Assembly: GCF_002224125.1 (NCBI RefSeq)
Contig: NZ_NCSM01000007.1
Span: 731,371 to 795,370 of the forward strand
Source: Streptomyces sp. NBS 14/10
GTDB taxonomy: Bacteria > Actinomycetota > Actinomycetes > Streptomycetales > Streptomycetaceae
Direction: 5' to 3'
Length of the DNA stretch: 64,000 nucleotides
Shown here one piece after another: positions 1 to 64,000 of the stretch; position 1 is the first letter of the stretch; every line of letters begins with the position of its first letter. A program made the translations under genes and the position numbers. The notes beneath the pieces are model-generated. The model searched no databases. It was not told the origin of the DNA and worked only from the letters and a program-made list of their open reading frames with translations.

Positions 1-43
1 GGCCTTCGCCGTCTCCGGCCTTCGCTGTCTCCCGTCTCCCGTC

Positions 44-2536
44 TCAGCCGGCCCGTCCGCGGCGGAGCACCGCCCGGGCGGGCAGCCCCGTCGCGAGCAG
101 GCCCAGCGCCACTGCGGCGCCCGCGAACCCCCCGTACGTCAGCGGCGGCAGATACGGGTCCTCGCCGGTCAGGCCGCGCACCATCGGGACGAGCGTCGCC
201 AGCGCGATCGCCGTGCCGAGCACGACCCCCGCGATCACCACCAGCAGCGCCTCCCAGCGCACCATTCCCAGGACCTGCCGCCGCGTCGACCCGATCAGCC
301 GCAGCATGCCCAGCTCCCGGCGGCGGTCCAGGACGGTCATCACCAGCGTGTTGGCGGCGGCGACGGCCGCGAAACCGCCGAGGACCGCGGCCATGACGGT
401 GTTGGCCCAGACGTTGAGCTCGTCCTCCCTGTCCCGGGCCGCCGCATAGCCGCCGGGCCCGGTGACCTCGCCGAGGGGGCGGAGCGCTGCCGCGACGGCC
501 GCCGGGTCGGCGCTCTTGTCGTCCCGTACCAGCACATGGCTGTCGAAGGCCGAGGTCACATGGGTGGCCAGCGCCGCGCGGGGCAGTGTGACCGCCGCCA
601 GGCCCAGCCCCCGCCCGTACGTCGCGACGACCTTCGGCGCGACGGCCGTGCCGTCCGGCAGGTACATCCGGAGCCGGTCGCCGACCTTCACATGCGCCGC
701 GGACGCGAGGCTCGCGTCCACGGCCACCGTGGAGCGGCCGAGTGTGGCCAGGCTGCCCGTACGGACGTCGAGGTCCTGGACCGCCGCCAGATCGCGGCCG
801 GTCCCGGAGACCCCCTGCGCCGACGCGTTCTCCAGCCATGCCCCGTCGCCCGAGCCCCTGGGTACCAGGACGCCGGTGCGCAGCACTCCGACCGCCGACG
901 CCACTCCCCGGACGGAGCCGGCGCGGGCCACGGCGTCGGCGGGCAGGCCGCCGGGCGCGGAGAGGACGTGGTCGGCGACGACGCCCGCGCGCCGCTGCCC
1001 GTCCGTCGCATGGGCCTCGCTGGTGTTCATGAACACCAGCGTCGAGGCGAAGGCCATGGCGAGCACGAGCGGGGTGATCGCCGAGGCCAGGCGGCGGGCG
1101 TTGGCCCAGGCGTTGGCGGCGGCCAGGGCGGCCGGGGCCCGGCCGGCCCGCAGCGGCAGGCCGACCAGCCAGGCGCAGCCGCGGGCGACGAACGGGCCGA
1201 GCAGCCCGACGGCCAGCATGAACAGCATCACCACGCCCAGTGCGGCGTTGGCCGCGTCGTCCCCCGACGCCGCGGCCGCCACGCCCGTCAGCACACCGCC
1301 GCCGGCCAGGGCCGCGACGCCCAGCAGCGTCCGGATCACCCCCGGGCGGAACGGCTCGGCCGCCGCCTCGCCGAGCGCCTGGCCCGGCTTGATCCGGGCC
1401 GGTCTGCGGGCCGCCGCCAGGCCCGCGAGCAGCGCGGCGAGCAGCCCCGCGCCGACCGCGCTGACCAGCGGGATCCAGGAGACCGAGAGCTCCACCCCGG
1501 CCGGGATCGCGCCCCGGTCGCGGAGTTCTCCGAACCACCAGTGCGCGAGCGCCATACCGGGCAGCGTGCCGAGCGCGCCCGCGAGCGGGGCGACCAGCAG
1601 CGCCTCGGTGGCGATGGACCGGCGGATCTGGCGCGGGGTGGCGCCGACCGCACGCAGCAGTGCGATCTCGCGGCCGCGCTGGCCGATGGAGAGCGCGGTG
1701 GTACCGGCGGTGGTGAAGATCGCGACCATGGTGGCGATCCCGCCGAAGGAGCCCCCGATCCCCTCCAGCAGCTCCTTGGCCCCGTCGAGACCGGGCTCCC
1801 GGGCGGCGCCGCGCCCGTCGCCGGTGTGCACGCGGGCGGCGGGCACCGCCTTGAGTGCGCGTTTGAGGTCGGCCGCCAGGGCGCCGGGGGCGGTGCCGGG
1901 TCCGGGGCGGACGAGGACGGCGTCGACGGTGCCGGGGTGGCCGGACAGAGCCCCCGCCTGGGAGTCGGTGAACCAGACGGTGGGCCCGGAGTCCTGGGCG
2001 TCGCCCGTACGGGTGATTCCGGCGACCCGGAAGCGGTGGTCCCCGTCGGCCGCGGTCAGGGTGACGCTGCCGCCCACGCGTACGCGCGCCGCGCGGGCGG
2101 CGGCCGGGTCCAGTACGACCTCGCCCTTCCGTGGGGCCGCGCCGGAGCCGAGCGCGGCCCCGGTGAAGGGGGCCGAGCCCCAGCCGTGGGCGGTCCAGGA
2201 GGCGCCGCCGCCCTGGACCGGGAAGCTCCAGTCGGGCGCGGCGGCGGCGACGCCCTGCGTGCGGGCGGCCGTGGCGACGAGCGAGGAGTCGAGCCGGACC
2301 CGGTCGGGGGCGGGTTCCGACTCCTCCCGGTTCCCCACGCGCTGCTCCGCGGCGACCACGACCGGGGCGCTCGCATAGCGCCCGGGCGGCACCGTGGCCC
2401 GCAGCCCGGACTCCAGCAGGATCCCGCAGGCCGACACGATCGCGGCGGCCAGCATCAGGGCGATGAACGTGCCCGCGAAGGCGGCGGGCTTGAAGCGGAC
2501 GGCGGCACGGGCAAGACCGTTGCCCAGCAGCCTCAT
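44..2536 (-). CDS. FtsX/MacB-type ABC transporter permease
   Basis: Integral membrane permease of 830 residues belonging to the FtsX/MacB-like ABC family. These exporters act on lipoproteins, peptides or envelope substrates rather than on imported nutrients. One hydrophobic segment lies near residues 18-40, followed by a long extracytoplasmic stretch. A group of membrane segments fills about 260-510, a second extracytoplasmic domain follows, and the last three segments lie near 708-822. That is the duplicated FtsX layout of long actinobacterial permeases. Its ATG overlaps the stop of the upstream ATPase by four bases (ATGA), so the two are translationally coupled and form one transporter. The substrate cannot be told from sequence. 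Confidence 0.9.
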   Translation of the reverse strand: MRLLGNGLARAAVRFKPAAFAGTFIALMLAAAIVSACGILLESGLRATVPPGRYASAPVVVAAEQRVGNREESEPAPDRVRLDSSLVATAARTQGVAAAAPDWSFPVQGGGASWTAHGWGSAPFTGAALGSGAAPRKGEVVLDPAAARAARVRVGGSVTLTAADGDHRFRVAGITRTGDAQDSGPTVWFTDSQAGALSGHPGTVDAVLVRPGPGTAPGALAADLKRALKAVPAARVHTGDGRGAAREPGLDGAKELLEGIGGSFGGIATMVAIFTTAGTTALSIGQRGREIALLRAVGATPRQIRRSIATEALLVAPLAGALGTLPGMALAHWWFGELRDRGAIPAGVELSVSWIPLVSAVGAGLLAALLAGLAAARRPARIKPGQALGEAAAEPFRPGVIRTLLGVAALAGGGVLTGVAAAASGDDAANAALGVVMLFMLAVGLLGPFVARGCAWLVGLPLRAGRAPAALAAANAWANARRLASAITPLVLAMAFASTLVFMNTSEAHATDGQRRAGVVADHVLSAPGGLPADAVARAGSVRGVASAVGVLRTGVLVPRGSGDGAWLENASAQGVSGTGRDLAAVQDLDVRTGSLATLGRSTVAVDASLASAAHVKVGDRLRMYLPDGTAVAPKVVATYGRGLGLAAVTLPRAALATHVTSAFDSHVLVRDDKSADPAAVAAALRPLGEVTGPGGYAAARDREDELNVWANTVMAAVLGGFAAVAAANTLVMTVLDRRRELGMLRLIGSTRRQVLGMVRWEALLVVIAGVVLGTAIALATLVPMVRGLTGEDPYLPPLTYGGFAGAAVALGLLATGLPARAVLRRGRAG

Positions 2537-3441
2537 CGGACGATCTCCCCGTGCGAGGGCGCACCGGCCGGCACGCTCGCCGTACGGATCGGCGTGCCCG
2601 ACGGCGTACGGATCGGCATACCAGGTGCGCCGGCGGCCGTACGGGCCGTGAGCCGGGACATCCGGGCGGCGATCTCCTGGGCGGGGGCGCGCGTCATGCT
2701 GTCGGCGAGGGAGCCGTCGGCGAGGAAGAGCACGCGGTCGGCGTAGCTCGCGGCCACCGGGTCGTGCGTGACCATGACGACGGTCGCGCCGAGCGCGTCC
2801 ACGGCCTGCCGCAGCAGTCCGAGCACTTCGGCGGCGGTGCCGGTGTCGAGGGCGCCGGTCGGCTCATCGGCGAAGACGACGTCGGGGCTGGTGACGAGCG
2901 CGCGGGCGATGGCCACCCGCTGCTGCTGCCCGCCGGAGAGCCGGCCCGGGAGGCGCCTGGCGTGCTCGTGCAGGCCCACCTGGGCGAGCACGGCCCGGGC
3001 CCGGGCACGGTCGGGGCGCGCGCCCGCGAGCCGCATCGGCAGCACCACGTTCTGCTCGACGGTGAGCGAGGGCAGCAGGTTGAAGGACTGGAAGACGAAG
3101 CCGAGGCGGCTGCGGCGCAGCGCGGTGAGCTTGTTCTCGCTCATGCCGGTGATCTCCGTACCGCCGAGCCTGACCGAACCCGCGGTCGGCCGGTCGAGGC
3201 CGGCGGCGCACTGCAGGAACGTGGACTTGCCGGAGCCCGAGGGGCCCATCACGGCGGTGAAGCTCCCCCGGGGGAGGGTGAGGTCGATACCGCGCAGGGC
3301 GTGCACGGCGCGCGAGCCGCGTCCGTACTGGCGCCGCACACCACGCAGTTCGACGGCGGCGCCCTGCGTGCCGCCGATCGCCTCCCGCCCCTCCTCCCGG
3401 CGCTCCGCGCGCCGTTCTTCGCGCCGCTTCCGCAGCCGCAT
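2533..3441 (-). CDS. ABC transporter ATP-binding protein (MacB/LolD type)
   Basis: Cytoplasmic ATPase of 302 residues that powers the coupled FtsX-type permease. It has Walker [10 protein letters not shown], signature [15 protein letters not shown], and Walker B followed by DEPTGALD, the usual form in LolD/MacB-type ATPases. A charged Arg/Glu-rich extension of about 25 residues precedes the conserved domain, so the true start could be slightly downstream. The last 60 or so residues are low-complexity Pro/Thr/Ala. The two genes overlap by ATGA. No regulator gene sits beside them in the window. Confidence 0.92.
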
Positions 3442-3672
3442 GGTCTCCGCCCTTCCGAGGTCGTTGTCGATGCCTCGAACGTACGGATCAGCAGGGTGCC
3501 GGAGCCATGACGGCTGCCGCCGTTTCCGGGGTAGGGCTAGCCCCCGCCCATCCCCCGCCCCGGCGCCGCAGGGCAGACCGGGAAAGGGCCCGTCGCGGCC
3601 CTGGGACGGCCCTGAGAGGCCCTGGCGGGGGCCGAAGGCACCCGGGGGCCCGGAAGAGGTGGAAGCGCCGCG

Positions 3673-4815
3673 CTACTGGCGGCAGATCAGCAGCAGCGCC
3701 CGGTCGTCGTTGACGTCCTTGGCGACGGTCTCGATCAGATGCCACGCCGCCCCGTGGAAGTTGGACGCCACATAGCGGTCGGCCTCGCCGGTCAGGCGGT
3801 CGATGCCTTCGCTGATGTCGCGGTCGGCGGTCTCCACGAGGCCGTCGGTGAAGAGCATCAGGACGTCGCCGGGGCGCAGCGTGCCCTTCGTCGGGTCGAA
3901 CTGGGCGCCGTCGTAGACGCCGAGCAGAGGGCCGTCGGCGGTCTTCTCCTCCCATTTGCCGGTGCCCGCGCTCAGCTGGAGCGCGGGCAGATGTCCGGCG
4001 GAAAAGAGCTCGAAATCGCCGCTGTCGAGGTCGAGTACGAGGTGGATGGAGGTCGCGAAGCCCTCGTCCCAGTCCTGGCGCAGCAGATAGCCGTTGGCGG
4101 CCGGGAGGAAGCCATGGGGCGGCAGGGAGCCGAGGAGGCCGCCGAAGGCGCCGGACAGCAGAAGGGCGCGGGAGGCCGCGTCCATGCCCTTGCCGGAGAC
4201 GTCGGTGAGGACGACTTCGAGGGTGCGGCCGCCGTTCGTACGGGCCGCGACGACGAAGTCGCCCGAGAAGGACTGCCCGCCGGCCGGGCGCAGCGCCATC
4301 TCGCGGTGCCAGCCGCTGGGCAGACCGGGCAGCTTGCTCTGTACCCGGATGCGTTCGCGCAGGTCGAACAGCATGGTGCCGCCGCGCCGCCAGGGCACCC
4401 CGACACGGCTGCGGAACTGGGCGATGAGCAGGCCGAAGAAGCCGACGGCCGCGACGACCAGGATGGTGCCCGGGGTGACCCGGTCGGAGGTGTCCTCTTG
4501 GGTGTAGGGGCCGAGGATGGCGGATTCGATGATGAGGGCGGTGGCCGCCGCCCCGTAGAGCGCGAGAAGGCTGGCCGGACGCAGCACCAGGCCGCCCGCG
4601 ACGATGGGCAGCACAAGGGCGGCGGGGGCGCACCAGTCGGGCTGGGCGATGGTGCCGAAGGCGATGGCCGGGACGGAGAGCAGCAGCATCGTGAGGGCGA
4701 GCCGGTCCGAGCCGCCCCCGCGGAAGTAGTCGACTCCGGCTTTGCGCACGCCAGTGCGAGCCCGGTGCAGCGCCTTGCGCAGCCGGGCCGTTGGAGTGTC
4801 TACGCCGCCAGTCAT
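3673..4815 (-). CDS. Membrane-anchored SpoIIE-family PP2C phosphatase
   Basis: Ser/Thr phosphatase of the SpoIIE/RsbU type, 380 residues. The N-terminal 150 residues contain several hydrophobic helices (near 38-58, 62-100 and 126-145) and no recognisable PAS or GAF domain. The C-terminal 200 residues are the PP2C-like catalytic domain, with [16 protein letters not shown] and a late TDGLVE motif carrying the metal-binding aspartates. Such proteins dephosphorylate anti-sigma-factor antagonists in partner-switching systems, and Streptomyces has many copies. No anti-sigma or antagonist gene lies nearby, so its partner is unknown. It is divergent from the acetyltransferase gene, with about 130 bp between starts. 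Confidence 0.88.
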
Positions 4816-4943
4816 TGCATCGGGACCCTACCCACCCGTTCGGACGCGCGTCGATTCGTGGCGCGTCGAACCACCCACCGGAGTGGGCAATCGTAAGCGA
4901 AATTCGTTCGCCTGTGCCGGAATCCGCTGCTAGGGATGGGAAT

Positions 4944-6173
4944 ATGACGATGGAGCTGCGTGTGCTCGACCCTGCCCACTGGGACGAGTGGTACAGGACG
5001 TTGATGCTCGCCTTCGGCGGGGTCCAGGAGTCGCCGGAGGAGCGCGTCCTGGACCGCGACTTGACCGAATGTGAGCGTTCGGTCGGGGCGTGGGACGGCG
5101 AGGAGATCGTCGGGACGGCGGGGCTGTTCAGCTTCCGGCTGTCGGTGCCGGGCGGCGCCGTGGTGCCGGCGGCCGGGGTCACGATGGTCGGCGTGCAGCC
5201 CACGCACCGCAGGCGCGGGGTGCTGCGCGCCATGATGCGCCGCCTGCTGGACGACGTACGCGCCGCGGGCGAGCCGCTGGCGGTGCTGACCGCGTCGGAG
5301 CCGCAGATCTACGGCCGGTTCGGCTTCGGCGAGGCCACCCGGGCCGCGCTCGCCGAGATCGACACCGCGCGGGTGGGCCTGACCGTCCCGGAGGGGGCCG
5401 ACGAGGTGGCCCTGCGCGCCGTGGCGCCCGAGGCCGCGCTGGAGGCGTGTGAGGCCGTCTACGCCCGCCTGGTGACAGACCGGCCGGGGATGCTGGAGCG
5501 GCGCCCGGGCTGGGAGCGCAAACCGCTGCTCGACCCGCCGAGCGAGCGCGCGGGCGCCTCGCCGCTGCGGTGCGTACTGGCCGAGCGGGACGGTGAGGTC
5601 ACCGGTTATGTGCGCTTCGCGGTCAACCCGGACTGGGACCTGGCCGTGCCGAAGGGCGTGGTGATCGTGCGCGATCTGGAGGCCCTGGACCCGGCGTCCC
5701 GCGGCGCACTGTGGCGCTTTCTCTTCGATATCGACCTGACCTGCAAGATTCGCATCGGTCGCCGACCGGTCGACGACCCCTGGCAGCACATGGTCTCCGA
5801 TATCCGGCGCTGCCAGGTCCTGCTGCGCGACGACCTGTATGTGCGCCCGGTGGACGTCGGCGCGGCGCTCGAGGCGCGGACGTACGCCCTGCCGGTGGAT
5901 GTGGTCCTGGAGGTCACCGACGCCTTCTGCCCATGGAACGAGGGGCGCTGGCGGCTGACCGGGGACGCCAAGGGCGCGAGCTGCGAGCGGACGTCGGATG
6001 AGCCGGGGCTGCGGCTGGACGTACGGGAGTTGGGCGCGGCGTACCTCGGCGGGACCTCGCTGTCCGCGCTGGCGGGCGCCGGCCGCGTCCAGGAGCTGCG
6101 CCAGGGCGCGCTGGCGGAGGCGTCGGCCGCCTTTCGCAGCGATGTCGCGCCCTGGCTCCCGCACACCTTCTGA
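4944..6173 (+). CDS. Eis-like GNAT N-acetyltransferase with C-terminal sterol-carrier fold
   Basis: Predicted acetyl-CoA-dependent N-acetyltransferase of 409 residues. The N-terminal GNAT domain shows the acetyl-CoA loop in VQPTHRRRGVLRAMMRR. The centre and C-terminal third match the layout of Eis-family enzymes (two GNAT folds plus an SCP2-like domain). Eis members acetylate lysines or aminoglycosides in mycobacteria, but the substrate here cannot be inferred. I chose the ATG at 4944 (MTMELRVLDPAHW) because the residues before it look non-coding and a purine-rich GGGATGGG lies just upstream. The gene is monocistronic and convergent with nei. Confidence 0.85.
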   Translation: MTMELRVLDPAHWDEWYRTLMLAFGGVQESPEERVLDRDLTECERSVGAWDGEEIVGTAGLFSFRLSVPGGAVVPAAGVTMVGVQPTHRRRGVLRAMMRRLLDDVRAAGEPLAVLTASEPQIYGRFGFGEATRAALAEIDTARVGLTVPEGADEVALRAVAPEAALEACEAVYARLVTDRPGMLERRPGWERKPLLDPPSERAGASPLRCVLAERDGEVTGYVRFAVNPDWDLAVPKGVVIVRDLEALDPASRGALWRFLFDIDLTCKIRIGRRPVDDPWQHMVSDIRRCQVLLRDDLYVRPVDVGAALEARTYALPVDVVLEVTDAFCPWNEGRWRLTGDAKGASCERTSDEPGLRLDVRELGAAYLGGTSLSALAGAGRVQELRQGALAEASAAFRSDVAPWLPHTF

Positions 6174-6232
6174 CCGCGCCCGCGGGCCTGACCGTGCCCC
6201 CGGGCCTTCGGGGCCCGCGGGGCCCACGGGGC

Positions 6233-7042
6233 CTAAGGGCGCTGACAGTTCGGGCACCAGAACAGATTGCGGTTGGCGAGGTCCGCGGTGCGCACCTCGC
6301 CGCCGCAGATATGGCAGGGCCGTCGGTCCCGGCGGTAGACGTAGACCTCGCCGCCGTGGTCGTCGACGCGCGGCGGGCGGCCCATCGCCTCGGGGGTGTG
6401 CTCGGGGCGGACCGTGTCGATCCGGTTGTTCCGTACGCCCTCGCGCATCAGCGCCACCAGGTCCGCCCAGATCGCGTCCCATTCGGCGCGGCTCAGATCG
6501 CGGCCCGTGCGGTACGGGTCGATGCCGTGCCGGAACAGGACCTCGGCGCGGTAGACGTTGCCGACCCCCGCGACCACCTTCTGGTCGAGCAGCAGCGCGG
6601 CCACGCTGGTGCGGCTGCGGGAGACCCGGGCCCAGGCGCGGTCCCCGTCGTCCGAGGGGCGCAGCGGGTCCGGGCCGAGCCGGTCGTGCACCGCCCGCTT
6701 CTCGTCGTCGGTGATCAGCGCGCAGGCGGTCGGGCCCCGGAGGTCCGCGTACGCCTCCTTGGTGGCCAGCCGCAGCCGTACGGTGTCGGTCGGCGGCGGG
6801 GCGGGGGCCGGGCCGAGGCCCACCTTGCCGAACAGGCCGAGGTGGACATGGACCCAGCCGCTCGCCGGGAAGCCCAGGAAGAGGTGCTTGCCGTGGGCCT
6901 CGGCGTGCTCCAGCACCTGCCCGTCGATCAGCGCCGCTCCGTCGGCGAACTTGCCCTGCGGGCTGCTGGCGCGTACGGGCCGGCCGCCGAACAGCTCACT
7001 GTGGTCGGCGGCCAGCCGGTGGATGGTGTGCCCTTCGGGCAT
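6233..7042 (-). CDS. nei: Fpg/Nei-family DNA glycosylase/AP lyase
   Basis: Base-excision-repair glycosylase of the Fpg/Nei superfamily, 269 residues. The mature N-terminus PEGHTIH supplies the catalytic proline and glutamate. A helix-two-turn-helix region lies in the second half. The C-terminal zinc finger has the four cysteines of CHICG and CPNCQ. The MPEGH start is characteristic of the actinobacterial endonuclease VIII branch, which removes oxidised pyrimidines. The start at 7042 is fixed by the need for Pro at position 2. It lies 7 bp after the rpiB stop, so the two genes probably form one transcription unit. Confidence 0.93.
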   Translation of the reverse strand: MPEGHTIHRLAADHSELFGGRPVRASSPQGKFADGAALIDGQVLEHAEAHGKHLFLGFPASGWVHVHLGLFGKVGLGPAPAPPPTDTVRLRLATKEAYADLRGPTACALITDDEKRAVHDRLGPDPLRPSDDGDRAWARVSRSRTSVAALLLDQKVVAGVGNVYRAEVLFRHGIDPYRTGRDLSRAEWDAIWADLVALMREGVRNNRIDTVRPEHTPEAMGRPPRVDDHGGEVYVYRRDRRPCHICGGEVRTADLANRNLFWCPNCQRP

Positions 7043-7049
7043 CAGGCCA

Positions 7050-7538
7050 TCAGCCCTGCTGCGGGTGGTGGGCGGGGATCGGCGGCAACTCGCCGGTGGC
7101 CTCGTAGGCCGAGAGCATCTCGATGCGCCGGGTGTGACGCTCCTCACCCGAGTACGGGGTGTTCAGGAAAATCTCGACAAACTTGGTCGCCTCGTCCTGC
7201 GTGTGCATCCGGGCGCCGACGCTGATCACATTGGCGTTGTTGTGCTCACGGCCGAGCTCGGCGGTCTGCTCGCTCCAGGCCAGCGCTGCGCGCACGCCCT
7301 TGACCTTGTTGGCGGCGATCTGCTCGCCGTTCCCGGAGCCGCCGATCACGATGCCGAGACTGTCCGGGTCGGCCGCGGTCCGCTCGGCGGCACGCAGACA
7401 GAACGGCGGGTAGTCGTCCTGGGCGTCGTAGATGTGGGGCCCGCAGTCGACGGGCTCGTGGCCGGCCGCCCGAAGCCAGTCAACTAGGTGGTTCTTGAGT
7501 TCGAAACCGGCATGGTCGGAGCCGAGGTACACGCGCAT
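7050..7538 (-). CDS. rpiB: Ribose-5-phosphate isomerase B
   Basis: Interconverts ribose 5-phosphate and ribulose 5-phosphate in the pentose phosphate pathway. At 162 residues it has normal RpiB/LacAB length. It begins MRVYLGSDHAGFELK, the signature phosphate-binding start of the family. The GGSGNGEQIAANKVKG stretch is typical of actinobacterial RpiB, in which a glutamate replaces the catalytic cysteine of enterobacterial enzymes. The start at 7538 is set by homology to this N-terminus; upstream codons look non-coding. It is followed directly by nei. Confidence 0.95.
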   Translation of the reverse strand: MRVYLGSDHAGFELKNHLVDWLRAAGHEPVDCGPHIYDAQDDYPPFCLRAAERTAADPDSLGIVIGGSGNGEQIAANKVKGVRAALAWSEQTAELGREHNNANVISVGARMHTQDEATKFVEIFLNTPYSGEERHTRRIEMLSAYEATGELPPIPAHHPQQG

Positions 7539-7717
7539 GCCCCGAGTGTGACACGGCCGTGTGGTCGCCACCGCCCGGGGTACGAGTTGCGGAAACCCTC
7601 AGTAGCACCAACGAAACCCAGAGAAACCTCGGGTAACAATCCGGAATCAAAGGTTCAGTTGATCGTGCCCCTGAGTTTCACTGGCGTCGCTCGTCACCCG
7701 AGAGCAAAGGATCGAGC

Positions 7718-9190
7718 ATGAGCGCACAACCTGCGACCAATACGGCCGAGGCGACGGCCGGATCCTCCGGCCCAGGTGCCCCGAACGACGGCCTCAAGGC
7801 CGGTCTCAAGAACCGCCATCTGTCGATGATCGCGATCGGCGGGGTGATCGGCGCCGGGCTGTTCGTCGGCTCCGGCGCCGGTATCGCCAAGGCCGGGCCC
7901 GGCATCCTCATCTCGTACGCGCTGGTCGGCCTGATGGTCGTCCTGGTGATGCGGATGCTCGGCGAGATGGCCGCCGCCAACCCCTCCTCGGGTTCCTTCT
8001 CCGCCTACGCCGACCGGGCGCTCGGCCGCTGGGCCGGATTCTCCATCGGCTGGCTCTATTGGTTCTTCTGGGTGGTGGTGCTGGCGGTCGAGGCGACGGC
8101 GGGCGCCGAGATCCTCGAGGGCTGGATGCCGGATGTGCCGCAGTGGGGCTGGGCGCTGATCGTGATGGTGGTGCTGACCGCGGCCAACCTGGTCTCGGTC
8201 TCCTCCTACGGGGAGTTCGAGTTCTGGTTCGCCGGGATCAAGGTCGTCGCGATCGCCGCGTTCATCGTGGTGGGCGGGCTGGCCGTGTTCGGAGTGCTGC
8301 CCGGCTCGGACAACGAGGGGGCCGGCTTCGCGCACCTCACCGACCACGGCGGGTTCCTGCCGCACGGCCCGGGGGCGATTCTCACCGGTGTGCTGCTGGT
8401 CGTCTTCTCCTTCATGGGCAGTGAGATCGTCACTCTCGCCGCCGGTGAGTCCGCCGACCCGCAGCGGGCGGTGACCAAGGCGACCAACAGCGTGATCTGG
8501 CGTGTCGCCGTCTTCTACCTGGGCTCCATCTTCGTCGTGGTGACCCTGCTGCCGTGGAACGACCCGGGGATCGCCGACAAGTCGAAGGGCAGCTACGTGG
8601 CCGCGCTCAACTCGATCGGCATCCCGCACGCGGGCCAGGTCATGAATGTGATCGTGCTGACCGCCGTGCTGTCCTGTCTGAACTCCGGCCTCTACACCGC
8701 CTCCCGGATGGCCTTCTCGCTCGGCCGGCGCGGGGACGCGCCGGCCGCCTTCGCGAAGACCACCTCGCGCGGGGTGCCGCAGACCGCGATCCTCGGATCG
8801 GTCGTCTTCGGCTTCGTCGCGGTCTGGTTCAACTACCAGTGGCCGGACACGGTCTTCCAGTTCCTGCTGAACTCCTCGGGCGCGGTCGCGCTGTTCGTCT
8901 GGCTGGTGATCTGCTTCACCCAGCTGAGGATGCGCGGGATCATCCTGCGCGAGAACCCGGACAAACTGGTCGTCCGGATGTGGCTCTTCCCGTATCTGAC
9001 CTGGGCGACGATCGCGATGATCTCGTTCGTGCTGGTCTACATGCTCACCGACAAGGACGGCCGCGAGCAGGTGCTGCTGTCCGCGGCGGTGGCCGTGGTG
9101 GTCGTGGCCTTCTCACTGATCCGCGACCTGCTCCCCGGGGCCCGGAGCGAGGGCGCCGACAGCAAGCCGAAGGAATCGGTGCTGCCGTAG
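7718..9190 (+). CDS. Amino-acid permease (APC superfamily, GabP/AnsP type)
   Basis: Cytoplasmic-membrane amino-acid/proton symporter of 490 residues with about 12 transmembrane helices. The N-terminus carries the family motif HLSMIAIGGVIGAGLFVGSG, the substrate-binding first helix of the amino-acid transporter family. Later segments (LGEMAAANPSSGSFSAYAD; PWNDPG) match GABA, proline or asparagine-type permeases. The exact substrate is not readable from sequence. It is closely related to the permease at 10447-11877, with identical motif order. A perfect 19-bp hairpin 13 bp after the stop is its likely terminator. Confidence 0.9.
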   Translation: MSAQPATNTAEATAGSSGPGAPNDGLKAGLKNRHLSMIAIGGVIGAGLFVGSGAGIAKAGPGILISYALVGLMVVLVMRMLGEMAAANPSSGSFSAYADRALGRWAGFSIGWLYWFFWVVVLAVEATAGAEILEGWMPDVPQWGWALIVMVVLTAANLVSVSSYGEFEFWFAGIKVVAIAAFIVVGGLAVFGVLPGSDNEGAGFAHLTDHGGFLPHGPGAILTGVLLVVFSFMGSEIVTLAAGESADPQRAVTKATNSVIWRVAVFYLGSIFVVVTLLPWNDPGIADKSKGSYVAALNSIGIPHAGQVMNVIVLTAVLSCLNSGLYTASRMAFSLGRRGDAPAAFAKTTSRGVPQTAILGSVVFGFVAVWFNYQWPDTVFQFLLNSSGAVALFVWLVICFTQLRMRGIILRENPDKLVVRMWLFPYLTWATIAMISFVLVYMLTDKDGREQVLLSAAVAVVVVAFSLIRDLLPGARSEGADSKPKESVLP

Positions 9191-9203
9191 GGGGACACCT
9201 ATG

Positions 9204-9245
9204 ACTCAGGCGCCGGACGAGCCTCGGCTCGTCCGGCGCCTGAGT
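9204..9245 (+). terminator. Perfect 19-bp stem-loop after amino-acid permease
   Basis: The arms 9204-9222 (ACTCAGGCGCCGGACGAGC) and 9227-9245 are exact reverse complements around a CTCG loop. The hairpin sits 13 bp after the permease stop. There is no T-tract, as is usual for Streptomyces terminators. The stem is unusually long and perfect. Confidence 0.85.
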
Positions 9246-9360
9246 GCGTACCTCCGCTAGCGAGGCGAGTGAGCCGAAGGGGCGCGGTCGCCCGCGCCGG
9301 AGGCGCTGATGTCACTGTGAAAGGGAGAGCGCGCGGAGGCCCCGAGGCTGCGATTAATAT

Positions 9361-9413
9361 GCGGCTCCGCCGCGCGAGGGGGCGAGGCTGCGATCGCCAC
9401 GCGGCGGAGCCGC
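9361..9413. repeat. Inverted repeat in permease/bioY gap
   Basis: The arms 9361-9374 and 9400-9413 (GCGGCTCCGCCGCG and its complement) are perfect over 14 bp with a 25-bp loop. The word GAGGCTGCGAT also occurs twice, near 9343 and 9384. The whole gap 9191-9514 has no convincing coding frame. It holds this structure, the long hairpin at 9204-9245 and the repeat at 9469-9506. Confidence 0.6.
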
Positions 9414-9468
9414 AGATCGACACAGCCGGCTACCGCCGCGTGGTCGACCGTCGACAGGGGCTGTAGCG

Positions 9469-9506
9469 CCCCCCCGGGGGCACCTCCCAGCGGTAGCTGG
9501 GGGAGA
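9469..9506. repeat. Probable dispersed Streptomyces intergenic repeat
   Basis: This is a C-run/G-run followed by CTCCCAGCGGTAGCTGGGGGAG, a small hairpin ending just before the bioY stop. From memory, near-identical words are common between genes in many Streptomyces genomes. It may also end bioY transcription. Confidence 0.5.
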
Positions 9507-9514
9507 GCCGAGCC

Positions 9515-10159
9515 CTAGAAAGAGGGGCCTCGGCGGCCGATCAGCTTCCAGGCGGTGGGCAGCGCGCCCATGGCCAGTGCGGCCTTCAGGGCGTCGCCGA
9601 TCAGGAACGGCGTGAGGCCCGCGGCGACCGCCTGGCTGAGGGAGATGTCCGCGGCCAGCGCGAGGTAGGGGACGCCGACGGCATAGATGATCGCCGAGCC
9701 GACCGCCATGGTGCCCACCGTGCGCAGCACCCCGCGGTCCCCGCCGCGCCGCGCCAGCGCGCCCACCGCGGCCGAGGCGAGCAGCATGCCCAGCACATAG
9801 CCGAAGGACGGCATCGCGGCGCCCGAGCTGCCCTCGGCGAACCACGGCAGGCCCGCCATGCCGAGGAGGGTGTACAGCGCGAGGGAGAGGAAGCCGCGCC
9901 GGGCGCCGAGCGAGGTGCCGACCAGCAGCGCGGCGAAGGTCTGGCCGGTCACCGGGACCGGGGAGCCGGGGACGGGCACGGAGAGCTGCGCGGCGAGGCC
10001 GGTGAGCGCGGCGCCGCCGACGACCAGGGCCGCGTCCCGGGCCAGGACCTGCCGGGAGGAAGGGGCGGACGAGGCGGCCGACCGGGCCCGGCGGGCCGGG
10101 AAGATCACATCCGCGAGGACCGTACCCGGGTGGACGGTGGCGGCAGAAGCGGTGCTCAT
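9515..10159 (-). CDS. bioY: Biotin transporter BioY
   Basis: Substrate-binding membrane component (S component) of an ECF-type biotin transporter, 214 residues. After a polar N-terminus of about 40 residues it shows the six hydrophobic helices of BioY. The motif QLSVPVPGSPVPVTGQTFA is typical of the family and forms part of the biotin-binding region. The start at 10159 (MSTASAATVH) is supported by GGAGA about 7 bases upstream on the minus strand. No bioM or bioN ATPase or energising subunit lies next to it, so it may work alone or share a general ECF module. It is divergent from the second permease. Confidence 0.93.
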   Translation of the reverse strand: MSTASAATVHPGTVLADVIFPARRARSAASSAPSSRQVLARDAALVVGGAALTGLAAQLSVPVPGSPVPVTGQTFAALLVGTSLGARRGFLSLALYTLLGMAGLPWFAEGSSGAAMPSFGYVLGMLLASAAVGALARRGGDRGVLRTVGTMAVGSAIIYAVGVPYLALAADISLSQAVAAGLTPFLIGDALKAALAMGALPTAWKLIGRRGPSF

Positions 10160-10446
10160 CGACGGTTCTCCGAGGTGAGAGGCGGTGTGGGACACGGTGA
10201 CGGTACCCGGGGGCCGGTCCGCGATCACGGTCGGCGGGCGACAAAGCCGCACCGGCCCGCTTGGAGACTTCCGGCAGTCGGCTGCCGGGCGATGGGGTGG
10301 GTACGCAGCGTCACGCGAGAGTCCGATATTCAGACATCTTGCGGCCGAATGTTGTCCTGAGCGGACACCGCCCCCACACTGAGGGCGTTTTGCCCCCAAC
10401 AGCACCTCCCGTACTCGCACCCTCATGTAATGGACACCACAGACCC

Positions 10447-11877
10447 ATGAACCGGACACCCGCGTCCTCCGCGTCCTCCGCGCAGGAGCGCGACGCCGAG
10501 GCGGTCGGCACCGGCCGGGCCGGCGGCGCGCCGCTGTCCCACGGCCTCAAGCAGCGCCATCTGTCGATGATCGCCCTCGGGGGTGTGATCGGCGCGGGCC
10601 TGTTCGTCAGCTCCGGCACCGGTATCGCGGCCGCCGGGCCGTCGATCGTGATCGCTTATGCGCTGTCCGGCCTGCTCGTGATGCTCGTGATGCGCATGCT
10701 CGGTGAGATGTCGGCGGCCAACCCGGCCTCCGGCTCCTTCTCCGTACACGCCGAGCGGTCGATCGGGCCGTGGGCCGGGTTCACCGTGGGGTGGACGTTC
10801 TGGGTGCTGCTGTGCGTGGGCATCGCGGCCGAGGCGATCGGCGCGGCGGGGATCATGGTGAAGTGGTTCCCCGGCACCGAGTCCTGGATGTGGGTCGCCC
10901 TGTTCATGGTGATCTTCTGCGGGACGAACCTCGCGGCCGTCGGCAACTTCGGCGAGTTCGAGTTCTGGTTCGCCGCGCTGAAGATCACCGCGATCTCGCT
11001 CTTCCTGGTCCTGGGCGTGCTGGCCATCCTCGGCGTGCTCCCGGGCACCGACGCCCCGGGCGCCGCCAACCTCACCGGGACCCATGGCTTCCTGCCCAAC
11101 GGCCTCGACGGCCTCGTCCTGGGCCTGCCGGCCACCGTGTTCGCGTACGGCGGTCTTGAGACGGTCACCATCGCGGCGGCCGAGTCCGAGCATCCGGTCC
11201 AGGGGGTCGCGAGCGCGGTGCGCACCGCGATGTGGCGGATCGCGGTGTTCTACGTGGGCTCGATGCTGGTCGTGGTCACCCTGATCCCGTGGAACGACCC
11301 GTCGGTCGTCGCCGACGGCCCGTACGTGGCCGTGCTCGAGCGCCTCGACATCCCGGCGGCCGGCCAGCTGATGAACGTCATCGTGCTGGTGGCCCTGCTC
11401 TCCGCGATGAACGCCAACATCTACGGCGCCTCCCGCATGGCGTACTCGCTCGCGGCGCGCGGCGAGGGGCCGTCCGTCCTCGGCGGGGTCAGCGGCGGGG
11501 TGCCCCGGGCGACCGTGGTCGCCTCCTCCACCTTCGGCTTCTTCGCGGTGCTGCTGAGCTACTGGTGGCCGGACACCATCTTCAAGTGGCTGCTCAACAT
11601 GGTCGGCGCGGCCGTGCTGATCGTGTGGGGTTTCATCGCGGTCTCGCAGCTGAGGATGCGCAGGCGGCTGGAGCGCGAGACGCCCGACAAGCTCGTGGTG
11701 AAGATGTGGCTGTTCCCGTATCTGACGTGGGTGGCGCTGGCCGGGACGGTCGTCGTACTGGCGCTGATGACCCGCGAGTCCGACACCCGCACCCAGCTGT
11801 ACTTCTCGGCCGGGCTGACGGCGGCGCTCGCGGTGGTCGGATACGTACGGCAGCGGTTGGCGGCGGCGCGGGGCTGA
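10447..11877 (+). CDS. Amino-acid permease (APC superfamily), paralogue
   Basis: A second 12-helix amino-acid permease, 476 residues, clearly paralogous to the protein at 7718-9190. It shares HLSMIALGGVIGAGLFVSSG in helix 1, LGEMSAANPASGSFSVHAE and PWNDPS at equivalent places. The ATG at 10447 was chosen because it leaves a short polar N-terminal tail like its paralogue; no strong Shine-Dalgarno is visible. The transport direction and substrate family are secure, the exact amino acid is not. It converges on the DsbA-like gene across a shared hairpin terminator. Confidence 0.9.
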   Translation: MNRTPASSASSAQERDAEAVGTGRAGGAPLSHGLKQRHLSMIALGGVIGAGLFVSSGTGIAAAGPSIVIAYALSGLLVMLVMRMLGEMSAANPASGSFSVHAERSIGPWAGFTVGWTFWVLLCVGIAAEAIGAAGIMVKWFPGTESWMWVALFMVIFCGTNLAAVGNFGEFEFWFAALKITAISLFLVLGVLAILGVLPGTDAPGAANLTGTHGFLPNGLDGLVLGLPATVFAYGGLETVTIAAAESEHPVQGVASAVRTAMWRIAVFYVGSMLVVVTLIPWNDPSVVADGPYVAVLERLDIPAAGQLMNVIVLVALLSAMNANIYGASRMAYSLAARGEGPSVLGGVSGGVPRATVVASSTFGFFAVLLSYWWPDTIFKWLLNMVGAAVLIVWGFIAVSQLRMRRRLERETPDKLVVKMWLFPYLTWVALAGTVVVLALMTRESDTRTQLYFSAGLTAALAVVGYVRQRLAAARG

Positions 11878-11904
11878 CCGCCCCGGCTTGACCCGCCCCG
11901 ACCC

Positions 11905-11941
11905 GAAGGCCCCCGTGCGACCGTGTCGCGCGGGGGCCTTC
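11905..11941. terminator. Bidirectional terminator hairpin
   Basis: The arms GAAGGCCCCCG (11905-11915) and CGGGGGCCTTC (11931-11941) pair perfectly between the convergent permease and DsbA-like genes. The position suits termination from both sides. Confidence 0.8.
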
Positions 11942-11970
11942 GCCTGTCCGTCGTATGCGTCAGGTGTGCC

Positions 11971-12606
11971 TCAGTCGAAGATCGGGCCCACCGTGCGGGT
12001 GCGCTTGATCTCGTAGAAGCCGGGGATCGAGGCGACCATCAGCGTGCCGTCCCACAGCTGGGCGGCGGCCTCGCCCTTGGGCGCGGGGGTCACGACCGGG
12101 CCGAAGAAGGCGATCTGCTCGCCGTCCGGGCCGGGGACCGCGATGACCGGGGTGCCCACGTCCTGGCCGACCAGGTCGATGCCCTCCTTGTGGGAGGCGC
12201 GCAGCTCGGTGTCGTACTCGTCGGAGTCGGCGGCGTCCGCGAGCTCGGCGGGCAGACCGGCCTCCTCGAGGGCGGCGACGATCGTCTCGCGGTTCTTCTC
12301 CAGGCCCTGGTTGTGGAAGCGGGTCCCGAGGGCGGTGTAGAGCGGGCCGAGAACGTCGCTGCCGTGCTTCTGCTCGGCGGCGACGCAGACCCGGACCGGC
12401 CCCCAGGCGGTCTTCATCAGCTCGCGGTACTCCTCGGGCAGTTCGTCGACCCGGGGCTCGTTGAGCACGGCCAGACTCATCACATGCCAGCGCACCTCGA
12501 CCGGGCGGACCTTCTCCACCTCCAGCATCCAGCGGGAGGTCATCCAGGCCCACGGGCACAGCGGGTCGAACCAGAAGTCGGCAGGAGTCTTGGCGGTTTC
12601 GGTCAC
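11971..12606 (-). CDS. DsbA-family thioredoxin-fold protein (Rv2466c-like)
   Basis: Cytoplasmic DsbA-type thioredoxin-fold protein of 211 residues. It matches the group that includes mycothiol-dependent nitroreductase Rv2466c of Mycobacterium. The active-site region is FWFDPLCPWAW: one cysteine (Cys17) with Ala at the position where Rv2466c has the resolving cysteine of CPWC. A single-cysteine mechanism using mycothiol is therefore likely. The GTG start at 12606 is supported by GAGGAGAG seven bases upstream. There is no signal peptide. It is divergent from the first pepN. Confidence 0.8.
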   Translation of the reverse strand: MTETAKTPADFWFDPLCPWAWMTSRWMLEVEKVRPVEVRWHVMSLAVLNEPRVDELPEEYRELMKTAWGPVRVCVAAEQKHGSDVLGPLYTALGTRFHNQGLEKNRETIVAALEEAGLPAELADAADSDEYDTELRASHKEGIDLVGQDVGTPVIAVPGPDGEQIAFFGPVVTPAPKGEAAAQLWDGTLMVASIPGFYEIKRTRTVGPIFD

Positions 12607-12766
12607 GATCTCTCCTCGAACGGACAGCCACGGAAAAGCGACAGGTGTTCCAGGAAACACGGCCGGGCGTGGCGGCCATTCCCCGATTCCCGTTGTCAGT
12701 GCCGCGTGACATGATTTCGCGTGTTCGAGTGTCCGATATTCGAGACGATGACGAGGGAGCCGCGTC

Positions 12767-15385
12767 TTGCCCGGCGAGAACCTGACCCGTGACGAAGCCC
12801 GAGAGCGCGCGCAGCTGCTGACCGTGGACGCGTACGACGTGGCGCTCGACCTGCGGTCCGCGGTCGGGGAGCACGCGGGTGAGGGGCCGCGCACCTTCCG
12901 CTCGACGACCACGCTGCGCTTCCGCTGCGCCGAGCCGGGGGCGGCGTCCTTCGCCGATCTGATCGCGCCGCGGGTCACCGCCGTACGGCTGAACGGGCGG
13001 GAGCTCGACCCGAAGGCCGTCTTCGACGGCGCGCGGATCGCCCTCGACTCCCTCGCCGCGGAGAACGAGCTGGTGGTGGAGGCGCAGTGCGCCTACAGCA
13101 GGACCGGCGAGGGGCTGCACCGCTTTGTGGACCCCGAGGACGGCCAGGTCTATCTGTACACGCAGTACGAGCCGGCCGACTCCCGCCGCGTCTTCGCGAA
13201 CTTCGAGCAGCCCGACCTCAAGGCCCGCTTCACCTTCTCGGTGACCGCCCCGCAGGACTGGACGGTGCTCAGCAACGGCGCGGTGGCGGCGCTCGAGCCG
13301 TCAGGAGCGGGTGACGGGTTCGCCACCACCCACTTCGCGCCGACCGAGCCGATCTCGACGTACATCACGGCGGTCGTGGCCGGCCCGTACCACTATGTAC
13401 GGGACCACTACAGCCGCGCCCTGCCGGACGGCTCCGCCCTGGAGATCCCGCTGGGCGCGCTGTGCCGCGCCTCGCTCGCCAAGCACTTCGACGCGGACGA
13501 CATCTTCACCGTCACCAAGCAGGGCCTGGACTTCTTCCACGACCACTTCGACTACCCGTACCCGTTCGGGAAGTACGACCAGGCGTTCGTGCCCGAGTAC
13601 AACCTCGGCGCGATGGAGAACCCGGGCTGTGTGACCTTCCGTGAGGAGTTCGTCTTCCGCGGCAAGGTCACCCAGGCCTCGTACGAGCACCGGGCCAATG
13701 TGATCCTCCACGAGATGGCCCATATGTGGTTCGGCGACCTGGTCACCATGGAGTGGTGGGACGACCTGTGGCTCAAGGAGTCCTTCGCGGACTTCATGGG
13801 CGCCTTCTCGCTCGTCGAGTCGACCCGCTTCACCGACGGCTGGATCACCTTCGCCAACCGCCGCAAGGCCTGGGCGTACCGCGCCGACCAGCTGCCGTCC
13901 ACCCACCCGGTCACGGCCGATATCCGCGACCTGGAGGACGCCAAGCTCAACTTCGACGGGATCACCTACGCCAAGGGCGCCTCCGTCCTCAAGCAGCTGG
14001 TGGCCTACGCCGGGCGGGACGCCTTCCTGGAGGGCGCGCGCCGCTACTTCAAGCGCCATGCGTACGGCAATACGCGCCTGACCGATCTGCTGTCGGTGCT
14101 GACCGAGACCTCCGGCCGGGACATGGCCGCCTGGTCCCGGGCCTGGCTGGAGACGGCCGGGGTCAATGTGCTCACCCCCCAGGCCACCTATGACGCGGCC
14201 GGCCATATCACCGAGCTGTCGATCGTCCAGGAGGCCGCCTCCGCCGAGCATCCGACGCTGCGGCCGCACCGGGTCGCCGTCGGCCTCTACCGGCGGGCCG
14301 GCGCGGCGGCGGACGGGACCGGCGCGCTGGTGCGCTACGCGCGGGCCGAGGTCGACGTGGACGGCCCCCGTACGGTGGTGGCCGAGCTGACCGGGGCCGA
14401 GCGGCCCGAGCTGATCCTGGTCAACGACGACGACCTCACCTACTGCAAGGTCCGCTTCGACGAGGCCTCGCTGGACACCCTGCGCGCCCACCTGGGCGAG
14501 CTGACCGACCCCCTCGCGCGGGCGCTGTGCTGGTCCGCCCTGTGGAATCTGACGCGGGACGCGCTGATGCCCGCCCGCGACTTCCTGGACCTGGTGGAGC
14601 GCTTCGGCGGGGCGGAGACCGATATCGGCGTGCTCCAGATGGTCCAGGCGTGGGCCCAGTCGGCGCTCCAGCACTACGCGGCGCCCGACTGGCGCGAGGA
14701 GGGCGGCCTGCGGGTCGCCGAGGGCGCGCTGCGCGAGCTGCGGCTGGCCGCGCCGGGCAGCGGCCACCAGCTGGCCTGGGCGCGGTTCTTCGCCCAGACC
14801 GCCGCCACCGACCTGGACCAGCGGCTGCTGCTCGGGCTGCTGGACGGCACGGCCCGGATCGACGGGCTGGATGTCGACCAGGAGCTGCGCTGGACGTTCC
14901 TGGCCTCGCTGACCGCCCAGGGCGCGGCCGACGAGTCGCTGATCGCGGCGGAGCTGGGCCGCGACGACACCGCCTCCGGCAAGCGCCACCAGGTGCGCTG
15001 CCTGACCGCCCGGCCGTCGGCCGCGGTCAAGGCGGAGGCATGGGCGGCGGTCGTGGAGTCCGACGCGCTGTCCAACGCTCTGGTGGAGGCCACCATCGCG
15101 GGCTTCGCGCAGCCCTCGCAGGCGGACCTGCTCGCGCCATACCAGGACCGGTACTTCGCCGTGATCGAGCGGGTGTGGCGGGAGCGGTCGATCGAGATCG
15201 CCATGTCGATCGTCCGCGGCCTGTTCCCCGCGCAGGGCGACCCCACGACCCTGGAGGCGGCCGACGCCTGGCTGACCCGCCATCCGAGCGCGGCGCCGGC
15301 GCTGCGCCGACTGGTCCTGGAGGCGCGCGCCGATCTCGCGCGGGCGCTGCGCGGACAGGAGTGCGACGCCCGCTCGGCCGTTTGA
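12767..15385 (+). CDS. pepN: Aminopeptidase N (M1), copy 1
   Basis: Zinc metallo-aminopeptidase of the M1 family, 872 residues, a cytoplasmic enzyme that trims N-terminal residues from peptides. It has the exopeptidase motif GAMEN and the zinc site HEMAHMWFGD followed 18 residues later by a glutamate (KESFADF). The C-terminal half is the ERAP1-like helical domain of actinobacterial PepN. The start is TTG at 12767 (PGENLTRDEARERAQ), with GAGGGAG about 8 bases upstream, matching the N-terminus of the second copy. A close paralogue lies at 19864-22437. Confidence 0.95.
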   Translation: MPGENLTRDEARERAQLLTVDAYDVALDLRSAVGEHAGEGPRTFRSTTTLRFRCAEPGAASFADLIAPRVTAVRLNGRELDPKAVFDGARIALDSLAAENELVVEAQCAYSRTGEGLHRFVDPEDGQVYLYTQYEPADSRRVFANFEQPDLKARFTFSVTAPQDWTVLSNGAVAALEPSGAGDGFATTHFAPTEPISTYITAVVAGPYHYVRDHYSRALPDGSALEIPLGALCRASLAKHFDADDIFTVTKQGLDFFHDHFDYPYPFGKYDQAFVPEYNLGAMENPGCVTFREEFVFRGKVTQASYEHRANVILHEMAHMWFGDLVTMEWWDDLWLKESFADFMGAFSLVESTRFTDGWITFANRRKAWAYRADQLPSTHPVTADIRDLEDAKLNFDGITYAKGASVLKQLVAYAGRDAFLEGARRYFKRHAYGNTRLTDLLSVLTETSGRDMAAWSRAWLETAGVNVLTPQATYDAAGHITELSIVQEAASAEHPTLRPHRVAVGLYRRAGAAADGTGALVRYARAEVDVDGPRTVVAELTGAERPELILVNDDDLTYCKVRFDEASLDTLRAHLGELTDPLARALCWSALWNLTRDALMPARDFLDLVERFGGAETDIGVLQMVQAWAQSALQHYAAPDWREEGGLRVAEGALRELRLAAPGSGHQLAWARFFAQTAATDLDQRLLLGLLDGTARIDGLDVDQELRWTFLASLTAQGAADESLIAAELGRDDTASGKRHQVRCLTARPSAAVKAEAWAAVVESDALSNALVEATIAGFAQPSQADLLAPYQDRYFAVIERVWRERSIEIAMSIVRGLFPAQGDPTTLEAADAWLTRHPSAAPALRRLVLEARADLARALRGQECDARSAV

Positions 15386-15515
15386 CGGGGCTTTATCGGC
15401 AGATCAGCTGTTTTCGGCAATCGAACGTCCGTACTTTAGGACGGGGTTGTCCGTATTTGTCGACGAGCGTGTAACAGCGGTTAGCGGGCCGGGCGGGCCC
15501 GGGAATGGCGGGGTC

Positions 15516-16559
15516 ATGAACTCCGACACCCCGCTCTCGCCCCGCCCGCTGCACCACCTCCCGGACGGCGGCCGCAGCGTTTTGACGAGTCGTCAACTCC
15601 GTGAGCACGGCGTGACGGCGGCCGAGGCCGCCGAGCGCTGCCGCCCCGGCGGACCCTGGCAGCGGATCCTGCCGGGCGTCCATCTGCTCCACCCCGGCCC
15701 CGCCACCGGCGAGGAGCGGCTGCACGCGGCGCTCCTGTACACCGCGAGCCGGGAGCGCCCGGGCCACCCGGAAGGCGCCGTTCCGGCACCCGGGGCGGGC
15801 GGCGGTCCGTACGGCGAGGCGATGATCACCGGACTGGCGGCGCTGGCCCTGCACCGCTTCTCCGCCGTCCCCTCGCTGCGCGCCCTTGACCGCGTCGATG
15901 TGCTCGTACCGCGTGCGCGGCGGCTGCGCGGGGCCGGCTATGTGCGCTTCGTCCGCGCCGCCGCCCTGCCCTGTCCCCGGGAGATCACCGGTCTGCCGAC
16001 CGCCCCCGCCGCCCGCGCGCTGGCCGACGCGGTGGCCCAGCTGTCCGACGCCTCGGCCGTCCGCCGGCTGCTCATCGAGGCCGTGCGCCAGGGGCACTGC
16101 GAGGCGTCGTCCGTCGTACGGGAGCTGAGCCGGGCCCGGCTGCTGTCCCGGCCGCATGTCGTCGACGCCGTCGACGCGCTGCTGGCCGAGGGGCGGGCCA
16201 TGGCCGAGGCCCAGCTCTACGACATGGTGCGCGGATACTCCCTGCCCGAGCCGCTGTGGAACGTGGAGCTGCGGCTGCCCGGCGGCCCCCTGCTGTCCGG
16301 GGTGGACGCGTACTGGCCACTGCAGGCCGTGGCGTTGGAGATCGACGCACGAACCCCCCGCCAGGGCGGCGGGCACGATCCACTGGGCCGCTTCACGCCC
16401 GCGGGCGAGCATATGGAGCGGCTGGGCATCACGGTCGTGCGCGTCACGCCCAAGAAGCTCCGCGAGAGCCTGGAGACGCAGGCCGCGGTCGTCCGCACCG
16501 CGCTGATCGCGTCGATCGACCGTGAGCCCACGCCCTACCTCGTGATCCGGCCCAGGTGA
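15516..16559 (+). CDS. AbiEi-like N-terminal domain protein with nuclease-like C-terminus
   Basis: Protein of 347 residues with no assigned function. The N-terminal 60 residues (LTSRQLREHGVTAAEAAERC) resemble the winged-helix domain found in AbiEi-type antitoxins and their many solitary relatives. The C-terminal 100 residues (VDAYWPLQAVALEIDAR, then FTPAGEHMERLGITVVRVT) resemble the DUF559/very-short-patch-repair nuclease fold common in actinobacteria. No toxin partner is adjacent, so a toxin-antitoxin role is not supported. The ATG at 15516 is preferred; an in-frame start at 15447 would add 23 poorly coding residues. Confidence 0.7.
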   Translation: MNSDTPLSPRPLHHLPDGGRSVLTSRQLREHGVTAAEAAERCRPGGPWQRILPGVHLLHPGPATGEERLHAALLYTASRERPGHPEGAVPAPGAGGGPYGEAMITGLAALALHRFSAVPSLRALDRVDVLVPRARRLRGAGYVRFVRAAALPCPREITGLPTAPAARALADAVAQLSDASAVRRLLIEAVRQGHCEASSVVRELSRARLLSRPHVVDAVDALLAEGRAMAEAQLYDMVRGYSLPEPLWNVELRLPGGPLLSGVDAYWPLQAVALEIDARTPRQGGGHDPLGRFTPAGEHMERLGITVVRVTPKKLRESLETQAAVVRTALIASIDREPTPYLVIRPR

Positions 16560-16579
16560 GACCGGTTATATGAGACGGG

Positions 16580-18307
16580 TCACCGCTTGCGCAGCAGCAG
16601 CTCGGTGTTGCGGTCGTCCGCGTCGCCCGCCAGGGCCTGGCTGCGCCCCGGGGCGTTGTAGGACAGCTCGCGGTAGAGCGCGGCCAGGCCGGTCTGGGAC
16701 AGATCGGCGTAGTCCGTGCGGCGCGGCGCGGCCGACTCGACGAGGGTGGTGAACAGCGACAGCGTGCCGTCGTGGTTGTCCACCACCTCGATCACCCGGG
16801 CCAGCTGGGGGAAGTCCACATGCGAGGCGGTGGTGATCTCCCAGAAGGTGCCACGCGGGGTGATCTCGTTCTTGTGGCTGTGGCCGTTGATCCACGCCAG
16901 CACCTGGGGGTGGCGCTGGAAGAGCGCCACGACCTCGTCGCCGCCGTGCCGGGCCTCGCGCGGGCGGGCCGGGTCGCGGTTCAGGTTGTCCATGCTACGG
17001 CTGTAGTGGTGGCTGAAGACCAGGATCCGGTCGTCCTTGTGGGCCTTCAGGGTCCGCTCCAGCCAGCGCAGCTGGGCGGTGCCCAGCGACCCGGTGTAGT
17101 GGCCGCCCGGGTCGGTGGTGTCCAGGCTGATGCCGAGGAGGCCGTCGGATATCCGGAACGAGTAGTAGCAGGTGCCCTCGTCGAGGTTGGCCTTGGTGTA
17201 GCCGTGGCCGACCGGGCCGGGCCCGGTGTGGGCCGGGTCGAGGTGCGCCGCGACGAAGTCCCGCTGGGAGAAGGGCGCGCGGCGCTCGTCGGGGGTGACG
17301 GTGCGCATGTCCTTCGCGTGCGCGCGCAGCAGCTCCTTCATGACCTTGCCCGTGGGGTCGCCGCCCTTGCGCTCGTCCTTGAAGCGCTCCTCGGCCTCGG
17401 CGGCCGGGATGATCTGGAGCTTGCGGCTGCCGGTGGCGAGGTCCGCGAAGTAGGAGCCGCCGAAGGAGTAGACACCGCCGGACAGGTCGTCGTGGTTGCC
17501 GATGGTCGAGTACCACGGCAGCCGCAGCCCGGGGCTGTTGACGGTGCGCAGCGCGGCCGTAAGGAAGCCGTCGATCCGCGGGAAGCCGACCTGCTTGTCG
17601 GTGTCGCGCACCGCGCTCTCCGGGTGCCAGAACGCCTTGAGCCCGCTGTTCTGCACGCCCTCGTAGCGGCGCGGGTCGCCCGTGTTGGGGGTGATCCGGC
17701 CGCCGTTCATCACGCCCAGAAACCAGTCCAGCTCGATCCGCGCGTTGTTGTCGGTGTTGTCGCCGGTGGTCATGACGAAGGAGAGCGGGGAGCCGGTGGC
17801 CGGCCCGCCGCGCAGCCCGTTGACCCGCTCGATGAGGGACGCGGCGCCGACCACGGTCAGCGCCTCGTGGGGCCGCCAGGCGCCCGGGCGCCCGGCGCGC
17901 AGGAACTCGTACCGCAGCGGGTGCTGCACATCGGTGAGGTGCATGTCCGTGAGCTGTACGAAGGAGGCGAGCGTGGTGCGCCGGTCCTCCCGGCCGCCCT
18001 TGGCCCCGGCGAGCTCGGTGCGTACGGTACGGGCCCAGGCCGGGCCGTCGCCGAGCCTGCGGTAGGTGCCGCTGCCGCGCGGGGCGGAGAAGGTCTCCAG
18101 CGTCGTCCCGGCCTTCGAGGGGAGCGCGGGGGCGGTGACGACTCTGCGGGCGGCGGCGCGCACCTGGGCCGGCTGTGAGGCGGTCGCCGAACCGCTGCCG
18201 GGCCCGAAGGCGAGCCCGAGGCCCGTTGCGGCACCTGCGGAGGCGGTGGCGACGAGAAGGGTGCGGCGGTCGAGGGCGGCGTGGGCGGCGGACCGTATGC
18301 GGGACAT
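16580..18307 (-). CDS. Exported metallophosphoesterase (TIGR03767-like)
   Basis: Large calcineurin-type phosphoesterase of 575 residues. The N-terminus has a twin-arginine-like signal (LDRRTLLVATASAG then a hydrophobic run), so Tat export is likely. The metal-binding blocks are readable: TDMHLTD near the start of the domain, GDNTDNN, GNHD, FSHHYS and NGHSHKN. This order defines the metallophosphoesterase fold, and the length and spacing fit the TIGR03767-type subgroup. The substrate is unknown. The start at 18307 has GGGGAG upstream. It converges on the preceding gene with only 20 bp between stops. Confidence 0.85.
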   Translation of the reverse strand: MSRIRSAAHAALDRRTLLVATASAGAATGLGLAFGPGSGSATASQPAQVRAAARRVVTAPALPSKAGTTLETFSAPRGSGTYRRLGDGPAWARTVRTELAGAKGGREDRRTTLASFVQLTDMHLTDVQHPLRYEFLRAGRPGAWRPHEALTVVGAASLIERVNGLRGGPATGSPLSFVMTTGDNTDNNARIELDWFLGVMNGGRITPNTGDPRRYEGVQNSGLKAFWHPESAVRDTDKQVGFPRIDGFLTAALRTVNSPGLRLPWYSTIGNHDDLSGGVYSFGGSYFADLATGSRKLQIIPAAEAEERFKDERKGGDPTGKVMKELLRAHAKDMRTVTPDERRAPFSQRDFVAAHLDPAHTGPGPVGHGYTKANLDEGTCYYSFRISDGLLGISLDTTDPGGHYTGSLGTAQLRWLERTLKAHKDDRILVFSHHYSRSMDNLNRDPARPREARHGGDEVVALFQRHPQVLAWINGHSHKNEITPRGTFWEITTASHVDFPQLARVIEVVDNHDGTLSLFTTLVESAAPRRTDYADLSQTGLAALYRELSYNAPGRSQALAGDADDRNTELLLRKR

Positions 18308-19745
<1,438 letters not shown>

Positions 19746-19863
19746 GCCAAGGCTCGGGCAGGCACCTGACAGGCGCCCCGCGGCGCCGGGCGATTACCGC
19801 GGGCGGCGGATGGGCCTTGCGTGGAAGGATGGCCGAAACGTCGTATTCGAAGGAGATGCCCAG

Positions 19864-22437
19864 GTGCCTGGAACGAACCTGACCCGCGAAGAGGCGCAGC
19901 GGCGGGCGCGGCTGCTCAGCGTCGACTCGTACGAGATCGAGCTCGATCTCTCCGGCGCCCAGGAAGGCGGCACGTTCCGGTCGGTCACCTCGGTGCGCTT
20001 CGACGCGGCCGAGGCGGGCGACTCCTTCATCGACCTGGTCGCGCCCACCGTGCACCAGGTGGTGCTCAACGGATACGAACTGGACCCGGCCGACGTCTTC
20101 GCGGACTCCCGGATCGCGCTGGGCGGCCTCCAGCAGGGGCGCAACGAGCTGCGGGTCGTCGCGGACTGCGCGTACACCAACACCGGCGAGGGCCTGCACC
20201 GCTTTGTGGACCCGGTCGACCAGCAGGCCTACCTCTACACCCAGTTCGAGGTGCCGGACGCGCGCCGGGTGTTCGCGAGCTTCGAGCAGCCGGACCTGAA
20301 GGCCACGTTCCAGTTCACCGTGACGGCGCCCGAGGGCTGGACGGTGATCTCCAACTCGCCGACGCCCGAGCCCAAGGACAACGTCTGGCGCTTCGAGCCG
20401 ACGCCGCGCATCTCGACGTACATCACCGCGCTGATCGTCGGGCCGTACCACAGCGTGCACAGCAGCTGGGAGGGCGAGGGGCGGTCGGTGCCGCTGGGCA
20501 TCTACTGCCGCCCCTCGCTCGCCGAGTTCCTGGACTCGGACGCGATCTTCGAGGTGACCCGGCAGGGCTTCGACTGGTTCCAGGAGAAGTTCGACTACGC
20601 CTACCCCTTCGCCAAGTACGACCAGCTGTTCGTACCGGAGTTCAACGCGGGCGCGATGGAGAACGCGGGCGCGGTCACCATCCGCGACCAGTACGTCTTC
20701 CGCTCCAAGGTCACGGACGCGGCCTATGAGACGCGGGCGGAGACCATCCTCCACGAGCTGGCCCATATGTGGTTCGGCGACCTGGTCACCATGGAGTGGT
20801 GGAACGACCTGTGGCTGAACGAGTCGTTCGCCACCTTCACCTCCATCGCCTGCCAGGCGTCCGCGCCCGGCAGCAGGTGGCCGCACGCCTGGACCACCTT
20901 CGCCAACTCGATGAAGACCTGGGCCTACCGGCAGGACCAGTTGCCGTCCACCCACCCGATCATGGCCGAGATCCGCGACCTCGACGACGTCATGGTCAAC
21001 TTCGACGGCATCACCTACGCGAAGGGCGCCTCCGTCCTCAAGCAGTTGGTCGCCTACGTCGGCGAGGAGGAGTTCTTCAAGGGCGTACAGGCGTATTTCA
21101 AGCGCCACGCCTACAAGAACACCCGGCTGTCCGACCTGCTCGGCGCGCTCGAGGAGACCAGCGGCCGGGACCTGAAGACCTGGTCCAAGGCGTGGCTGGA
21201 GACCGCGGGGATCAACATCCTGCGCCCGGAGATCGAAACCGACGCCTCCGGCACCATCACCTCCTTCGCCGTCCGGCAGGAAGCCCCGGCCCTGCCGCCC
21301 GGCGCCAAGGGCGAGCCACTGCTGCGCCCGCACCGCATCGCGATCGGCCTGTACGACATCGACGCCACCGGCAAGCTGGTGCGCGGCGAGCGGATCGAGG
21401 TCGACGTGGACGGCGAGCTGACCCCCGTGGCCGCCCTGGCCGGCCACAAGCGCCCGGCCGTGATCCTGCTCAACGACGACGACCTGTCGTACGCCAAGGT
21501 GCGCCTGGACCCCGACTCGCTGGCCGTGGTCACCGAGCACCTGGGCGACTTCGAGGCGTCCCTGCCGCGCGCCCTGTGCTGGGCCTCCGCCTGGGACATG
21601 ACCCGCGACGGCGAACTGGCCACCCGCGACTATCTCTCCCTGGTGCTGTCCGGTATCGCCAAGGAGTCGGACATCGGCGTCGTCCAGTCGCTGCAGCGCC
21701 AGGTCAAGCTGGCCCTCGACCTGTACGCGGCCCCCGACTGGCGCCCGACGGGCCTGGCGCGGTGGACCGAGGCCACCGTGGACCACCTGCGGGCCGCCGC
21801 CCCCGGCAGCGACCACCAGCTGGCCTGGGCGCGGGCCTTCGCCGACACCGCCCGCACCGACGCACAGCTCGACCTGCTGGCCGGGCTGCTGGCGGGCACC
21901 GAGACCATCGAGGGCCTGGCCGTCGACACCGAGCTGCGCTGGGCGTTCCTGGAGCGGCTGGCCGCGACCGGCCGGTCCGACGGGGCCTCGGTCGACGCCG
22001 AGCTGGAGCGGGACCGCACCTCGGCGGGCGAGCGCCACGCGGCCACCGCGCGCGCCGCCCGGCCGACGCCGGAGGCGAAGGCCGAGGCGTGGGCGTCGAT
22101 CGTGGAGTCCGACAAGCTGCCGAACGCGGTGCAGGAGTCGGTGATCCGCGGCTTCGTCCAGACCGACCAGCGCGAGCTGCTGGCCCCGTACGCCGAGAAG
22201 TACTTCGCGGCGGTCAAGGGCGTCTGGGACAGCCGCAGCCACGAGATGGCTCAGCAGATCGCGATCGGCCTCTACCCGACCGTACAGATCTCGCAGGCCA
22301 CGCTGGACGCGACCGACGCCTGGCTGGCCTCCGCCGAGCCCAGCGCGGCGCTGCGCCGCCTGGTCACCGAGTGCCGCGCGGGCGTCGAGCGGGCGCTCAG
22401 GGCCCAGGCCGCGGACGCGGCGGCCGCGGCGGGCTGA
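19864..22437 (+). CDS. pepN: Aminopeptidase N (M1), copy 2
   Basis: M1 zinc aminopeptidase of 857 residues. It carries GAMEN, the zinc site HELAHMWFGD with the downstream glutamate in NESFATF, and the C-terminal ERAP1-like helical domain. It aligns end to end with the protein at 12767-15385, starting PGTNLTREEAQRRARLL. The GTG at 19864 is supported by AAGGAG eight bases upstream. It lies 118 bp after asd and ends at a hairpin with a clear T-tract. Two full-length paralogues this close suggest an old local duplication with divergence. Confidence 0.95.
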   Translation: MPGTNLTREEAQRRARLLSVDSYEIELDLSGAQEGGTFRSVTSVRFDAAEAGDSFIDLVAPTVHQVVLNGYELDPADVFADSRIALGGLQQGRNELRVVADCAYTNTGEGLHRFVDPVDQQAYLYTQFEVPDARRVFASFEQPDLKATFQFTVTAPEGWTVISNSPTPEPKDNVWRFEPTPRISTYITALIVGPYHSVHSSWEGEGRSVPLGIYCRPSLAEFLDSDAIFEVTRQGFDWFQEKFDYAYPFAKYDQLFVPEFNAGAMENAGAVTIRDQYVFRSKVTDAAYETRAETILHELAHMWFGDLVTMEWWNDLWLNESFATFTSIACQASAPGSRWPHAWTTFANSMKTWAYRQDQLPSTHPIMAEIRDLDDVMVNFDGITYAKGASVLKQLVAYVGEEEFFKGVQAYFKRHAYKNTRLSDLLGALEETSGRDLKTWSKAWLETAGINILRPEIETDASGTITSFAVRQEAPALPPGAKGEPLLRPHRIAIGLYDIDATGKLVRGERIEVDVDGELTPVAALAGHKRPAVILLNDDDLSYAKVRLDPDSLAVVTEHLGDFEASLPRALCWASAWDMTRDGELATRDYLSLVLSGIAKESDIGVVQSLQRQVKLALDLYAAPDWRPTGLARWTEATVDHLRAAAPGSDHQLAWARAFADTARTDAQLDLLAGLLAGTETIEGLAVDTELRWAFLERLAATGRSDGASVDAELERDRTSAGERHAATARAARPTPEAKAEAWASIVESDKLPNAVQESVIRGFVQTDQRELLAPYAEKYFAAVKGVWDSRSHEMAQQIAIGLYPTVQISQATLDATDAWLASAEPSAALRRLVTECRAGVERALRAQAADAAAAAG

Positions 22438-22468
22438 CGGTACGTACGCACGGATTGCACGGATGAGA

Positions 22469-22521
22469 GCGCCCCGGACCGGGTTGGTCCGGGGCGCCCT
22501 CGTGTCTGGTTTTTTGTTTTT
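22469..22521 (+). terminator. Intrinsic terminator with T-tract after pepN copy 2
   Basis: The arms GCGCCCCGGACC (22469-22480) and GGTCCGGGGCGC (22486-22497) form a perfect 12-bp stem with loop GGGTT. A T-rich run (TTTTTTGTTTTT) follows about 12 bp later. A T-tract is rare for this genus and makes this a strong call. Confidence 0.9.
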
Positions 22522-22546
22522 GCTTCAGTGTGTCCGTTCTGGTGCC

Positions 22547-23521
22547 TCAGACACGGGCTGCGCGGGCCGCGCGGCGGGCCAGCATCGCCTCGCGCCGCTC
22601 GTCGAACTTGGTGGCCTGGGCGTCCAGACCGCCCATGTAAAGACCCAGCTCCTCCTGCGCCTTCAGCCCGTCGCCCGAGAGCCCGGAGATCTCCAGGACC
22701 TTGAGGAAGCGCAGCACGGGCTGCAGGACGTCGTCGTGGTGGATGCGCAGGTTGTAGATGCCGCCGATGGCCATCTGCGCGGCAGCCCGCTCGAACCCCG
22801 GCATGCCGTGCCCCGGCATGCGGAAACCGACCACGGCATCGCGTACGGCGCGCATGGTCTGGTCGGGCGCCAGTTCAAACGCCTTCGCCAGCAGATTCCG
22901 GTAGAAGACCATGTGCAGGTTCTCGTCGGTGGCGATACGGGCCAGCATCCGGTCGCAGACCGGGTCGCCGGAGTGGTGGCCGGTGTTCCGGTGCGATATG
23001 CGGGTGGCGAGCTCCTGGAAGGCCACGTACGCGATGGAGTGCAGCATGCTGTGGCTGTTGTCCGCCTCGAACCCCTCGGACATATGCGTCATCCGGAACC
23101 GCTCCAGCTCGACCGGGTCGACCGCGCGGCTGGTCAGCAGGTAGTCGCGCATGACGATGCCGTGCCGGCCCTCCTCCGCCGTCCACCGGTGCACCCAGGT
23201 GCCCCACGCGCCGTCGCGGCCGAAGACCGTGGCGATCTCGTGGTGGTAGCTGGGCAGGTTGTCCTCGGTCAGCAGATTGACCACGAGCGCGATCCGGCCC
23301 ACGTCGGTGACCTTGGACTGCTCGGGCGCCCATGCCTCGCCGCCCATCACGCCGTCGAAGTTGCGGCCGTCGCTCCACGGCACGTACTCATGCGGCATCC
23401 ACTCCTTGGCGGCCTTCAGATGCCGGTTGAGCTCCACCTCGACGACCTCTTCGAGTGCGTACAGCAGGCGGCTGTCGCTCCATACGGCCTGACCGTGACG
23501 GCTGGAGGGGGCGAGGGTCAC
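22547..23521 (-). CDS. Acyl-ACP desaturase (soluble di-iron type)
   Basis: Soluble fatty-acid desaturase of the DesA/stearoyl-ACP family, 324 residues, which inserts a double bond into acyl-ACP using a di-iron centre, oxygen and ferredoxin. The iron ligands are visible in two helices: EEGRHGIVMRDYL and DENLHMVFYRN. The length is normal for actinobacterial DesA. The GTG start at 23521 is preceded by AGGAG with good spacing. The promoter region carries tandem palindromes, so expression is very probably repressed by a dimeric regulator sensing membrane lipid state. No regulator gene is adjacent. Confidence 0.92.
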   Translation of the reverse strand: MTLAPSSRHGQAVWSDSRLLYALEEVVEVELNRHLKAAKEWMPHEYVPWSDGRNFDGVMGGEAWAPEQSKVTDVGRIALVVNLLTEDNLPSYHHEIATVFGRDGAWGTWVHRWTAEEGRHGIVMRDYLLTSRAVDPVELERFRMTHMSEGFEADNSHSMLHSIAYVAFQELATRISHRNTGHHSGDPVCDRMLARIATDENLHMVFYRNLLAKAFELAPDQTMRAVRDAVVGFRMPGHGMPGFERAAAQMAIGGIYNLRIHHDDVLQPVLRFLKVLEISGLSGDGLKAQEELGLYMGGLDAQATKFDERREAMLARRAARAARV

Positions 23522-23552
23522 AGTGGGCTCCTGGGGATGTCGTGCGAGGCGT

Positions 23553-23608
23553 AACCTACGGCGCCGTAGGTTTGACTTACGGCTCCGTAGGTTACGACAC
23601 CGTAGGTT
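23553..23608 (-). promoter_or_regulatory. Tandem palindromic operator array upstream of desaturase
   Basis: A perfect 20-bp palindrome occupies 23553-23572 (half-site AACCTACGGC). A second copy at 23574-23593 has three mismatches, and a third at 23589-23608 keeps mainly the right half (CCGTAGGTT). All lie 32-87 bp upstream of the desaturase GTG, where a promoter would be. The half-site length is typical of TetR-family operators. The regulator is not in the window. Confidence 0.8.
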
Positions 23609-23709
23609 AAAGCGGAAATAAATGGCCGGGTGCGCACCGGGAAATTCCGTGCGCGCTGCGGCGGAGCGCGGAGAGAACGCCGCGGAACGCGACGGCGTCG
23701 GGGAAACGC

Positions 23710-23751
23710 GACGAGGGCGCCCACCGGCATCCTGCCGGGGGCACCCTCGTC
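23710..23751. terminator. Hairpin between desaturase promoter and small membrane protein gene
   Basis: The outer arms GACGAGGGCGCCC and GGGCACCCTCGTC pair with one mismatch, and an inner CCGGCA/TGCCGG stem continues the hairpin. It lies about 45 bp beyond the stop of the small gene at 23797-24033 and probably ends the malQ transcript. Confidence 0.75.
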
Positions 23752-23796
23752 ACGGCGTCCTCAGTGACAGCTTGTCTCAGTACGTGTCAGTGCGCG

Positions 23797-24033
23797 TCAG
23801 TCACTGCGCTTGCGCGTCTTGTCGCCGAGCATCACCAGACCGGCGATCACGACGAAGAGCACGATGGGAGTGACGACATAGAGGCCCAGCGTCTCCGCGA
23901 CGCTCAGGCCCGGACCCGGGTCGTCACCATCGTCGCGGAGCGCGAACGCGGGGGACGACACCATCAGCATCGCCGTCGTCGCGGCGATGACGGCACCGGC
24001 GCGAACGGCGTTCTTTTTGACCTTGTTGCTCAC
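23797..24033 (-). CDS. Small signal-peptide/membrane protein coupled to malQ
   Basis: A 78-residue protein with no assigned function. Residues 1-31 look like a signal peptide (basic start, hydrophobic core, cleavage near SSPAFA). An acidic spacer (RDDGDDPG) follows, then a single transmembrane helix near 52-70 and a basic tail KTRKRSD. This predicts a short extracytoplasmic loop with one anchor. The GTG start overlaps the malQ stop by four bases (GTGA), so it is translated by coupling. Its position suggests a link to alpha-glucan metabolism, but this is only context. Confidence 0.8.
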   Translation of the reverse strand: MSNKVKKNAVRAGAVIAATTAMLMVSSPAFALRDDGDDPGPGLSVAETLGLYVVTPIVLFVVIAGLVMLGDKTRKRSD

Positions 24034-26333
24034 GGACTCACGGTATCGGACGCCCTCGCGCCCCGCGTGCGCGGGGTGGGCTTGCCCCGGGCACCGGCCG
24101 CGCCCCCGCCCCGCGCCACCCGCGCCACCTCGCCCATCAGGGCGTGCAGCCGTGGCGAGGCCACCAGATCCTCCAGCGATACGGGGCGGCCGGTCGCGTC
24201 CGCGATGGGCAGCCGCCAGTTCGGATACTGGTCCCAGGTCCCGGGGAAGTTCTGCGGGCGCCGGTCCCCCACCGTGTCCGGCAGCCACACCCCGACCAGC
24301 TTCGCCGGGGTGCGCAGCAGAAAGCGGTGGACCGCCTTGACGGCCGCCTCCTCGTCGCCCGGCCCCTCCGGCAGCATCCCCAGCCGCTCCAGCATCCCCA
24401 GCCACTCCGCGAGCTCCACCGCTTCCTCGGCCCGCTCACGCGCGAACGGGCGGGTGAGCAGGCCGAGCCGGTGCCGCAGCTCGACATGGCCGCCGGTGAG
24501 GCGGGCGGCGGTGCTCGGCAGATCGTGGGTGGTGACGGTCGCCAGACAGTCCGCGCGCCACTCCTCGGGCCTCAGCGGACGGGCACGGGCGGGCACGGCG
24601 TCCCGGGGCCGCGTACTCGCGTCGCCTCCGCTTGCCGCGCTGACGCCCTCCCCGCCCTCCTCGCCGTCCCCGCCGGTCGCGCTGTTCCCGCTGTTCCCGC
24701 CGTCCTCGCCGCGCCCGCCGCCCTCGCCGTTGTAGTTCCGCTCGAACCACAGCACCGACGTGCCCAGCACCCCCCGCCCCGCCAGCGCCTCCCGCACCCC
24801 CGGCTCCACCGTGCCCAGGTCCTCGCCGATGACCACCGCCCCCGCGCGGTGCGCCTCCAGCGCGAGCACGCCGAGCATGGCCTCCGCGTCGTAGCGGACG
24901 TAACAGCCCTCGGTCGGCTCCCGCCCCTCCGGCACCCACCACAGCCGGAACAGGCCCATCACATGGTCGATGCGCAGCGCGCCCGCGTGCCGCAGCAGCC
25001 CGCGCAGCAGATCGCGGTAGGCGGCATAGCCCGTGGCGGCCAGGGCGTCCGGGCGCCACGGCGGCAGCCCCCAGTCCTGGCCGCGGGAGTTGAACGCGTC
25101 CGGCGGCGCGCCGATCGACATCCCGGACGCGAAGACGTCCCGCAGCGCCCAGGCGTCGGCGCCCGACGGATGCACCCCGACCGCCAGGTCGTGCACCAGG
25201 CCGATGGCCATCCCGGCGTCGAGCGCCGCGCGCTGCGCGGCGGCCAGCTGCCCGTCCGTCAGCCAGGCGAGCCAGCAGTGGAAGTCGGCCCGGTCCAGGT
25301 GCTCGCCCCGGGCGCGGGCGACCGCGGCGGACCGGGGGTCGGCCAGGCCGTCCGGCCAGGCGCGCCAGGTGGGGCCGTGGAGCTCGGCGAGCGCGCTCCA
25401 GATCGCGTGGTCCTCGAGGGCCTGGCCGCGCTCGGCCAGGAAGTCGCAGTAGGCGGCCCGCCGGCCGGGGCTGAGCGGCACGGTCCGCACCAGCTCCAGG
25501 GCCTCCCGCTTGAGTGCCCACACCGCGTCCCGGTCGATCAGCGCGCCCTCGTGGAGCACGGCGGTGCGCAGCGCGGCGGCCCGCTCCAGCAGCTGGTCGA
25601 CGCGGTCGCGCGCGGGGCCGCGCAGCTGGGCGTACTCGGGCACGTCCTCGACCCGTAAGTGGACCGGATCGGGGAAGCGGCGGGAGGAGGGGCGGTACGG
25701 CGAGGGGTCGGTGGGCTCGGCCGGTGTGCCGGGCACAGCCGCGTGCAGCGGGTTGAGCTGGACGAACCCGGCGCCCAGCGCCCGGCCCGACCAGGCGGCG
25801 AGATCGGCCAGATCGCCGAGGTCGCCCATCCCCCAGGAGCGCGCGGACAGCAGCGAGTACAGCTGGACGAGGAAGCCGTGGCTGCGCGCCGGGGGCGCCG
25901 GCATCCGGTCGGGGGCGACGATCAGGGTGGCGGTGGCCGAGCCGCCGTCGGGGGCGTGGGCATGCACGGTGTGGCGGCCCAAGGGAAGCGCGGAGGCCGC
26001 CGGGCCGCCGGCGGCGGGCCGCCACTCGAACGCCGCGCCGTGCGTGCCGGCCGCGCCGTTCTCGGGCGTCACCCGCAGCACGGTGCCCTCGGGCAGCCGC
26101 AGCCGGGGCGGCCGGCCGGGGCACACCACCACGCAGGGCGGCAGCAGCCGGGCGCGCTCCTCGCGCTCGTGCCGCTCCAGGGCGGCCTGTACGGAGTGAG
26201 GTGTCGAGGCGTCCACGCCGAGCGCGGCGAGCACGGCGACGACCGTGTCGTCGGGCACCCGCACGGTACGGCCGGGGGCGGGCTCGTAGGAGGTGGCGAC
26301 GCCGTGCAGCTCGGCGAGGAGCGCTCTGCCCAT
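24030..26333 (-). CDS. malQ: 4-alpha-glucanotransferase (GH77 amylomaltase)
   Basis: Transfers alpha-1,4-glucan segments between maltodextrins; a GH77 enzyme of the actinobacterial long type, 767 residues. After an N-terminal domain of about 150 residues the catalytic barrel shows SWGMGDLGDLADLA, DHVMGLFRLWWVPEG and VIGEDLGTVEPGV, the last with the acid/base glutamate. A Gly/Glu/Ser-rich insert of about 55 residues lies near 535-590 and is absent from typical relatives. Codon 226 is TTA (plus strand 25656-25658), a possible bldA-dependent control point. It is coupled by GTGA to the downstream small membrane protein; an acidic small gene lies 11 bp upstream. Confidence 0.93.
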   Translation of the reverse strand: MGRALLAELHGVATSYEPAPGRTVRVPDDTVVAVLAALGVDASTPHSVQAALERHEREERARLLPPCVVVCPGRPPRLRLPEGTVLRVTPENGAAGTHGAAFEWRPAAGGPAASALPLGRHTVHAHAPDGGSATATLIVAPDRMPAPPARSHGFLVQLYSLLSARSWGMGDLGDLADLAAWSGRALGAGFVQLNPLHAAVPGTPAEPTDPSPYRPSSRRFPDPVHLRVEDVPEYAQLRGPARDRVDQLLERAAALRTAVLHEGALIDRDAVWALKREALELVRTVPLSPGRRAAYCDFLAERGQALEDHAIWSALAELHGPTWRAWPDGLADPRSAAVARARGEHLDRADFHCWLAWLTDGQLAAAQRAALDAGMAIGLVHDLAVGVHPSGADAWALRDVFASGMSIGAPPDAFNSRGQDWGLPPWRPDALAATGYAAYRDLLRGLLRHAGALRIDHVMGLFRLWWVPEGREPTEGCYVRYDAEAMLGVLALEAHRAGAVVIGEDLGTVEPGVREALAGRGVLGTSVLWFERNYNGEGGGRGEDGGNSGNSATGGDGEEGGEGVSAASGGDASTRPRDAVPARARPLRPEEWRADCLATVTTHDLPSTAARLTGGHVELRHRLGLLTRPFARERAEEAVELAEWLGMLERLGMLPEGPGDEEAAVKAVHRFLLRTPAKLVGVWLPDTVGDRRPQNFPGTWDQYPNWRLPIADATGRPVSLEDLVASPRLHALMGEVARVARGGGAAGARGKPTPRTRGARASDTVSP

Positions 26334-26344
26334 CAGGACTCCAT

Positions 26345-26656
26345 TCAGAACTCCATGGGCTCCATGCCCGCCCCGGCGCCGAACCCGGCAGTGGTCGGCT
26401 CGCTCGTCAGCGGCAGTTCGGCGGCGAGCGGAGGCTCGCTGGTCAGGGGGGCGATATCGGCGGGCGCGGGCTCACTGGTGAGCGGCGTCTCCGCGTGCAG
26501 ACCGGAGCCGGACCCCTCCAGGCCGCACAGGCCGCAGTCGGGGTGGGTGACCCCGGCGAACGGGTCGGGCTCCCCCGGTCCGGACGCGGTGCCGGTCTCG
26601 GATTCGGTCACAGGTTTGGAGAGAGCAGAGAGCAGAAGCTGAGCTGACGCGGCCAC
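26345..26656 (-). CDS. Small Pro/Glu-rich protein with LTSEP repeats
   Basis: A 103-residue protein of unknown function. It contains the five-residue word LTSEP three times between about residues 57 and 88, a CGLCG pair near residue 42, and an acidic low-complexity character. The GTG start at 26656 has GGAGG five bases upstream, which argues that it is translated. It ends 11 bp before malQ, so it is probably the first gene of the malQ operon. There is no signal peptide or membrane helix. Confidence 0.55.
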   Translation of the reverse strand: MAASAQLLLSALSKPVTESETGTASGPGEPDPFAGVTHPDCGLCGLEGSGSGLHAETPLTSEPAPADIAPLTSEPPLAAELPLTSEPTTAGFGAGAGMEPMEF

Positions 26657-27030
26657 ACGGGCCTCCGTGAGGGTGTCGGCAGTGGGACAGGGCAGGCCTA
26701 CCCACTCGAGGCGGTCGCAGACGTAACCGGTCCCCTGACGTGCCTCAGCTCACATCCCCTGAAGCAGACGATTTGACGGTCGCAAGGGGTCCGGAGCACA
26801 TAGCTTACTGACCAACCCGACATTCCGGCGTGAGACTTTCGGCCTCAGGGATGCGCACCCCAGCCGCCGCCGGCCCACTCCCGCCGCAGTGCTCATCTCG
26901 TCACACCACACACCATGGCATTACCGGCACTTCGGTCACCGCCGTTGACACCCTCACGCACGCGATGGTGGGCTCGCGCCTATCAGGGCTACACCTAGGC
27001 GAACCACCAGTCCGTATCGAGGAGAAGCCC
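26657..27030. other. Divergent intergenic region upstream of GH84 gene
   Basis: This stretch separates the malQ-operon start from the GH84 start. TTGACG occurs at 26773 and TAGCTT at 26801, but 22 bp apart, too far for a standard promoter. No palindromic operator was recognised. Confidence 0.35.
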
Positions 27031-30000
27031 GTGCAGTTGCGGGGAAGCCGAGGACGAACATCGAGGGCGGCCGGAGCCACGGCCATGGCCGCCGCCGTGA
27101 TCGGCGGACTGCTGGGCGGCGCGCCGGGCGCGGCCGCCACGCCCCAAAAGCCGGATGCCCGCGGCGCCCCCGGCACCTCGACGACGGACCGCGAGAGCGA
27201 CGGCGCCGTGCCGCCCGTATGGCCGCGCCCGCAGTCGCTGCGCGCCCAGGGGTCCGGCGTGAGCGTGAGCAAGGAGGTCACGCTCATAGCCGACGCCGAC
27301 TCCGACCCGTACGCACTGGACGCGCTGCGCGCCCTGCTGCACGACGCCGGGGCGCGCATCGTCAACGAGGCCACCGAGCCCATACCCAAGGGAATGCCGC
27401 TGGCGGACGGTCTTGTGGTGCGCGTCGGCGGGCGGGGCGCCCAGAGCGCGCTGCGCGCCCTGGGCGCGCCCGAACGCGGCGATCTGCCCTCCGGCGGCTA
27501 CCGGCTCGCGACCGGCCAGGCGGCCGGGGTGCCGACGGTCGCGCTGTCCGGCGTCGGCCCGGACGGGCTCTTCCACGCCGTCCAGACGCTGCGCCAACTC
27601 CTGGTCCGGCCCGCACACGGCGCGGGCTCCTTCCCCGGGGTGACCGTGCGCGACTGGCCCGCCGCCACGGTGCGCGGCACCACCGAGGGCTTCTACGGCC
27701 AGCCCTGGTCCCACCAGGACCGGCTCGCCCAACTCGACTTCATGGGCCGTACCAAGCAGAACCGCTACCTCTACGCGCCCGGCGACGACCCCTACCGCCA
27801 GGCCCGCTGGCGCGACCCGTACCCCGCCGAGCGGCGCGAGGAGTTCCGGGAGCTGGCCGACCAGGCCCGCCGCAACCACGTCACCCTCGGCTGGGCTGTC
27901 TCGCCCGGCCAGGAGCTGTGCTTCTCCTCCGCCGAGGACCGCAGGGCGCTGCTGCGCAAGGTGGACGCCATGTGGGCGCTCGGGGTGCGCGCCTTCCAAC
28001 TCCAGTTCCAGGACGTCAGCTACAGCGAGTGGCACTGCGGGGCGGACGCCGACACCTACGGCTCGGGCCCCGAGGCGGCGGCCAAGGCACAGGCCGAGGT
28101 CGCCGGAGCGGTCGCCGCGCACCTGGCCGCGCGCCACCCGGACGCCGCCCCGCTCTCCTTGATGCCGACCGAGTACTACCAGGACGGCGCCACCGAATTC
28201 CGGCGCGCGCTGGCCGACCAGGTCGACCCCGGTGTGGAGATCGCCTGGACCGGCGTCGGGGTGGTGCCCAAGACCATCACCGGCAGCGAACTGGCGGGCG
28301 CCCGGTCCGCGTTCGGCCACCCACTGCTCACCATGGACAACTACCCGGTCAACGACTACGCCCAGGACCGGGTCTTCCTCGGCCCGTACACCGGGCGCGA
28401 CCCGGCCGTCGCCACCCAGTCCGCGGGGCTGCTCGCCAACGCCATGGAGCAGCCGACCGCCTCCCGTATCGCGCTGTTCACCGCCGCCGACTTCGCCTGG
28501 AACCCGCGTGGCTACCGCGCCCAGGAGTCCTGGCGGGCCGCCGTCGACGACCTGGCCGGGCCCGACCCGCGCGCCCGCGAGGCCCTGCGCGCGCTCGCGG
28601 GAAACGACGCGTCCTCGGTCCTCGGCGGCGAGGAGTCCGCGTATCTGCGCCCGCTGATCGACGCGTTCTGGACGGCGCTCGCCGGAGGCGAGGGGCAGCG
28701 GCTCGACCGGGCGGCGGACCGGCTGCGCTCGGCCTTCACCACGATGCGGGACGCCCCCGACCGGCTCGATACGACCCTGGGCGGCGAACTGGGCCCCTGG
28801 CTGGACCAATTGGGCCGCTACGGCGACGCCGGAGCGCAGGCCGTGGACATGCTCACCGCCCAGGCGCGCGGCGACGGGGCGGCGAGTTGGTCGGCCCGGA
28901 CCGCGGTGCAGGAACTGAACGGGAAGATCACGAAGAGCCGGGTGACCGTGGGCAAGGGCGTCCTGGGCCCCTTCCTGAAGGAAGCCCTCACCCGGGCCGA
29001 CGCCTGGACGGGCCTGGACGCCGCGGACCAGAAGTCGCTGCACACCTCCAAGGCCCAGCGCGCCGCCGCCGACGGCGACGCCGCGACCTCACTGGCCCCC
29101 ACCGGCCCGGTCACCGTGCGCTTCGACCGCGCCCGCCCGCTCACCGCCGTCTCCGCGCTCACCGGGCGCGCCGGCGTTTCGCCCGGCACCGTCTGGGCCC
29201 ATGTCCCCGACGAGGGCTGGCGGAAGCTCGGCGCGGTCTCCGCCAGCGGCTGGACCCAGCTCGCGGGCCGCGGCGTACGGGCCGACGCGGTACGGCTGGA
29301 CTGGGAGGCGGGCACGACACCGCCCGACGTATACGAGATCACCCCGTGGTTCGCCGACACCCCGGCCTCCGAGCTGCGGCTGTCCCGGGACACGGTCGAC
29401 GCCGAGACCGGCGGCCGCGCCGTCGTCGTCGAGGCCCACATCACCCCGCGCCGCCCCGAGGACATCCACGGCGAGCTGACCGTCCACGCGCCACGCGGCG
29501 TCCGCGTCACGGCCGACAAGACGGTGACCGCCCGGCGCGGATCCACCACGACCGCCCGGATCGAGGTTTCGATCCCGGATGAAACCAAAGCGGGCACTTT
29601 CACCGTCCCGGTGCGCTTCGGCTCACAGGAGACCTCGCTGACCGTACGGGCCTTCCCGCCCACCGGCGGCCCCGACCTGGCCCGCGCGGACGGCACGAAA
29701 GCGACGTCGTCGGCCGATGAGACCGCCGACTTCCCGGCCTCCGCCGCGATCGACGGCGACCCCGCCACCCGCTGGTCCTCCCCCGCCGACGACGGCGCCT
29801 GGCTCCAGCTTGAGCTCGCCCGCCCGGCCCGGGTCGGCCGGCTCGATCTGCACTGGCAGGACGCCTACGCCAGCCGCTACCGCGTCCAGGTCTCGGCCGA
29901 CGGCCGCACCTGGCGCACCGCGGCCACCGTCTCCGACGGCCGGGGCGGGCACGAAACCGTCCGGATGGACGCCCCCGGCACCCGCTTCATCCGCGTCCAG

Positions 30001-30072
30001 GGCGCCGAGCGCGCCACCCGCTTCGGCTACTCCTTGTGGTCGGTCGCGGCGTACGCGGTGAAGGCGGACTGA
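27031..30072 (+). CDS. Secreted GH84 beta-N-acetylglucosaminidase with CBM32
   Basis: Exported enzyme of 1013 residues related to GH84 hexosaminidases/O-GlcNAcases. A signal peptide (GAPGAAA cleavage region) is followed by the N-terminal hexosaminidase-like domain and a catalytic barrel beginning GTTEGFYGQPW near residue 217. The region continues with the substrate-binding NYPVNDY and ends near 490. A NEW3/Ig-like module lies near 780-890, and a C-terminal F5/8 type C (CBM32) domain ends WSVAAYAV. The paired catalytic aspartates of GH84 read Gln327-Asp328 (FQDV), so the acid/base is kept but its neighbour is changed. The GTG at 27031 has GAGGAGAA upstream. Confidence 0.88.
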   Translation: MQLRGSRGRTSRAAGATAMAAAVIGGLLGGAPGAAATPQKPDARGAPGTSTTDRESDGAVPPVWPRPQSLRAQGSGVSVSKEVTLIADADSDPYALDALRALLHDAGARIVNEATEPIPKGMPLADGLVVRVGGRGAQSALRALGAPERGDLPSGGYRLATGQAAGVPTVALSGVGPDGLFHAVQTLRQLLVRPAHGAGSFPGVTVRDWPAATVRGTTEGFYGQPWSHQDRLAQLDFMGRTKQNRYLYAPGDDPYRQARWRDPYPAERREEFRELADQARRNHVTLGWAVSPGQELCFSSAEDRRALLRKVDAMWALGVRAFQLQFQDVSYSEWHCGADADTYGSGPEAAAKAQAEVAGAVAAHLAARHPDAAPLSLMPTEYYQDGATEFRRALADQVDPGVEIAWTGVGVVPKTITGSELAGARSAFGHPLLTMDNYPVNDYAQDRVFLGPYTGRDPAVATQSAGLLANAMEQPTASRIALFTAADFAWNPRGYRAQESWRAAVDDLAGPDPRAREALRALAGNDASSVLGGEESAYLRPLIDAFWTALAGGEGQRLDRAADRLRSAFTTMRDAPDRLDTTLGGELGPWLDQLGRYGDAGAQAVDMLTAQARGDGAASWSARTAVQELNGKITKSRVTVGKGVLGPFLKEALTRADAWTGLDAADQKSLHTSKAQRAAADGDAATSLAPTGPVTVRFDRARPLTAVSALTGRAGVSPGTVWAHVPDEGWRKLGAVSASGWTQLAGRGVRADAVRLDWEAGTTPPDVYEITPWFADTPASELRLSRDTVDAETGGRAVVVEAHITPRRPEDIHGELTVHAPRGVRVTADKTVTARRGSTTTARIEVSIPDETKAGTFTVPVRFGSQETSLTVRAFPPTGGPDLARADGTKATSSADETADFPASAAIDGDPATRWSSPADDGAWLQLELARPARVGRLDLHWQDAYASRYRVQVSADGRTWRTAATVSDGRGGHETVRMDAPGTRFIRVQGAERATRFGYSLWSVAAYAVKAD

Positions 30073-30115
30073 CGAGCCCCGCGGGCCGCGGGACCGTACA
30101 GCGCGCAGCACAGCA

Positions 30116-30145
30116 CGTGGCCCCCGCTCCGCCGCGGGGGCCACG
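30116..30145. terminator. Bidirectional 12-bp stem terminator
   Basis: CGTGGCCCCCGC (30116-30127) pairs perfectly with 30134-30145 across a 6-base loop, between the convergent GH84 and HNH genes. Confidence 0.85.
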
Positions 30146-30204
30146 GTCCACGGACTCGCCGCGCATACACCGCGCAGGCACGCAGACATGACGATGGCCC
30201 GGTC

Positions 30205-30741
30205 TCAGGCAGATTTGCCGTCGATCCGGGCCATGGCGTCTTCCGCGCCGTACGGCTGCAGGTATGGCAGCCAGCGCGGGTCCCTATGCCCTGTGCCGAT
30301 GATCCGCCAGGCGAGGCCCGACGGCGGCGCCGGCTGATGGCGCAGCCGCCAGCCGATCTCCGCGACATGGCGGTCGGCTTTGACATGGTTGCAGCGACGG
30401 CACGCGGCCACCACGTTCTCCCACGTGTGCTGGCCGCCGCGGCTGCGGGGGATCACGTGGTCGACGCTGGTCGCCACGCCACCGCAGTACGCACATCGCC
30501 CGCCGTCGCGGGCGAACAGGGCACGGCGGGTGAGTGGCACGGGGCCCCGGTAGGGCATCCGGACGAATCGCTTCAAGCGGACCACGCTGGGTGCGGGTAT
30601 GACACGGGTCGCGCTGTGCATCAGGGCGCCTGAGTCCTCAAGGCTGACGGCCTTGTCGTTGAGGACGAGTACGAGCGCGCGGCGGAGCGGTACGACGCCG
30701 AGCGGCTCGTACGACGCGTTGAGGACCAGGACATGCGGCAC
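30205..30741 (-). CDS. HNH endonuclease family protein
   Basis: HNH-type nuclease of 178 residues, the conserved solitary actinobacterial form that starts MPHVLVLNASYEPLGVV. The N-terminal 70 residues are a small beta-rich domain. The HNH motif occupies about 92-130: zinc-binding CAYCGG and CRRCN flank SVDHVIPRSRGG with the catalytic histidine and NVV asparagine. These proteins are widespread and chromosomal, and their biological role is unclear. It does not look like a homing or phage gene here. It converges on the GH84 gene. Confidence 0.9.
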   Translation of the reverse strand: MPHVLVLNASYEPLGVVPLRRALVLVLNDKAVSLEDSGALMHSATRVIPAPSVVRLKRFVRMPYRGPVPLTRRALFARDGGRCAYCGGVATSVDHVIPRSRGGQHTWENVVAACRRCNHVKADRHVAEIGWRLRHQPAPPSGLAWRIIGTGHRDPRWLPYLQPYGAEDAMARIDGKSA

Positions 30742-31122
30742 GGGTGCCTCCTTGTACGCCGGCGGCGCGTGGCTCGCGCCGGGACGATCTCCCCCAGTTT
30801 CCCCTGAACCCCGGCCGGAACGCCACCATCACCGGGTTAACGGTTGAGAGGCATTTCCGCGTACCGCCCGCATACCGCCGGAAGAGCGGAATTCGGCGGC
30901 CGTCAGGGCCCGCGGGCACCCATGAGAGTGGCGAGAATCACGGGTTGCCCGGGGCCACGGCGGAAATCGCCCGGCTGACGCCCTCACCCCGCTCTTGTAC
31001 GCCCCCTCGGCGCCCTCACGCGCTCTCGAACACAGGAACGGCACATTCCCGGGCCCGGCTACTGTGTGAGGGGTTGCCCGCCGGTCCTCCGTCCGGGCAT
31101 GTCGCACATGAAGGGTCTCGCT
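30742..31122. other. Divergent intergenic region
   Basis: This stretch lies between the HNH nuclease start and the mechanosensitive channel start. It holds no convincing gene. TACTGT near 31060 could be a -10 element for the channel gene, but a matching -35 was not clear. Confidence 0.35.
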
Positions 31123-32226
31123 GTGTTCTGGTCCGCTGCTCCGGCCGCAGACGCCACGCCTACTCCCACTCCCAGCAATCCCAGCACCCCCACCACGCTG
31201 AAGGACGCGCAGGAGAGCGCCACCAACGCCGCGGGCTGGGTGGAGGAGAACTGGTCCACCTGGCTCAGCATCGGGCTGCGCATCGCCCTGATCCTGGTGA
31301 TCGCGCTCGTGCTGCGGACCGTGGTGCGGCGCGCGATCACCAAGCTGATAGAGCGCATGAACCGCACCGCCCAGGCCGTGGACGGCACGGCCCTCGCCGG
31401 CCTGCTGGTCAACGCGGAGCGGCGGCGCCAGCGGTCCGCGGCGATCGGCTCGGTGCTGCGCTCCGTCGCCTCGTTCCTGATCATGGGCACCGCGGCGCTG
31501 ATGATCCTCTCGACGCTGCAGATCAATCTCGCGCCGCTGCTGGCCAGCGCCGGTGTCGCGGGTGTCGCCCTCGGTTTCGGCGCCCGCAACCTGGTCACCG
31601 ACTTTCTGTCCGGCGTGTTCATGATCCTGGAGGACCAGTACGGGGTCGGCGACTCGATCGACGCCGGGGTGGCCTCCGGCGAGGTGATCGAGGTCGGGCT
31701 GCGCGTCACCAAGCTGCGCGGCGACAACGGCGAGATCTGGTACGTGCGCAACGGCGAGGTCAAGCGGATCGGCAACCTCAGCCAGGGCTGGGCCACGGCC
31801 GGCGTGGACGTCCAGATCCGCGCGGACGAGGACCTGGAGCAGGTCCGCGCGCTGATCACGCAGGTCGGCGTGGACATGGCCAAGGAAGAGCCCTGGAACG
31901 AGCGGCTGTGGGAGCCGATCGAGGTCCTGGGGCTGGACGCGGTCTACCTGGACTCCATGGTCGTGAAGGTGACGGCGCGGACCATGCCGGGCAAGGCGCT
32001 CGGCGTCGAGCGCGAACTGCGCTGGCGGATCAAGAAGGCGCTGGACGAGGCGGGGATCCGCATCGTCGGCCGCCCCCTGGACCCGGATCTGCAGCCCGAG
32101 GACGCCGCCAACCCGGCCACGACGACGACCGTCGCGGCGCCGTCGGCCCTGTCCAACCCCGACTCCGCACAGGCCCAGGCCGCGTCCCCGATCCCGCCGC
32201 CCGCCGCACCGCCGGTGCCGAAGTAG
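31123..32226 (+). CDS. MscS-family mechanosensitive channel
   Basis: Small-conductance mechanosensitive channel of about 367 residues that relieves osmotic pressure in the cytoplasmic membrane. Three hydrophobic helices lie near 38-60, 120-145 and 148-175. The third is the pore-lining segment running into ARNLVTDFLSGVFMILEDQ, followed by the beta domain (YGVGDSIDAG) typical of MscS. The C-terminal 45 residues are Pro/Ala-rich. The start is uncertain: GTG at 31123 has AAGGG 8 bases upstream, while ATGs at 31099 and 31108 lack a good ribosome-binding site. Confidence 0.88.
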   Translation: MFWSAAPAADATPTPTPSNPSTPTTLKDAQESATNAAGWVEENWSTWLSIGLRIALILVIALVLRTVVRRAITKLIERMNRTAQAVDGTALAGLLVNAERRRQRSAAIGSVLRSVASFLIMGTAALMILSTLQINLAPLLASAGVAGVALGFGARNLVTDFLSGVFMILEDQYGVGDSIDAGVASGEVIEVGLRVTKLRGDNGEIWYVRNGEVKRIGNLSQGWATAGVDVQIRADEDLEQVRALITQVGVDMAKEEPWNERLWEPIEVLGLDAVYLDSMVVKVTARTMPGKALGVERELRWRIKKALDEAGIRIVGRPLDPDLQPEDAANPATTTTVAAPSALSNPDSAQAQAASPIPPPAAPPVPK

Positions 32227-32646
32227 TGGCCGACGGAACGACAGCCGTCTGCTCCGGCGCATGCCATGGCGCCGGAGCAGGGGCAGGCCGGTTTAGCCCG
32301 ATCGTGTGATGGTCTGCTGCTGAGCTTGCGGCGCCCTCGGCGGGCCGGGATAGCGTTGCTGTGCGATCTGGGACGCCGGGTACGGCGCCAGCGTGCGGGG
32401 CCCCTGCTTCACCAGAGCGATGGTTCAGGGCCTCCCCGTCGCCTCTGGCTGTACCCAAATGGCCAGGTCGTGAGGGACTCTGCCCTTCCGGATCGGACCA
32501 CGGACGCGATCCGTGTCGCCGCCCGGTTGCGAAAGCGGACGACCAGTGCGCCCAAGACCGTTCGGGGCGTGCCAGTGCGCGGACTCTTTCCCGCTCACCG
32601 TCAAGGAACGGTCGGAGGTGGTCTGCAGCCATCAAGCCGCTGCCGG
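32227..32646. other. Gap with no intact gene; possible decayed sequence
   Basis: This 420-bp stretch has weaker third-position GC bias than its surroundings. Open frames on both strands are interrupted or lack a start. On the minus strand a short frame ending near 32290 (QRYPGPPRAPQAQQQ) looks like a protein C-terminus. I could not tie it to a known family or transposase. It probably represents a decayed gene or old insertion. Confidence 0.4.
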
Positions 32647-32811
32647 TCAGAGTCTTGACTGGATGTCGTAGCTGATCTGCGCGGGCCCGGCGGCCAGCCG
32701 CGCCGCCCGAACCCTCGTCCCCGCCGCCTCGGCCGCGGGGACGAGGAGGGCCGTGCCCACCCCGAGCGCGGCGCGGACGGCGAGCGACTTCAGAGTCCTG
32801 GGAGCGCGCAT
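32647..32811 (-). pseudogene. Truncated secreted-protein gene start
   Basis: A 54-codon frame starting ATG at 32811 with GAGGA six bases upstream. It encodes a textbook signal peptide (MRAPRTLKSLAVRAALGVG, then a hydrophobic core to PAAEAAG) followed by only about 25 residues before TGA. The strong start signals and the abrupt end next to a decayed gap suggest the 5' remnant of a longer secreted-protein gene. It begins 46 bp after the stop of the exported protease-like gene on the same strand, so they may once have been co-transcribed. A genuine small secreted peptide cannot be excluded. Confidence 0.5.
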
Positions 32812-32857
32812 GATGGTTCCTCAATTCCGGTGTGGATGGCGTCGCGTCAGCCGTGGG

Positions 32858-33928
32858 TCAGCTGTCGGCGACCCGGTAGTAGAAGTCCCTGAACTCGGTG
32901 TTGATGTAGGGGCTCTGAAGCCAGCCGCTGGGCTGGTGAATGCTCGTCACACCGTTGACATAGCCGAGCGTGGTATCGGGGTCGACGTTCATCAGCCAGC
33001 GGCCGCCCCGGGAGAGCCCGCCGTCCGACGGGGCGCAGGGCAGCTCGATGCCCCCGAAGGAGGCGGGGCGGGTGTAGCCGCCGCACCCGGAGGGGATCTG
33101 CCCGTTGACGGAGTATCCGTTGGCGCTCACGAACACTTCCCTGGGCTGGTTCCAGGCGAAGCCGTCGCCGCCGACCCTGTCGACGAGCCGTTGGCCGGAC
33201 TCGTTGGGGTGGGTGGTGGCCAGCCCGAAGTCGTAGTTCATATTGCCGTCGTCGATCCACGCGTTGAACGTGTATCCCCAGTCGCCGACGAACTTGCCGT
33301 AGGGCGCGCTCCCCCTGAAGTAGCCAGGAATGAACACCCAGTTGTTCATCCAGGCATGCGCCGCCCTGCTGTACACACAGCTGCCGGAGGTGACCACCAG
33401 CCGGCGCGAACCGCTGTTCAGCGGATTGCCGTCGCAGGCCTTGTCCTTGCCGTCGAACGGATCGACGTAGAAGATCCGCCCGACCCGGATCGGGATCTCG
33501 TCGGAGGCGGTGGGCGCCCCCGGACTGCTCGCCGCGGCCGGAGGTACGGAGCCGGGCTCGTCGGCGGGGGCCGCGATCTGCCGCTGGGCGTGCTCGATGG
33601 CGCCCCGGGACGGACCGCTGCCCTGATACGCGGCGTGCCGCATCCGCTCCGGCGTCCAGTAGGCCCGGACCGCCTCGGCGGCCTGGGCCCGGGCTGCGCC
33701 CCGGCCGCCCCCGGCCTGTGCACCCGTCAGCGCGGCCGAGGCCGCGCCGGCGCCGTTCGCCCCGGCCGGGCCATGAGCCCCGGCCGGACCGCTCGATCCG
33801 CTCTGGGCGCCCGAGCCGCCCGGCCCGTGCGCGCCGTCCGACGCGGCCCGTGCGCCGCCGGCCCCGGCGGCAACCGCGAGCAGCACGGCGATGAGCACCG
33901 CGAGCGGCCCTCGTGAGGCTGTTTTCAT
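32858..33928 (-). CDS. Secreted trypsin-fold protein lacking the catalytic histidine
   Basis: Exported protein of 356 residues. A signal peptide (MKTASRGPLAVLIAVLLAV, cleavage near GGARA) is followed by a Gly/Ala/Ser-rich linker to about residue 100 and a chymotrypsin-like domain from about 155. The usual active-site block VVTAGHC reads VVTSGSC here, with Ser183 in place of the catalytic histidine. The aspartate block NYDFGLA is kept. The nucleophile region reads GGLSRGGRW instead of GSSGGPW. It is therefore probably an inactive protease homologue with a binding or regulatory role. The start at 33928 has a GGGGGGAG Shine-Dalgarno. Confidence 0.8.
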   Translation of the reverse strand: MKTASRGPLAVLIAVLLAVAAGAGGARAASDGAHGPGGSGAQSGSSGPAGAHGPAGANGAGAASAALTGAQAGGGRGAARAQAAEAVRAYWTPERMRHAAYQGSGPSRGAIEHAQRQIAAPADEPGSVPPAAASSPGAPTASDEIPIRVGRIFYVDPFDGKDKACDGNPLNSGSRRLVVTSGSCVYSRAAHAWMNNWVFIPGYFRGSAPYGKFVGDWGYTFNAWIDDGNMNYDFGLATTHPNESGQRLVDRVGGDGFAWNQPREVFVSANGYSVNGQIPSGCGGYTRPASFGGIELPCAPSDGGLSRGGRWLMNVDPDTTLGYVNGVTSIHQPSGWLQSPYINTEFRDFYYRVADS

Positions 33929-34100
33929 GCGCTCCCCCCTTCTCTCAATTGCGCGCGACGGTGGCAGGCACCGCTGGACCGCCACTGGAGGAACCCTCGC
34001 CTCCGGCCCCGGTCCGCACCGGCCGGCGGCCATGCCCCCACTCACCCGGCCGCACCCATTGACGCCTCACCGCCCCGCGCCTTACCTTGCTGTTCATCAA

Positions 34101-34115
34101 TAGGAAAGTTTCTTA
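34101..34115 (+). promoter_or_regulatory. CsnR-type operator upstream of csnR
   Basis: TAGGAAA-G-TTTCTTA is a near-perfect inverted repeat (one mismatch) 33 bp before the csnR start. It matches the AGGAAAGTTTCCT-like box that I recall for ROK repressors controlling chitosanase and csn genes in Streptomyces. This predicts autoregulation of the operon. Confidence 0.75.
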
Positions 34116-34147
34116 ACAGAGATACGAGCGATACGGGGGCACCCACC

Positions 34148-35350
34148 ATGGCCGCATCAGGCACTCCGGGAACGCCGCGCGTGCTGCGCGCCATGAACGA
34201 CCGGGCCGCGCTCGAACTGCTGGTCGCACACGGGCCGCTGACCAGGACCCGGCTCGGCGAGCTGACCGGGCTCTCCAAGCCCACCGCCTCCCAGCTGCTG
34301 ACCCGGCTGGAGGCCGCGGGACTGGTCCGGACGACCGGGAACGTCACCGGCCGCCCCGGGCCGAACGCCCAGCTGTACGAGATCAACCCGGCCGCCGCCC
34401 ATGTCGCGGCGCTCGCCGTCGACCAGGAGGGCATCACCGCCGCCGTCGCCGACATCACCGGCCAGGTCCTCGGCGAGCACCGGGTGAACGCCGAGGCGAC
34501 GGCCGAGTCGGTGCGCAACCGCACCGGCGAGCTCGTCGCCGAGGCCGTGGACGGCGCGCTGGCCGCCGCCGGGCTTGCCCGCGACGATCTGCGGCAGACG
34601 GTGATCGGCACCCCCGGCGCGCTCGACCCGCACACCGGGGTGCTGCGTTACGCACCCCACCTGCCGGGCTGGCAGTCCCGCACCATGCGGGACGAGCTGG
34701 CCGAGGTGCTGGGCACGCCCCTGGTGATCGAGAACGACGTCAATCTCGCGGCCGTCGCCGAGCAGCACCACGGCACGGCACAGGACTTCGACGACTTCGC
34801 GCTGGTCTGGGCGGACGAGGGCGTCGGTGCGGCCATCGTGCTCGGCGGCACCCTGCTGCGCGGGGCGACCGGCGGCGCCGGGGAGATCGGCTATATGCCG
34901 CTGCCGGGTGCCCCGCTCGCGCGTGGCGGGGACGACAGCGCCGCGCGGCCGGACGGGGGCGGGGGCTTCCAGAAGCTGGTCGGCTCCCCCGCCGTGGTCG
35001 AACTGGCCCGGGAGCACGGCATCCAGGCGCCCACCGCCACCAAGGCGCTCGCCTCCGCGCTGCGCACCCCCGGCGCGGGCGACGCCGTCCTCACCGAGCT
35101 GGCGCGCCGCCTGGCCACCGGGCTCGCCTCGGTCGTCGCCGTGGTCGACCCGGAGTTGGTGGTGCTCTCCGGGCAGGTCGCCCAGGCCGGCGGGGAGCGG
35201 CTGCGGGAGCTGGTCGAGGCCGAGATGACCGGGCTCGCGCTGCCCCGGCCGCAGCTGCGGATCAGCGCCGTCGAGGGGGATCCGATTCTCATCGGCGCGC
35301 TGCAGACGGCGCTCGCCGATGCCCGTCACACCGTCTTCGACACCGCCTGA
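34148..35350 (+). CDS. csnR: ROK-family transcriptional repressor of the csn operon
   Basis: DNA-binding repressor of 400 residues. It has an N-terminal MarR-like winged helix (LTRTRLGELTGLSKPTASQLL, residues 31-51) and a C-terminal ROK sugar-sensing domain (ENDVNLAAVAEQ; GTLLRGATGGAGEIG). The ROK zinc site is absent: the usual GEIGH histidine is Tyr and no CXCG motif follows. It heads a cluster in the csnR-E-F-G-H-K order described for S. coelicolor, where CsnR represses uptake and use of chitosan-derived glucosamine oligosaccharides. The operator at 34101-34115 suggests it represses its own operon. Confidence 0.85.
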   Translation: MAASGTPGTPRVLRAMNDRAALELLVAHGPLTRTRLGELTGLSKPTASQLLTRLEAAGLVRTTGNVTGRPGPNAQLYEINPAAAHVAALAVDQEGITAAVADITGQVLGEHRVNAEATAESVRNRTGELVAEAVDGALAAAGLARDDLRQTVIGTPGALDPHTGVLRYAPHLPGWQSRTMRDELAEVLGTPLVIENDVNLAAVAEQHHGTAQDFDDFALVWADEGVGAAIVLGGTLLRGATGGAGEIGYMPLPGAPLARGGDDSAARPDGGGGFQKLVGSPAVVELAREHGIQAPTATKALASALRTPGAGDAVLTELARRLATGLASVVAVVDPELVVLSGQVAQAGGERLRELVEAEMTGLALPRPQLRISAVEGDPILIGALQTALADARHTVFDTA

Positions 35351-35494
35351 CCCCGTCCTCCCGCCCCCGACCACGTCCCCCGTTCCCCTGTCCCCGACAA
35401 CACCTGGTCCCCGATCGCCGTACCCAACCCCCCGCCCGGCGCCACGCACCGCCGCTTCCCCTGCCGTTTCCCCCGTGCACAAGGAAGTCCGTCC

Positions 35495-36826
35495 ATGCCA
35501 CGACGATCATTGGCCCATCTCGGGTCAGCGCTCTGCGCCGCCGCCCTGCTGCTGGCGGGCTGCGCCAACCCGAGCACCGGCAGCGCCGAAGACGATCCGA
35601 CCAAACCGGTCACGCTCAAGTTCTGGCACGGCTGGTCGGAGCAGAACGAAGTCAAGGCGATCAACGCAAGCATCGCCCGCTTCGAAAAGCTCCACCCCAA
35701 TATCAAGGTGAAGTCCGTCGGCAATGTCACCGACGAGACCATCAACCAGGCGCTACGGGCCGGTGGCGGCGACGCCCCCGACGTCGTCACGTCCTTCACC
35801 ACCAACAACGTGGGCCAGTACTGCTCGTCCGGTATGTGGGCCGATCTCGACCCGTTCATGAAGAAGACCGGCCTCGACAAGGAAAAGGTCTTCCCCAAGA
35901 CGCTGCTGGACTACACCAGTTACGAGGGCAAGCAGTGCGCGCTGCCGCTGCTCGCCGACGCGTACGGCATGTATTACAACAAGGACGCCTTCAAGGAGGC
36001 GGGCATCGCGCGTCCCCCGCGCACCATGTCGGAGCTCAAGCGGGACGCCGCCAAGCTGACCAAGCGCACCAAGGGCGGCGGCTACGAGCGGGTCGGCTTC
36101 ATGCCCAACTTCCGGCTCTATCAGAACAGTCCGGACCGGCTCTTCGCCCAGTGGGGTCCGACGTACTTCGACAAGAACGGAAGGTCGCGGCTGGCGAAGG
36201 AAGGAAAGATCAAGGAGTTCTACGCCACCGTCCGGGACCTGATCCAAGAGCAGGGCGGATACGGCCCGCTGGAGACCTTCCGTACCTCCTTCGGCGATGA
36301 ATTCTCCTCCCAGAACGCCTTTCTGACCGGCAAGCTGGCCATGCATCTGGACGGCGAATGGCGCGGCCTCTTCCTCAAGGACGCCAAGTTCACATGGGGC
36401 ACCGCCCCGCTGCCCGTGCCCGACGATCAGGCCGACACCTATGGCCGGGGCTATCTCACGGGCACCGTCACGGGTATCGCGCACAGCAGCAAGCACCAGA
36501 ACGCCGCCTGGGAACTGGTGCGCTTTCTGACCGCCGACACCGATCAGGTGGTCACCTTCGCCAACGCCATTCACAATGTGCCGTCCACCAAGGCGGCGCT
36601 CGCCTCCCCCAAGCTGGACTCGGATCCGACCTTCCGCGCCTTCCTCGATATCGCGCAGAACAAGTACAGCAACGCCCTTCCGCCCTCGATCAACGGCGGC
36701 CAGTACGTGACCTCGCTGCAGGACTTCTCGTACAACGTGGAGGCGGGGAAGGTCCATGACCTGGACAAGGGGCTCAGGGAACTGGACGACCAGATAGACG
36801 CCGATATTCTCCAGGCGCAGGACTGA
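35495..36826 (+). CDS. csnE: Extracellular oligosaccharide-binding lipoprotein
   Basis: Family-1 solute-binding protein of 443 residues that captures oligosaccharide at the outer face of the membrane for the ABC importer encoded next. The signal peptide ends in the lipobox LLAGC, with the lipidated cysteine near residue 27. The mature domain begins VTLKFWHGWSEQNEVKAIN, typical of sugar-binding proteins. It lies 144 bp after csnR and 11 bp before the first permease. By position and order it corresponds to csnE, which binds chitosan-derived glucosamine oligomers. Confidence 0.88.
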   Translation: MPRRSLAHLGSALCAAALLLAGCANPSTGSAEDDPTKPVTLKFWHGWSEQNEVKAINASIARFEKLHPNIKVKSVGNVTDETINQALRAGGGDAPDVVTSFTTNNVGQYCSSGMWADLDPFMKKTGLDKEKVFPKTLLDYTSYEGKQCALPLLADAYGMYYNKDAFKEAGIARPPRTMSELKRDAAKLTKRTKGGGYERVGFMPNFRLYQNSPDRLFAQWGPTYFDKNGRSRLAKEGKIKEFYATVRDLIQEQGGYGPLETFRTSFGDEFSSQNAFLTGKLAMHLDGEWRGLFLKDAKFTWGTAPLPVPDDQADTYGRGYLTGTVTGIAHSSKHQNAAWELVRFLTADTDQVVTFANAIHNVPSTKAALASPKLDSDPTFRAFLDIAQNKYSNALPPSINGGQYVTSLQDFSYNVEAGKVHDLDKGLRELDDQIDADILQAQD

Positions 36827-36837
36827 CGGAGGGCGAT

Positions 36838-37794
36838 ATGGCCACGATGACAACAAACGCCCCCGCCCTGCGCCGTAAGCATCTGCGCAAGCGGCTGCGC
36901 ACCCTCGGTTTCCTCTCGCCCTGGCTGGTCGGCTTCACCGTCTTCTTCGGCTATCCGCTGATCGCCACCATCTACTTCTCCTTTATGCACTACAACCAGA
37001 TCAAGGCGCCGACCTTCGTGGGCCTGCGCAACTGGCGGTATGTGCTGGAGCAGATGCCGCTGTTCGGCCCGGCGCTGTGGAACACGCTGTGGCTGGTCGT
37101 GGTGATGGTCGCGCTGCGCGTCGTGTTCGGTCTGGGTATCGGGCTGCTCGTGACCAAGATAAAGTCGGGCGTCGGTTTCTTCCGTACCGCCTTCTATCTC
37201 CCCTATCTCGCCCCTCCGGTGGCCGCGACCGTCGCGTTCGTCTTTCTTCTCAACCCCGGCACCGGCCCGGTGAACGACATTCTCGGCAAGATCGGGATTG
37301 CCGCGCCGAACTGGTTCAACGACCCGGCCTGGGCCAAGCCCTCGCTGGTGCTGCTGTCCCTGTGGGGCATCGGCGATCTGATGGTCATCTTCATGGCCGC
37401 GCTGCTGGATGTGCCGAAGGAGCAGTACGAGGCGGCGGAGCTGGACGGCGCCGGGGCGTTCACCAGGTTCCGCTATGTCACCTGGCCGTCGATCACGCCT
37501 ATCGTGATGTTCGCGGTGGTGACGGGTGTGGTGCAGACCATGCAGTACTACACCCAGGCCCTGGTCGCCGGGAAGCTGGCCTCGGGGGTCAGCATCGGCC
37601 CCGGCTCGGTCATCCAGCCCGGATATCCCGACCACTCCACGCTCACCGTGCCCCAACTCGTGTATTCGCTCGGCTTCCAGAACTTCAACACCGGGGCCGC
37701 CTGTGTGCTCTCGCTCGTGCTCTTCGCGATCGCGATGGCCGTCACCACCCTGCTGATGCGCCGGCGAGCCGGTCTGCTGTCGGCGGACGACTGA
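36838..37794 (+). CDS. csnF: Sugar ABC transporter permease (MalF type)
   Basis: Inner-membrane permease of 318 residues with six predicted helices. It has the cytoplasmic EAA loop EAAELDGAGAFTRFRYVTWP that docks the ATPase. It pairs with the permease 23 bp downstream to form the translocation pore for the oligosaccharide importer. No ATPase gene lies in the cluster. In Streptomyces such importers normally share the multitasking ATPase MsiK, encoded elsewhere, so the absence is expected. Confidence 0.9.
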   Translation: MATMTTNAPALRRKHLRKRLRTLGFLSPWLVGFTVFFGYPLIATIYFSFMHYNQIKAPTFVGLRNWRYVLEQMPLFGPALWNTLWLVVVMVALRVVFGLGIGLLVTKIKSGVGFFRTAFYLPYLAPPVAATVAFVFLLNPGTGPVNDILGKIGIAAPNWFNDPAWAKPSLVLLSLWGIGDLMVIFMAALLDVPKEQYEAAELDGAGAFTRFRYVTWPSITPIVMFAVVTGVVQTMQYYTQALVAGKLASGVSIGPGSVIQPGYPDHSTLTVPQLVYSLGFQNFNTGAACVLSLVLFAIAMAVTTLLMRRRAGLLSADD

Positions 37795-37817
37795 GAAGGC
37801 TCGGAGGACCAACCGAT

Positions 37818-38720
37818 ATGACCACCACGACCCTCTCGGCACCGTCCGCGCCGGTACGGCCCGCCGCCCGCCCTTCCTCTGCCCCGGCCGCCCGCCGCAA
37901 GGCCGTACTGCACTGGATCGCCGTGCACGCGGTCGCCATCGCCGCCGCGCTGTTCTTCGTGCTGCCGTTCGTCTTCGTCTTTCTGACCTCGGTGATGAGT
38001 GACAGCCAGGCGATGAGCGGCGATCTGTGGCCCAACGCATGGCACTGGTCCAATTACACCGAGGTCTTCAACACCCCCGGTTTTCTGGACTGGTGGCGCA
38101 ATTCCCTGATATACGCAGGGCTCGGCACGGCGTTCACGCTGATCTCCTCGGTGCCGGTCGCCTACGCGCTCGCCAAATTCCGCTTCCGTGGCCGTCGCAC
38201 CGCCATGATCCTGGTCATCTCCACGATGATGCTGCCGCCGCAGGTCGTGGTGGTGCCGATGTATCTGGTGTGGGCCCAGCAGTTCCATCTGTCGGGGTCG
38301 CTGTGGCCGCTGATCATTCCGATGGCGTTCGGCGACGCGTACTCCATTTTCCTGCTCCGGCAGTTCCTGCTGACGATCCCCGGGGAATACCTGGAATCCG
38401 CGAAGGTGGACGGCTGCGGGGAGCTGCGGACGCTGCTGCGGATCATCGTGCCCATGGCCAAGCCGGGTATCGCGGCCGTCGCGCTGTTCCAGTTCTTCTA
38501 CTGCTGGAACGACTACTTCGGCCCGCAGATCTACGCGGCGCAGAATCCGGGCGCCTGGACGCTGTCGTACGGCCTGGAGAGTTTCAAGACCGCGCACAGC
38601 GTCAACTGGAATCTGACGATGGCCGCGACGCTGCTCGTCATGGCCCCCGTCATCATCGTCTTCTTCTTCGCTCAGAAAGCCTTCGTCGAAGGCGTCACAC
38701 TGACAGGAGTCAAGGGTTGA
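37818..38720 (+). CDS. csnG: Sugar ABC transporter permease (MalG type)
   Basis: Second pore subunit, 300 residues, with six hydrophobic helices and an EAA-loop equivalent (LESAKVDGCGELRTLLRIIVP). The N-terminus is Pro/Ala-rich. The ATG at 37818 has GGAGGA upstream. Its stop overlaps the TTG start of the GH4 gene by four bases (TTGA), so importer and hydrolase are translationally coupled. Confidence 0.9.
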   Translation: MTTTTLSAPSAPVRPAARPSSAPAARRKAVLHWIAVHAVAIAAALFFVLPFVFVFLTSVMSDSQAMSGDLWPNAWHWSNYTEVFNTPGFLDWWRNSLIYAGLGTAFTLISSVPVAYALAKFRFRGRRTAMILVISTMMLPPQVVVVPMYLVWAQQFHLSGSLWPLIIPMAFGDAYSIFLLRQFLLTIPGEYLESAKVDGCGELRTLLRIIVPMAKPGIAAVALFQFFYCWNDYFGPQIYAAQNPGAWTLSYGLESFKTAHSVNWNLTMAATLLVMAPVIIVFFFAQKAFVEGVTLTGVKG

Positions 38721-39979
38721 AGCTCGCAGTGGTGGGTGGCGGATCCACCTACACCCCCGAACTCGTCGACGGATTCGCCCGCTTGCGGGATGTGCTGCCG
38801 ATGGAGGAGCTGGTCCTGGTCGACCCGGCCGCCGACCGCCTGGAGCTGGTCGGCGGGCTGGCGCGGCGGATCTTCGCCAGGCAGGGCCACCCCGGCCGGA
38901 TCTCCTGGACGGATGACCTGGACGCGGGCGTGGACGGCGCGGACGCGGTTCTGCTGCAGCTGCGCGTCGGCGGGCAGGCCGCCCGCGACCAGGACGAGAC
39001 CTGGCCGCTGGAGTGCGGCTGCGTCGGGCAGGAGACCACCGGCGCGGGCGGGCTCGCCAAGGCCCTGCGCACGGTTCCGGTGGTGCTGGACATCGCCGAG
39101 CGGGTGCGCCGCCGCAATCCCGACGCGTGGATCGTGGACTTCACCAACCCGGTCGGCATCGTGACCCGAGCGCTGCTGACGGCGGGGCACCGGGCGGTCG
39201 GGCTGTGCAATGTCGCGATCGGCTTCCAGCGGAAGTTCGCGAAGCTGCTGGGCGTGGCCCCGGGCGAGGTGTCGCTCGACCATGTGGGCCTCAACCACCT
39301 CACCTGGGAGCGCGCGGTGCGGCTGGGCGGCCCGGGCGGCGAGGATGTGCTGCCCAAGCTGCTGGCCGAGCATGGCGACGCGATCGCCGACGATCTGCGG
39401 ATGCCGCGTGCGCTGATCGACCGTCTCGGCGTCGTCCCCTCGTACTATCTGCGCTACTTCTACCAGCACGACGCGGTCGTACGGGAGCTCGGGACGAAGC
39501 CGTCGCGGGCGGCCGAGGTCGCGGCGATCGAGCGGCGGCTGCTGGAGATGTACGCCGACCCGGCGCTGGACGAGAAGCCCGAGTTGCTGGGCAAGCGCGG
39601 CGGCGCCTTCTACTCGGAGGCGGCGGTCGACCTGACCTCGTCCCTGCTGCGGGACACTGGCGAGGTGCAAATCGTCAACACCTTCAACCGGGGCACGCTG
39701 CCCTTCCTCCCGGACGACGCGGTGATCGAGGTCCCCGCGGCCGTGGACGCGCGCGGCGCGAGCCCGCTGCCCGTCAGCCCTCTGGAACCCCTTTACGCGG
39801 GGCTGGTCGCCCATGTCACCGCGTATGAGGATCTGGCGCTGGAGGCGGCGTTGAAGGGCGGTCGGGAGCGGGTCTTCGACGCCTTGCTGGCCCATCCTCT
39901 GATCGGCCAGATCGAGTACGCCGAGAAGCTGACCGACACTCTCATCGCACACAACCGGGAGCACCTGGCGTGGGCCTGA
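38717..39979 (+). CDS. csnH: GH4-family NAD-dependent glycosidase
   Basis: GH4 hydrolase of 420 residues, using NAD+ and a divalent metal in an oxidation-elimination mechanism. It starts KLAVVGGGSTYTPELVDG, the NAD-binding loop. The metal-binding cysteine and histidine lie in GLCNVAIGF and DHVGLNHLTW. GH4 enzymes often act on 6-phosphoglycosides, but no phosphotransferase is present here, and in the csn context hydrolysis of imported glucosamine oligosaccharides is more likely. The TTG start has AGGAG seven bases upstream. It overlaps csnK by ten bases. Confidence 0.88.
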   Translation: MKLAVVGGGSTYTPELVDGFARLRDVLPMEELVLVDPAADRLELVGGLARRIFARQGHPGRISWTDDLDAGVDGADAVLLQLRVGGQAARDQDETWPLECGCVGQETTGAGGLAKALRTVPVVLDIAERVRRRNPDAWIVDFTNPVGIVTRALLTAGHRAVGLCNVAIGFQRKFAKLLGVAPGEVSLDHVGLNHLTWERAVRLGGPGGEDVLPKLLAEHGDAIADDLRMPRALIDRLGVVPSYYLRYFYQHDAVVRELGTKPSRAAEVAAIERRLLEMYADPALDEKPELLGKRGGAFYSEAAVDLTSSLLRDTGEVQIVNTFNRGTLPFLPDDAVIEVPAAVDARGASPLPVSPLEPLYAGLVAHVTAYEDLALEAALKGGRERVFDALLAHPLIGQIEYAEKLTDTLIAHNREHLAWA

Positions 39980-40995
39980 AGCAGTCCCAGAATGTGACCG
40001 CCCACCCGCCGCGCGCGTCCGTCCTTGCGGTCGACGCGGGCAACAGCAAGACCGATGTGGCGCTGGTCGGCCCGGACGGGGCGGTCCTCGGCACCGCGCG
40101 CGGCGGCGGCTTCCAGCCGCCCGTGGTGGGTGCCGAGGCCGCGGTGGCCTCGCTCGCCCCGCTGGTGGCGCGGGCGGCGCGGGCCGCCGGGTTCGACGGG
40201 CCGCCGTCCACCGAGCATGTCTCGGCCTGCCTGGCCAATGTGGATCTCCCGGCCGAGGAGGAGCAGGTGACGCCGCTGTTGGCGGCTCAGGGCTGGGGGT
40301 CGAGCGTCACGGTCGCCAATGACACCTTCGCGCTGCTGCGGGCCGGGGTCGCGGACGACGGCGAGCCGACCGGCGTCGCCGTGGTATGCGGCGCGGGCAT
40401 CAACTGCGCGGGGCTCGGCCATGGCGGCCGCACCGCGCGGTTCCCCGCGATCGGCCGGATCTCCGGTGACTGGGGCGGCGGCAGTGATCTGTCGCTGGAG
40501 GCGATGTGGTGGGCGGCGCGCGCGGAGGACGGCCGCGGCGCGCCGACGGCCCTGGCCCGTGCCCTGCCCGAGCACTTCGGCCTGGCCACCATGTACGAGC
40601 TGATCGAGGCGCTTCATCTGGGGCGGATCGCCCCGGCGCGGCGCCATGAGCTGACGCCGCTGCTCTTCGCGGTGGCCGGGTCGGGCGACGAGATCGCGCG
40701 CGCGATCGTCGCCCGGCAGGCGGAGGAGGTGGTCACCATGGCCACGGTCGCCTTGGCCCGGCTGGAACTGCTCGGTGAGCAGACGCCGGTGGTGCTCGGC
40801 GGCGGGGTGCTCGCGGCGCGCCATCCGCTCCTGGACGACCGGGTCCGCGAGTTGCTGGCCGAGCGCGCGCCGAAGGCGGAGCCGAGGGTGGTCACCGCGC
40901 CGCCGGTGCTGGGGGCCGCTCTGCTCGGTCTGGATCGGATGGGCGCGCCCGCGGCGGCGTACGCCGCGCTGCGCGCGCACTACGCCCGGGGCTGA
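39970..40995 (+). CDS. csnK: BadF/BadG-type sugar kinase (glucosamine/GlcNAc kinase)
   Basis: ATPase-fold sugar kinase of 341 residues in the BadF/BadG/BcrA family that includes N-acetylglucosamine kinase. The N-terminal phosphate loop reads LAVDAGNSKTDVALVG, followed by a second motif FALLRAGVADDG and the adenosine loop VVLGGGVLAARHP. It is the last gene of the csn operon and presumably phosphorylates the glucosamine released by csnH. In S. coelicolor the CsnK-type protein has been described as a glucosamine kinase. The GTG start overlaps the csnH stop by ten bases. Confidence 0.87.
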   Translation: MGLKQSQNVTAHPPRASVLAVDAGNSKTDVALVGPDGAVLGTARGGGFQPPVVGAEAAVASLAPLVARAARAAGFDGPPSTEHVSACLANVDLPAEEEQVTPLLAAQGWGSSVTVANDTFALLRAGVADDGEPTGVAVVCGAGINCAGLGHGGRTARFPAIGRISGDWGGGSDLSLEAMWWAARAEDGRGAPTALARALPEHFGLATMYELIEALHLGRIAPARRHELTPLLFAVAGSGDEIARAIVARQAEEVVTMATVALARLELLGEQTPVVLGGGVLAARHPLLDDRVRELLAERAPKAEPRVVTAPPVLGAALLGLDRMGAPAAAYAALRAHYARG

Positions 40996-41329
40996 TGATC
41001 CCCGCGCCCGGGGGCCGAAGCCCGCTGAGCCCGGGGCTGAGGGCCCCTGAGCCCGGGGCTGAGGGCCCCGATTTTCCAGGTCGGGGCGGGTAATTGGGAA
41101 CCGATGCGCGCCGAGAAGCGTATGAGAAGTTGGGAGAAGGAGGACGACGCGGACACCCCCGGGGCCGGTGGCCCAGAGGCGAAGATCGCGATCGGGCCAA
41201 GATCCGGGCACGACCGGTGTGCTCGTCGGCGGCTGGCGTCCATACTGCTGCCCGGATACCTGTCCCCCGCCGCATCGGGCGACGGGCCGCCGACAGTGAC
41301 TGAGGGGTCAGGACCGAGGGGGAGGTCAA
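40996..41329. other. Intergenic region before the PknG locus
   Basis: This is the 334-bp gap between csnK and glnX. Its first part holds a GC-rich 22-bp tandem repeat that may end the csn transcript. The rest must carry the promoter of the PknG locus, but no clear consensus or operator was seen. A short frame from 41104 has poor coding character. Confidence 0.4.
41025..41069 (+). repeat. 22-bp tandem repeat after csnK
   Basis: The word CTGAGCCCGGGGCTGAGGGC, extended by CCC, occurs twice, at 41025-41047 and 41047-41069. Each unit contains CCCGGG and GGGCCC palindromes and can fold on itself, so it may act as a terminator. Confidence 0.6.
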
Positions 41330-42772
41330 GTGGCATACCCGCCGACCACCGGCGCGGCCGGAGCTGCCGCCGCGGGCGCGTTGTCGGGGCGGCGGCGGGC
41401 CGCGTGGCGGGAGGGCGTCGATCGGGCCCGGGCCGCGGCGACGACGGAGCCGGGGCGGCTGCGGGTCATCGGGGCCGTGCTCGCGGCGCTGGTGGTGGCG
41501 TTCGGGGCGGTGACGGCCTGGCAGGTCTCCGACCGGCAGACCGCGGCGGACGCGGTGGTGGAGCACAGCCAGCCGCTGAGCGCCGACGCGGCGAGCATCT
41601 ACCGCTCGTTGGCCGACGCGGACACGACCGCGGCGAGCGCCTTCCTGGCCGGCGGGCAGGAGCCGACGGAGGTGCGCAGGCGGTACGAGGCGGATATCGA
41701 CCGGGCCGCCAAGCTGCTGGTGCGGGCCGCGGCCAATACGGAGGGCTCGGCGACCGCTCGCGAGGAGATACGCCGGATCGGCGAGCTCCTGCCGGTCTAT
41801 TCGGGCCTGGTCGAGTCCGCGCGGGCCAACAACCGTCAGGGGCTGCCGCTGGGCGGCGCCTATCTGCGGTATGCCAACGACGTCATGCGGCAGCGGCTGC
41901 TGCCCGCCGCGGGCCGGCTGTACCAGGCCGAGACCGCGCGGCTGGGCGAGGACTACGAGGAGGCGACGTCCTGGCCGTGGGCGGCGATCGGCCTCGGCGT
42001 CGCCGCGCTGGCCGCCCTGGGCTTGGCCCAGCGGCGTGACTTTCTGCGCACCAACCGGGTGTTCAACCGCGGGCTGCTCGCTGCTGCCGCCGCCTCGGCG
42101 GTGGTGCTGGTGTGGCTGGCGGTCGGCCATGGCCTCGCCCGCTCCGCGCTGAACGACTCCAATGACCACGGGGCGAAGTCCCTGCATGTGCTCAACGAGG
42201 CCCGGATCGACTCGCTGCGCGCCCGCGGCGACGAGAACCTGACGCTGGTGGCGCGCGGCGCGGTCGTCGTCGAAAAGGGCAAGGACAAGGGCAAGGACGC
42301 CTATGAGGTGGGCTACGCCGAGCAGATGTCCGGCCTGATAGGCGACGACGGCGCCGATGCCGGAAGCGTCGCCGGCGACGACAAGGCCGGGGCCGCCCCC
42401 GGCAGCCTGCTGGCCCGGGCGCGCGGCCTCGCGGACGACGACGAGGGCCGCGCCCCGGTGGACGAGGCCACCAAGCGCGTACGGGAGTGGCAGGTGCGCC
42501 ACAAGGCCGCCCGTGCCGACGACGACGCGGGCAACTACAAGGACGCGCGGGAGAAGGTCATCGGCGGTGAGGGCAGCACGGGCGAGTCGTTCGACAAGGT
42601 CGACGAGTTGCTGGCCAAGGCCCTGGACCATGAGCAGCGGGAGTTCAAGCGGGCGGCGGACGACGGGCGGGGCGCGCTGACCGGGCTGGCGCTCGGCGCC
42701 GGGGTGCTGGCCGCGCTGGGCGCGGCGGCCGCGCTGCTGGGCATAGGCCGCAGGCTGTCGGAGTACCGGTGA
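41330..42772 (+). CDS. glnX: GlnX-like four-helix membrane sensor
   Basis: Membrane protein of 480 residues with helices near 45-67, 215-236, 244-268 and 450-472. Two extracytoplasmic domains, about 68-214 and 269-449, are therefore exposed, each helical and charged. This matches the layout of mycobacterial GlnX, which works with GlnH and PknG to sense extracellular amino acids. There is no kinase or HAMP domain, so the signal must reach PknG through protein contact. The GTG at 41330 follows GGAGG closely. Its stop overlaps the glnH start by four bases (GTGA). Confidence 0.85.
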   Translation: MAYPPTTGAAGAAAAGALSGRRRAAWREGVDRARAAATTEPGRLRVIGAVLAALVVAFGAVTAWQVSDRQTAADAVVEHSQPLSADAASIYRSLADADTTAASAFLAGGQEPTEVRRRYEADIDRAAKLLVRAAANTEGSATAREEIRRIGELLPVYSGLVESARANNRQGLPLGGAYLRYANDVMRQRLLPAAGRLYQAETARLGEDYEEATSWPWAAIGLGVAALAALGLAQRRDFLRTNRVFNRGLLAAAAASAVVLVWLAVGHGLARSALNDSNDHGAKSLHVLNEARIDSLRARGDENLTLVARGAVVVEKGKDKGKDAYEVGYAEQMSGLIGDDGADAGSVAGDDKAGAAPGSLLARARGLADDDEGRAPVDEATKRVREWQVRHKAARADDDAGNYKDAREKVIGGEGSTGESFDKVDELLAKALDHEQREFKRAADDGRGALTGLALGAGVLAALGAAAALLGIGRRLSEYR

Positions 42773-43827
42773 GGGCGATGGGGGGCGTGAGGATGCGAGC
42801 GGGGCGAGCAGTGCGAGCGGGCGCCGCGGCGGCCGTCTGTGCCCTGGGCGTGGCCACGGCGATCTTCGTGCCCGCGGCGCTGGACGACCAGGGCGACGGC
42901 GGCGGGAGCGGGCGGGGCGAGGGAAGCGGGGTGCAGCCGCGGGCCGCGCGGACCACGGCGGCGACCACTGCGGAGAAGTGTGTGCGGCCGGAGGCCAGTC
43001 TGCGGCCGTCGAGCGCGAGCGGCCCGGCCATACAGCGCATCAAGAACCGGAAGGTCGACGGTCACCGGCTGGGCAAGCTGATCGCCGGGGTGGACCAGAA
43101 CAGCTACCGCTGGGGCTATCGCGACCCGGCCACCGGCGATCTCACGGGTTTCGACATCGAGCTGGTGCGCGCCATCGCCAAGGACATCTTCGGCGACCCT
43201 GACGCGGTCATCTACCGCGCCATCCCCACCAGTCAGCGGGTCAAGGCCCTGCAGCAGGGCAAGGTGGACATCGTCGTGCGCACCATGACCATCAACTGCG
43301 ACCGTCTCAAGGACGTCGCCTTCTCCACCGCCTACTTCAAGGCCGGACAGCAGGTGCTGGTTCCCAAGGGCTCCTCGGTGACCGGGTACAACTCCTCGCT
43401 GCGCGGCAAGAGGGTCTGTACGGCGCAGGGTTCCACCGCCGAGGCCGAGCTGGACAAGGAGAAGGACGGCGCCGAGGACCTGGGCGCGATCAAGGTCGAC
43501 CCGGTGCCCAATCAGCTGGACTGCCTGGTCAGATTGCAGCTCGGCCAGGTGGACGCCGTGATCACGGACAACGCGCTGGCGGCCGGGCAGGCGGCCCAGG
43601 ACCCGTCCGTCAAGCTCGTCGGCAAGCCGTTCACCGAGGAGTTCTACGGCGTGGCGATGAACAAGAGCGATGAGGACCTGGTACGCCGGGTCAACAAGGT
43701 GCTGGAGGCGTACCGCTCCGGCGGTGACAACAGCCCCTGGATGCGGGCCTACCGTAAGTGGCTCGCCGAAGATCTCGGCAGAACGGAGGAGAATCCGGCG
43801 GCACCGGCTCCCGCGTACAAGGACTAG
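42769..43827 (+). CDS. glnH: GlnH-like family-3 solute-binding protein
   Basis: Extracytoplasmic amino-acid-binding protein of 352 residues. It has one N-terminal hydrophobic helix (near 12-33), a disordered linker, then the SBP_bac_3 domain with DPATGDLTGFDIELVRAIAK and VDAVITDNALAA. Mycobacterial GlnH binds glutamate or aspartate and signals to PknG rather than feeding a transporter, and no ABC permease is next to this gene. Unlike the mycobacterial lipoprotein, no proper lipobox is seen, so it is probably anchored by its N-terminal helix. The start is uncertain (GTG 42769 or ATG 42793). Confidence 0.87.
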   Translation: MRAMGGVRMRAGRAVRAGAAAAVCALGVATAIFVPAALDDQGDGGGSGRGEGSGVQPRAARTTAATTAEKCVRPEASLRPSSASGPAIQRIKNRKVDGHRLGKLIAGVDQNSYRWGYRDPATGDLTGFDIELVRAIAKDIFGDPDAVIYRAIPTSQRVKALQQGKVDIVVRTMTINCDRLKDVAFSTAYFKAGQQVLVPKGSSVTGYNSSLRGKRVCTAQGSTAEAELDKEKDGAEDLGAIKVDPVPNQLDCLVRLQLGQVDAVITDNALAAGQAAQDPSVKLVGKPFTEEFYGVAMNKSDEDLVRRVNKVLEAYRSGGDNSPWMRAYRKWLAEDLGRTEENPAAPAPAYKD

Positions 43828-43977
43828 CGGCCAAGGACCAGCGGCCGAGGACCAGCAGCCGCCGAGGATTAGCGCGCGGCGAGCGCGCGTAGGGATGCAC
43901 GCAGTAAGTGCACGCAGTAGGGATGTAGCGAATACGGATCCAGTAGGTCACAGGGCACGGACACAGAGAGGTGATCG

Positions 43978-45300
43978 ATGGGGGGCACGGGACCCTTCCC
44001 CAGCTCCGCGGGGGAACCCGACAAGCCGGTCATGGGCCGCGAGGAGGTGGACCGCGTGCTGGCGAAGCTCGGAGCCGAACACGAGGCGATCGAGTCCTCG
44101 CTGCTCGCCCTCCAGGACCACGCGGGCCGCAGACTCCTGGAGGGCGCCGAGCTGACCGGCGTCACCAAGGACCGGTGGGCCACCACCGAGCAGGCCATCT
44201 CCCTGCTGTGGACGTATTTCGACGCCTATACGGACGCGCTGCACTCCGCCCGTGAGGTGCGCTCCCGCCACCGCTGGTCCACGCCCGGCGAGTTGGCCGA
44301 GCTCACCGGACTGCTGCGCGGCCCGGGCATCACGCTGCCCAGCAGCGCCTCGCTCACCGGCTCGCCGCTGCTCAGCGAGCAGCTGACGCTGGACGCGCTG
44401 GTCGTCCGGATGAACCGGTGGTACGCCGAGGCCCTTGATGTCATCGTCACGGCCGACGCCGTCTGGTCCGCGCTGCCCGCCCGTATCGACATGCTCTCCG
44501 CCGAGCTGCGCCGCACCCGTTCCCTCGCCCATTCGGTCGGGGTGCGCCCGGGCGAGCACCCCTCCGGTGACGACCTGGAGCGGATCACCGCGGAGCTGAC
44601 CTCGCTGCGCGCCGAGGTCGTCTCCGATCCGCTCGCCTTCTGGTCCGGCGCCTCGCCGAGCTCCGCGCCCGGCGGCGGCCGCCCCGACACCACCCGCTAC
44701 GACGCCGCGGCCCGCGCCCTGGAGGACGTACGGCGCGAGATCGAGGCGGTCCTCGATGTGCGGCAGGACGCGGAGCGGCGGCTGATGCGGCTGCGCGACG
44801 TCCTCTCCCGCGCGGACCGCACGCTCTCCGAGGCGCGGCAGGCGCGCGGTGAGGTGCTGGCCAAGATCGCGGCATCCGAGGTGCCGGCGGTCAGCGGCCC
44901 GCCGACGGTGCTGCAGGAGCAGCTGGTGACGGCGGCCGAGTACCGCAGGCGCGCCCAGTGGCACCGGCTCTCCCCGCTGCTGGAGTCCCTGGAGGAGCGC
45001 GCCGACGACGAGTTGCTGCGGGCCCGGGAGTCGCTGACCGCGGTGACCGCGCCGCTGGCGGTGCGCGCCGAGCTGCGCGGCCGGCTGGACGCGTACAAGG
45101 CGAAGGTCTCGCGCCATGGCATGGCCGAGGACCCGCTGCTGATCGAGCGGTACGACACGGCGCGCCGGATGCTGTGGAGCGCGCCCTGCGATCTGCGCGC
45201 CGCCGAAGCGGCGGTGCTGCGCTACCAGCATGCCGCGGCCGAGGCCCTGGTCCCGCGCCAGAAGGAGCCGCAGGACCGCAGAACAGGGGAGGCGCTGTGA
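43978..45300 (+). CDS. Helical/coiled-coil protein of the PknG locus
   Basis: A 440-residue protein with no recognised catalytic motif. It is rich in Glu, Arg, Ala and Leu, and long stretches (about 60-120, 180-230 and 250-420) are predicted helical with heptad-like spacing. It lacks a signal peptide and membrane helices, so it is cytoplasmic. It sits between glnH and pknG, and its stop overlaps the GTG of a 61-codon ORF that in turn overlaps pknG, so it is firmly in the operon. A role as adaptor between the GlnX/GlnH sensor and PknG is a reasonable inference, not shown. Confidence 0.8.
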   Translation: MGGTGPFPSSAGEPDKPVMGREEVDRVLAKLGAEHEAIESSLLALQDHAGRRLLEGAELTGVTKDRWATTEQAISLLWTYFDAYTDALHSAREVRSRHRWSTPGELAELTGLLRGPGITLPSSASLTGSPLLSEQLTLDALVVRMNRWYAEALDVIVTADAVWSALPARIDMLSAELRRTRSLAHSVGVRPGEHPSGDDLERITAELTSLRAEVVSDPLAFWSGASPSSAPGGGRPDTTRYDAAARALEDVRREIEAVLDVRQDAERRLMRLRDVLSRADRTLSEARQARGEVLAKIAASEVPAVSGPPTVLQEQLVTAAEYRRRAQWHRLSPLLESLEERADDELLRARESLTAVTAPLAVRAELRGRLDAYKAKVSRHGMAEDPLLIERYDTARRMLWSAPCDLRAAEAAVLRYQHAAAEALVPRQKEPQDRRTGEAL

Positions 45301-45482
45301 GCGTCGCACGCGCGGCCGCCGGGCCGCACACGACCGCGATTCGCCTGCTGTCGCCGCGCGGGCGGAGAAGCGAACCAAAAAGCACCGTGAGCGTCGCACG
45401 CGCGGCCGCCGGGCCGCACACGGGCGCGATGGCCGCACCTCTGCGCCGCGCGGGCGGAGAAGCGAACGGAGAAGCGCCGTGA
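45297..45482 (+). CDS. 61-codon ORF made of a tandem repeat, coupled to pknG
   Basis: This frame starts with GTG overlapping the previous stop (GTGA, 45297-45300) and ends with TGA overlapping the pknG GTG (45479-45482). It encodes 61 residues in which SVARAAAGPHT appears twice. At the DNA level a 36-bp word is repeated exactly at 45297-45332 and 45387-45422. A second word recurs at 45352-45375 and 45444-45467. A third partial copy (GTGAGCGTCGC) forms the pknG start itself. It could be a real small protein, a coupling device, or a dispersed intergenic repeat that landed in frame. Confidence 0.5.
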   Translation: MSVARAAAGPHTTAIRLLSPRGRRSEPKSTVSVARAAAGPHTGAMAAPLRRAGGEANGEAP

Positions 45483-47980
45483 GCGTCGCGGGTATGGGCA
45501 GGTGTCAGCGGCGTGGGTGCGGCGGGGCGTACGAGGACGTGGGCGGCGGTCAGCTGTACTGCGATACGTGCGGTATGGCCCCGGTCGTCTCGCGGGACGG
45601 AATGGTCGGCTCGTCGCCCACCGGTATCACCGGCGTGGGGCGCGGCGACCGCGGTAGCGGCTCGTCGGGCACCGGCTCCCGTTCCTCCTCGCGCCCGTCG
45701 TCGCGGTCCGCCTCGTCCCGGCGTTCGGTGTCCGGGCGGCTGTCCCGTTCGCTGGGGTCGGGGCGGTCGTCCTCGCGTTCGGTGTCGGTGCGCAGCTCCC
45801 GCTCCTCCGCCGTGGCCCGCTCCGGGCGCGGCCGCCTGGGCGCGGGCCTGGTCAGCGTGGACGAGGTGCCGCGCACCGACCCGCGGATGGCGGTGCTGGC
45901 CAATCCGGAGGTGCCGGAGCGCAAGCGGTTCTGCAGCCGGAGCGACTGCGGGGCGCCGGTGGGGCGTGCCCGCGGCGATCGGCCGGGCCGCACCGAGGGG
46001 TTCTGCACCAAGTGCGGCCATCCGTATTCCTTCGTGCCCAAACTGAGCCCTGGCGATATCGTGCACGGCCAGTACGAGGTGGCGGGGTGTCTGGCCCACG
46101 GCGGTCTCGGCTGGATCTATCTGGCCATCGACCGGGCGGTGTCCGACCGCTGGGTGGTCCTCAAGGGCCTGCTGGACACGGGCGACGAGGAGGCGCTGTC
46201 GGTCGCGGTGTCGGAGCGCCGGTTCCTCGCCGAGATCGAGCATTCCAACATCGTCCGCATCTACAACTTCGTCGAGCATCTCGATCAGCGCACCGGCAGC
46301 CTCGACGGCTACATCGTGATGGAGTACGTCGGCGGCAAGTCGCTGAAGGACATCGCCAACTCCCGCCGCGCGCCGGACGGCAGGCGCGATCCGCTGCCGG
46401 TCGAGCAGGCGTGTGCGTACGGTATCGAGGCCCTGGAGGCCCTGGGCCATCTGCACAGCCGCAATCTGCTCTACTGCGACTTCAAGGTCGACAACGCCAT
46501 CCAGCAGCAGGACCAGCTGAAGCTCATCGACATGGGCGCGGTGCGGCGGATGGACGACGAGGACAGCCCGATCTACGGCACGGTCGGCTATCAGGCCCCC
46601 GAGGTCTCGGAGCTGGGGCCGACAATCGCCTCGGATCTGTATACGGTGGCGCGCACGCTGGCCGTGCTCACCTTCGACTTCCAGGGTTATACGAACGTCT
46701 TCGCGGACAGCCTGCCCGACCCGGGGAACATCGAGGTCTTCCAGCGTTACGAGTCGTTCTACCGGCTGCTGGTGCGGGCCACCGACCCCGATCCGAACCG
46801 CCGGTTCGGCTCGGCGCAGGAGATGGCCGATCAGCTGACGGGTGTGTTGCGGGAGGTCGTGGCGCTGCAGACGGGGCGGCCCCGGCCGGCGCTGTCGACG
46901 CTGTTCGGGCCCGAGCCGCGGGTGGTGGACACCCAGTTGTTCGCCGAGCAGGGGCAGGACGCTTCGGCGCTCGGGGCCCGCGCCGGCCGGGGCCGGGCGG
47001 CCGCCGCTCCGCCCCGCCCCCAGGGCGTGCTCGCCCTGCCGCTGCCCGCGATCGCGCCGCTGGACGCCCGCGCCACCGCCTTGGCGCTGCCGGTGCCGCT
47101 GGTGGATCCGGACGACGCCAACGCCGGGTTTCTCGCCGGGCTGCTGGCCTCCGCCCCGACCGAGCTGCACGCGGCGCTGCGGGCGGCCCCCGCCGACTCG
47201 CTGGAGCTGCGGCTGCGCCGTATCCGCGCGCAGTTGGAGCTGGGCCACGCCCGGGAGGCGGGGATCGCGCTGGACGGTCTGGAGGCCGGCCATCCCGACG
47301 ACTGGCGGATCGTCTGGTGCCGGGGCCTGCACGCGCTGGCGACCGGGGACAACGAGACCGCGGCCCTGTCCTTCGACGCCGTCTACGACGCGTTCCCCGG
47401 CGAGCCCGCGCCGAAGCTGGCGCTGGGTGTGTGCGCCGAAGTGCTCGGCCAGTTGGACAATGCGGCGGAGTACTACCGGCTGGTGTGGACGACCGACCCG
47501 AACCATGTGAGCGCCGCCTTCGGGCTCGCCCGGGTGCTGTTGTACGCCGGGGACCGCGCGGGGGCGGTGGCCGCTCTCGAGTCCGTACCGGAGTCGTCCA
47601 TTCACTACACGGCGGCCCGGGTCGCGGCGGTGCGGGCCCGGCTGCGGCAGCGCGCCGCGCATGAGCCGCTGCTGGCCGATCTGACGGCCTCGGCCCAACA
47701 GGTCGAGCTGCTGGGCCACTTGGGTCTGGACGCGGTGCGGTACGAGCGGCTGTGCACGGAAGTACTGGGCAGCGCCCTGGATTGGGTACTGTCCGGCAGC
47801 AGCGGCGCGCCGCCGGGCGGCGCCCGGCCGTCCCTGCTCAGCAGCAGTCTGGACGAGCGGGGACTGCGCTTCGGCTTGGAACGCTCGTACCGGGTGCTCG
47901 CCAGGCTTGCGCAGCGCGGCGAGGAAAGGATCGAACTGGTGGAGCGGGCCAACCGTTTCCGCCCCAGGACGTGGGTGTGA
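45479..47980 (+). CDS. pknG: Serine/threonine protein kinase PknG with extra zinc ribbon
   Basis: Soluble Ser/Thr kinase of 833 residues matching mycobacterial PknG in order. An N-terminal zinc ribbon (Cys9, 14, 28 and 31) is extra. A Ser/Arg-rich linker follows, then the rubredoxin-like site (Cys152, 157, 176 and 179). The kinase domain has glycine loop AHGGLGWIYLA, Lys229, catalytic Asp334 in YCDFKVDN, and DMG with Asp351 (mycobacterial PknG has DLG). A TPR domain fills about 545-770. PknG controls nitrogen and TCA flux through FHA-domain targets. The start GTG has GGAG seven bases upstream and overlaps the repeat ORF. PP2C follows by 3 bp. Confidence 0.93.
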   Translation: MSVAGMGRCQRRGCGGAYEDVGGGQLYCDTCGMAPVVSRDGMVGSSPTGITGVGRGDRGSGSSGTGSRSSSRPSSRSASSRRSVSGRLSRSLGSGRSSSRSVSVRSSRSSAVARSGRGRLGAGLVSVDEVPRTDPRMAVLANPEVPERKRFCSRSDCGAPVGRARGDRPGRTEGFCTKCGHPYSFVPKLSPGDIVHGQYEVAGCLAHGGLGWIYLAIDRAVSDRWVVLKGLLDTGDEEALSVAVSERRFLAEIEHSNIVRIYNFVEHLDQRTGSLDGYIVMEYVGGKSLKDIANSRRAPDGRRDPLPVEQACAYGIEALEALGHLHSRNLLYCDFKVDNAIQQQDQLKLIDMGAVRRMDDEDSPIYGTVGYQAPEVSELGPTIASDLYTVARTLAVLTFDFQGYTNVFADSLPDPGNIEVFQRYESFYRLLVRATDPDPNRRFGSAQEMADQLTGVLREVVALQTGRPRPALSTLFGPEPRVVDTQLFAEQGQDASALGARAGRGRAAAAPPRPQGVLALPLPAIAPLDARATALALPVPLVDPDDANAGFLAGLLASAPTELHAALRAAPADSLELRLRRIRAQLELGHAREAGIALDGLEAGHPDDWRIVWCRGLHALATGDNETAALSFDAVYDAFPGEPAPKLALGVCAEVLGQLDNAAEYYRLVWTTDPNHVSAAFGLARVLLYAGDRAGAVAALESVPESSIHYTAARVAAVRARLRQRAAHEPLLADLTASAQQVELLGHLGLDAVRYERLCTEVLGSALDWVLSGSSGAPPGGARPSLLSSSLDERGLRFGLERSYRVLARLAQRGEERIELVERANRFRPRTWV

Positions 47981-47983
47981 TCG

Positions 47984-49378
47984 ATGTCGCAGATGCCGCG
48001 GCTGCCGGGAGTGGCAGCCTGCCCGACCTGTGAAGAGCCGCTGGAGTCGGGTGACAACTTCTGCGGCGTGTGCGGGGCCGATCTGGCGTCGGCCGCGCCG
48101 GATGCCGCCGATGCCGCCGTGGCCGCGGACCGGCCGGCGCCTCCGGTGAACGGAGCGGCGCGGGCCAGGCGGCAGGAGCCGGAGGACTATCCGCTCCCGG
48201 CCCCCGCCCCGGCGCCTCCGGCCGCCGCAGCGGGCCCGGCGGGCCCGGATGTCCCGGCGGCCTCGGATATCCCGGTCGCCTGGGACGTACCGGACGCGCC
48301 GGACGCACCGGATGTGCCGGACGGGCCAGGCGCGCCGACGACCGACCCCAGGGCCGCGGCTCCTGGGGAGCAACCAACCCCCGATACGCCTGCCGCACCG
48401 GGTACGCCGGGCACGCCGGGCATCGGACCGAACACTGACGCGAGCAGCGGCCGCCGCCTGTGCGCCGCGTGCCGGGAGGGCACCATCGACCAGGACGGAT
48501 ACTGCGACTCCTGTGGCCACGCCCAGCCACGGGACCGCGACCACATGGAGCGGGAGTTGGCGGGCGTCGCGGCGGCCAGCGACCGCGGTCTGCGCCACCA
48601 TCGCAACGAGGACGCGTTCGCCGTGTCCTCCGCCGCGCTGCCCGACGGTTCACCGGCCGTGCTCGCGGTCGTCTGCGACGGAGTCTCCTCGGCGACCCGC
48701 CCCGACGACGCGTCCGCGGCCGCCGCCCGCGCCGCGGGCCAGTCGCTGCTCGCCGCGCTCCCCCGTGGCGCCCATCCCCAGACGGCCATGAACGAGGCGA
48801 TCGTCGCCGCCTCCGAGGCCGTGAACTCCCTCGCGGCGGAGGCGGGCGGGGCGGGTGCGCACGACGAGGCCCACCAGCGCCAGCAGAACGCGCCGGCCTG
48901 CACCATCGTCAGCGCGGTGGTCACCTCCGGCATCCTGACCGTCGGCTGGATCGGCGACAGCCGCGCCTACTGGGTGCCCGACGACCGTTCGGCGTCGCCC
49001 GCCCGGCTCACCGAGGACGACTCGTGGGCGGCCCAGATGGTGGCGGCCGGTCTGATGTCCGAGGCGGAGGCGTACGCGGACGAGCGGGCCCACGCCATCA
49101 CCGGCTGGCTCGGCGCGGACGCCTATGAACTGGAGCCGCACACCGCGTCCTACAAGCCGGACCAGCCGGGTGTGGTGGTGGTGTGCACCGACGGCCTGTG
49201 GAACTACGCGGAATCGGCGCAGGACATGGCCCGCGCGCTGCCGCAGGACGCCCGCGCCCGGCCGATGCACAGCGCGCGCGTTCTGGTCGGCCACGCCCTG
49301 GAGGGCGGGGGCCACGACAACGTAACAGTGGCCGTACTGCCGTTCCCCGCGGAGCCCGGCGGGGCAGGCTCCGGCTGA
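47984..49378 (+). CDS. PP2C-type phosphatase with two zinc ribbons
   Basis: Ser/Thr phosphatase of 464 residues and the likely partner that reverses PknG phosphorylation. An N-terminal zinc ribbon (CPTC and CGVCG, about residues 13-32) is followed by a Pro/Ala linker and a second ribbon (CAAC and CDSCG, about 160-178). The PP2C catalytic domain has SDRGLRHHRNEDAF, VVCDGVSS, GWIGDSRAYWV, CTDGLWNY and GHDNVTVAV, carrying the metal-binding aspartates. There is no membrane segment. It begins 3 bp after pknG, so co-expression is certain. Confidence 0.9.
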   Translation: MSQMPRLPGVAACPTCEEPLESGDNFCGVCGADLASAAPDAADAAVAADRPAPPVNGAARARRQEPEDYPLPAPAPAPPAAAAGPAGPDVPAASDIPVAWDVPDAPDAPDVPDGPGAPTTDPRAAAPGEQPTPDTPAAPGTPGTPGIGPNTDASSGRRLCAACREGTIDQDGYCDSCGHAQPRDRDHMERELAGVAAASDRGLRHHRNEDAFAVSSAALPDGSPAVLAVVCDGVSSATRPDDASAAAARAAGQSLLAALPRGAHPQTAMNEAIVAASEAVNSLAAEAGGAGAHDEAHQRQQNAPACTIVSAVVTSGILTVGWIGDSRAYWVPDDRSASPARLTEDDSWAAQMVAAGLMSEAEAYADERAHAITGWLGADAYELEPHTASYKPDQPGVVVVCTDGLWNYAESAQDMARALPQDARARPMHSARVLVGHALEGGGHDNVTVAVLPFPAEPGGAGSG

Positions 49379-49433
49379 TCTCCGGACGGCCGGTCTGAGC
49401 CCAGGAGCGATTGAAGCCCAAGGAGCGGATCTG

Positions 49434-50867
49434 ATGGCCAACTTCGCCAAGTCCACCGTGCCGCGGTTCTCGGTCGAGGTCTACCAGAACGAGTACCTTC
49501 CCGAGGGCGGCCGCGAGGTGAACGCGATCGTCACGGTCACGTCCACCGGCGGCGGCACCACCGGGGGGATGCCCATCCCGGCGGCCCCTGCGACCCCGGC
49601 GCCCGCCGACCCCCGGGACCTGGGCGGCGCCCAGCCCCGGGACCAGAGCGGCGCGCCGCCCGGGGACCAGAGCGGCGGCGCGGCCGTGGTCATCATGGTC
49701 GACTGCTCCGGCTCCATGGACTATCCGCCGGAGAAGATGCGCAACGCGCGGGACGCGACCGCCGCCGCGATCGACGCCATCCGCGACGGCGTCGCCTTCG
49801 CGGTGGTCGCCGGCACGCACAAGGCGGAGGAGATCTTCCCGGGCGGGGGCCGGCTGGCGACCGCCGACCCGGTCACCCGGGCCCGGGCGAAGGACGCGCT
49901 GCGCGGGCTGAGCGCCGACGGCGGCACGGCGATCGGCACCTGGCTGCGCCTCGCCGACCGGCTGCTGGCGTCGGCCGACGCACCGATCCGGCACGGCATC
50001 CTGCTGACCGACGGCCGCAACGAGCACGAGGAGCCGGGCGAGCTGCGGGCCGCGCTGGACGCCTGCGCGGGCCGCTTCACCTGCGACGCACGCGGGGTGG
50101 GCACGGACTGGGAGGTCAAGGAGGTCACCGGCATCGCCTCCGCGCTGCTCGGCACGGCCGATATCGTGGCGGACCCCTCCCATCTGGCCGCGGACTTCAC
50201 GCGCATGATGGACGCCGCGATGGGCAAGGAGATCGCGGACGTGAGCCTGCGGGTGTGGACCCCGGTGGGCGCCGAGGTGGCGTTCGTCAAGCAGGTGGCG
50301 CCCGCGGTCGAGGACCTGACCGACCGGCGTGCCGAGGCCGGGGCGCGGGCCGGCGACTATCCGACGGGCTCCTGGGGCGACGAGTCCCGCGACTACCACC
50401 TGTGTGTGCGGGTGCCCGCGGCCGGCGTCGGGCAGGAGATGCTGGCCGCCCGCGTCTCTCTCGTACTGCCGCAACACGACCCGGGGCACGACCCGCGGCA
50501 CGCCGCGCTCCCGGCCACGCTCGCCCAGGGGTTGGTGCGGGCCGTGTGGACGGAGGACATGGCCGCCTCCACCGCGATGAATCCGCAGGTCGCGCACTAT
50601 ACGGGCCAGGCGGAACTGGCACAGGCCATCCAACAGGGCCTGGATGCCCGCAAAGCGGGCGATACGGACGGAGCAACGGCCAAGCTGGGGCGTGCCGTCC
50701 AGCTGGCGAACGCCTCGGGGAACGAGGACACGGCGAAACTGCTTGCGAAGGTGGTGGACGTCGTCGATGTGGCGACAGGTACTGTGCGACTGAAAGCGAA
50801 GGTCGCGGAAGCGGATGAGATGACTCTCGAAACGCGCTCCACCAAGACAGTTCGCGTCAAAAGGTAA
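49434..50867 (+). CDS. VWA-domain protein of the PknG locus
   Basis: Cytoplasmic protein of 477 residues with a von Willebrand A domain and an intact MIDAS metal site: DCSGS starting at Asp90, Thr165 in GGTAIG and Asp193 in LLTDGRN. An N-terminal beta-rich segment and a Pro/Gly insert (residues 40-80) precede it. The C-terminal 200 residues form a beta-rich region and an alanine-rich helical tail with TPR-like spacing. VWA proteins paired with kinases and PP2C phosphatases occur in Ter-type stress modules, where they act as metal-dependent scaffolds. It lies 55 bp after the phosphatase. Confidence 0.88.
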   Translation: MANFAKSTVPRFSVEVYQNEYLPEGGREVNAIVTVTSTGGGTTGGMPIPAAPATPAPADPRDLGGAQPRDQSGAPPGDQSGGAAVVIMVDCSGSMDYPPEKMRNARDATAAAIDAIRDGVAFAVVAGTHKAEEIFPGGGRLATADPVTRARAKDALRGLSADGGTAIGTWLRLADRLLASADAPIRHGILLTDGRNEHEEPGELRAALDACAGRFTCDARGVGTDWEVKEVTGIASALLGTADIVADPSHLAADFTRMMDAAMGKEIADVSLRVWTPVGAEVAFVKQVAPAVEDLTDRRAEAGARAGDYPTGSWGDESRDYHLCVRVPAAGVGQEMLAARVSLVLPQHDPGHDPRHAALPATLAQGLVRAVWTEDMAASTAMNPQVAHYTGQAELAQAIQQGLDARKAGDTDGATAKLGRAVQLANASGNEDTAKLLAKVVDVVDVATGTVRLKAKVAEADEMTLETRSTKTVRVKR

Positions 50868-50938
50868 CAAGAAGTAACGCGACAAGCACGCAAAACGGCA
50901 GTAAGCGCCGAGAACGGCACAAGAGGGGGAACACCGAC

Positions 50939-52252
50939 ATGCCGACCTGCCCTAACGGCCACCAATCAGCGGCCGACGACTGGTGCGAGGTGTGTGGCCA
51001 CCGGATGTCGGGGACGCCCATGCCCACGGGCGCCGTCCCCCCGCCTCCGCCACCGCCGATGCCCGGCCCGCCCGGGTTCCCGGGAAGCGCTCCGGGCCCC
51101 GCGGGCCCGGGAGGTCCCGGCGCCCCGGACGGCATGGGCTTCCCCGGCGGGTCGCCACCGCCGGGCGCCCCGGGACCCCAGGGCCCGCCCGGGGGCTACG
51201 GCTATCCGGCGCCCGCCCCGCAGCCGCCGGACGCCCAGGGACAGGGATTCCAGGGTCCGCCCGGGGGCTACGGCTACCCGGCGCCCGCCCCGCAGCCGCC
51301 GGACCCCACCTTCCAGGCGGAGCTGTGCCCTCAGTGCCGTACGCCCCGTGAGGCGCAGGCACCGTTCTGCGAGGAGTGCCGCTACAACTTCCTGACCCAG
51401 TCACCCACCTCGTACGCCCCGCCGCCCCCGCCCGGGTCCGGCGGCTTCCAGCCGCCGCACCCCCCGCAGCCGCAGCCGTTCCCGCCGCAGGGTCCCCACG
51501 GGGGTCCGGGCCCGGGCGGCTACCCGGCGGGCCCGCCGCAGCCGGGTCACCCGAGCCCGGGCGAGCCGCTGCTGCCCTCGCCGCCGATGCAGCAGCCTCC
51601 GGGCCCGTCCTTCAGCGAGGACGACTGGACGCTGCAGCCGCCGAACGCCGCGGGGCCCGCCGCGCCGCCGAACGCTCCCGCGCCCCCGTCGCCGTACGGG
51701 CAGCCGCAGCCGCCCCAGGCCCCGGCCCCGCCCGGCCCCGGCTTCGGCGGCGACTACCCGGGCGCCCCGGCGCCCGGACCGCACCAAGGGCCGCCCGCCC
51801 ACTTCACCCAGGGCAGCCCTCCGGCTCCTCCCGCAGCCGCGGCCCCCGCGGGGTGGGTCGCGTTCGTCGGCCCGGACCGTGAGTACTTCATGGCGATGAT
51901 GCACCGCAGCGGCCCGGAGGCGGCCGGTCTGAACCTCCCGGCCTACTCCCCCGAGCAGCAGCTCCCGCTCACCGGGCCGCAGATCACCATCGGCCGCCGC
52001 CGCCACAGCACCGGCGAGTCGCCCGATATCGACCTGGCGCGCCAGCCGGAGGACCCCGGGGTCTCCCACCAGCACGCGGTCCTCGTCCAGCAGCCGGACG
52101 GCGGCTGGGCGGTCGTCGACCAGGACTCGACGAACGGCACCACGATCAACGGCGGAGAGGACCCGATCCAGCCGTACGTCCCGATCCCCCTCCAGGACGG
52201 CGACCGCGTCCACGTCGGGGCCTGGACGACGATCACCGTACGCCGGGGATAG
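50939..52252 (+). CDS. Zinc-ribbon, proline-rich FHA-domain protein
   Basis: A 437-residue cytoplasmic protein. An N-terminal zinc ribbon (CPNGH and CEVCG) is followed by Pro/Gly linkers with a tandem 24-residue repeat, a second ribbon (CPQC and CEEC), a long Pro-rich region to about residue 300, and a C-terminal FHA domain (ITIGRRR; SHQHAVL; STNGTTING). FHA domains read phosphothreonine, so it is the natural reader of PknG or sister-kinase output. The ATG at 50939 follows AGAGGGGG. It is the last gene of the locus, closed by a strong hairpin at 52292-52340. Confidence 0.9.
   Translation: MPTCPNGHQSAADDWCEVCGHRMSGTPMPTGAVPPPPPPPMPGPPGFPGSAPGPAGPGGPGAPDGMGFPGGSPPPGAPGPQGPPGGYGYPAPAPQPPDAQGQGFQGPPGGYGYPAPAPQPPDPTFQAELCPQCRTPREAQAPFCEECRYNFLTQSPTSYAPPPPPGSGGFQPPHPPQPQPFPPQGPHGGPGPGGYPAGPPQPGHPSPGEPLLPSPPMQQPPGPSFSEDDWTLQPPNAAGPAAPPNAPAPPSPYGQPQPPQAPAPPGPGFGGDYPGAPAPGPHQGPPAHFTQGSPPAPPAAAAPAGWVAFVGPDREYFMAMMHRSGPEAAGLNLPAYSPEQQLPLTGPQITIGRRRHSTGESPDIDLARQPEDPGVSHQHAVLVQQPDGGWAVVDQDSTNGTTINGGEDPIQPYVPIPLQDGDRVHVGAWTTITVRRG
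51185..51304 (+). repeat. 72-bp tandem repeat inside FHA-protein gene
   Basis: The DNA at 51185-51232 recurs at 51257-51304 with very few changes, period 72 bp. It encodes the repeated word GGYGYPAPAPQPPD in the proline-rich linker. In-frame slippage can change linker length between strains. Confidence 0.75.
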
Positions 52253-52291
52253 GGCCGAGGACGGCATTCTCCCGGTATGACGCGGCACAGC

Positions 52292-52340
52292 CCGGTGGCG
52301 GGCGGCCGGCCGACTTCTTCGGCCGATAGCCCGCCACCGG
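52292..52340 (+). terminator. Terminator of the PknG locus
   Basis: CCGGTGGCGGGC (52292-52303) pairs perfectly with 52329-52340, and an inner GGCCGA-type stem extends it. It lies 39 bp after the FHA gene stop. Confidence 0.85.
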
Positions 52341-52405
52341 AGGCGCACCCTGCGTAGATTCCGGGCGGAACATCCGCTCACCGAGATGCGTGGAGGGTGT
52401 AAGTA

Positions 52406-53152
52406 ATGCCAGTGCTCAAAGGCAAGACCGCGGTCGTCACCGGAGGCTCGCGGGGCATCGGCCGGGCCATCGTGGAGCGGCTGGCCCGCGACGGCGCCGA
52501 GGTGGTGTTCAATTACGCGCGCAGCGCCGAGGCCGCCGAGGAGATCGTCCGCGCCGTCGAGGAAGCGGGCGGCAGCGCCCGCGCGGTGCGGCTGGACCTG
52601 TCCGAGCCCGGGGCGGCGGAGCAGTTGATGGAGACCGCGTCGCAGGGGCCGTCCGGCGGCGTGGAGATCCTGGTCAACAACGCGGCCGTGAACCTCCCGA
52701 GGGCCCGTCTCGCCGAGATCGAGGAGGAGGACTTCGATCATCTGCTGTCGGTCAATCTGAAGGCCGCCTTCCTGACCGTGCGGTACGCGGCGCGGCATAT
52801 GCCCGACGGCGGGCGGATCATCAACATCTCCACGCTGAACACCGTCCGGGCCGTGCCGGGCGTCGCCCCGTACATGATCAGCAAGGGAGCGCTGGAACAG
52901 CTCACCGCGGCGGCCGCGCAGGAGCTGGGGGAGCGCGGCATCACCGTCAACACGGTCTCCCCGGGGGCGACCGACACCGACATGCTGCACGCCGCGAACC
53001 CCGGCGACGTGCTGGACCTGATCGTCAGCATCACCCCGCTCCGCCGGCTCGGGCAGCCGTCCGACGTGGCCGACGTCGTGGCGTTTCTGGCGGGCCCGGA
53101 CGGCCGCTGGCTCACCGGCCAGAACCTCCGAGCCTCGGGCGGCCTCAGCTGA
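52406..53152 (+). CDS. SDR-family NAD(P)-dependent oxidoreductase
   Basis: Short-chain dehydrogenase of 248 residues. It has the cofactor motif TGGSRGIGRA near residue 10, the NNAAVN structural motif, and the catalytic pair in YMISK (Tyr-X3-Lys) preceded by the serine of NISTLNTV. The family is FabG-like, but the substrate is unknown. An ATG at 52406 with GGAGGG ten bases upstream sets the start. It is monocistronic after the PknG terminator and converges on the methyltransferase gene. Confidence 0.88.
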   Translation: MPVLKGKTAVVTGGSRGIGRAIVERLARDGAEVVFNYARSAEAAEEIVRAVEEAGGSARAVRLDLSEPGAAEQLMETASQGPSGGVEILVNNAAVNLPRARLAEIEEEDFDHLLSVNLKAAFLTVRYAARHMPDGGRIINISTLNTVRAVPGVAPYMISKGALEQLTAAAAQELGERGITVNTVSPGATDTDMLHAANPGDVLDLIVSITPLRRLGQPSDVADVVAFLAGPDGRWLTGQNLRASGGLS

Positions 53153-53175
53153 GAGCCCACTTCCGCCGAGCCCGT

Positions 53176-54255
53176 TCAGTGAGCCCGTTCGGCGTGGGCG
53201 GGCCCCAGCGGCCAGGCGTACGCGCCCTCCGGGTCGTCCAGCCACGCCCACTGCCGCTGCTCCCGCACCGTCACGCCGTAGCGCTCCCGCCCCGGCCGGC
53301 CCTCGTGCTCCCACAGGGCGAGGGCCTCCAGCGGGTCGAGCCACGCCGTGACCACGTTCAGCAGAAAGCGGAAGGAGTCTTCCAGCAGTGGCTCGGTCGG
53401 CAGTCCCTTCGTACGGACCGGGGGCCGGGGCTCGCTGCCGCGCAGCGGGACGAAGTACGCGGGGGTGGTCAGGAAGTGCCCCTCGCCGTGCTCGGCGTCG
53501 GCGACCCACAGCGCGATCAGCCCGGTGGCGAGCGGCGCCAGGATCAGCGCGCCGCAGCGGCACTGGTCCAGCCAGGCGGGCGGCAGGGCGGTCACGGCGC
53601 AGGTGGCGATGATCCGGTCGAAGGGGGCGCGCGAGGGGCAGCCGAGCGCCCCGTCCCCGGTGACGACCGCCGGCTGGTATCCGGCCGCGGCCAGGTGGTC
53701 GCGGGCGGTGTCGGTGATGTCCGGGTCGATGTCGACGGTCGTGACCCGGTCCTTGCCGAGCCGGTGCGCGAGCAGCGCCGCGTTGTAGCCGGTGCCGGTG
53801 CCGATCTCCAGCACGCTGTCCCCGTCCCGTACCGCCAGGGCCTCCAGCATCCGCGCCATCAGCGACGGCTGGCTGCTGGAGGAGACGAGCTCGCCGTCGC
53901 GCACCCGCGTCGCCAGGGGCGCGTCGGAGTACACCCCGGCCAGCCAGCGCGCCCGCCGCGCGGGGTCGGGGTCGTGCCGACCCAGCCGCTCGTAGAGCGC
54001 CGTCCCGCCGGATGTGCTCGGCTCGCCCGCCTCGTAGTAACGGGGGACGAACACATGGCGCGGCACCTCCTCGAACGCCTCCCGCCATGCCGGGTCGGTC
54101 AGCCCGCCGCCCTCGGCGATCTCCCGGACCAGGGCGGCACGCAGCGTCGCGGCCGTCGCGGCGTACGGATCGGACTTCCGGTCCGCGCCATCCGCGCCGC
54201 GCCTGCCCGTACGCGTGCTGCCCATGACTCCACTGTCCTGCGCCCGCGCCTCCAT
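53176..54255 (-). CDS. PCMT-like methyltransferase
   Basis: S-adenosylmethionine-dependent methyltransferase of about 359 residues with the protein-L-isoaspartate O-methyltransferase fold. The N-terminal helices include REAFEEVPRHVFVPRYY, typical of PCMT. The cofactor loop is VLEIGTGTGYNAALLA and the second strand VDIDPD. The C-terminal 130 residues form an extra domain found in actinobacterial relatives, which may modify peptides rather than damaged proteins. The start is uncertain: ATG at 54255 or 54225. It is divergent from the globin gene. Confidence 0.82.
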   Translation of the reverse strand: MEARAQDSGVMGSTRTGRRGADGADRKSDPYAATAATLRAALVREIAEGGGLTDPAWREAFEEVPRHVFVPRYYEAGEPSTSGGTALYERLGRHDPDPARRARWLAGVYSDAPLATRVRDGELVSSSSQPSLMARMLEALAVRDGDSVLEIGTGTGYNAALLAHRLGKDRVTTVDIDPDITDTARDHLAAAGYQPAVVTGDGALGCPSRAPFDRIIATCAVTALPPAWLDQCRCGALILAPLATGLIALWVADAEHGEGHFLTTPAYFVPLRGSEPRPPVRTKGLPTEPLLEDSFRFLLNVVTAWLDPLEALALWEHEGRPGRERYGVTVREQRQWAWLDDPEGAYAWPLGPAHAERAH

Positions 54256-54305
54256 CGCGACCTACGTCCGGAGTCCTCCGTCGGGCGGTCTGAGAGCATG
54301 GTGGG

Positions 54306-54710
54306 GTGACAGAGATTCCGCGCGGCACGCTTCAGGAACAGACGTTCTACGAACAGGTCGGCGGCGAGGAGACCTTTCGGCGTCTGGTGCACCGCTTCTA
54401 CCAGGGCGTAGCCGAGGATCCGCTGCTGCGGCCCATGTATCCCGAGGAGGACCTGGGCCCGGCCGAGGAGCGGCTGCGGCTCTTCCTCATGCAGTACTGG
54501 GGCGGTCCGCGCACCTACAGCGAGAACCGCGGCCACCCGCGGCTGCGCATGCGCCATGTGCCCTTCACCGTGAACCGCGAGGCTCACGACGCCTGGCTGC
54601 GTCATATGCGCGACGCCGTGGACGAGCTGGAGCTGGCGCCCCAGCTCGAGCGGCAGCTGTGGGACTACCTCACGTACGCGGCCGCGTCCATGGTCAACAC
54701 CGCGGGCTGA
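54306..54710 (+). CDS. glbO: Group II truncated hemoglobin
   Basis: Oxygen- and NO-reactive haem protein of 134 residues, matching mycobacterial trHbO in length and motifs. Conserved positions: Tyr32 (B10), Tyr45 (CD1), Leu61 (E11), the proximal His84 in RMRHVPF and Trp97 (G8). The stretch FLMQYWGGPRTYSENRGHPR is the family signature. The start GTG at 54306 follows GGTGG. It probably handles oxygen or nitrosative stress. It is monocistronic. Confidence 0.93.
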   Translation: MTEIPRGTLQEQTFYEQVGGEETFRRLVHRFYQGVAEDPLLRPMYPEEDLGPAEERLRLFLMQYWGGPRTYSENRGHPRLRMRHVPFTVNREAHDAWLRHMRDAVDELELAPQLERQLWDYLTYAAASMVNTAG

Positions 54711-54768
54711 CTCCGCCGCCCTCCCCCAGCCGCTCTCTCGGGCGGCTCGGGCGAGGACCAGGCGGCGG

Positions 54769-55581
54769 TCAGGCGGGGCTCACCGACAGGCCCGAGAGCC
54801 CCGGCAGCCCCGTCTTGCGCAGCGCTATCGAGCCGTACGGCGTGCGCAGCCGCAGCCAGCCGCCCGCGGCGAGCAGCGCAAGCTGCTCGGGCTCGGGGGC
54901 GAGCGCCGTCGCGCCGCCGCCCGGCGGGCCGGGCGCCACGGCCGCGGCGACCGGCTCCGGAGTACGGGCCGGGCGCAGAAAGCCCAGTGACTGCGCGGCG
55001 TGTACGGCGCGCAGTGGGAGGCCGGTCTCGCCGAGCGTCCGGGACCAGATCTCGCGGCCGATGCGGTCCCGCTCGGCCCGGGTGCGCCGCTCCTCGGGCA
55101 GCGCCGCGTCCCGGGCACGGAACTCGGCGACGGCCGAGGCGACCGCCCCGCGCACCTCGGCCACGCCCGGCAGACCGGGCACCCGGCGCCAGCCGCCGCG
55201 CGGCGGCAGCAGCCCGGCCCATGGCGGGCCGGTGACCGGGTCGGGTACGGCCACGTCCAGGCCGGCCGGGCCGTCGGACGCCGCACCGGCGCCGTCCGCC
55301 CTACGCCGCGCGCCCGCCTCGAGCGCCGCCGCGTCCAGCGCGTCCGCGAACTGCCCGGCCGAGACCGTCGTGTCCAGTACGGTGTCGGCCGCGAGCCGGG
55401 CGGTACGGATGGCGAGCACTTCGAAGGACGGCGGGCGGCCGAAGACGGCGAGCACTCCGCCGCCCGCCTGCAGCCGCACCGCCGCGGCCCGGTCGTAGTG
55501 GATCAGCCGGGCCAGGAAGGCGGCGAGGTCCGCCGCCTCCCCCGGGTCGGCGAAGCACAGCTCCTCCCCCTGCACCGTCAT
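54769..55581 (-). CDS. Conserved actinobacterial hypothetical protein
   Basis: A 270-residue protein of unknown function. The N-terminal half (MTVQGEELCFADPGEAADLAAF; VLAVFGRPPSFEVLAIRTARL) is a compact alpha/beta region. A Pro/Gly segment follows, then a basic helical region (EERRTRAERDRIGREIWSR) and a C-terminal small beta region. No catalytic motif was recognised, and there is no signal peptide or membrane helix. Its ATG overlaps the stop of the upstream thioesterase (ATGA), placing it in the ettA-thioesterase operon. Confidence 0.78.
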   Translation of the reverse strand: MTVQGEELCFADPGEAADLAAFLARLIHYDRAAAVRLQAGGGVLAVFGRPPSFEVLAIRTARLAADTVLDTTVSAGQFADALDAAALEAGARRRADGAGAASDGPAGLDVAVPDPVTGPPWAGLLPPRGGWRRVPGLPGVAEVRGAVASAVAEFRARDAALPEERRTRAERDRIGREIWSRTLGETGLPLRAVHAAQSLGFLRPARTPEPVAAAVAPGPPGGGATALAPEPEQLALLAAGGWLRLRTPYGSIALRKTGLPGLSGLSVSPA

Positions 55582-56105
55582 ACGGTCACGGCCCCCTCGG
55601 GCTGCTCGTCCCGCCCGGTGGCCGCAGCGGCCTCGGGAGCCGCCTCGGCGGCCCCGGCGGCGTCGGCGGCGTCGTCCGTGGCGTCTGCGCCGTCTGCGCC
55701 GTCTTCCAGGTATTTCACCAGGAAGCCCTCCTCCTCGGAGGTGAGACGGCGCGGACGGCCACGCTCCAGGTCATAGGGGACGATCATGGTCGAGGCCCGC
55801 GCGTACACGGTCTCCTCGTCCTTGACCTCGTACCCGAGCGTGATGAACGCGGCGCCGATCTCCTTCACCCACAGCTCGACGGTCACCGGGGCGTGCCGGT
55901 GGAAGAGCGGCCGGAGGTAACTGATCTCGTGCCGGGCGACCACCACGCCGCCGGTGAACGCGCCGCTGCCGTTCCCCGGCGCCAGCCGCCAGATGAAGTC
56001 GACGCGCGCCTCCTCCAGATAGCGGAGGTAGACCACGTTGTTGACGTGGCCGAACGCGTCCATGTCGGACCAGCGCAGGGGGCAGGAGTAGATATGGCGG
56101 GCCAT
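55578..56105 (-). CDS. Hotdog-fold acyl-CoA thioesterase
   Basis: Thioesterase of the 4-hydroxybenzoyl-CoA/YbgC group, 175 residues. The first 140 residues form one hotdog domain with the active-site block RWSDMDAFGHVNNVVYLRY (catalytic aspartate and histidine region). The last 35 residues are an Ala/Asp-rich tail. The start at 56105 (MARHIYSCPLRWSD) is set by homology; it begins 2 bp after the ettA stop. It probably hydrolyses acyl-CoA, but the chain specificity is unknown. Confidence 0.9.
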   Translation of the reverse strand: MARHIYSCPLRWSDMDAFGHVNNVVYLRYLEEARVDFIWRLAPGNGSGAFTGGVVVARHEISYLRPLFHRHAPVTVELWVKEIGAAFITLGYEVKDEETVYARASTMIVPYDLERGRPRRLTSEEEGFLVKYLEDGADGADATDDAADAAGAAEAAPEAAAATGRDEQPEGAVTV

Positions 56106-56107
56106 AC

Positions 56108-57772
<1,665 letters not shown>

Positions 57773-57930
57773 GAGAAACCGTCCGGCAATCGTAGGTATC
57801 GAAGTACGGCCTTACCACGGGGTTCGCCGCCCGTGGATCGGCATGCGGCTGCGCCGCGTCGTCAGATACACCCCATCTTGCCGTACGCCAAGCTCGCGAC
57901 GGAAACCCATTCCCCACCGCTCACGAGTCG

Positions 57931-57979
57931 CCCATCACAGTTCCCCATCCCAGTCACCCATCCCGGTCGCCCATCCCAT
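57931..57979. repeat. 13-bp tandem repeat upstream of ettA
   Basis: Units of CCCATCCCRGTCR occur about four times in a row (57931-57943, 57944-57956, 57957-57969 and a partial copy), the first being divergent. They lie between the ettA start and the terminator hairpin at 57982-58019. Confidence 0.65.
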
Positions 57980-57981
57980 AC

Positions 57982-58019
57982 GAAAGGGCCGGAGCCTCTT
58001 CCGAGGCCCCGGCCCTTTC
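57982..58019 (-). terminator. Terminator of the surface-protein gene
   Basis: GAAAGGGCCGGAGCC (57982-57996) pairs with 58005-58019 with one mismatch, 22 bp beyond the stop of the thioester surface-protein gene on the minus strand. Confidence 0.8.
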
Positions 58020-58041
58020 AGCGATTACTTCGGGTCAGCGA

Positions 58042-59442
58042 TCACTCACCCGCCGGAGCCGCCTTCTTCTTGCGGACGAAGAAGACCGCGCCGCCACCGA
58101 CCACGACGAGCGCCACGGCGACACCCGCGATGATCGGGGTGTTGCTGCTGCTGCCGGTCTCGGCGAGGTCGCCGCCGCTGCTGTCCGCGCTGCTGCCGCC
58201 GGCCGACGCCGGGCTCGGCTGCGAGGACGGGGTCTCGTCACCGCTGCCGCCGCCGGTGCTCGCGGTCTTGCAGTCCAGCACTCCGGAGAAGGTCTTCTCG
58301 AAGCCGTTCGGACCGGTGATCGTGAACTTGTAGGCCTGGTCCTCCTTCACCGGGGCGGTGACGGTCTCGGACTTGCCGGCCTCGATGGTGTGCTTCTCGC
58401 CGAGGAGCTCGAAGGTGAACGCCTCGTCGCCCTTGTTCGTCGCGGTGATGTCCACGCCGCCCTTGGCGCAGTTCTTCTCGGCGGACAGCGCCGGGATCGG
58501 GCCCTTCTTCGCCCAGTCCGCGGTGGCGGTGGCGGAGACGGTGGACTCGCTGGAGCCGGCCAGGATCTGGGTCTGGCTCTTGGTGGCGCTGGCGAACGCG
58601 CGGCCGACCGGGACCTTGGTGGCGGCCTGGGCGGTCAGCGTGGCGCTGCCGTCGGCGGCACCGGCCGGCACGTCGAAGTAGAGCTCGCTGCCGTCGGCGG
58701 CGCTGGTGACCGTCTTGCCGTCCTTGTCGACGACCTTGACGCCGGAGGCGGCGGTGTCACCCGGGGTGACCGTGACGCTGTCCCCGTTGGTGTGGACCTT
58801 GATCGGGCCCAGGCGCTCACCGGACTTGCCGGAGACCGCGGGCGGGTCCAGGGTCAGCGACGCCTTGGGCTCCTCGAGGCTCTGCGCGCTCTTCTCGAGG
58901 TAGTCGGCCAGCTTCTCGGCCGCGGGGTCGGCCGCGTCGACGTCGGCGCCGTCCGAGAAGCGCCAGATGGCGACCTGGGTGCCGGCGGCCGCGGTCTTCT
59001 CCGTCAGGGGGCCGGAGTCCGCCTTGGCAGCGAGCGCGGAGAGGTCATTGACCTGCGGGTAGGAGTTCTGCAGGATCCAGTTGATCTTGCCCGCGTTGGT
59101 GTTGTGCGCCAGCGATGTGGCGCTCCAGGACTTCTCCTCGTACTTCGCCTTGCTCTGCGTCGGGTTGTGGAGGTCGATGCAGTAGGTCTGGATGGTGCCG
59201 CCGTTGTCGACCGCCATCTCGAACAGGCCGGCGCCGACCTTCTGGTCCTTGCCCTTGTCGTGGATGACGGCCTGGTCAAAGGTCTTGAGACCGCTGAGCG
59301 TGGCGGTGGCGCCGCCCTGGCTCGGAGGCGCATCGTCCGCTGCGGCGGTGCCGGCCGTGACTATCGCACCCGCCGCGACCAGGCCCGAGGCCAGGACAGC
59401 GGCGGCAAGGCGAGCAACGCCCCGCCTCTTTACAGAAATCAT
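58042..59442 (-). CDS. Thioester-domain (TQXA) surface protein with LAXTG sorting signal
   Basis: Cell-wall-anchored protein of 466 residues. A signal peptide (to TAAADD) is followed by a thioester domain with Cys88 in YCIDLHNPTQ and Gln156 in TQVAIW, the pair that forms an internal Cys-Gln thioester. Beta-rich repeats run to about 400, then a Ser/Gly linker, LAETG at 426, a hydrophobic helix and a KKK tail. LAXTG is the motif for class E sortases in Streptomyces. Such proteins bind host or surface ligands covalently. The start ATG has GGGGAAA upstream. No sortase gene is in the window. Confidence 0.9.
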   Translation of the reverse strand: MISVKRRGVARLAAAVLASGLVAAGAIVTAGTAAADDAPPSQGGATATLSGLKTFDQAVIHDKGKDQKVGAGLFEMAVDNGGTIQTYCIDLHNPTQSKAKYEEKSWSATSLAHNTNAGKINWILQNSYPQVNDLSALAAKADSGPLTEKTAAAGTQVAIWRFSDGADVDAADPAAEKLADYLEKSAQSLEEPKASLTLDPPAVSGKSGERLGPIKVHTNGDSVTVTPGDTAASGVKVVDKDGKTVTSAADGSELYFDVPAGAADGSATLTAQAATKVPVGRAFASATKSQTQILAGSSESTVSATATADWAKKGPIPALSAEKNCAKGGVDITATNKGDEAFTFELLGEKHTIEAGKSETVTAPVKEDQAYKFTITGPNGFEKTFSGVLDCKTASTGGGSGDETPSSQPSPASAGGSSADSSGGDLAETGSSSNTPIIAGVAVALVVVGGGAVFFVRKKKAAPAGE

Positions 59443-59646
59443 GGTTTCCCCTTCGGGCGAGCGCCAGTCTGTGGGTGCGCCTCGCCAGCGAACTCAAAAC
59501 TCAGAAGCCCCCGTTGGCACCAGGGATCCTAGGGAGAACCCTCGTCCCGTTCCCCAGGAATACCAAGGCCCAACCGATCCGAATCGAAATCGTTATCTCA
59601 TCACACCATCGCCTCTGACCTGGCTTTATCGATAAATCCCCGAGAA

Positions 59647-60282
59647 TCACGGGGATGTTGTCCCAGTCGGTACGTTTAAAAGAGGTTTAGCCCGCGAGAC
59701 CCTATGAAACGCGGATGTACCCCGCGCCAGATCGTGTCCGACCGTCACCGCGTCGATATCCGCGGTGATCCACCGCCTGGCCCCGCCGCCGTCCTCCCGC
59801 TGCCACTCCCCTGGCTGGCCCCTGGGCCGATCCCGCAGCCGATCCCCTGGTCGCTCCGCCCCCTGCCGATCAGCCCCCGGTGGCCCCGTCCCCGATTGCC
59901 CCGTCCCCGGTCGCTCCGTCCCGGGGCGCTCCGTCGGCCGCTCGCCCGGCCACCCGCCGCGCTGCTCTCCCCGCCGATCCCCCGGCCGGTCCCCCTGCCG
60001 ATCCCCTGGCCGCTCTTCCGCCCGCTCCCGCACCCGTAACGTGCCGTGCACGACCAGCGGTTCGCCGAGCGAGACCGACGCCGCCACATTGACCGCGAGC
60101 CCCCGCCAGGCCCAGACCGTGTAGAAGCTCGTGTACGCGTCCATCCACGCTTCCCGCGCCCGGTCCCAGCGCCGAGCCGTCACCGCCAGCCGGAACCGGG
60201 CCACCGCGACACCGGCCGCCGTCTCCCAATAGTCCGGCCGCGTCGCGGTATTGCCCATCACCGTCAGCCAGGTCTCGTTCAA
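59647..60282 (-). CDS. ssbB: SSB paralogue (SsbB-like) with expanded loop and TTA codon
   Basis: Single-stranded-DNA-binding OB-fold protein of 211 residues. The N-terminus NETWLTVMGNTATRPDYWE and the end DIDAVTVGHDLARGTSAFHRV are typical of the Streptomyces SSB paralogue. About 80 residues of Arg/Gly/Pro/Glu repeats (GDRPGDR type) interrupt the fold where other SSBs have a short loop. The acidic C-terminal tip of housekeeping SSB is absent. Codon 82 is TTA (60037-60039). The TTG start has GGGGAGG eight bases upstream. SsbB in S. coelicolor helps chromosome segregation during sporulation. It lies downstream of dynamin-like genes. Confidence 0.8.
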   Translation of the reverse strand: MNETWLTVMGNTATRPDYWETAAGVAVARFRLAVTARRWDRAREAWMDAYTSFYTVWAWRGLAVNVAASVSLGEPLVVHGTLRVRERAEERPGDRQGDRPGDRRGEQRGGWPGERPTERPGTERPGTGQSGTGPPGADRQGAERPGDRLRDRPRGQPGEWQREDGGGARRWITADIDAVTVGHDLARGTSAFHRVSRAKPLLNVPTGTTSP

Positions 60283-60373
60283 CCGAGCCACCTCCCCCGT
60301 CACTTCTCCGCGCTCGCGTCCCCTTCCGCCTTCATGCTGCACCCGATCGCGCAAGCCCGCCGGGGCCTGTGGG

Positions 60374-62542
60374 CTACTCCCCGGTTGTGGACAACTCGGC
60401 CCCCCGGCCGGGTGAACCGAGCCCGCCCGCCACGGCCCCGCCCGCCGCGATCACGTACTGCTTCCGCACCTCCCGGTAGCGCGCCAGCTCCGCCGTCACC
60501 GGCTCCAGCACCTGCGTCCGCCCGCACTCGGCGGCCACCTCCCGAAGCCGCTGTTCCGCCGCCAGCCCGTACCGCCGCGCGGGCCCCCGGGCCGCCAGCC
60601 CGCACCCCCAGGCCAGCGCCGGACCGCCGACCGCAGCCGCCGCGGCCGGCAGCGCGGGCAGCCACCACGCCACACCGCCGAACACCCCGGCCACCACCGC
60701 CAGCAGACCCGCCACCCCCACCAACAACACCGTCGCCAGCGCGACTTGCGCCGCGGCCACCACCGACCACCACAGGGGCCGGGACAGCCGACGCTCCGCC
60801 GTCGCGGCCACCGCCTCGTCCACCGCGTCCGGCAGCCCCTTGCCGCCCCACGCCGCCGCCTCCCGTACGGCCTGCGCCCAGGGCGCGGGCAGCCCCGCCG
60901 TCGCCTCGTCCGCCAGGGCCCGTACCGCTTCCTCCACCGCGGGCCGGGCGGTGACCGCGGCCACCGACGCCGCCTTCGCCCTCGCCCCCGGGATCTCCAG
61001 CGCCGTCCCGGCCCGTCCCCCGGCCGTGCCGCCGCTTGCCCCACCCACACCGCCGGTCCCCCCGCCCGCGCCGCTGCTCCCCCCGCCCGCCCTGTCCTGC
61101 TCCCACGACCACACGGCCCCCGCCCGCCTCCGCTGCCCCAGCCGCCCCCAGGGCGTTCCGCACGCCCACCGCGCGTCGCGCAGCCAGGCGCGCTCCGCCG
61201 CCTGCCCGGCGGCCACCGCGCCCGCCGCGTCCGCCAGCCGCTCCTCGAACTCCGCCCGGTCCCGCGCGGAGAAGCCGACCGGCGCCCCGTCCGCCACGTA
61301 CTGCGGGCGCAGCCGCTCCATCGCGCCGTCCACGTCCGCCGCCAGCCGCCGCTCCGCCGCCCCGCATTCGGCGGTGAGCCGGCCCAGGGCCTCCCGCAGC
61401 TCCCCGATGCCCGCGCCGGTCACCGCGGACAGCGCGAGGACGGTCGCCCCCGGCTCCCCGTGCTCGCCCAGCGCGAGCCCGTCCTCGTCCAGCAGTCGCC
61501 GCAGATCGTCCAGCACCTGGTCGGCGGCCTCGCCGGGCAGCCGGTCCACCTGGTTGAGCACGACGAAGGTCACCTCGGCGTATCCGGCCAGCGGGCGCAG
61601 ATAGCGCTCGTGCAGCACCGCGTCCGCGTACTTCTCCGGATCCACCACCCACACCACCGCGTCGACGAGTCCGAGCAGCCGCTCCACCCGTTCGCGGTGC
61701 CCCGGGGCCGCCGAGTCGTGGTCGGGCAGATCGATCAGGACGAGCCCGCGCAGCGTCGGGTCGTACGGATACGCGGGGCGGCGGCGGTCCCGGTGCGGGA
61801 TGTCCAGCCGGTCGAGCAGGCCGTCGGCGTGGTCGGTCCAGGCGCAGGCGAGGGGCGTGGCGGTGGTGGGGCGGCGGATGCCGGCCTCGGACACATACGC
61901 CCCGGCCAGGGCGTTGAAGAGGGTGGACTTGCCGCTTCCGGTGGCCCCGGCGAGGGCCACGACGGTGTGTCCGAGCGGATGCCGCCCCCGCGCGACGGCC
62001 TCGTCGAGCACCCGCCCGGCCTCGCCGAGGGTGCGCCCGTCCAGCCGGGTGCGGGACAGCCCGACCAGCTCGCGCAGCGCGTCGAGGCGCGGCCGCAGGG
62101 CGCCGGTGACAAAGCCGCGGCCGCCGTGCTCGTACGCCGGCGTGTACGGCTCGCGCGCCACGCCGCCGCGCGCCCCGGCGTACCCGCCGCCCCGCACGCC
62201 GTCCCCCTCGCCATACCTCTCGCGGTACGAGTCGCCGTACGTGTCGCCGTACGCCTGGCCGCCCCCTTCGCCGTACGCCGCGCCATGCCCTCCGCCGTAC
62301 GCCCCGCCATGCCCTCCGCCGTACGTCCCGTCGCGCCCCTGGCCGTACCCCTCGCCGCGGTTCGCCTCCCCCGCCGGCCCACTCCCCCGCCCCTCCGTCG
62401 CGACGGGCGGTCCGGGCGGCCGGCCCACCACCCGCCGTGCGATCAGGCCGTCGTCCCATGTCTGCCGGGGCGGTGCGGGCTTGCGGGCGACGCTCTCCTG
62501 AGGGGGCGCGCTTTCCGGCTCGGACGTCGCAGTGGCCGTCAC
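60374..62542 (-). CDS. Dynamin-like GTPase with two membrane helices (DynB-like)
   Basis: Large GTPase of about 722 residues. A Gly/Tyr-rich low-complexity region (about 60-115) precedes the GTPase domain: P-loop GATGSGKST with Lys205, LVLIDLPDHD and VVLNQVD. A long helical region with Gly/Ala linkers and two adjacent hydrophobic helices follow near 580-640. The order suits the bacterial dynamin-like family; in S. venezuelae a DynA/DynB pair stabilises sporulation septa. The GTG at 62542 is preferred, since one at 62551 overlaps the upstream stop but lies too close to the AAGGAG. Confidence 0.75.
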   Translation of the reverse strand: MTATATSEPESAPPQESVARKPAPPRQTWDDGLIARRVVGRPPGPPVATEGRGSGPAGEANRGEGYGQGRDGTYGGGHGGAYGGGHGAAYGEGGGQAYGDTYGDSYRERYGEGDGVRGGGYAGARGGVAREPYTPAYEHGGRGFVTGALRPRLDALRELVGLSRTRLDGRTLGEAGRVLDEAVARGRHPLGHTVVALAGATGSGKSTLFNALAGAYVSEAGIRRPTTATPLACAWTDHADGLLDRLDIPHRDRRRPAYPYDPTLRGLVLIDLPDHDSAAPGHRERVERLLGLVDAVVWVVDPEKYADAVLHERYLRPLAGYAEVTFVVLNQVDRLPGEAADQVLDDLRRLLDEDGLALGEHGEPGATVLALSAVTGAGIGELREALGRLTAECGAAERRLAADVDGAMERLRPQYVADGAPVGFSARDRAEFEERLADAAGAVAAGQAAERAWLRDARWACGTPWGRLGQRRRAGAVWSWEQDRAGGGSSGAGGGTGGVGGASGGTAGGRAGTALEIPGARAKAASVAAVTARPAVEEAVRALADEATAGLPAPWAQAVREAAAWGGKGLPDAVDEAVAATAERRLSRPLWWSVVAAAQVALATVLLVGVAGLLAVVAGVFGGVAWWLPALPAAAAAVGGPALAWGCGLAARGPARRYGLAAEQRLREVAAECGRTQVLEPVTAELARYREVRKQYVIAAGGAVAGGLGSPGRGAELSTTGE

Positions 62543-62547
62543 GACCG

Positions 62548-64000
62548 TCACCTCTCCTTCTGCAGTACGGACAGCGCGGCGATGAGCCGGACCTGGTGGT
62601 CCGGGGTGACGTCGAGGGCGTCGAGCGGGGCCAGCCGCCGGTCGCGCTCCGCCGCCAGGACCCGTCCGACGCAGTCGTCGAGCAGCCGCCGACCGCGGTC
62701 GCCCAGGCGCAGCGCGCCGTGCGCGCCCAGCGTCTCGGCCAGCCGCTCGCCCGCCGTACGGGTGCGGCGCCCGCCGATGAGGGACGCCACCAGCAGCGCG
62801 GCGGCCTCGTCGGGGGCGCAGCCGGCACCGCCCTCGGCGGCCCGGGCGGCCACCTCCTCCTCGGCCAGCTCCTCGACACAGCGCCGCCAGCGCCGTACGG
62901 CCACGCCGATCCGCTCGCCGGCGCCGCGCGCATCGCACGGCGCGAGCCCGGCGCGCGCGGCGGGGTCGCGCCGTCCCGCCTCCGCGACCCGTTCGTCGGC
63001 GGAGGCGGTGACGCTGCGCAGCAGGGTGGCGAGGGAGTCGGCGAGGGCGGTGAGGAGTTCTTCGGGCGTGCTGTCGTACGGCCTGCCGTGCCAGTGGGTG
63101 AGCGCGCCTCCCGCGAGCGCCGCCCCGCCGGCCAGTTCGCGCCGCATTCGCTCGGCCGCCTCCTCGTACGCGCCCGCCACGTGCTGCACCAGCCGCACCG
63201 CCGCCGCGTGCTGGGCGGCCGCCGCCCCGGCAAGGGCGGGCATCCGGGCGCGCAGCGAGGCGATCACCCCGGCGGCGGTCCGCTCGGCGGCGGCGTGGCG
63301 GGCGACCGGGTCCTGGGCGTGCCGGGTGAGCCAGTCGCGCAGTGCCGCGACGGCCGTGCCGGGCAGCAGCCCGCTGCCGCCGCCCGCGGACTCGGGGAGC
63401 TCGGGGATGGTGAACCGGGGCACGTCCCCAAGACCGGCGGCCGTGAGCAGCGCCGCGTACTGGTGGGAGACCTCGGCGGCGACCTGGTGGGGCACCCGGT
63501 CCAGGACGGTGACGAGGGTGACGTCGTACTCCTTGGCGGTGCGCAGCAGATGCCAGGGCACGGCGTCGGCGTAGCGGGTGGCGGTGGTCACCAGCACCCA
63601 GATGTCGGCGGCGCAGATCAGCTCGGCGGCGAGGTCGCGATTGCGGGCGACGAGGGAGTCGATGTCCGGCGCGTCGAGGAGCGCGAGCCCGCGCGCGAGC
63701 CCGGGGTCGGTCTCGACGCGCAGCGCTCCGGCCGCCGTCCGCGCCCCCTTGTCCGGCTCGTCGCGCCCCGCGCCCGCGTATGCCGCGCCATCGTGCGCCC
63801 CCTGCTCGTACGCCCCCTGTTCGTATGCCGCCCCCTCGTATGCCGCCTCCTCGTATGCCGTCCCTTCGTACGCCTCGTCCTCGTACCCGCCCTCGGCCCG
63901 CTCGCCCTGCGCGGGCACCCACACCCGGGTCAGCTGCGGCAGCACCCGCTGTCCGGTGAACCACTGGCGGTCCTCCGGATGGCAGACGAGCACCGGCGTG
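62548..64000 (-). CDS. Dynamin-like GTPase, partial (runs off the window)
   Basis: The C-terminal 484 or so codons of a second GTPase. The DAPDIDS motif (G3) and [10 protein letters not shown] (G4-like) are visible, but the P-loop must lie beyond base 64000, so the true start is outside the window. An insert of Ala-Tyr-Glu words ([20 protein letters not shown]) sits just before G3. The rest is helical with no obvious membrane helix. Its stop overlaps or abuts the start of the next gene, consistent with a dynAB-type operon. Confidence 0.75.

Follow-up and report, generated by a model that had tools for sequence, protein, structure and literature searches.

A conserved seven-gene candidate signalling cassette around PknG in Streptomyces and its relatives

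The 64,000-nucleotide stretch of Streptomyces sp. NBS 14/10 that we analysed (the window) carries seven genes on its plus strand, running from a putative amino-acid sensor pair to an FHA-domain protein. The first, glnX (41330..42772), encodes a GlnX-family signal-transduction membrane protein that reaches the general family model (NF058618, 492.7 bits against a cut-off of 250) and misses the narrower equivalog (NF041460, 200.8 against 780). It overlaps by 4 nt with glnH (42769..43827), which encodes a family-3 amino-acid-binding protein (SBP_bac_3, PF00497, 90.2 bits). A gap of 150 nt leads to the gene for HEL (43978..45300), an all-helical protein whose C-terminal region is conserved and which we propose as an adaptor of PknG, and then to pknG itself (45479..47980), whose product combines an N-terminal zinc ribbon, a rubredoxin domain (PF16919), a kinase domain (PF00069) and PknG_TPR (PF16918). 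We take the GTG at 45479 as the best start of pknG, in preference to 45230. Only 3 nt further on lies the gene for a zinc-ribbon PP2C phosphatase (47984..49378; PF13672), followed after 55 nt by that for a VWA protein (49434..50867; DxSxS MIDAS motif, PF13768; VWA_3_C, PF18571) and after another 71 nt by that for an FHA protein (50939..52252) with zinc ribbons, a Pro/Gly-rich linker and a C-terminal FHA domain (PF00498, 55.6 bits). The catalytic or binding motifs of the kinase, the PP2C, the VWA MIDAS and the FHA domain are intact in the window proteins, and family profiles gave no GTPase or FNIII match among the seven cassette proteins.

An eighth gene that the earlier note had counted, a 61-codon ORF (45297..45481, plus strand), proved to be a lineage-specific tandem duplication of the HEL-pknG junction, two copies of a repeat unit of about 90 nt, and not a conserved gene: 80 relatives and five other loci yielded one partial copy (L006). 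An additional 29-nt match to the repeat among those 85 loci looks like chance. The strong terminator described after the last gene stands in part. A stable hairpin is found at 52292..52340 on the plus strand (-48.3 kcal/mol, z -5.1, with none of 200 shuffles as stable), but it has no T-run, and a consensus scan of the plus strand from 40800 to 52800 found no terminator-like site. Upstream of glnX lies the motif GGAACC-N16-CGTA (41097..41122, plus strand). Of 72 Streptomyces loci, 42, among them the window, have a strict version of it in the 650 bp before glnX, and the other 30 lack it; its spacer is 16 in all 42, and both strands of those loci, 3.07 Mb, hold 55 strict sites. In family f1, 17 of 33 loci have the motif ahead of the module, versus 0/99 other loci. 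These sequences suggest a promoter, of ECF-sigma type to judge by the form of the motif, that is conserved in part of the Streptomyces loci and for which sigma-E is one possible factor. ORF clusters that recur across families beside the seven genes seem to be alternative frames of cassette genes, apart from an ABC-transporter-like ORF near 18.5 kb in locus L123; an eighth conserved gene is conceivable.

The linkage of the extra genes to pknG in other Streptomyces, on which the earlier note had staked its claim of an extended PknG signalling locus, is kept in all 61 long Streptomyces-type loci (those above 21 kb); each carries all seven genes, and the claim is borne out. SCO2662-2669 may be the S. 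coelicolor counterpart. Across the class, we used a sample of 97 loci, 16 of which were excluded for short flank. Of the usable loci, 61 lie outside the mycobacterial family (f4), and 51 of these have all six partners adjoining pknG; 20 lie within it, and none of them does. Scanned with the same profiles, those 20 mycobacterial-family loci, which have sufficient flank, showed no HEL, PP2C, VWA or FHA gene on either strand. Gene order is identical in 43 loci from six families; 10 loci share one rotated order, with GlnX-GlnH last, and family f17 holds a complete but rearranged set. The exceptions in f17 are some loci lacking VWA or HEL, and L142, which lacks all four extra genes and still has the PknG zinc ribbon. 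One mycobacterial-family genome (L188) is an exception in the other direction and carries the full cassette. From gene content, it is therefore better to regard the extra genes as what a PknG locus normally has outside the mycobacterial family.

HEL reaches the cut-off of no family in Pfam, NCBIfam or PADLOC. Its AlphaFold model (pLDDT 85.5, pTM 0.67) found no match in the PDB at E <= 0.001, and two sequence-profile matches, one of them to a lectin chain (E 0.00035), look like chance coiled-coil matches. The gene was nevertheless detected in 55 of the 61 best loci outside the mycobacterial family and directly precedes pknG in 53/53 full loci. With starts set by alignment, pknG starts at most 6 nt from the HEL stop, or overlaps it, in 40 of 59 relatives measured. 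HEL thus appears to be a newly seen helical protein family and a likely PknG adaptor.

PknG of the window aligns with the solved PknG structure 2pzi (E 2e-164), and its VVLKG, YCDFKVDN and IDMGAV segments hold what we take to be the catalytic Lys/Asp/Asp set. The cysteines of its N-terminal zinc ribbon are conserved, and of the 53 loci that have all six partners, 46 carry the ribbon, versus 0/24 three-gene loci of the mycobacterial family. A homologue of GarA is encoded elsewhere in this genome, unlinked to the cassette, with an FHA domain, an ETTS motif and a score of 193.8 bits, just below the model cut-off of 200. GarA homologues occur in 34/34 genomes tested, with an N-terminal zinc ribbon in 20/20 outside f4 and f46 versus 0/10 in f4 and 0/1 in f46. 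The N-terminal zinc ribbons of PknG and of the unlinked GarA thus seem to go with the cassette, a correlation that may reflect just one or two evolutionary events. A Thr-Gln motif taken as mycobacterial was found in 19 of 24 loci and also in six loci of f1, f1b and f18, two of them full cassettes.

All 25 PP2C sequences of f1 above 50 bits have the NED, GDSR, TDGLW and DN motifs, and all 25 FHA sequences of f1 above 50 bits have GR, SxxHA and NG. Of 71 Streptomyces-type VWA sequences, at least 90% retain DCSGSM; the strict MIDAS pattern is present in 24 of 29 f1 ORFs above 50 bits, second copies included, and is not matched in L188. PADLOC models (E 0.01) gave no match to VWA, FHA or HEL, kinase-domain matches for PknG and one weak match for PP2C, and we rejected a defence-family identity for the cassette on these results.

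The closest solved structure to the window GlnH is M. tuberculosis GlnH (6h1u, E 2.3e-55), for which PMC6069109 describes Arg147, Thr162 and Trp232 as side-chain contacts predicting Asp/Glu. Aligned to 6h1u, the window protein retains the Arg and Thr and has Gln at the Trp232 position, as do 23 of 24 f1 loci read (His in the other). The window GlnH thus lacks the full Asp/Glu contact set of the M. tuberculosis protein, which marks the ligand and not the pathway. As Gln replaces an Asp/Glu-contacting Trp, the ligand of Streptomyces GlnH may differ.

The genome of the window encodes a second PknG module at another site (L005), with HEL and VWA kept next to PknG. Eight of 33 second copies have this arrangement; 25 have no detected HEL or VWA, and none of the 33 has all six partners. 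Those that keep partners keep HEL and VWA rather than PP2C. The second modules have a family-1 solute-binding protein, and HEL carries a trypsin-like domain in the second module.

We consider it probable, judging from gene content and trees, that these genes form one conserved signalling cassette around PknG, of which mycobacterial glnX-glnH-pknG is a reduced form. An extracellular amino acid would be bound by GlnH and the signal passed inward by GlnX, as has been proposed for mycobacteria and Corynebacterium in what PMC6069109 and PMC8546545 say of the system. HEL, whose gene directly precedes pknG and often overlaps its start, would likely be the adaptor joining this membrane input to the TPR end of PknG. 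PknG would phosphorylate GarA, the TCA-cycle regulator encoded elsewhere, and the cassette's own FHA protein would probably act alongside PknG. PP2C would serve as dedicated eraser and VWA as a metal-dependent assembly factor; the scaffold role that the earlier note gave to VWA is conjecture. PknG, PP2C, GarA and the cassette FHA protein all bear zinc ribbons, which may serve them as a shared means of docking. The mycobacterial operon would have lost HEL, PP2C, VWA and FHA, along with the ribbons on PknG and GarA.

The direction of this change is read from the PknG trees, whose root is uncertain. The mycobacterial operon looks reduced because both trees place the full cassette of L188 as sister (support 99) to the three-gene loci of the mycobacterial family. 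Gain of the extra genes is nevertheless conceivable, since the tree rooted on the outgroup, whose branch is long, puts L136, a three-gene locus of f46, in a basal position (support 88). The three-gene operon would then be ancestral, and HEL, PP2C, VWA and FHA gained once, early, outside the mycobacterial lineage. We regard this as a doubtful reading, if one to be kept in mind: the basal position of L136 favours it as far as the root can be trusted, but the placement of L188 runs against it, as do the outgroup modules, which contain HEL and VWA. It is rather unlikely that the working unit is glnX-glnH-pknG only, with PknG-GarA control of 2-oxoglutarate dehydrogenase, and that PP2C, VWA and FHA belong to a separate adjacent system, which shares the operon because both serve the same growth phase. 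In its favour, the ETTS-bearing GarA homologue is encoded elsewhere in this genome and all genomes tested have a GarA homologue, so that the extra genes are not needed for the classic pathway to run; the gaps flanking the VWA gene are also the wider ones. This reading, however, fits poorly with linkage across many families, with the rearranged yet complete set in f17 and with second copies whose retained partners are HEL and VWA.

The earlier note had viewed the extra genes as a Ter-type set joined to the mycobacterial core, a view that fits less well than that of genes usual outside the mycobacterial family. The TerY-P triad, in what PMC11090510 describes, likewise has adjacent VWA, PP2C and Ser/Thr kinase genes and involves zinc ribbons, and the third theme of the GAP1-N2 systems, as given in PMC7159879, links an actinobacterial zinc-ribbon kinase, a PP2C and a standalone vWA. 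The three protein types side by side, and the trypsin-like domain on HEL of the second module, would suit a TerY-P-like stress or anti-phage triad that co-opted a PknG-type kinase together with an amino-acid sensor. TerY-P kinases, however, have a C-terminal zinc ribbon or OB fold, whereas the cassette kinase is PknG, with rubredoxin, a C-terminal TPR and an N-terminal zinc ribbon. The cassette has an amino-acid sensor, unlike either system, and its seven proteins differ from GAP1-N2 in having no GTPase or FNIII match. With VWA, FHA and HEL free of PADLOC matches, PknG matched by kinase-domain models alone and the locus in every long Streptomyces locus, unlike a patchy defence island, we consider such a takeover very improbable.

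The system to which the locus is closest is glnX-glnH-pknG with GarA/OdhI of Mycobacterium and Corynebacterium, which as described in PMC6069109 and PMC8546545 has the same GlnX, GlnH, PknG order; a GarA homologue is in the genome here too. The cassette differs in adding HEL, PP2C, VWA and FHA, in the N-terminal zinc ribbons on PknG and GarA, and in Gln at the GlnH Trp232 place. PMC6069109 reports the operon as widely conserved (Fig. 2B, STRING), and that figure may include some cassette neighbours. Clustered Streptomyces Ser/Thr kinase genes are also found at S. coelicolor SCO4775-4779, five genes transcribed separately according to PMC4416010; this locus was ruled out as the one described here, and PknG and FHA are absent from the main text of that paper. 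SCO2666 is named in a passage of PMC9600765 as a kinase found phosphorylated on solid medium, which does not imply identity with a cassette gene. PMC1262709, in its accessible text, mentions PknG once, and its VWA passage concerns Pseudomonas PpkA. Among open PMC papers (subscription papers were outside the scope), none was found that links PknG to VWA, PP2C and FHA genes. Newly described here are HEL, the PknG/GarA zinc ribbons tied to the cassette, the second modules with family-1 binders, and the putative ECF-type promoter conserved before glnX in part of the Streptomyces loci.

It is tempting to speculate further, if tentatively, that the PknG machinery began as the seven-gene cassette, of which the mycobacterial operon is a stripped-down version. 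HEL would couple interchangeable family-3 and family-1 binders, via GlnX-type proteins, to PknG and its VWA partner, and loss of the cassette would have taken the PknG/GarA zinc ribbons with it, Thr-based docking replacing them. The PknG literature that we examined deals with the mycobacterial family and its three-gene operon, in which the route from GlnX to PknG and the full partner set are at issue. The cassette names candidates for both: HEL as the missing link from GlnX to PknG, PP2C as eraser, and VWA and FHA as partners. Should the suggested rooting hold, the docking mode of mycobacteria would be derived. Moreover, to judge from the second modules, PknG may be one element of a broader sensor platform whose binding proteins can be exchanged.

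The plus strand of the window carries, from 41330 to 52252, a cassette of seven genes: glnX, glnH, a gene directly before pknG whose product is an all-helical protein (HEL), pknG, and the genes for PP2C, VWA and zinc-ribbon/FHA proteins. GlnX scores 492.7 against the cut-off of 250 of its NCBIfam family, and PknG, with rubredoxin, kinase and TPR domains, matches the solved M. tuberculosis protein (E 2e-164) and retains the catalytic Lys and two Asp in that alignment. An earlier note had counted eight genes; its additional 61-codon ORF proved to consist of a ~90-nt repeat unit present twice where HEL and pknG meet, and was rejected as a gene. This tandem duplication (45292-45489) preserves the stop/start overlaps, and among the loci compared for it a partial copy of the unit was found only in L006. 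A strong hairpin does lie 3' of the cassette, where the note had placed a terminator, but it lacks a T-run.

The linkage of the seven genes holds in other Streptomyces. Among the loci of confirmed PknG relatives (the best 80 of 514; 78 named Streptomyces, two with other genus names), all seven genes lie on the pknG strand in 61 of the 61 longer than 21 kb. The scripted gene order is identical in 60 of these 61; in the exception, L071, the scripted FHA pick fell inside PP2C, and its FHA-protein match, at 15355, follows VWA. The spacing between pknG and PP2C is 2-4 nt in 46 of 46 loci measured, and the HEL stop overlaps the aligned pknG start or lies within 6 nt of it in 40 of 59. A BadF-family gene precedes glnX in 67 of the best 80 loci; in the window it encodes an ATPase (39970-40995). 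G277, a same-genus genome of the later class sample, gave no PknG match.

Upstream of glnX, 233 nt ahead of its start, the window contains GGAACC-N16-CGTA (41097-41122, plus strand), a form that we take to be of the ECF sigma type and a candidate promoter. The strict motif occurs within 650 bp upstream of glnX in 42 of 72 Streptomyces loci, always with a 16-nt spacer (42/42) of largely variable sequence; in the other 30 it was not found there, one of them having a near match. Counted on both strands, the Streptomyces loci contain 55 strict sites over 3.07 Mb, and a looser pattern matched 44 of 74 upstream regions versus 29 of 1480 random pieces from the same loci. Of 99 loci from other families or of the second-copy type, none has the motif upstream.

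HEL itself matches nothing above cut-off in Pfam, NCBIfam or PADLOC. Of 7996 candidate homologues, 2638 pass E <= 0.001, and those with a name among the 120 listed are Streptomyces. Its predicted structure is entirely helical, the helices being long (pLDDT 85.5, pTM 0.67), and no PDB entry matches it at E <= 0.001.

Across the class, PF16918 (PknG_TPR) was found in 101 of 296 genomes, 99 above cut-off (14 of 60 in a first, smaller sample). We surveyed 130 loci from 97 of the 101, which leaves aside the window's own copy, G169 (contig end), and G110 and G204 (below cut-off). Partners were scanned with purpose-built profiles (threshold 25 bits; 12 bits for the C-terminal part of HEL) and counted at the best pknG locus per genome, minus 16 with short flanks (f18 8, f4 3, f1 2, f17 2, f27 1). 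All six partners of pknG are present in 24/24 loci of f1, the window's family, 9/15 of f17, 10/13 of f18 (presumably Frankiaceae), 6/6 of f26, 1/1 each of f11 and f42, 0/1 of f46 and 0/20 of f4. We take f17 to be Streptosporangiaceae because L144, one of its members, forms a pair with a Nonomuraea locus (L086; support 100), and f4 to be the mycobacterial family because its three-gene glnX-glnH-pknG layout is the same as in Tsukamurella (L089) and N. farcinica (L087). A Nocardia plasmid carries a solitary pknG beside an amino-acid permease gene (L088:6063-10076), with NAD-glutamate dehydrogenase close by.

Outside f4, the individual partners were detected in 60 (GlnX), 59 (GlnH), 55 (HEL), 57 (PP2C), 56 (VWA) and 57 (FHA) of 61 loci. 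Within f4, GlnX and GlnH each occur in 20/20, and HEL, PP2C, VWA and FHA each in 0/20 with both strands scanned. Incomplete f17 loci include three with HEL undetected, two with VWA undetected, and L142, which has GlnX-GlnH only. Some full loci are weakly called (L131, VWA 30 bits and partial; L170, HEL 48; L179, HEL 44 and FHA 49), and L236 has the full set with broken reading frames. The window's order is found in 43 of 53 full loci (f1, f11, f18, f26, f42 and L188 of f4), and HEL-PknG-PP2C-VWA-FHA-GlnX-GlnH in the other 10 (nine f17, one Nonomuraea).

The short mycobacterial layout could have arisen by loss of the extra genes, or these may have been gained elsewhere. The reduced f4 loci group together in both PknG trees, and the sister of this group (support 99) is L188 (391-9008), a full seven-gene cassette in the assembly of an f4 genome, G282, where a three-gene copy (L194) is present as well. 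When the tree is rooted with HEL-PknG-VWA copies, the f4 loci nest among full cassettes, with forks above them at support 88, which favours loss in the f4 lineage. Gain may still apply because the outgroup branch is long and a three-gene f46 locus, L136, is basal in the rooted tree (support 88). On a tree of 96 rows the fewest changes are 7 for VWA, 5 for PP2C, 7 for FHA, 9 for HEL and 4 for GlnX.

A pattern search found an N-terminal zinc ribbon in PknG of 0/24 three-gene f4, 0/2 bare f4 and 0/2 f46 loci, and in 46 of 53 six-partner loci (f1 23/24, f17 7/9, f18 9/10, f26 4/6, f11 0/1, and 1/1 each for f42, Nonomuraea and L188). A differently worded pattern gave 6/6 for f26, 1/1 for f11, 21/23 for f1 and 6/9 for f17, f18 lying outside it. 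Incomplete loci with the ribbon exist, such as L142. A Thr-Gln motif, which we take to be the GarA-recruiting site of M. tuberculosis PknG, is present at the N-terminus in 19 of 24 three-gene f4 loci, and six loci outside f4 have it too (two full and two bare f18, two second-copy f1/f1b). GarA, an unlinked TCA-cycle regulator and PknG substrate, has a homologue in 34 of 34 genomes; the 31 sequences compared came from 30 loci, four genomes having yielded none, and the window's genome. Its zinc ribbon is present in 20/20 outside f4 and f46, in 0/10 of f4 and in 0/1 of f46; one homologue (L241:1474-2307, minus strand) carries both the N-terminal ribbon and an ETTS motif. The correlation of zinc ribbons with the cassette is suggestive only, since it may reflect one or two events. 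That M. tuberculosis PknG recruits GarA is described in PMC6069109, as are the ligand contacts of its GlnH. Aligned to these, window GlnH retains Arg147, Thr162, Arg169 and Asp250, with Ser164 replaced by Thr and Trp232 by Gln. Position 232 is Gln in 23 and His in one of 24 f1 loci, Trp in 24/24 f4 and 1/1 f46, and Tyr in one f17 locus; it was unreadable in 24 further loci, and f18 was outside the comparison. Given the change at Trp232, Asp or Glu should not be assumed as the ligand of window GlnH.

Second copies of PknG are assembled differently. Among 33, eight have HEL and VWA, ten have VWA, and none has all six partners. In 12 f18 second copies GlnH or GlnH-GlnX is on the opposite strand and the pknG strand has no partner; in L122, L166, L168, L171, L175 and others the opposite strand carries GlnH-GlnX, with HEL, PP2C, VWA and FHA undetected. 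By eye, the conserved HEL C-terminal region is in the ORF preceding PknG in L120, L121, L123 and L125-L128, and absent from it in L122; L005 also has it. In Streptomyces second copies a trypsin-like domain precedes this region (L005 by Pfam, L127 and L128 by sequence appearance).

The window's genome has such a second PknG (42% identity), in a module on contig C38 (L005:7213-15333) of a trypsin-like/HEL fusion, PknG, zinc-ribbon VWA, a GlnX-like protein (67 bits, below the 250 required for the family) and a family-1 solute-binding protein. L126 (f18) and L185 (f46) have HEL-PknG-VWA followed by a GlnX-like protein (111 bits, and 33 bits by purpose-built profile) and a family-1 binding protein; in L233 (f1) PknG-VWA is followed by an ORF without a family match and then the binding protein. 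The single downstream ORF scanned in L151 (f17) held none, and the scan excluded L127, L128, L234 and L235. Judged by gene order in four loci, the sensor of PknG modules appears exchangeable.

In summary, the cassette is genuine and conserved and extends a known signalling operon; its proposed mechanism is deduced from the protein families and their linkage.
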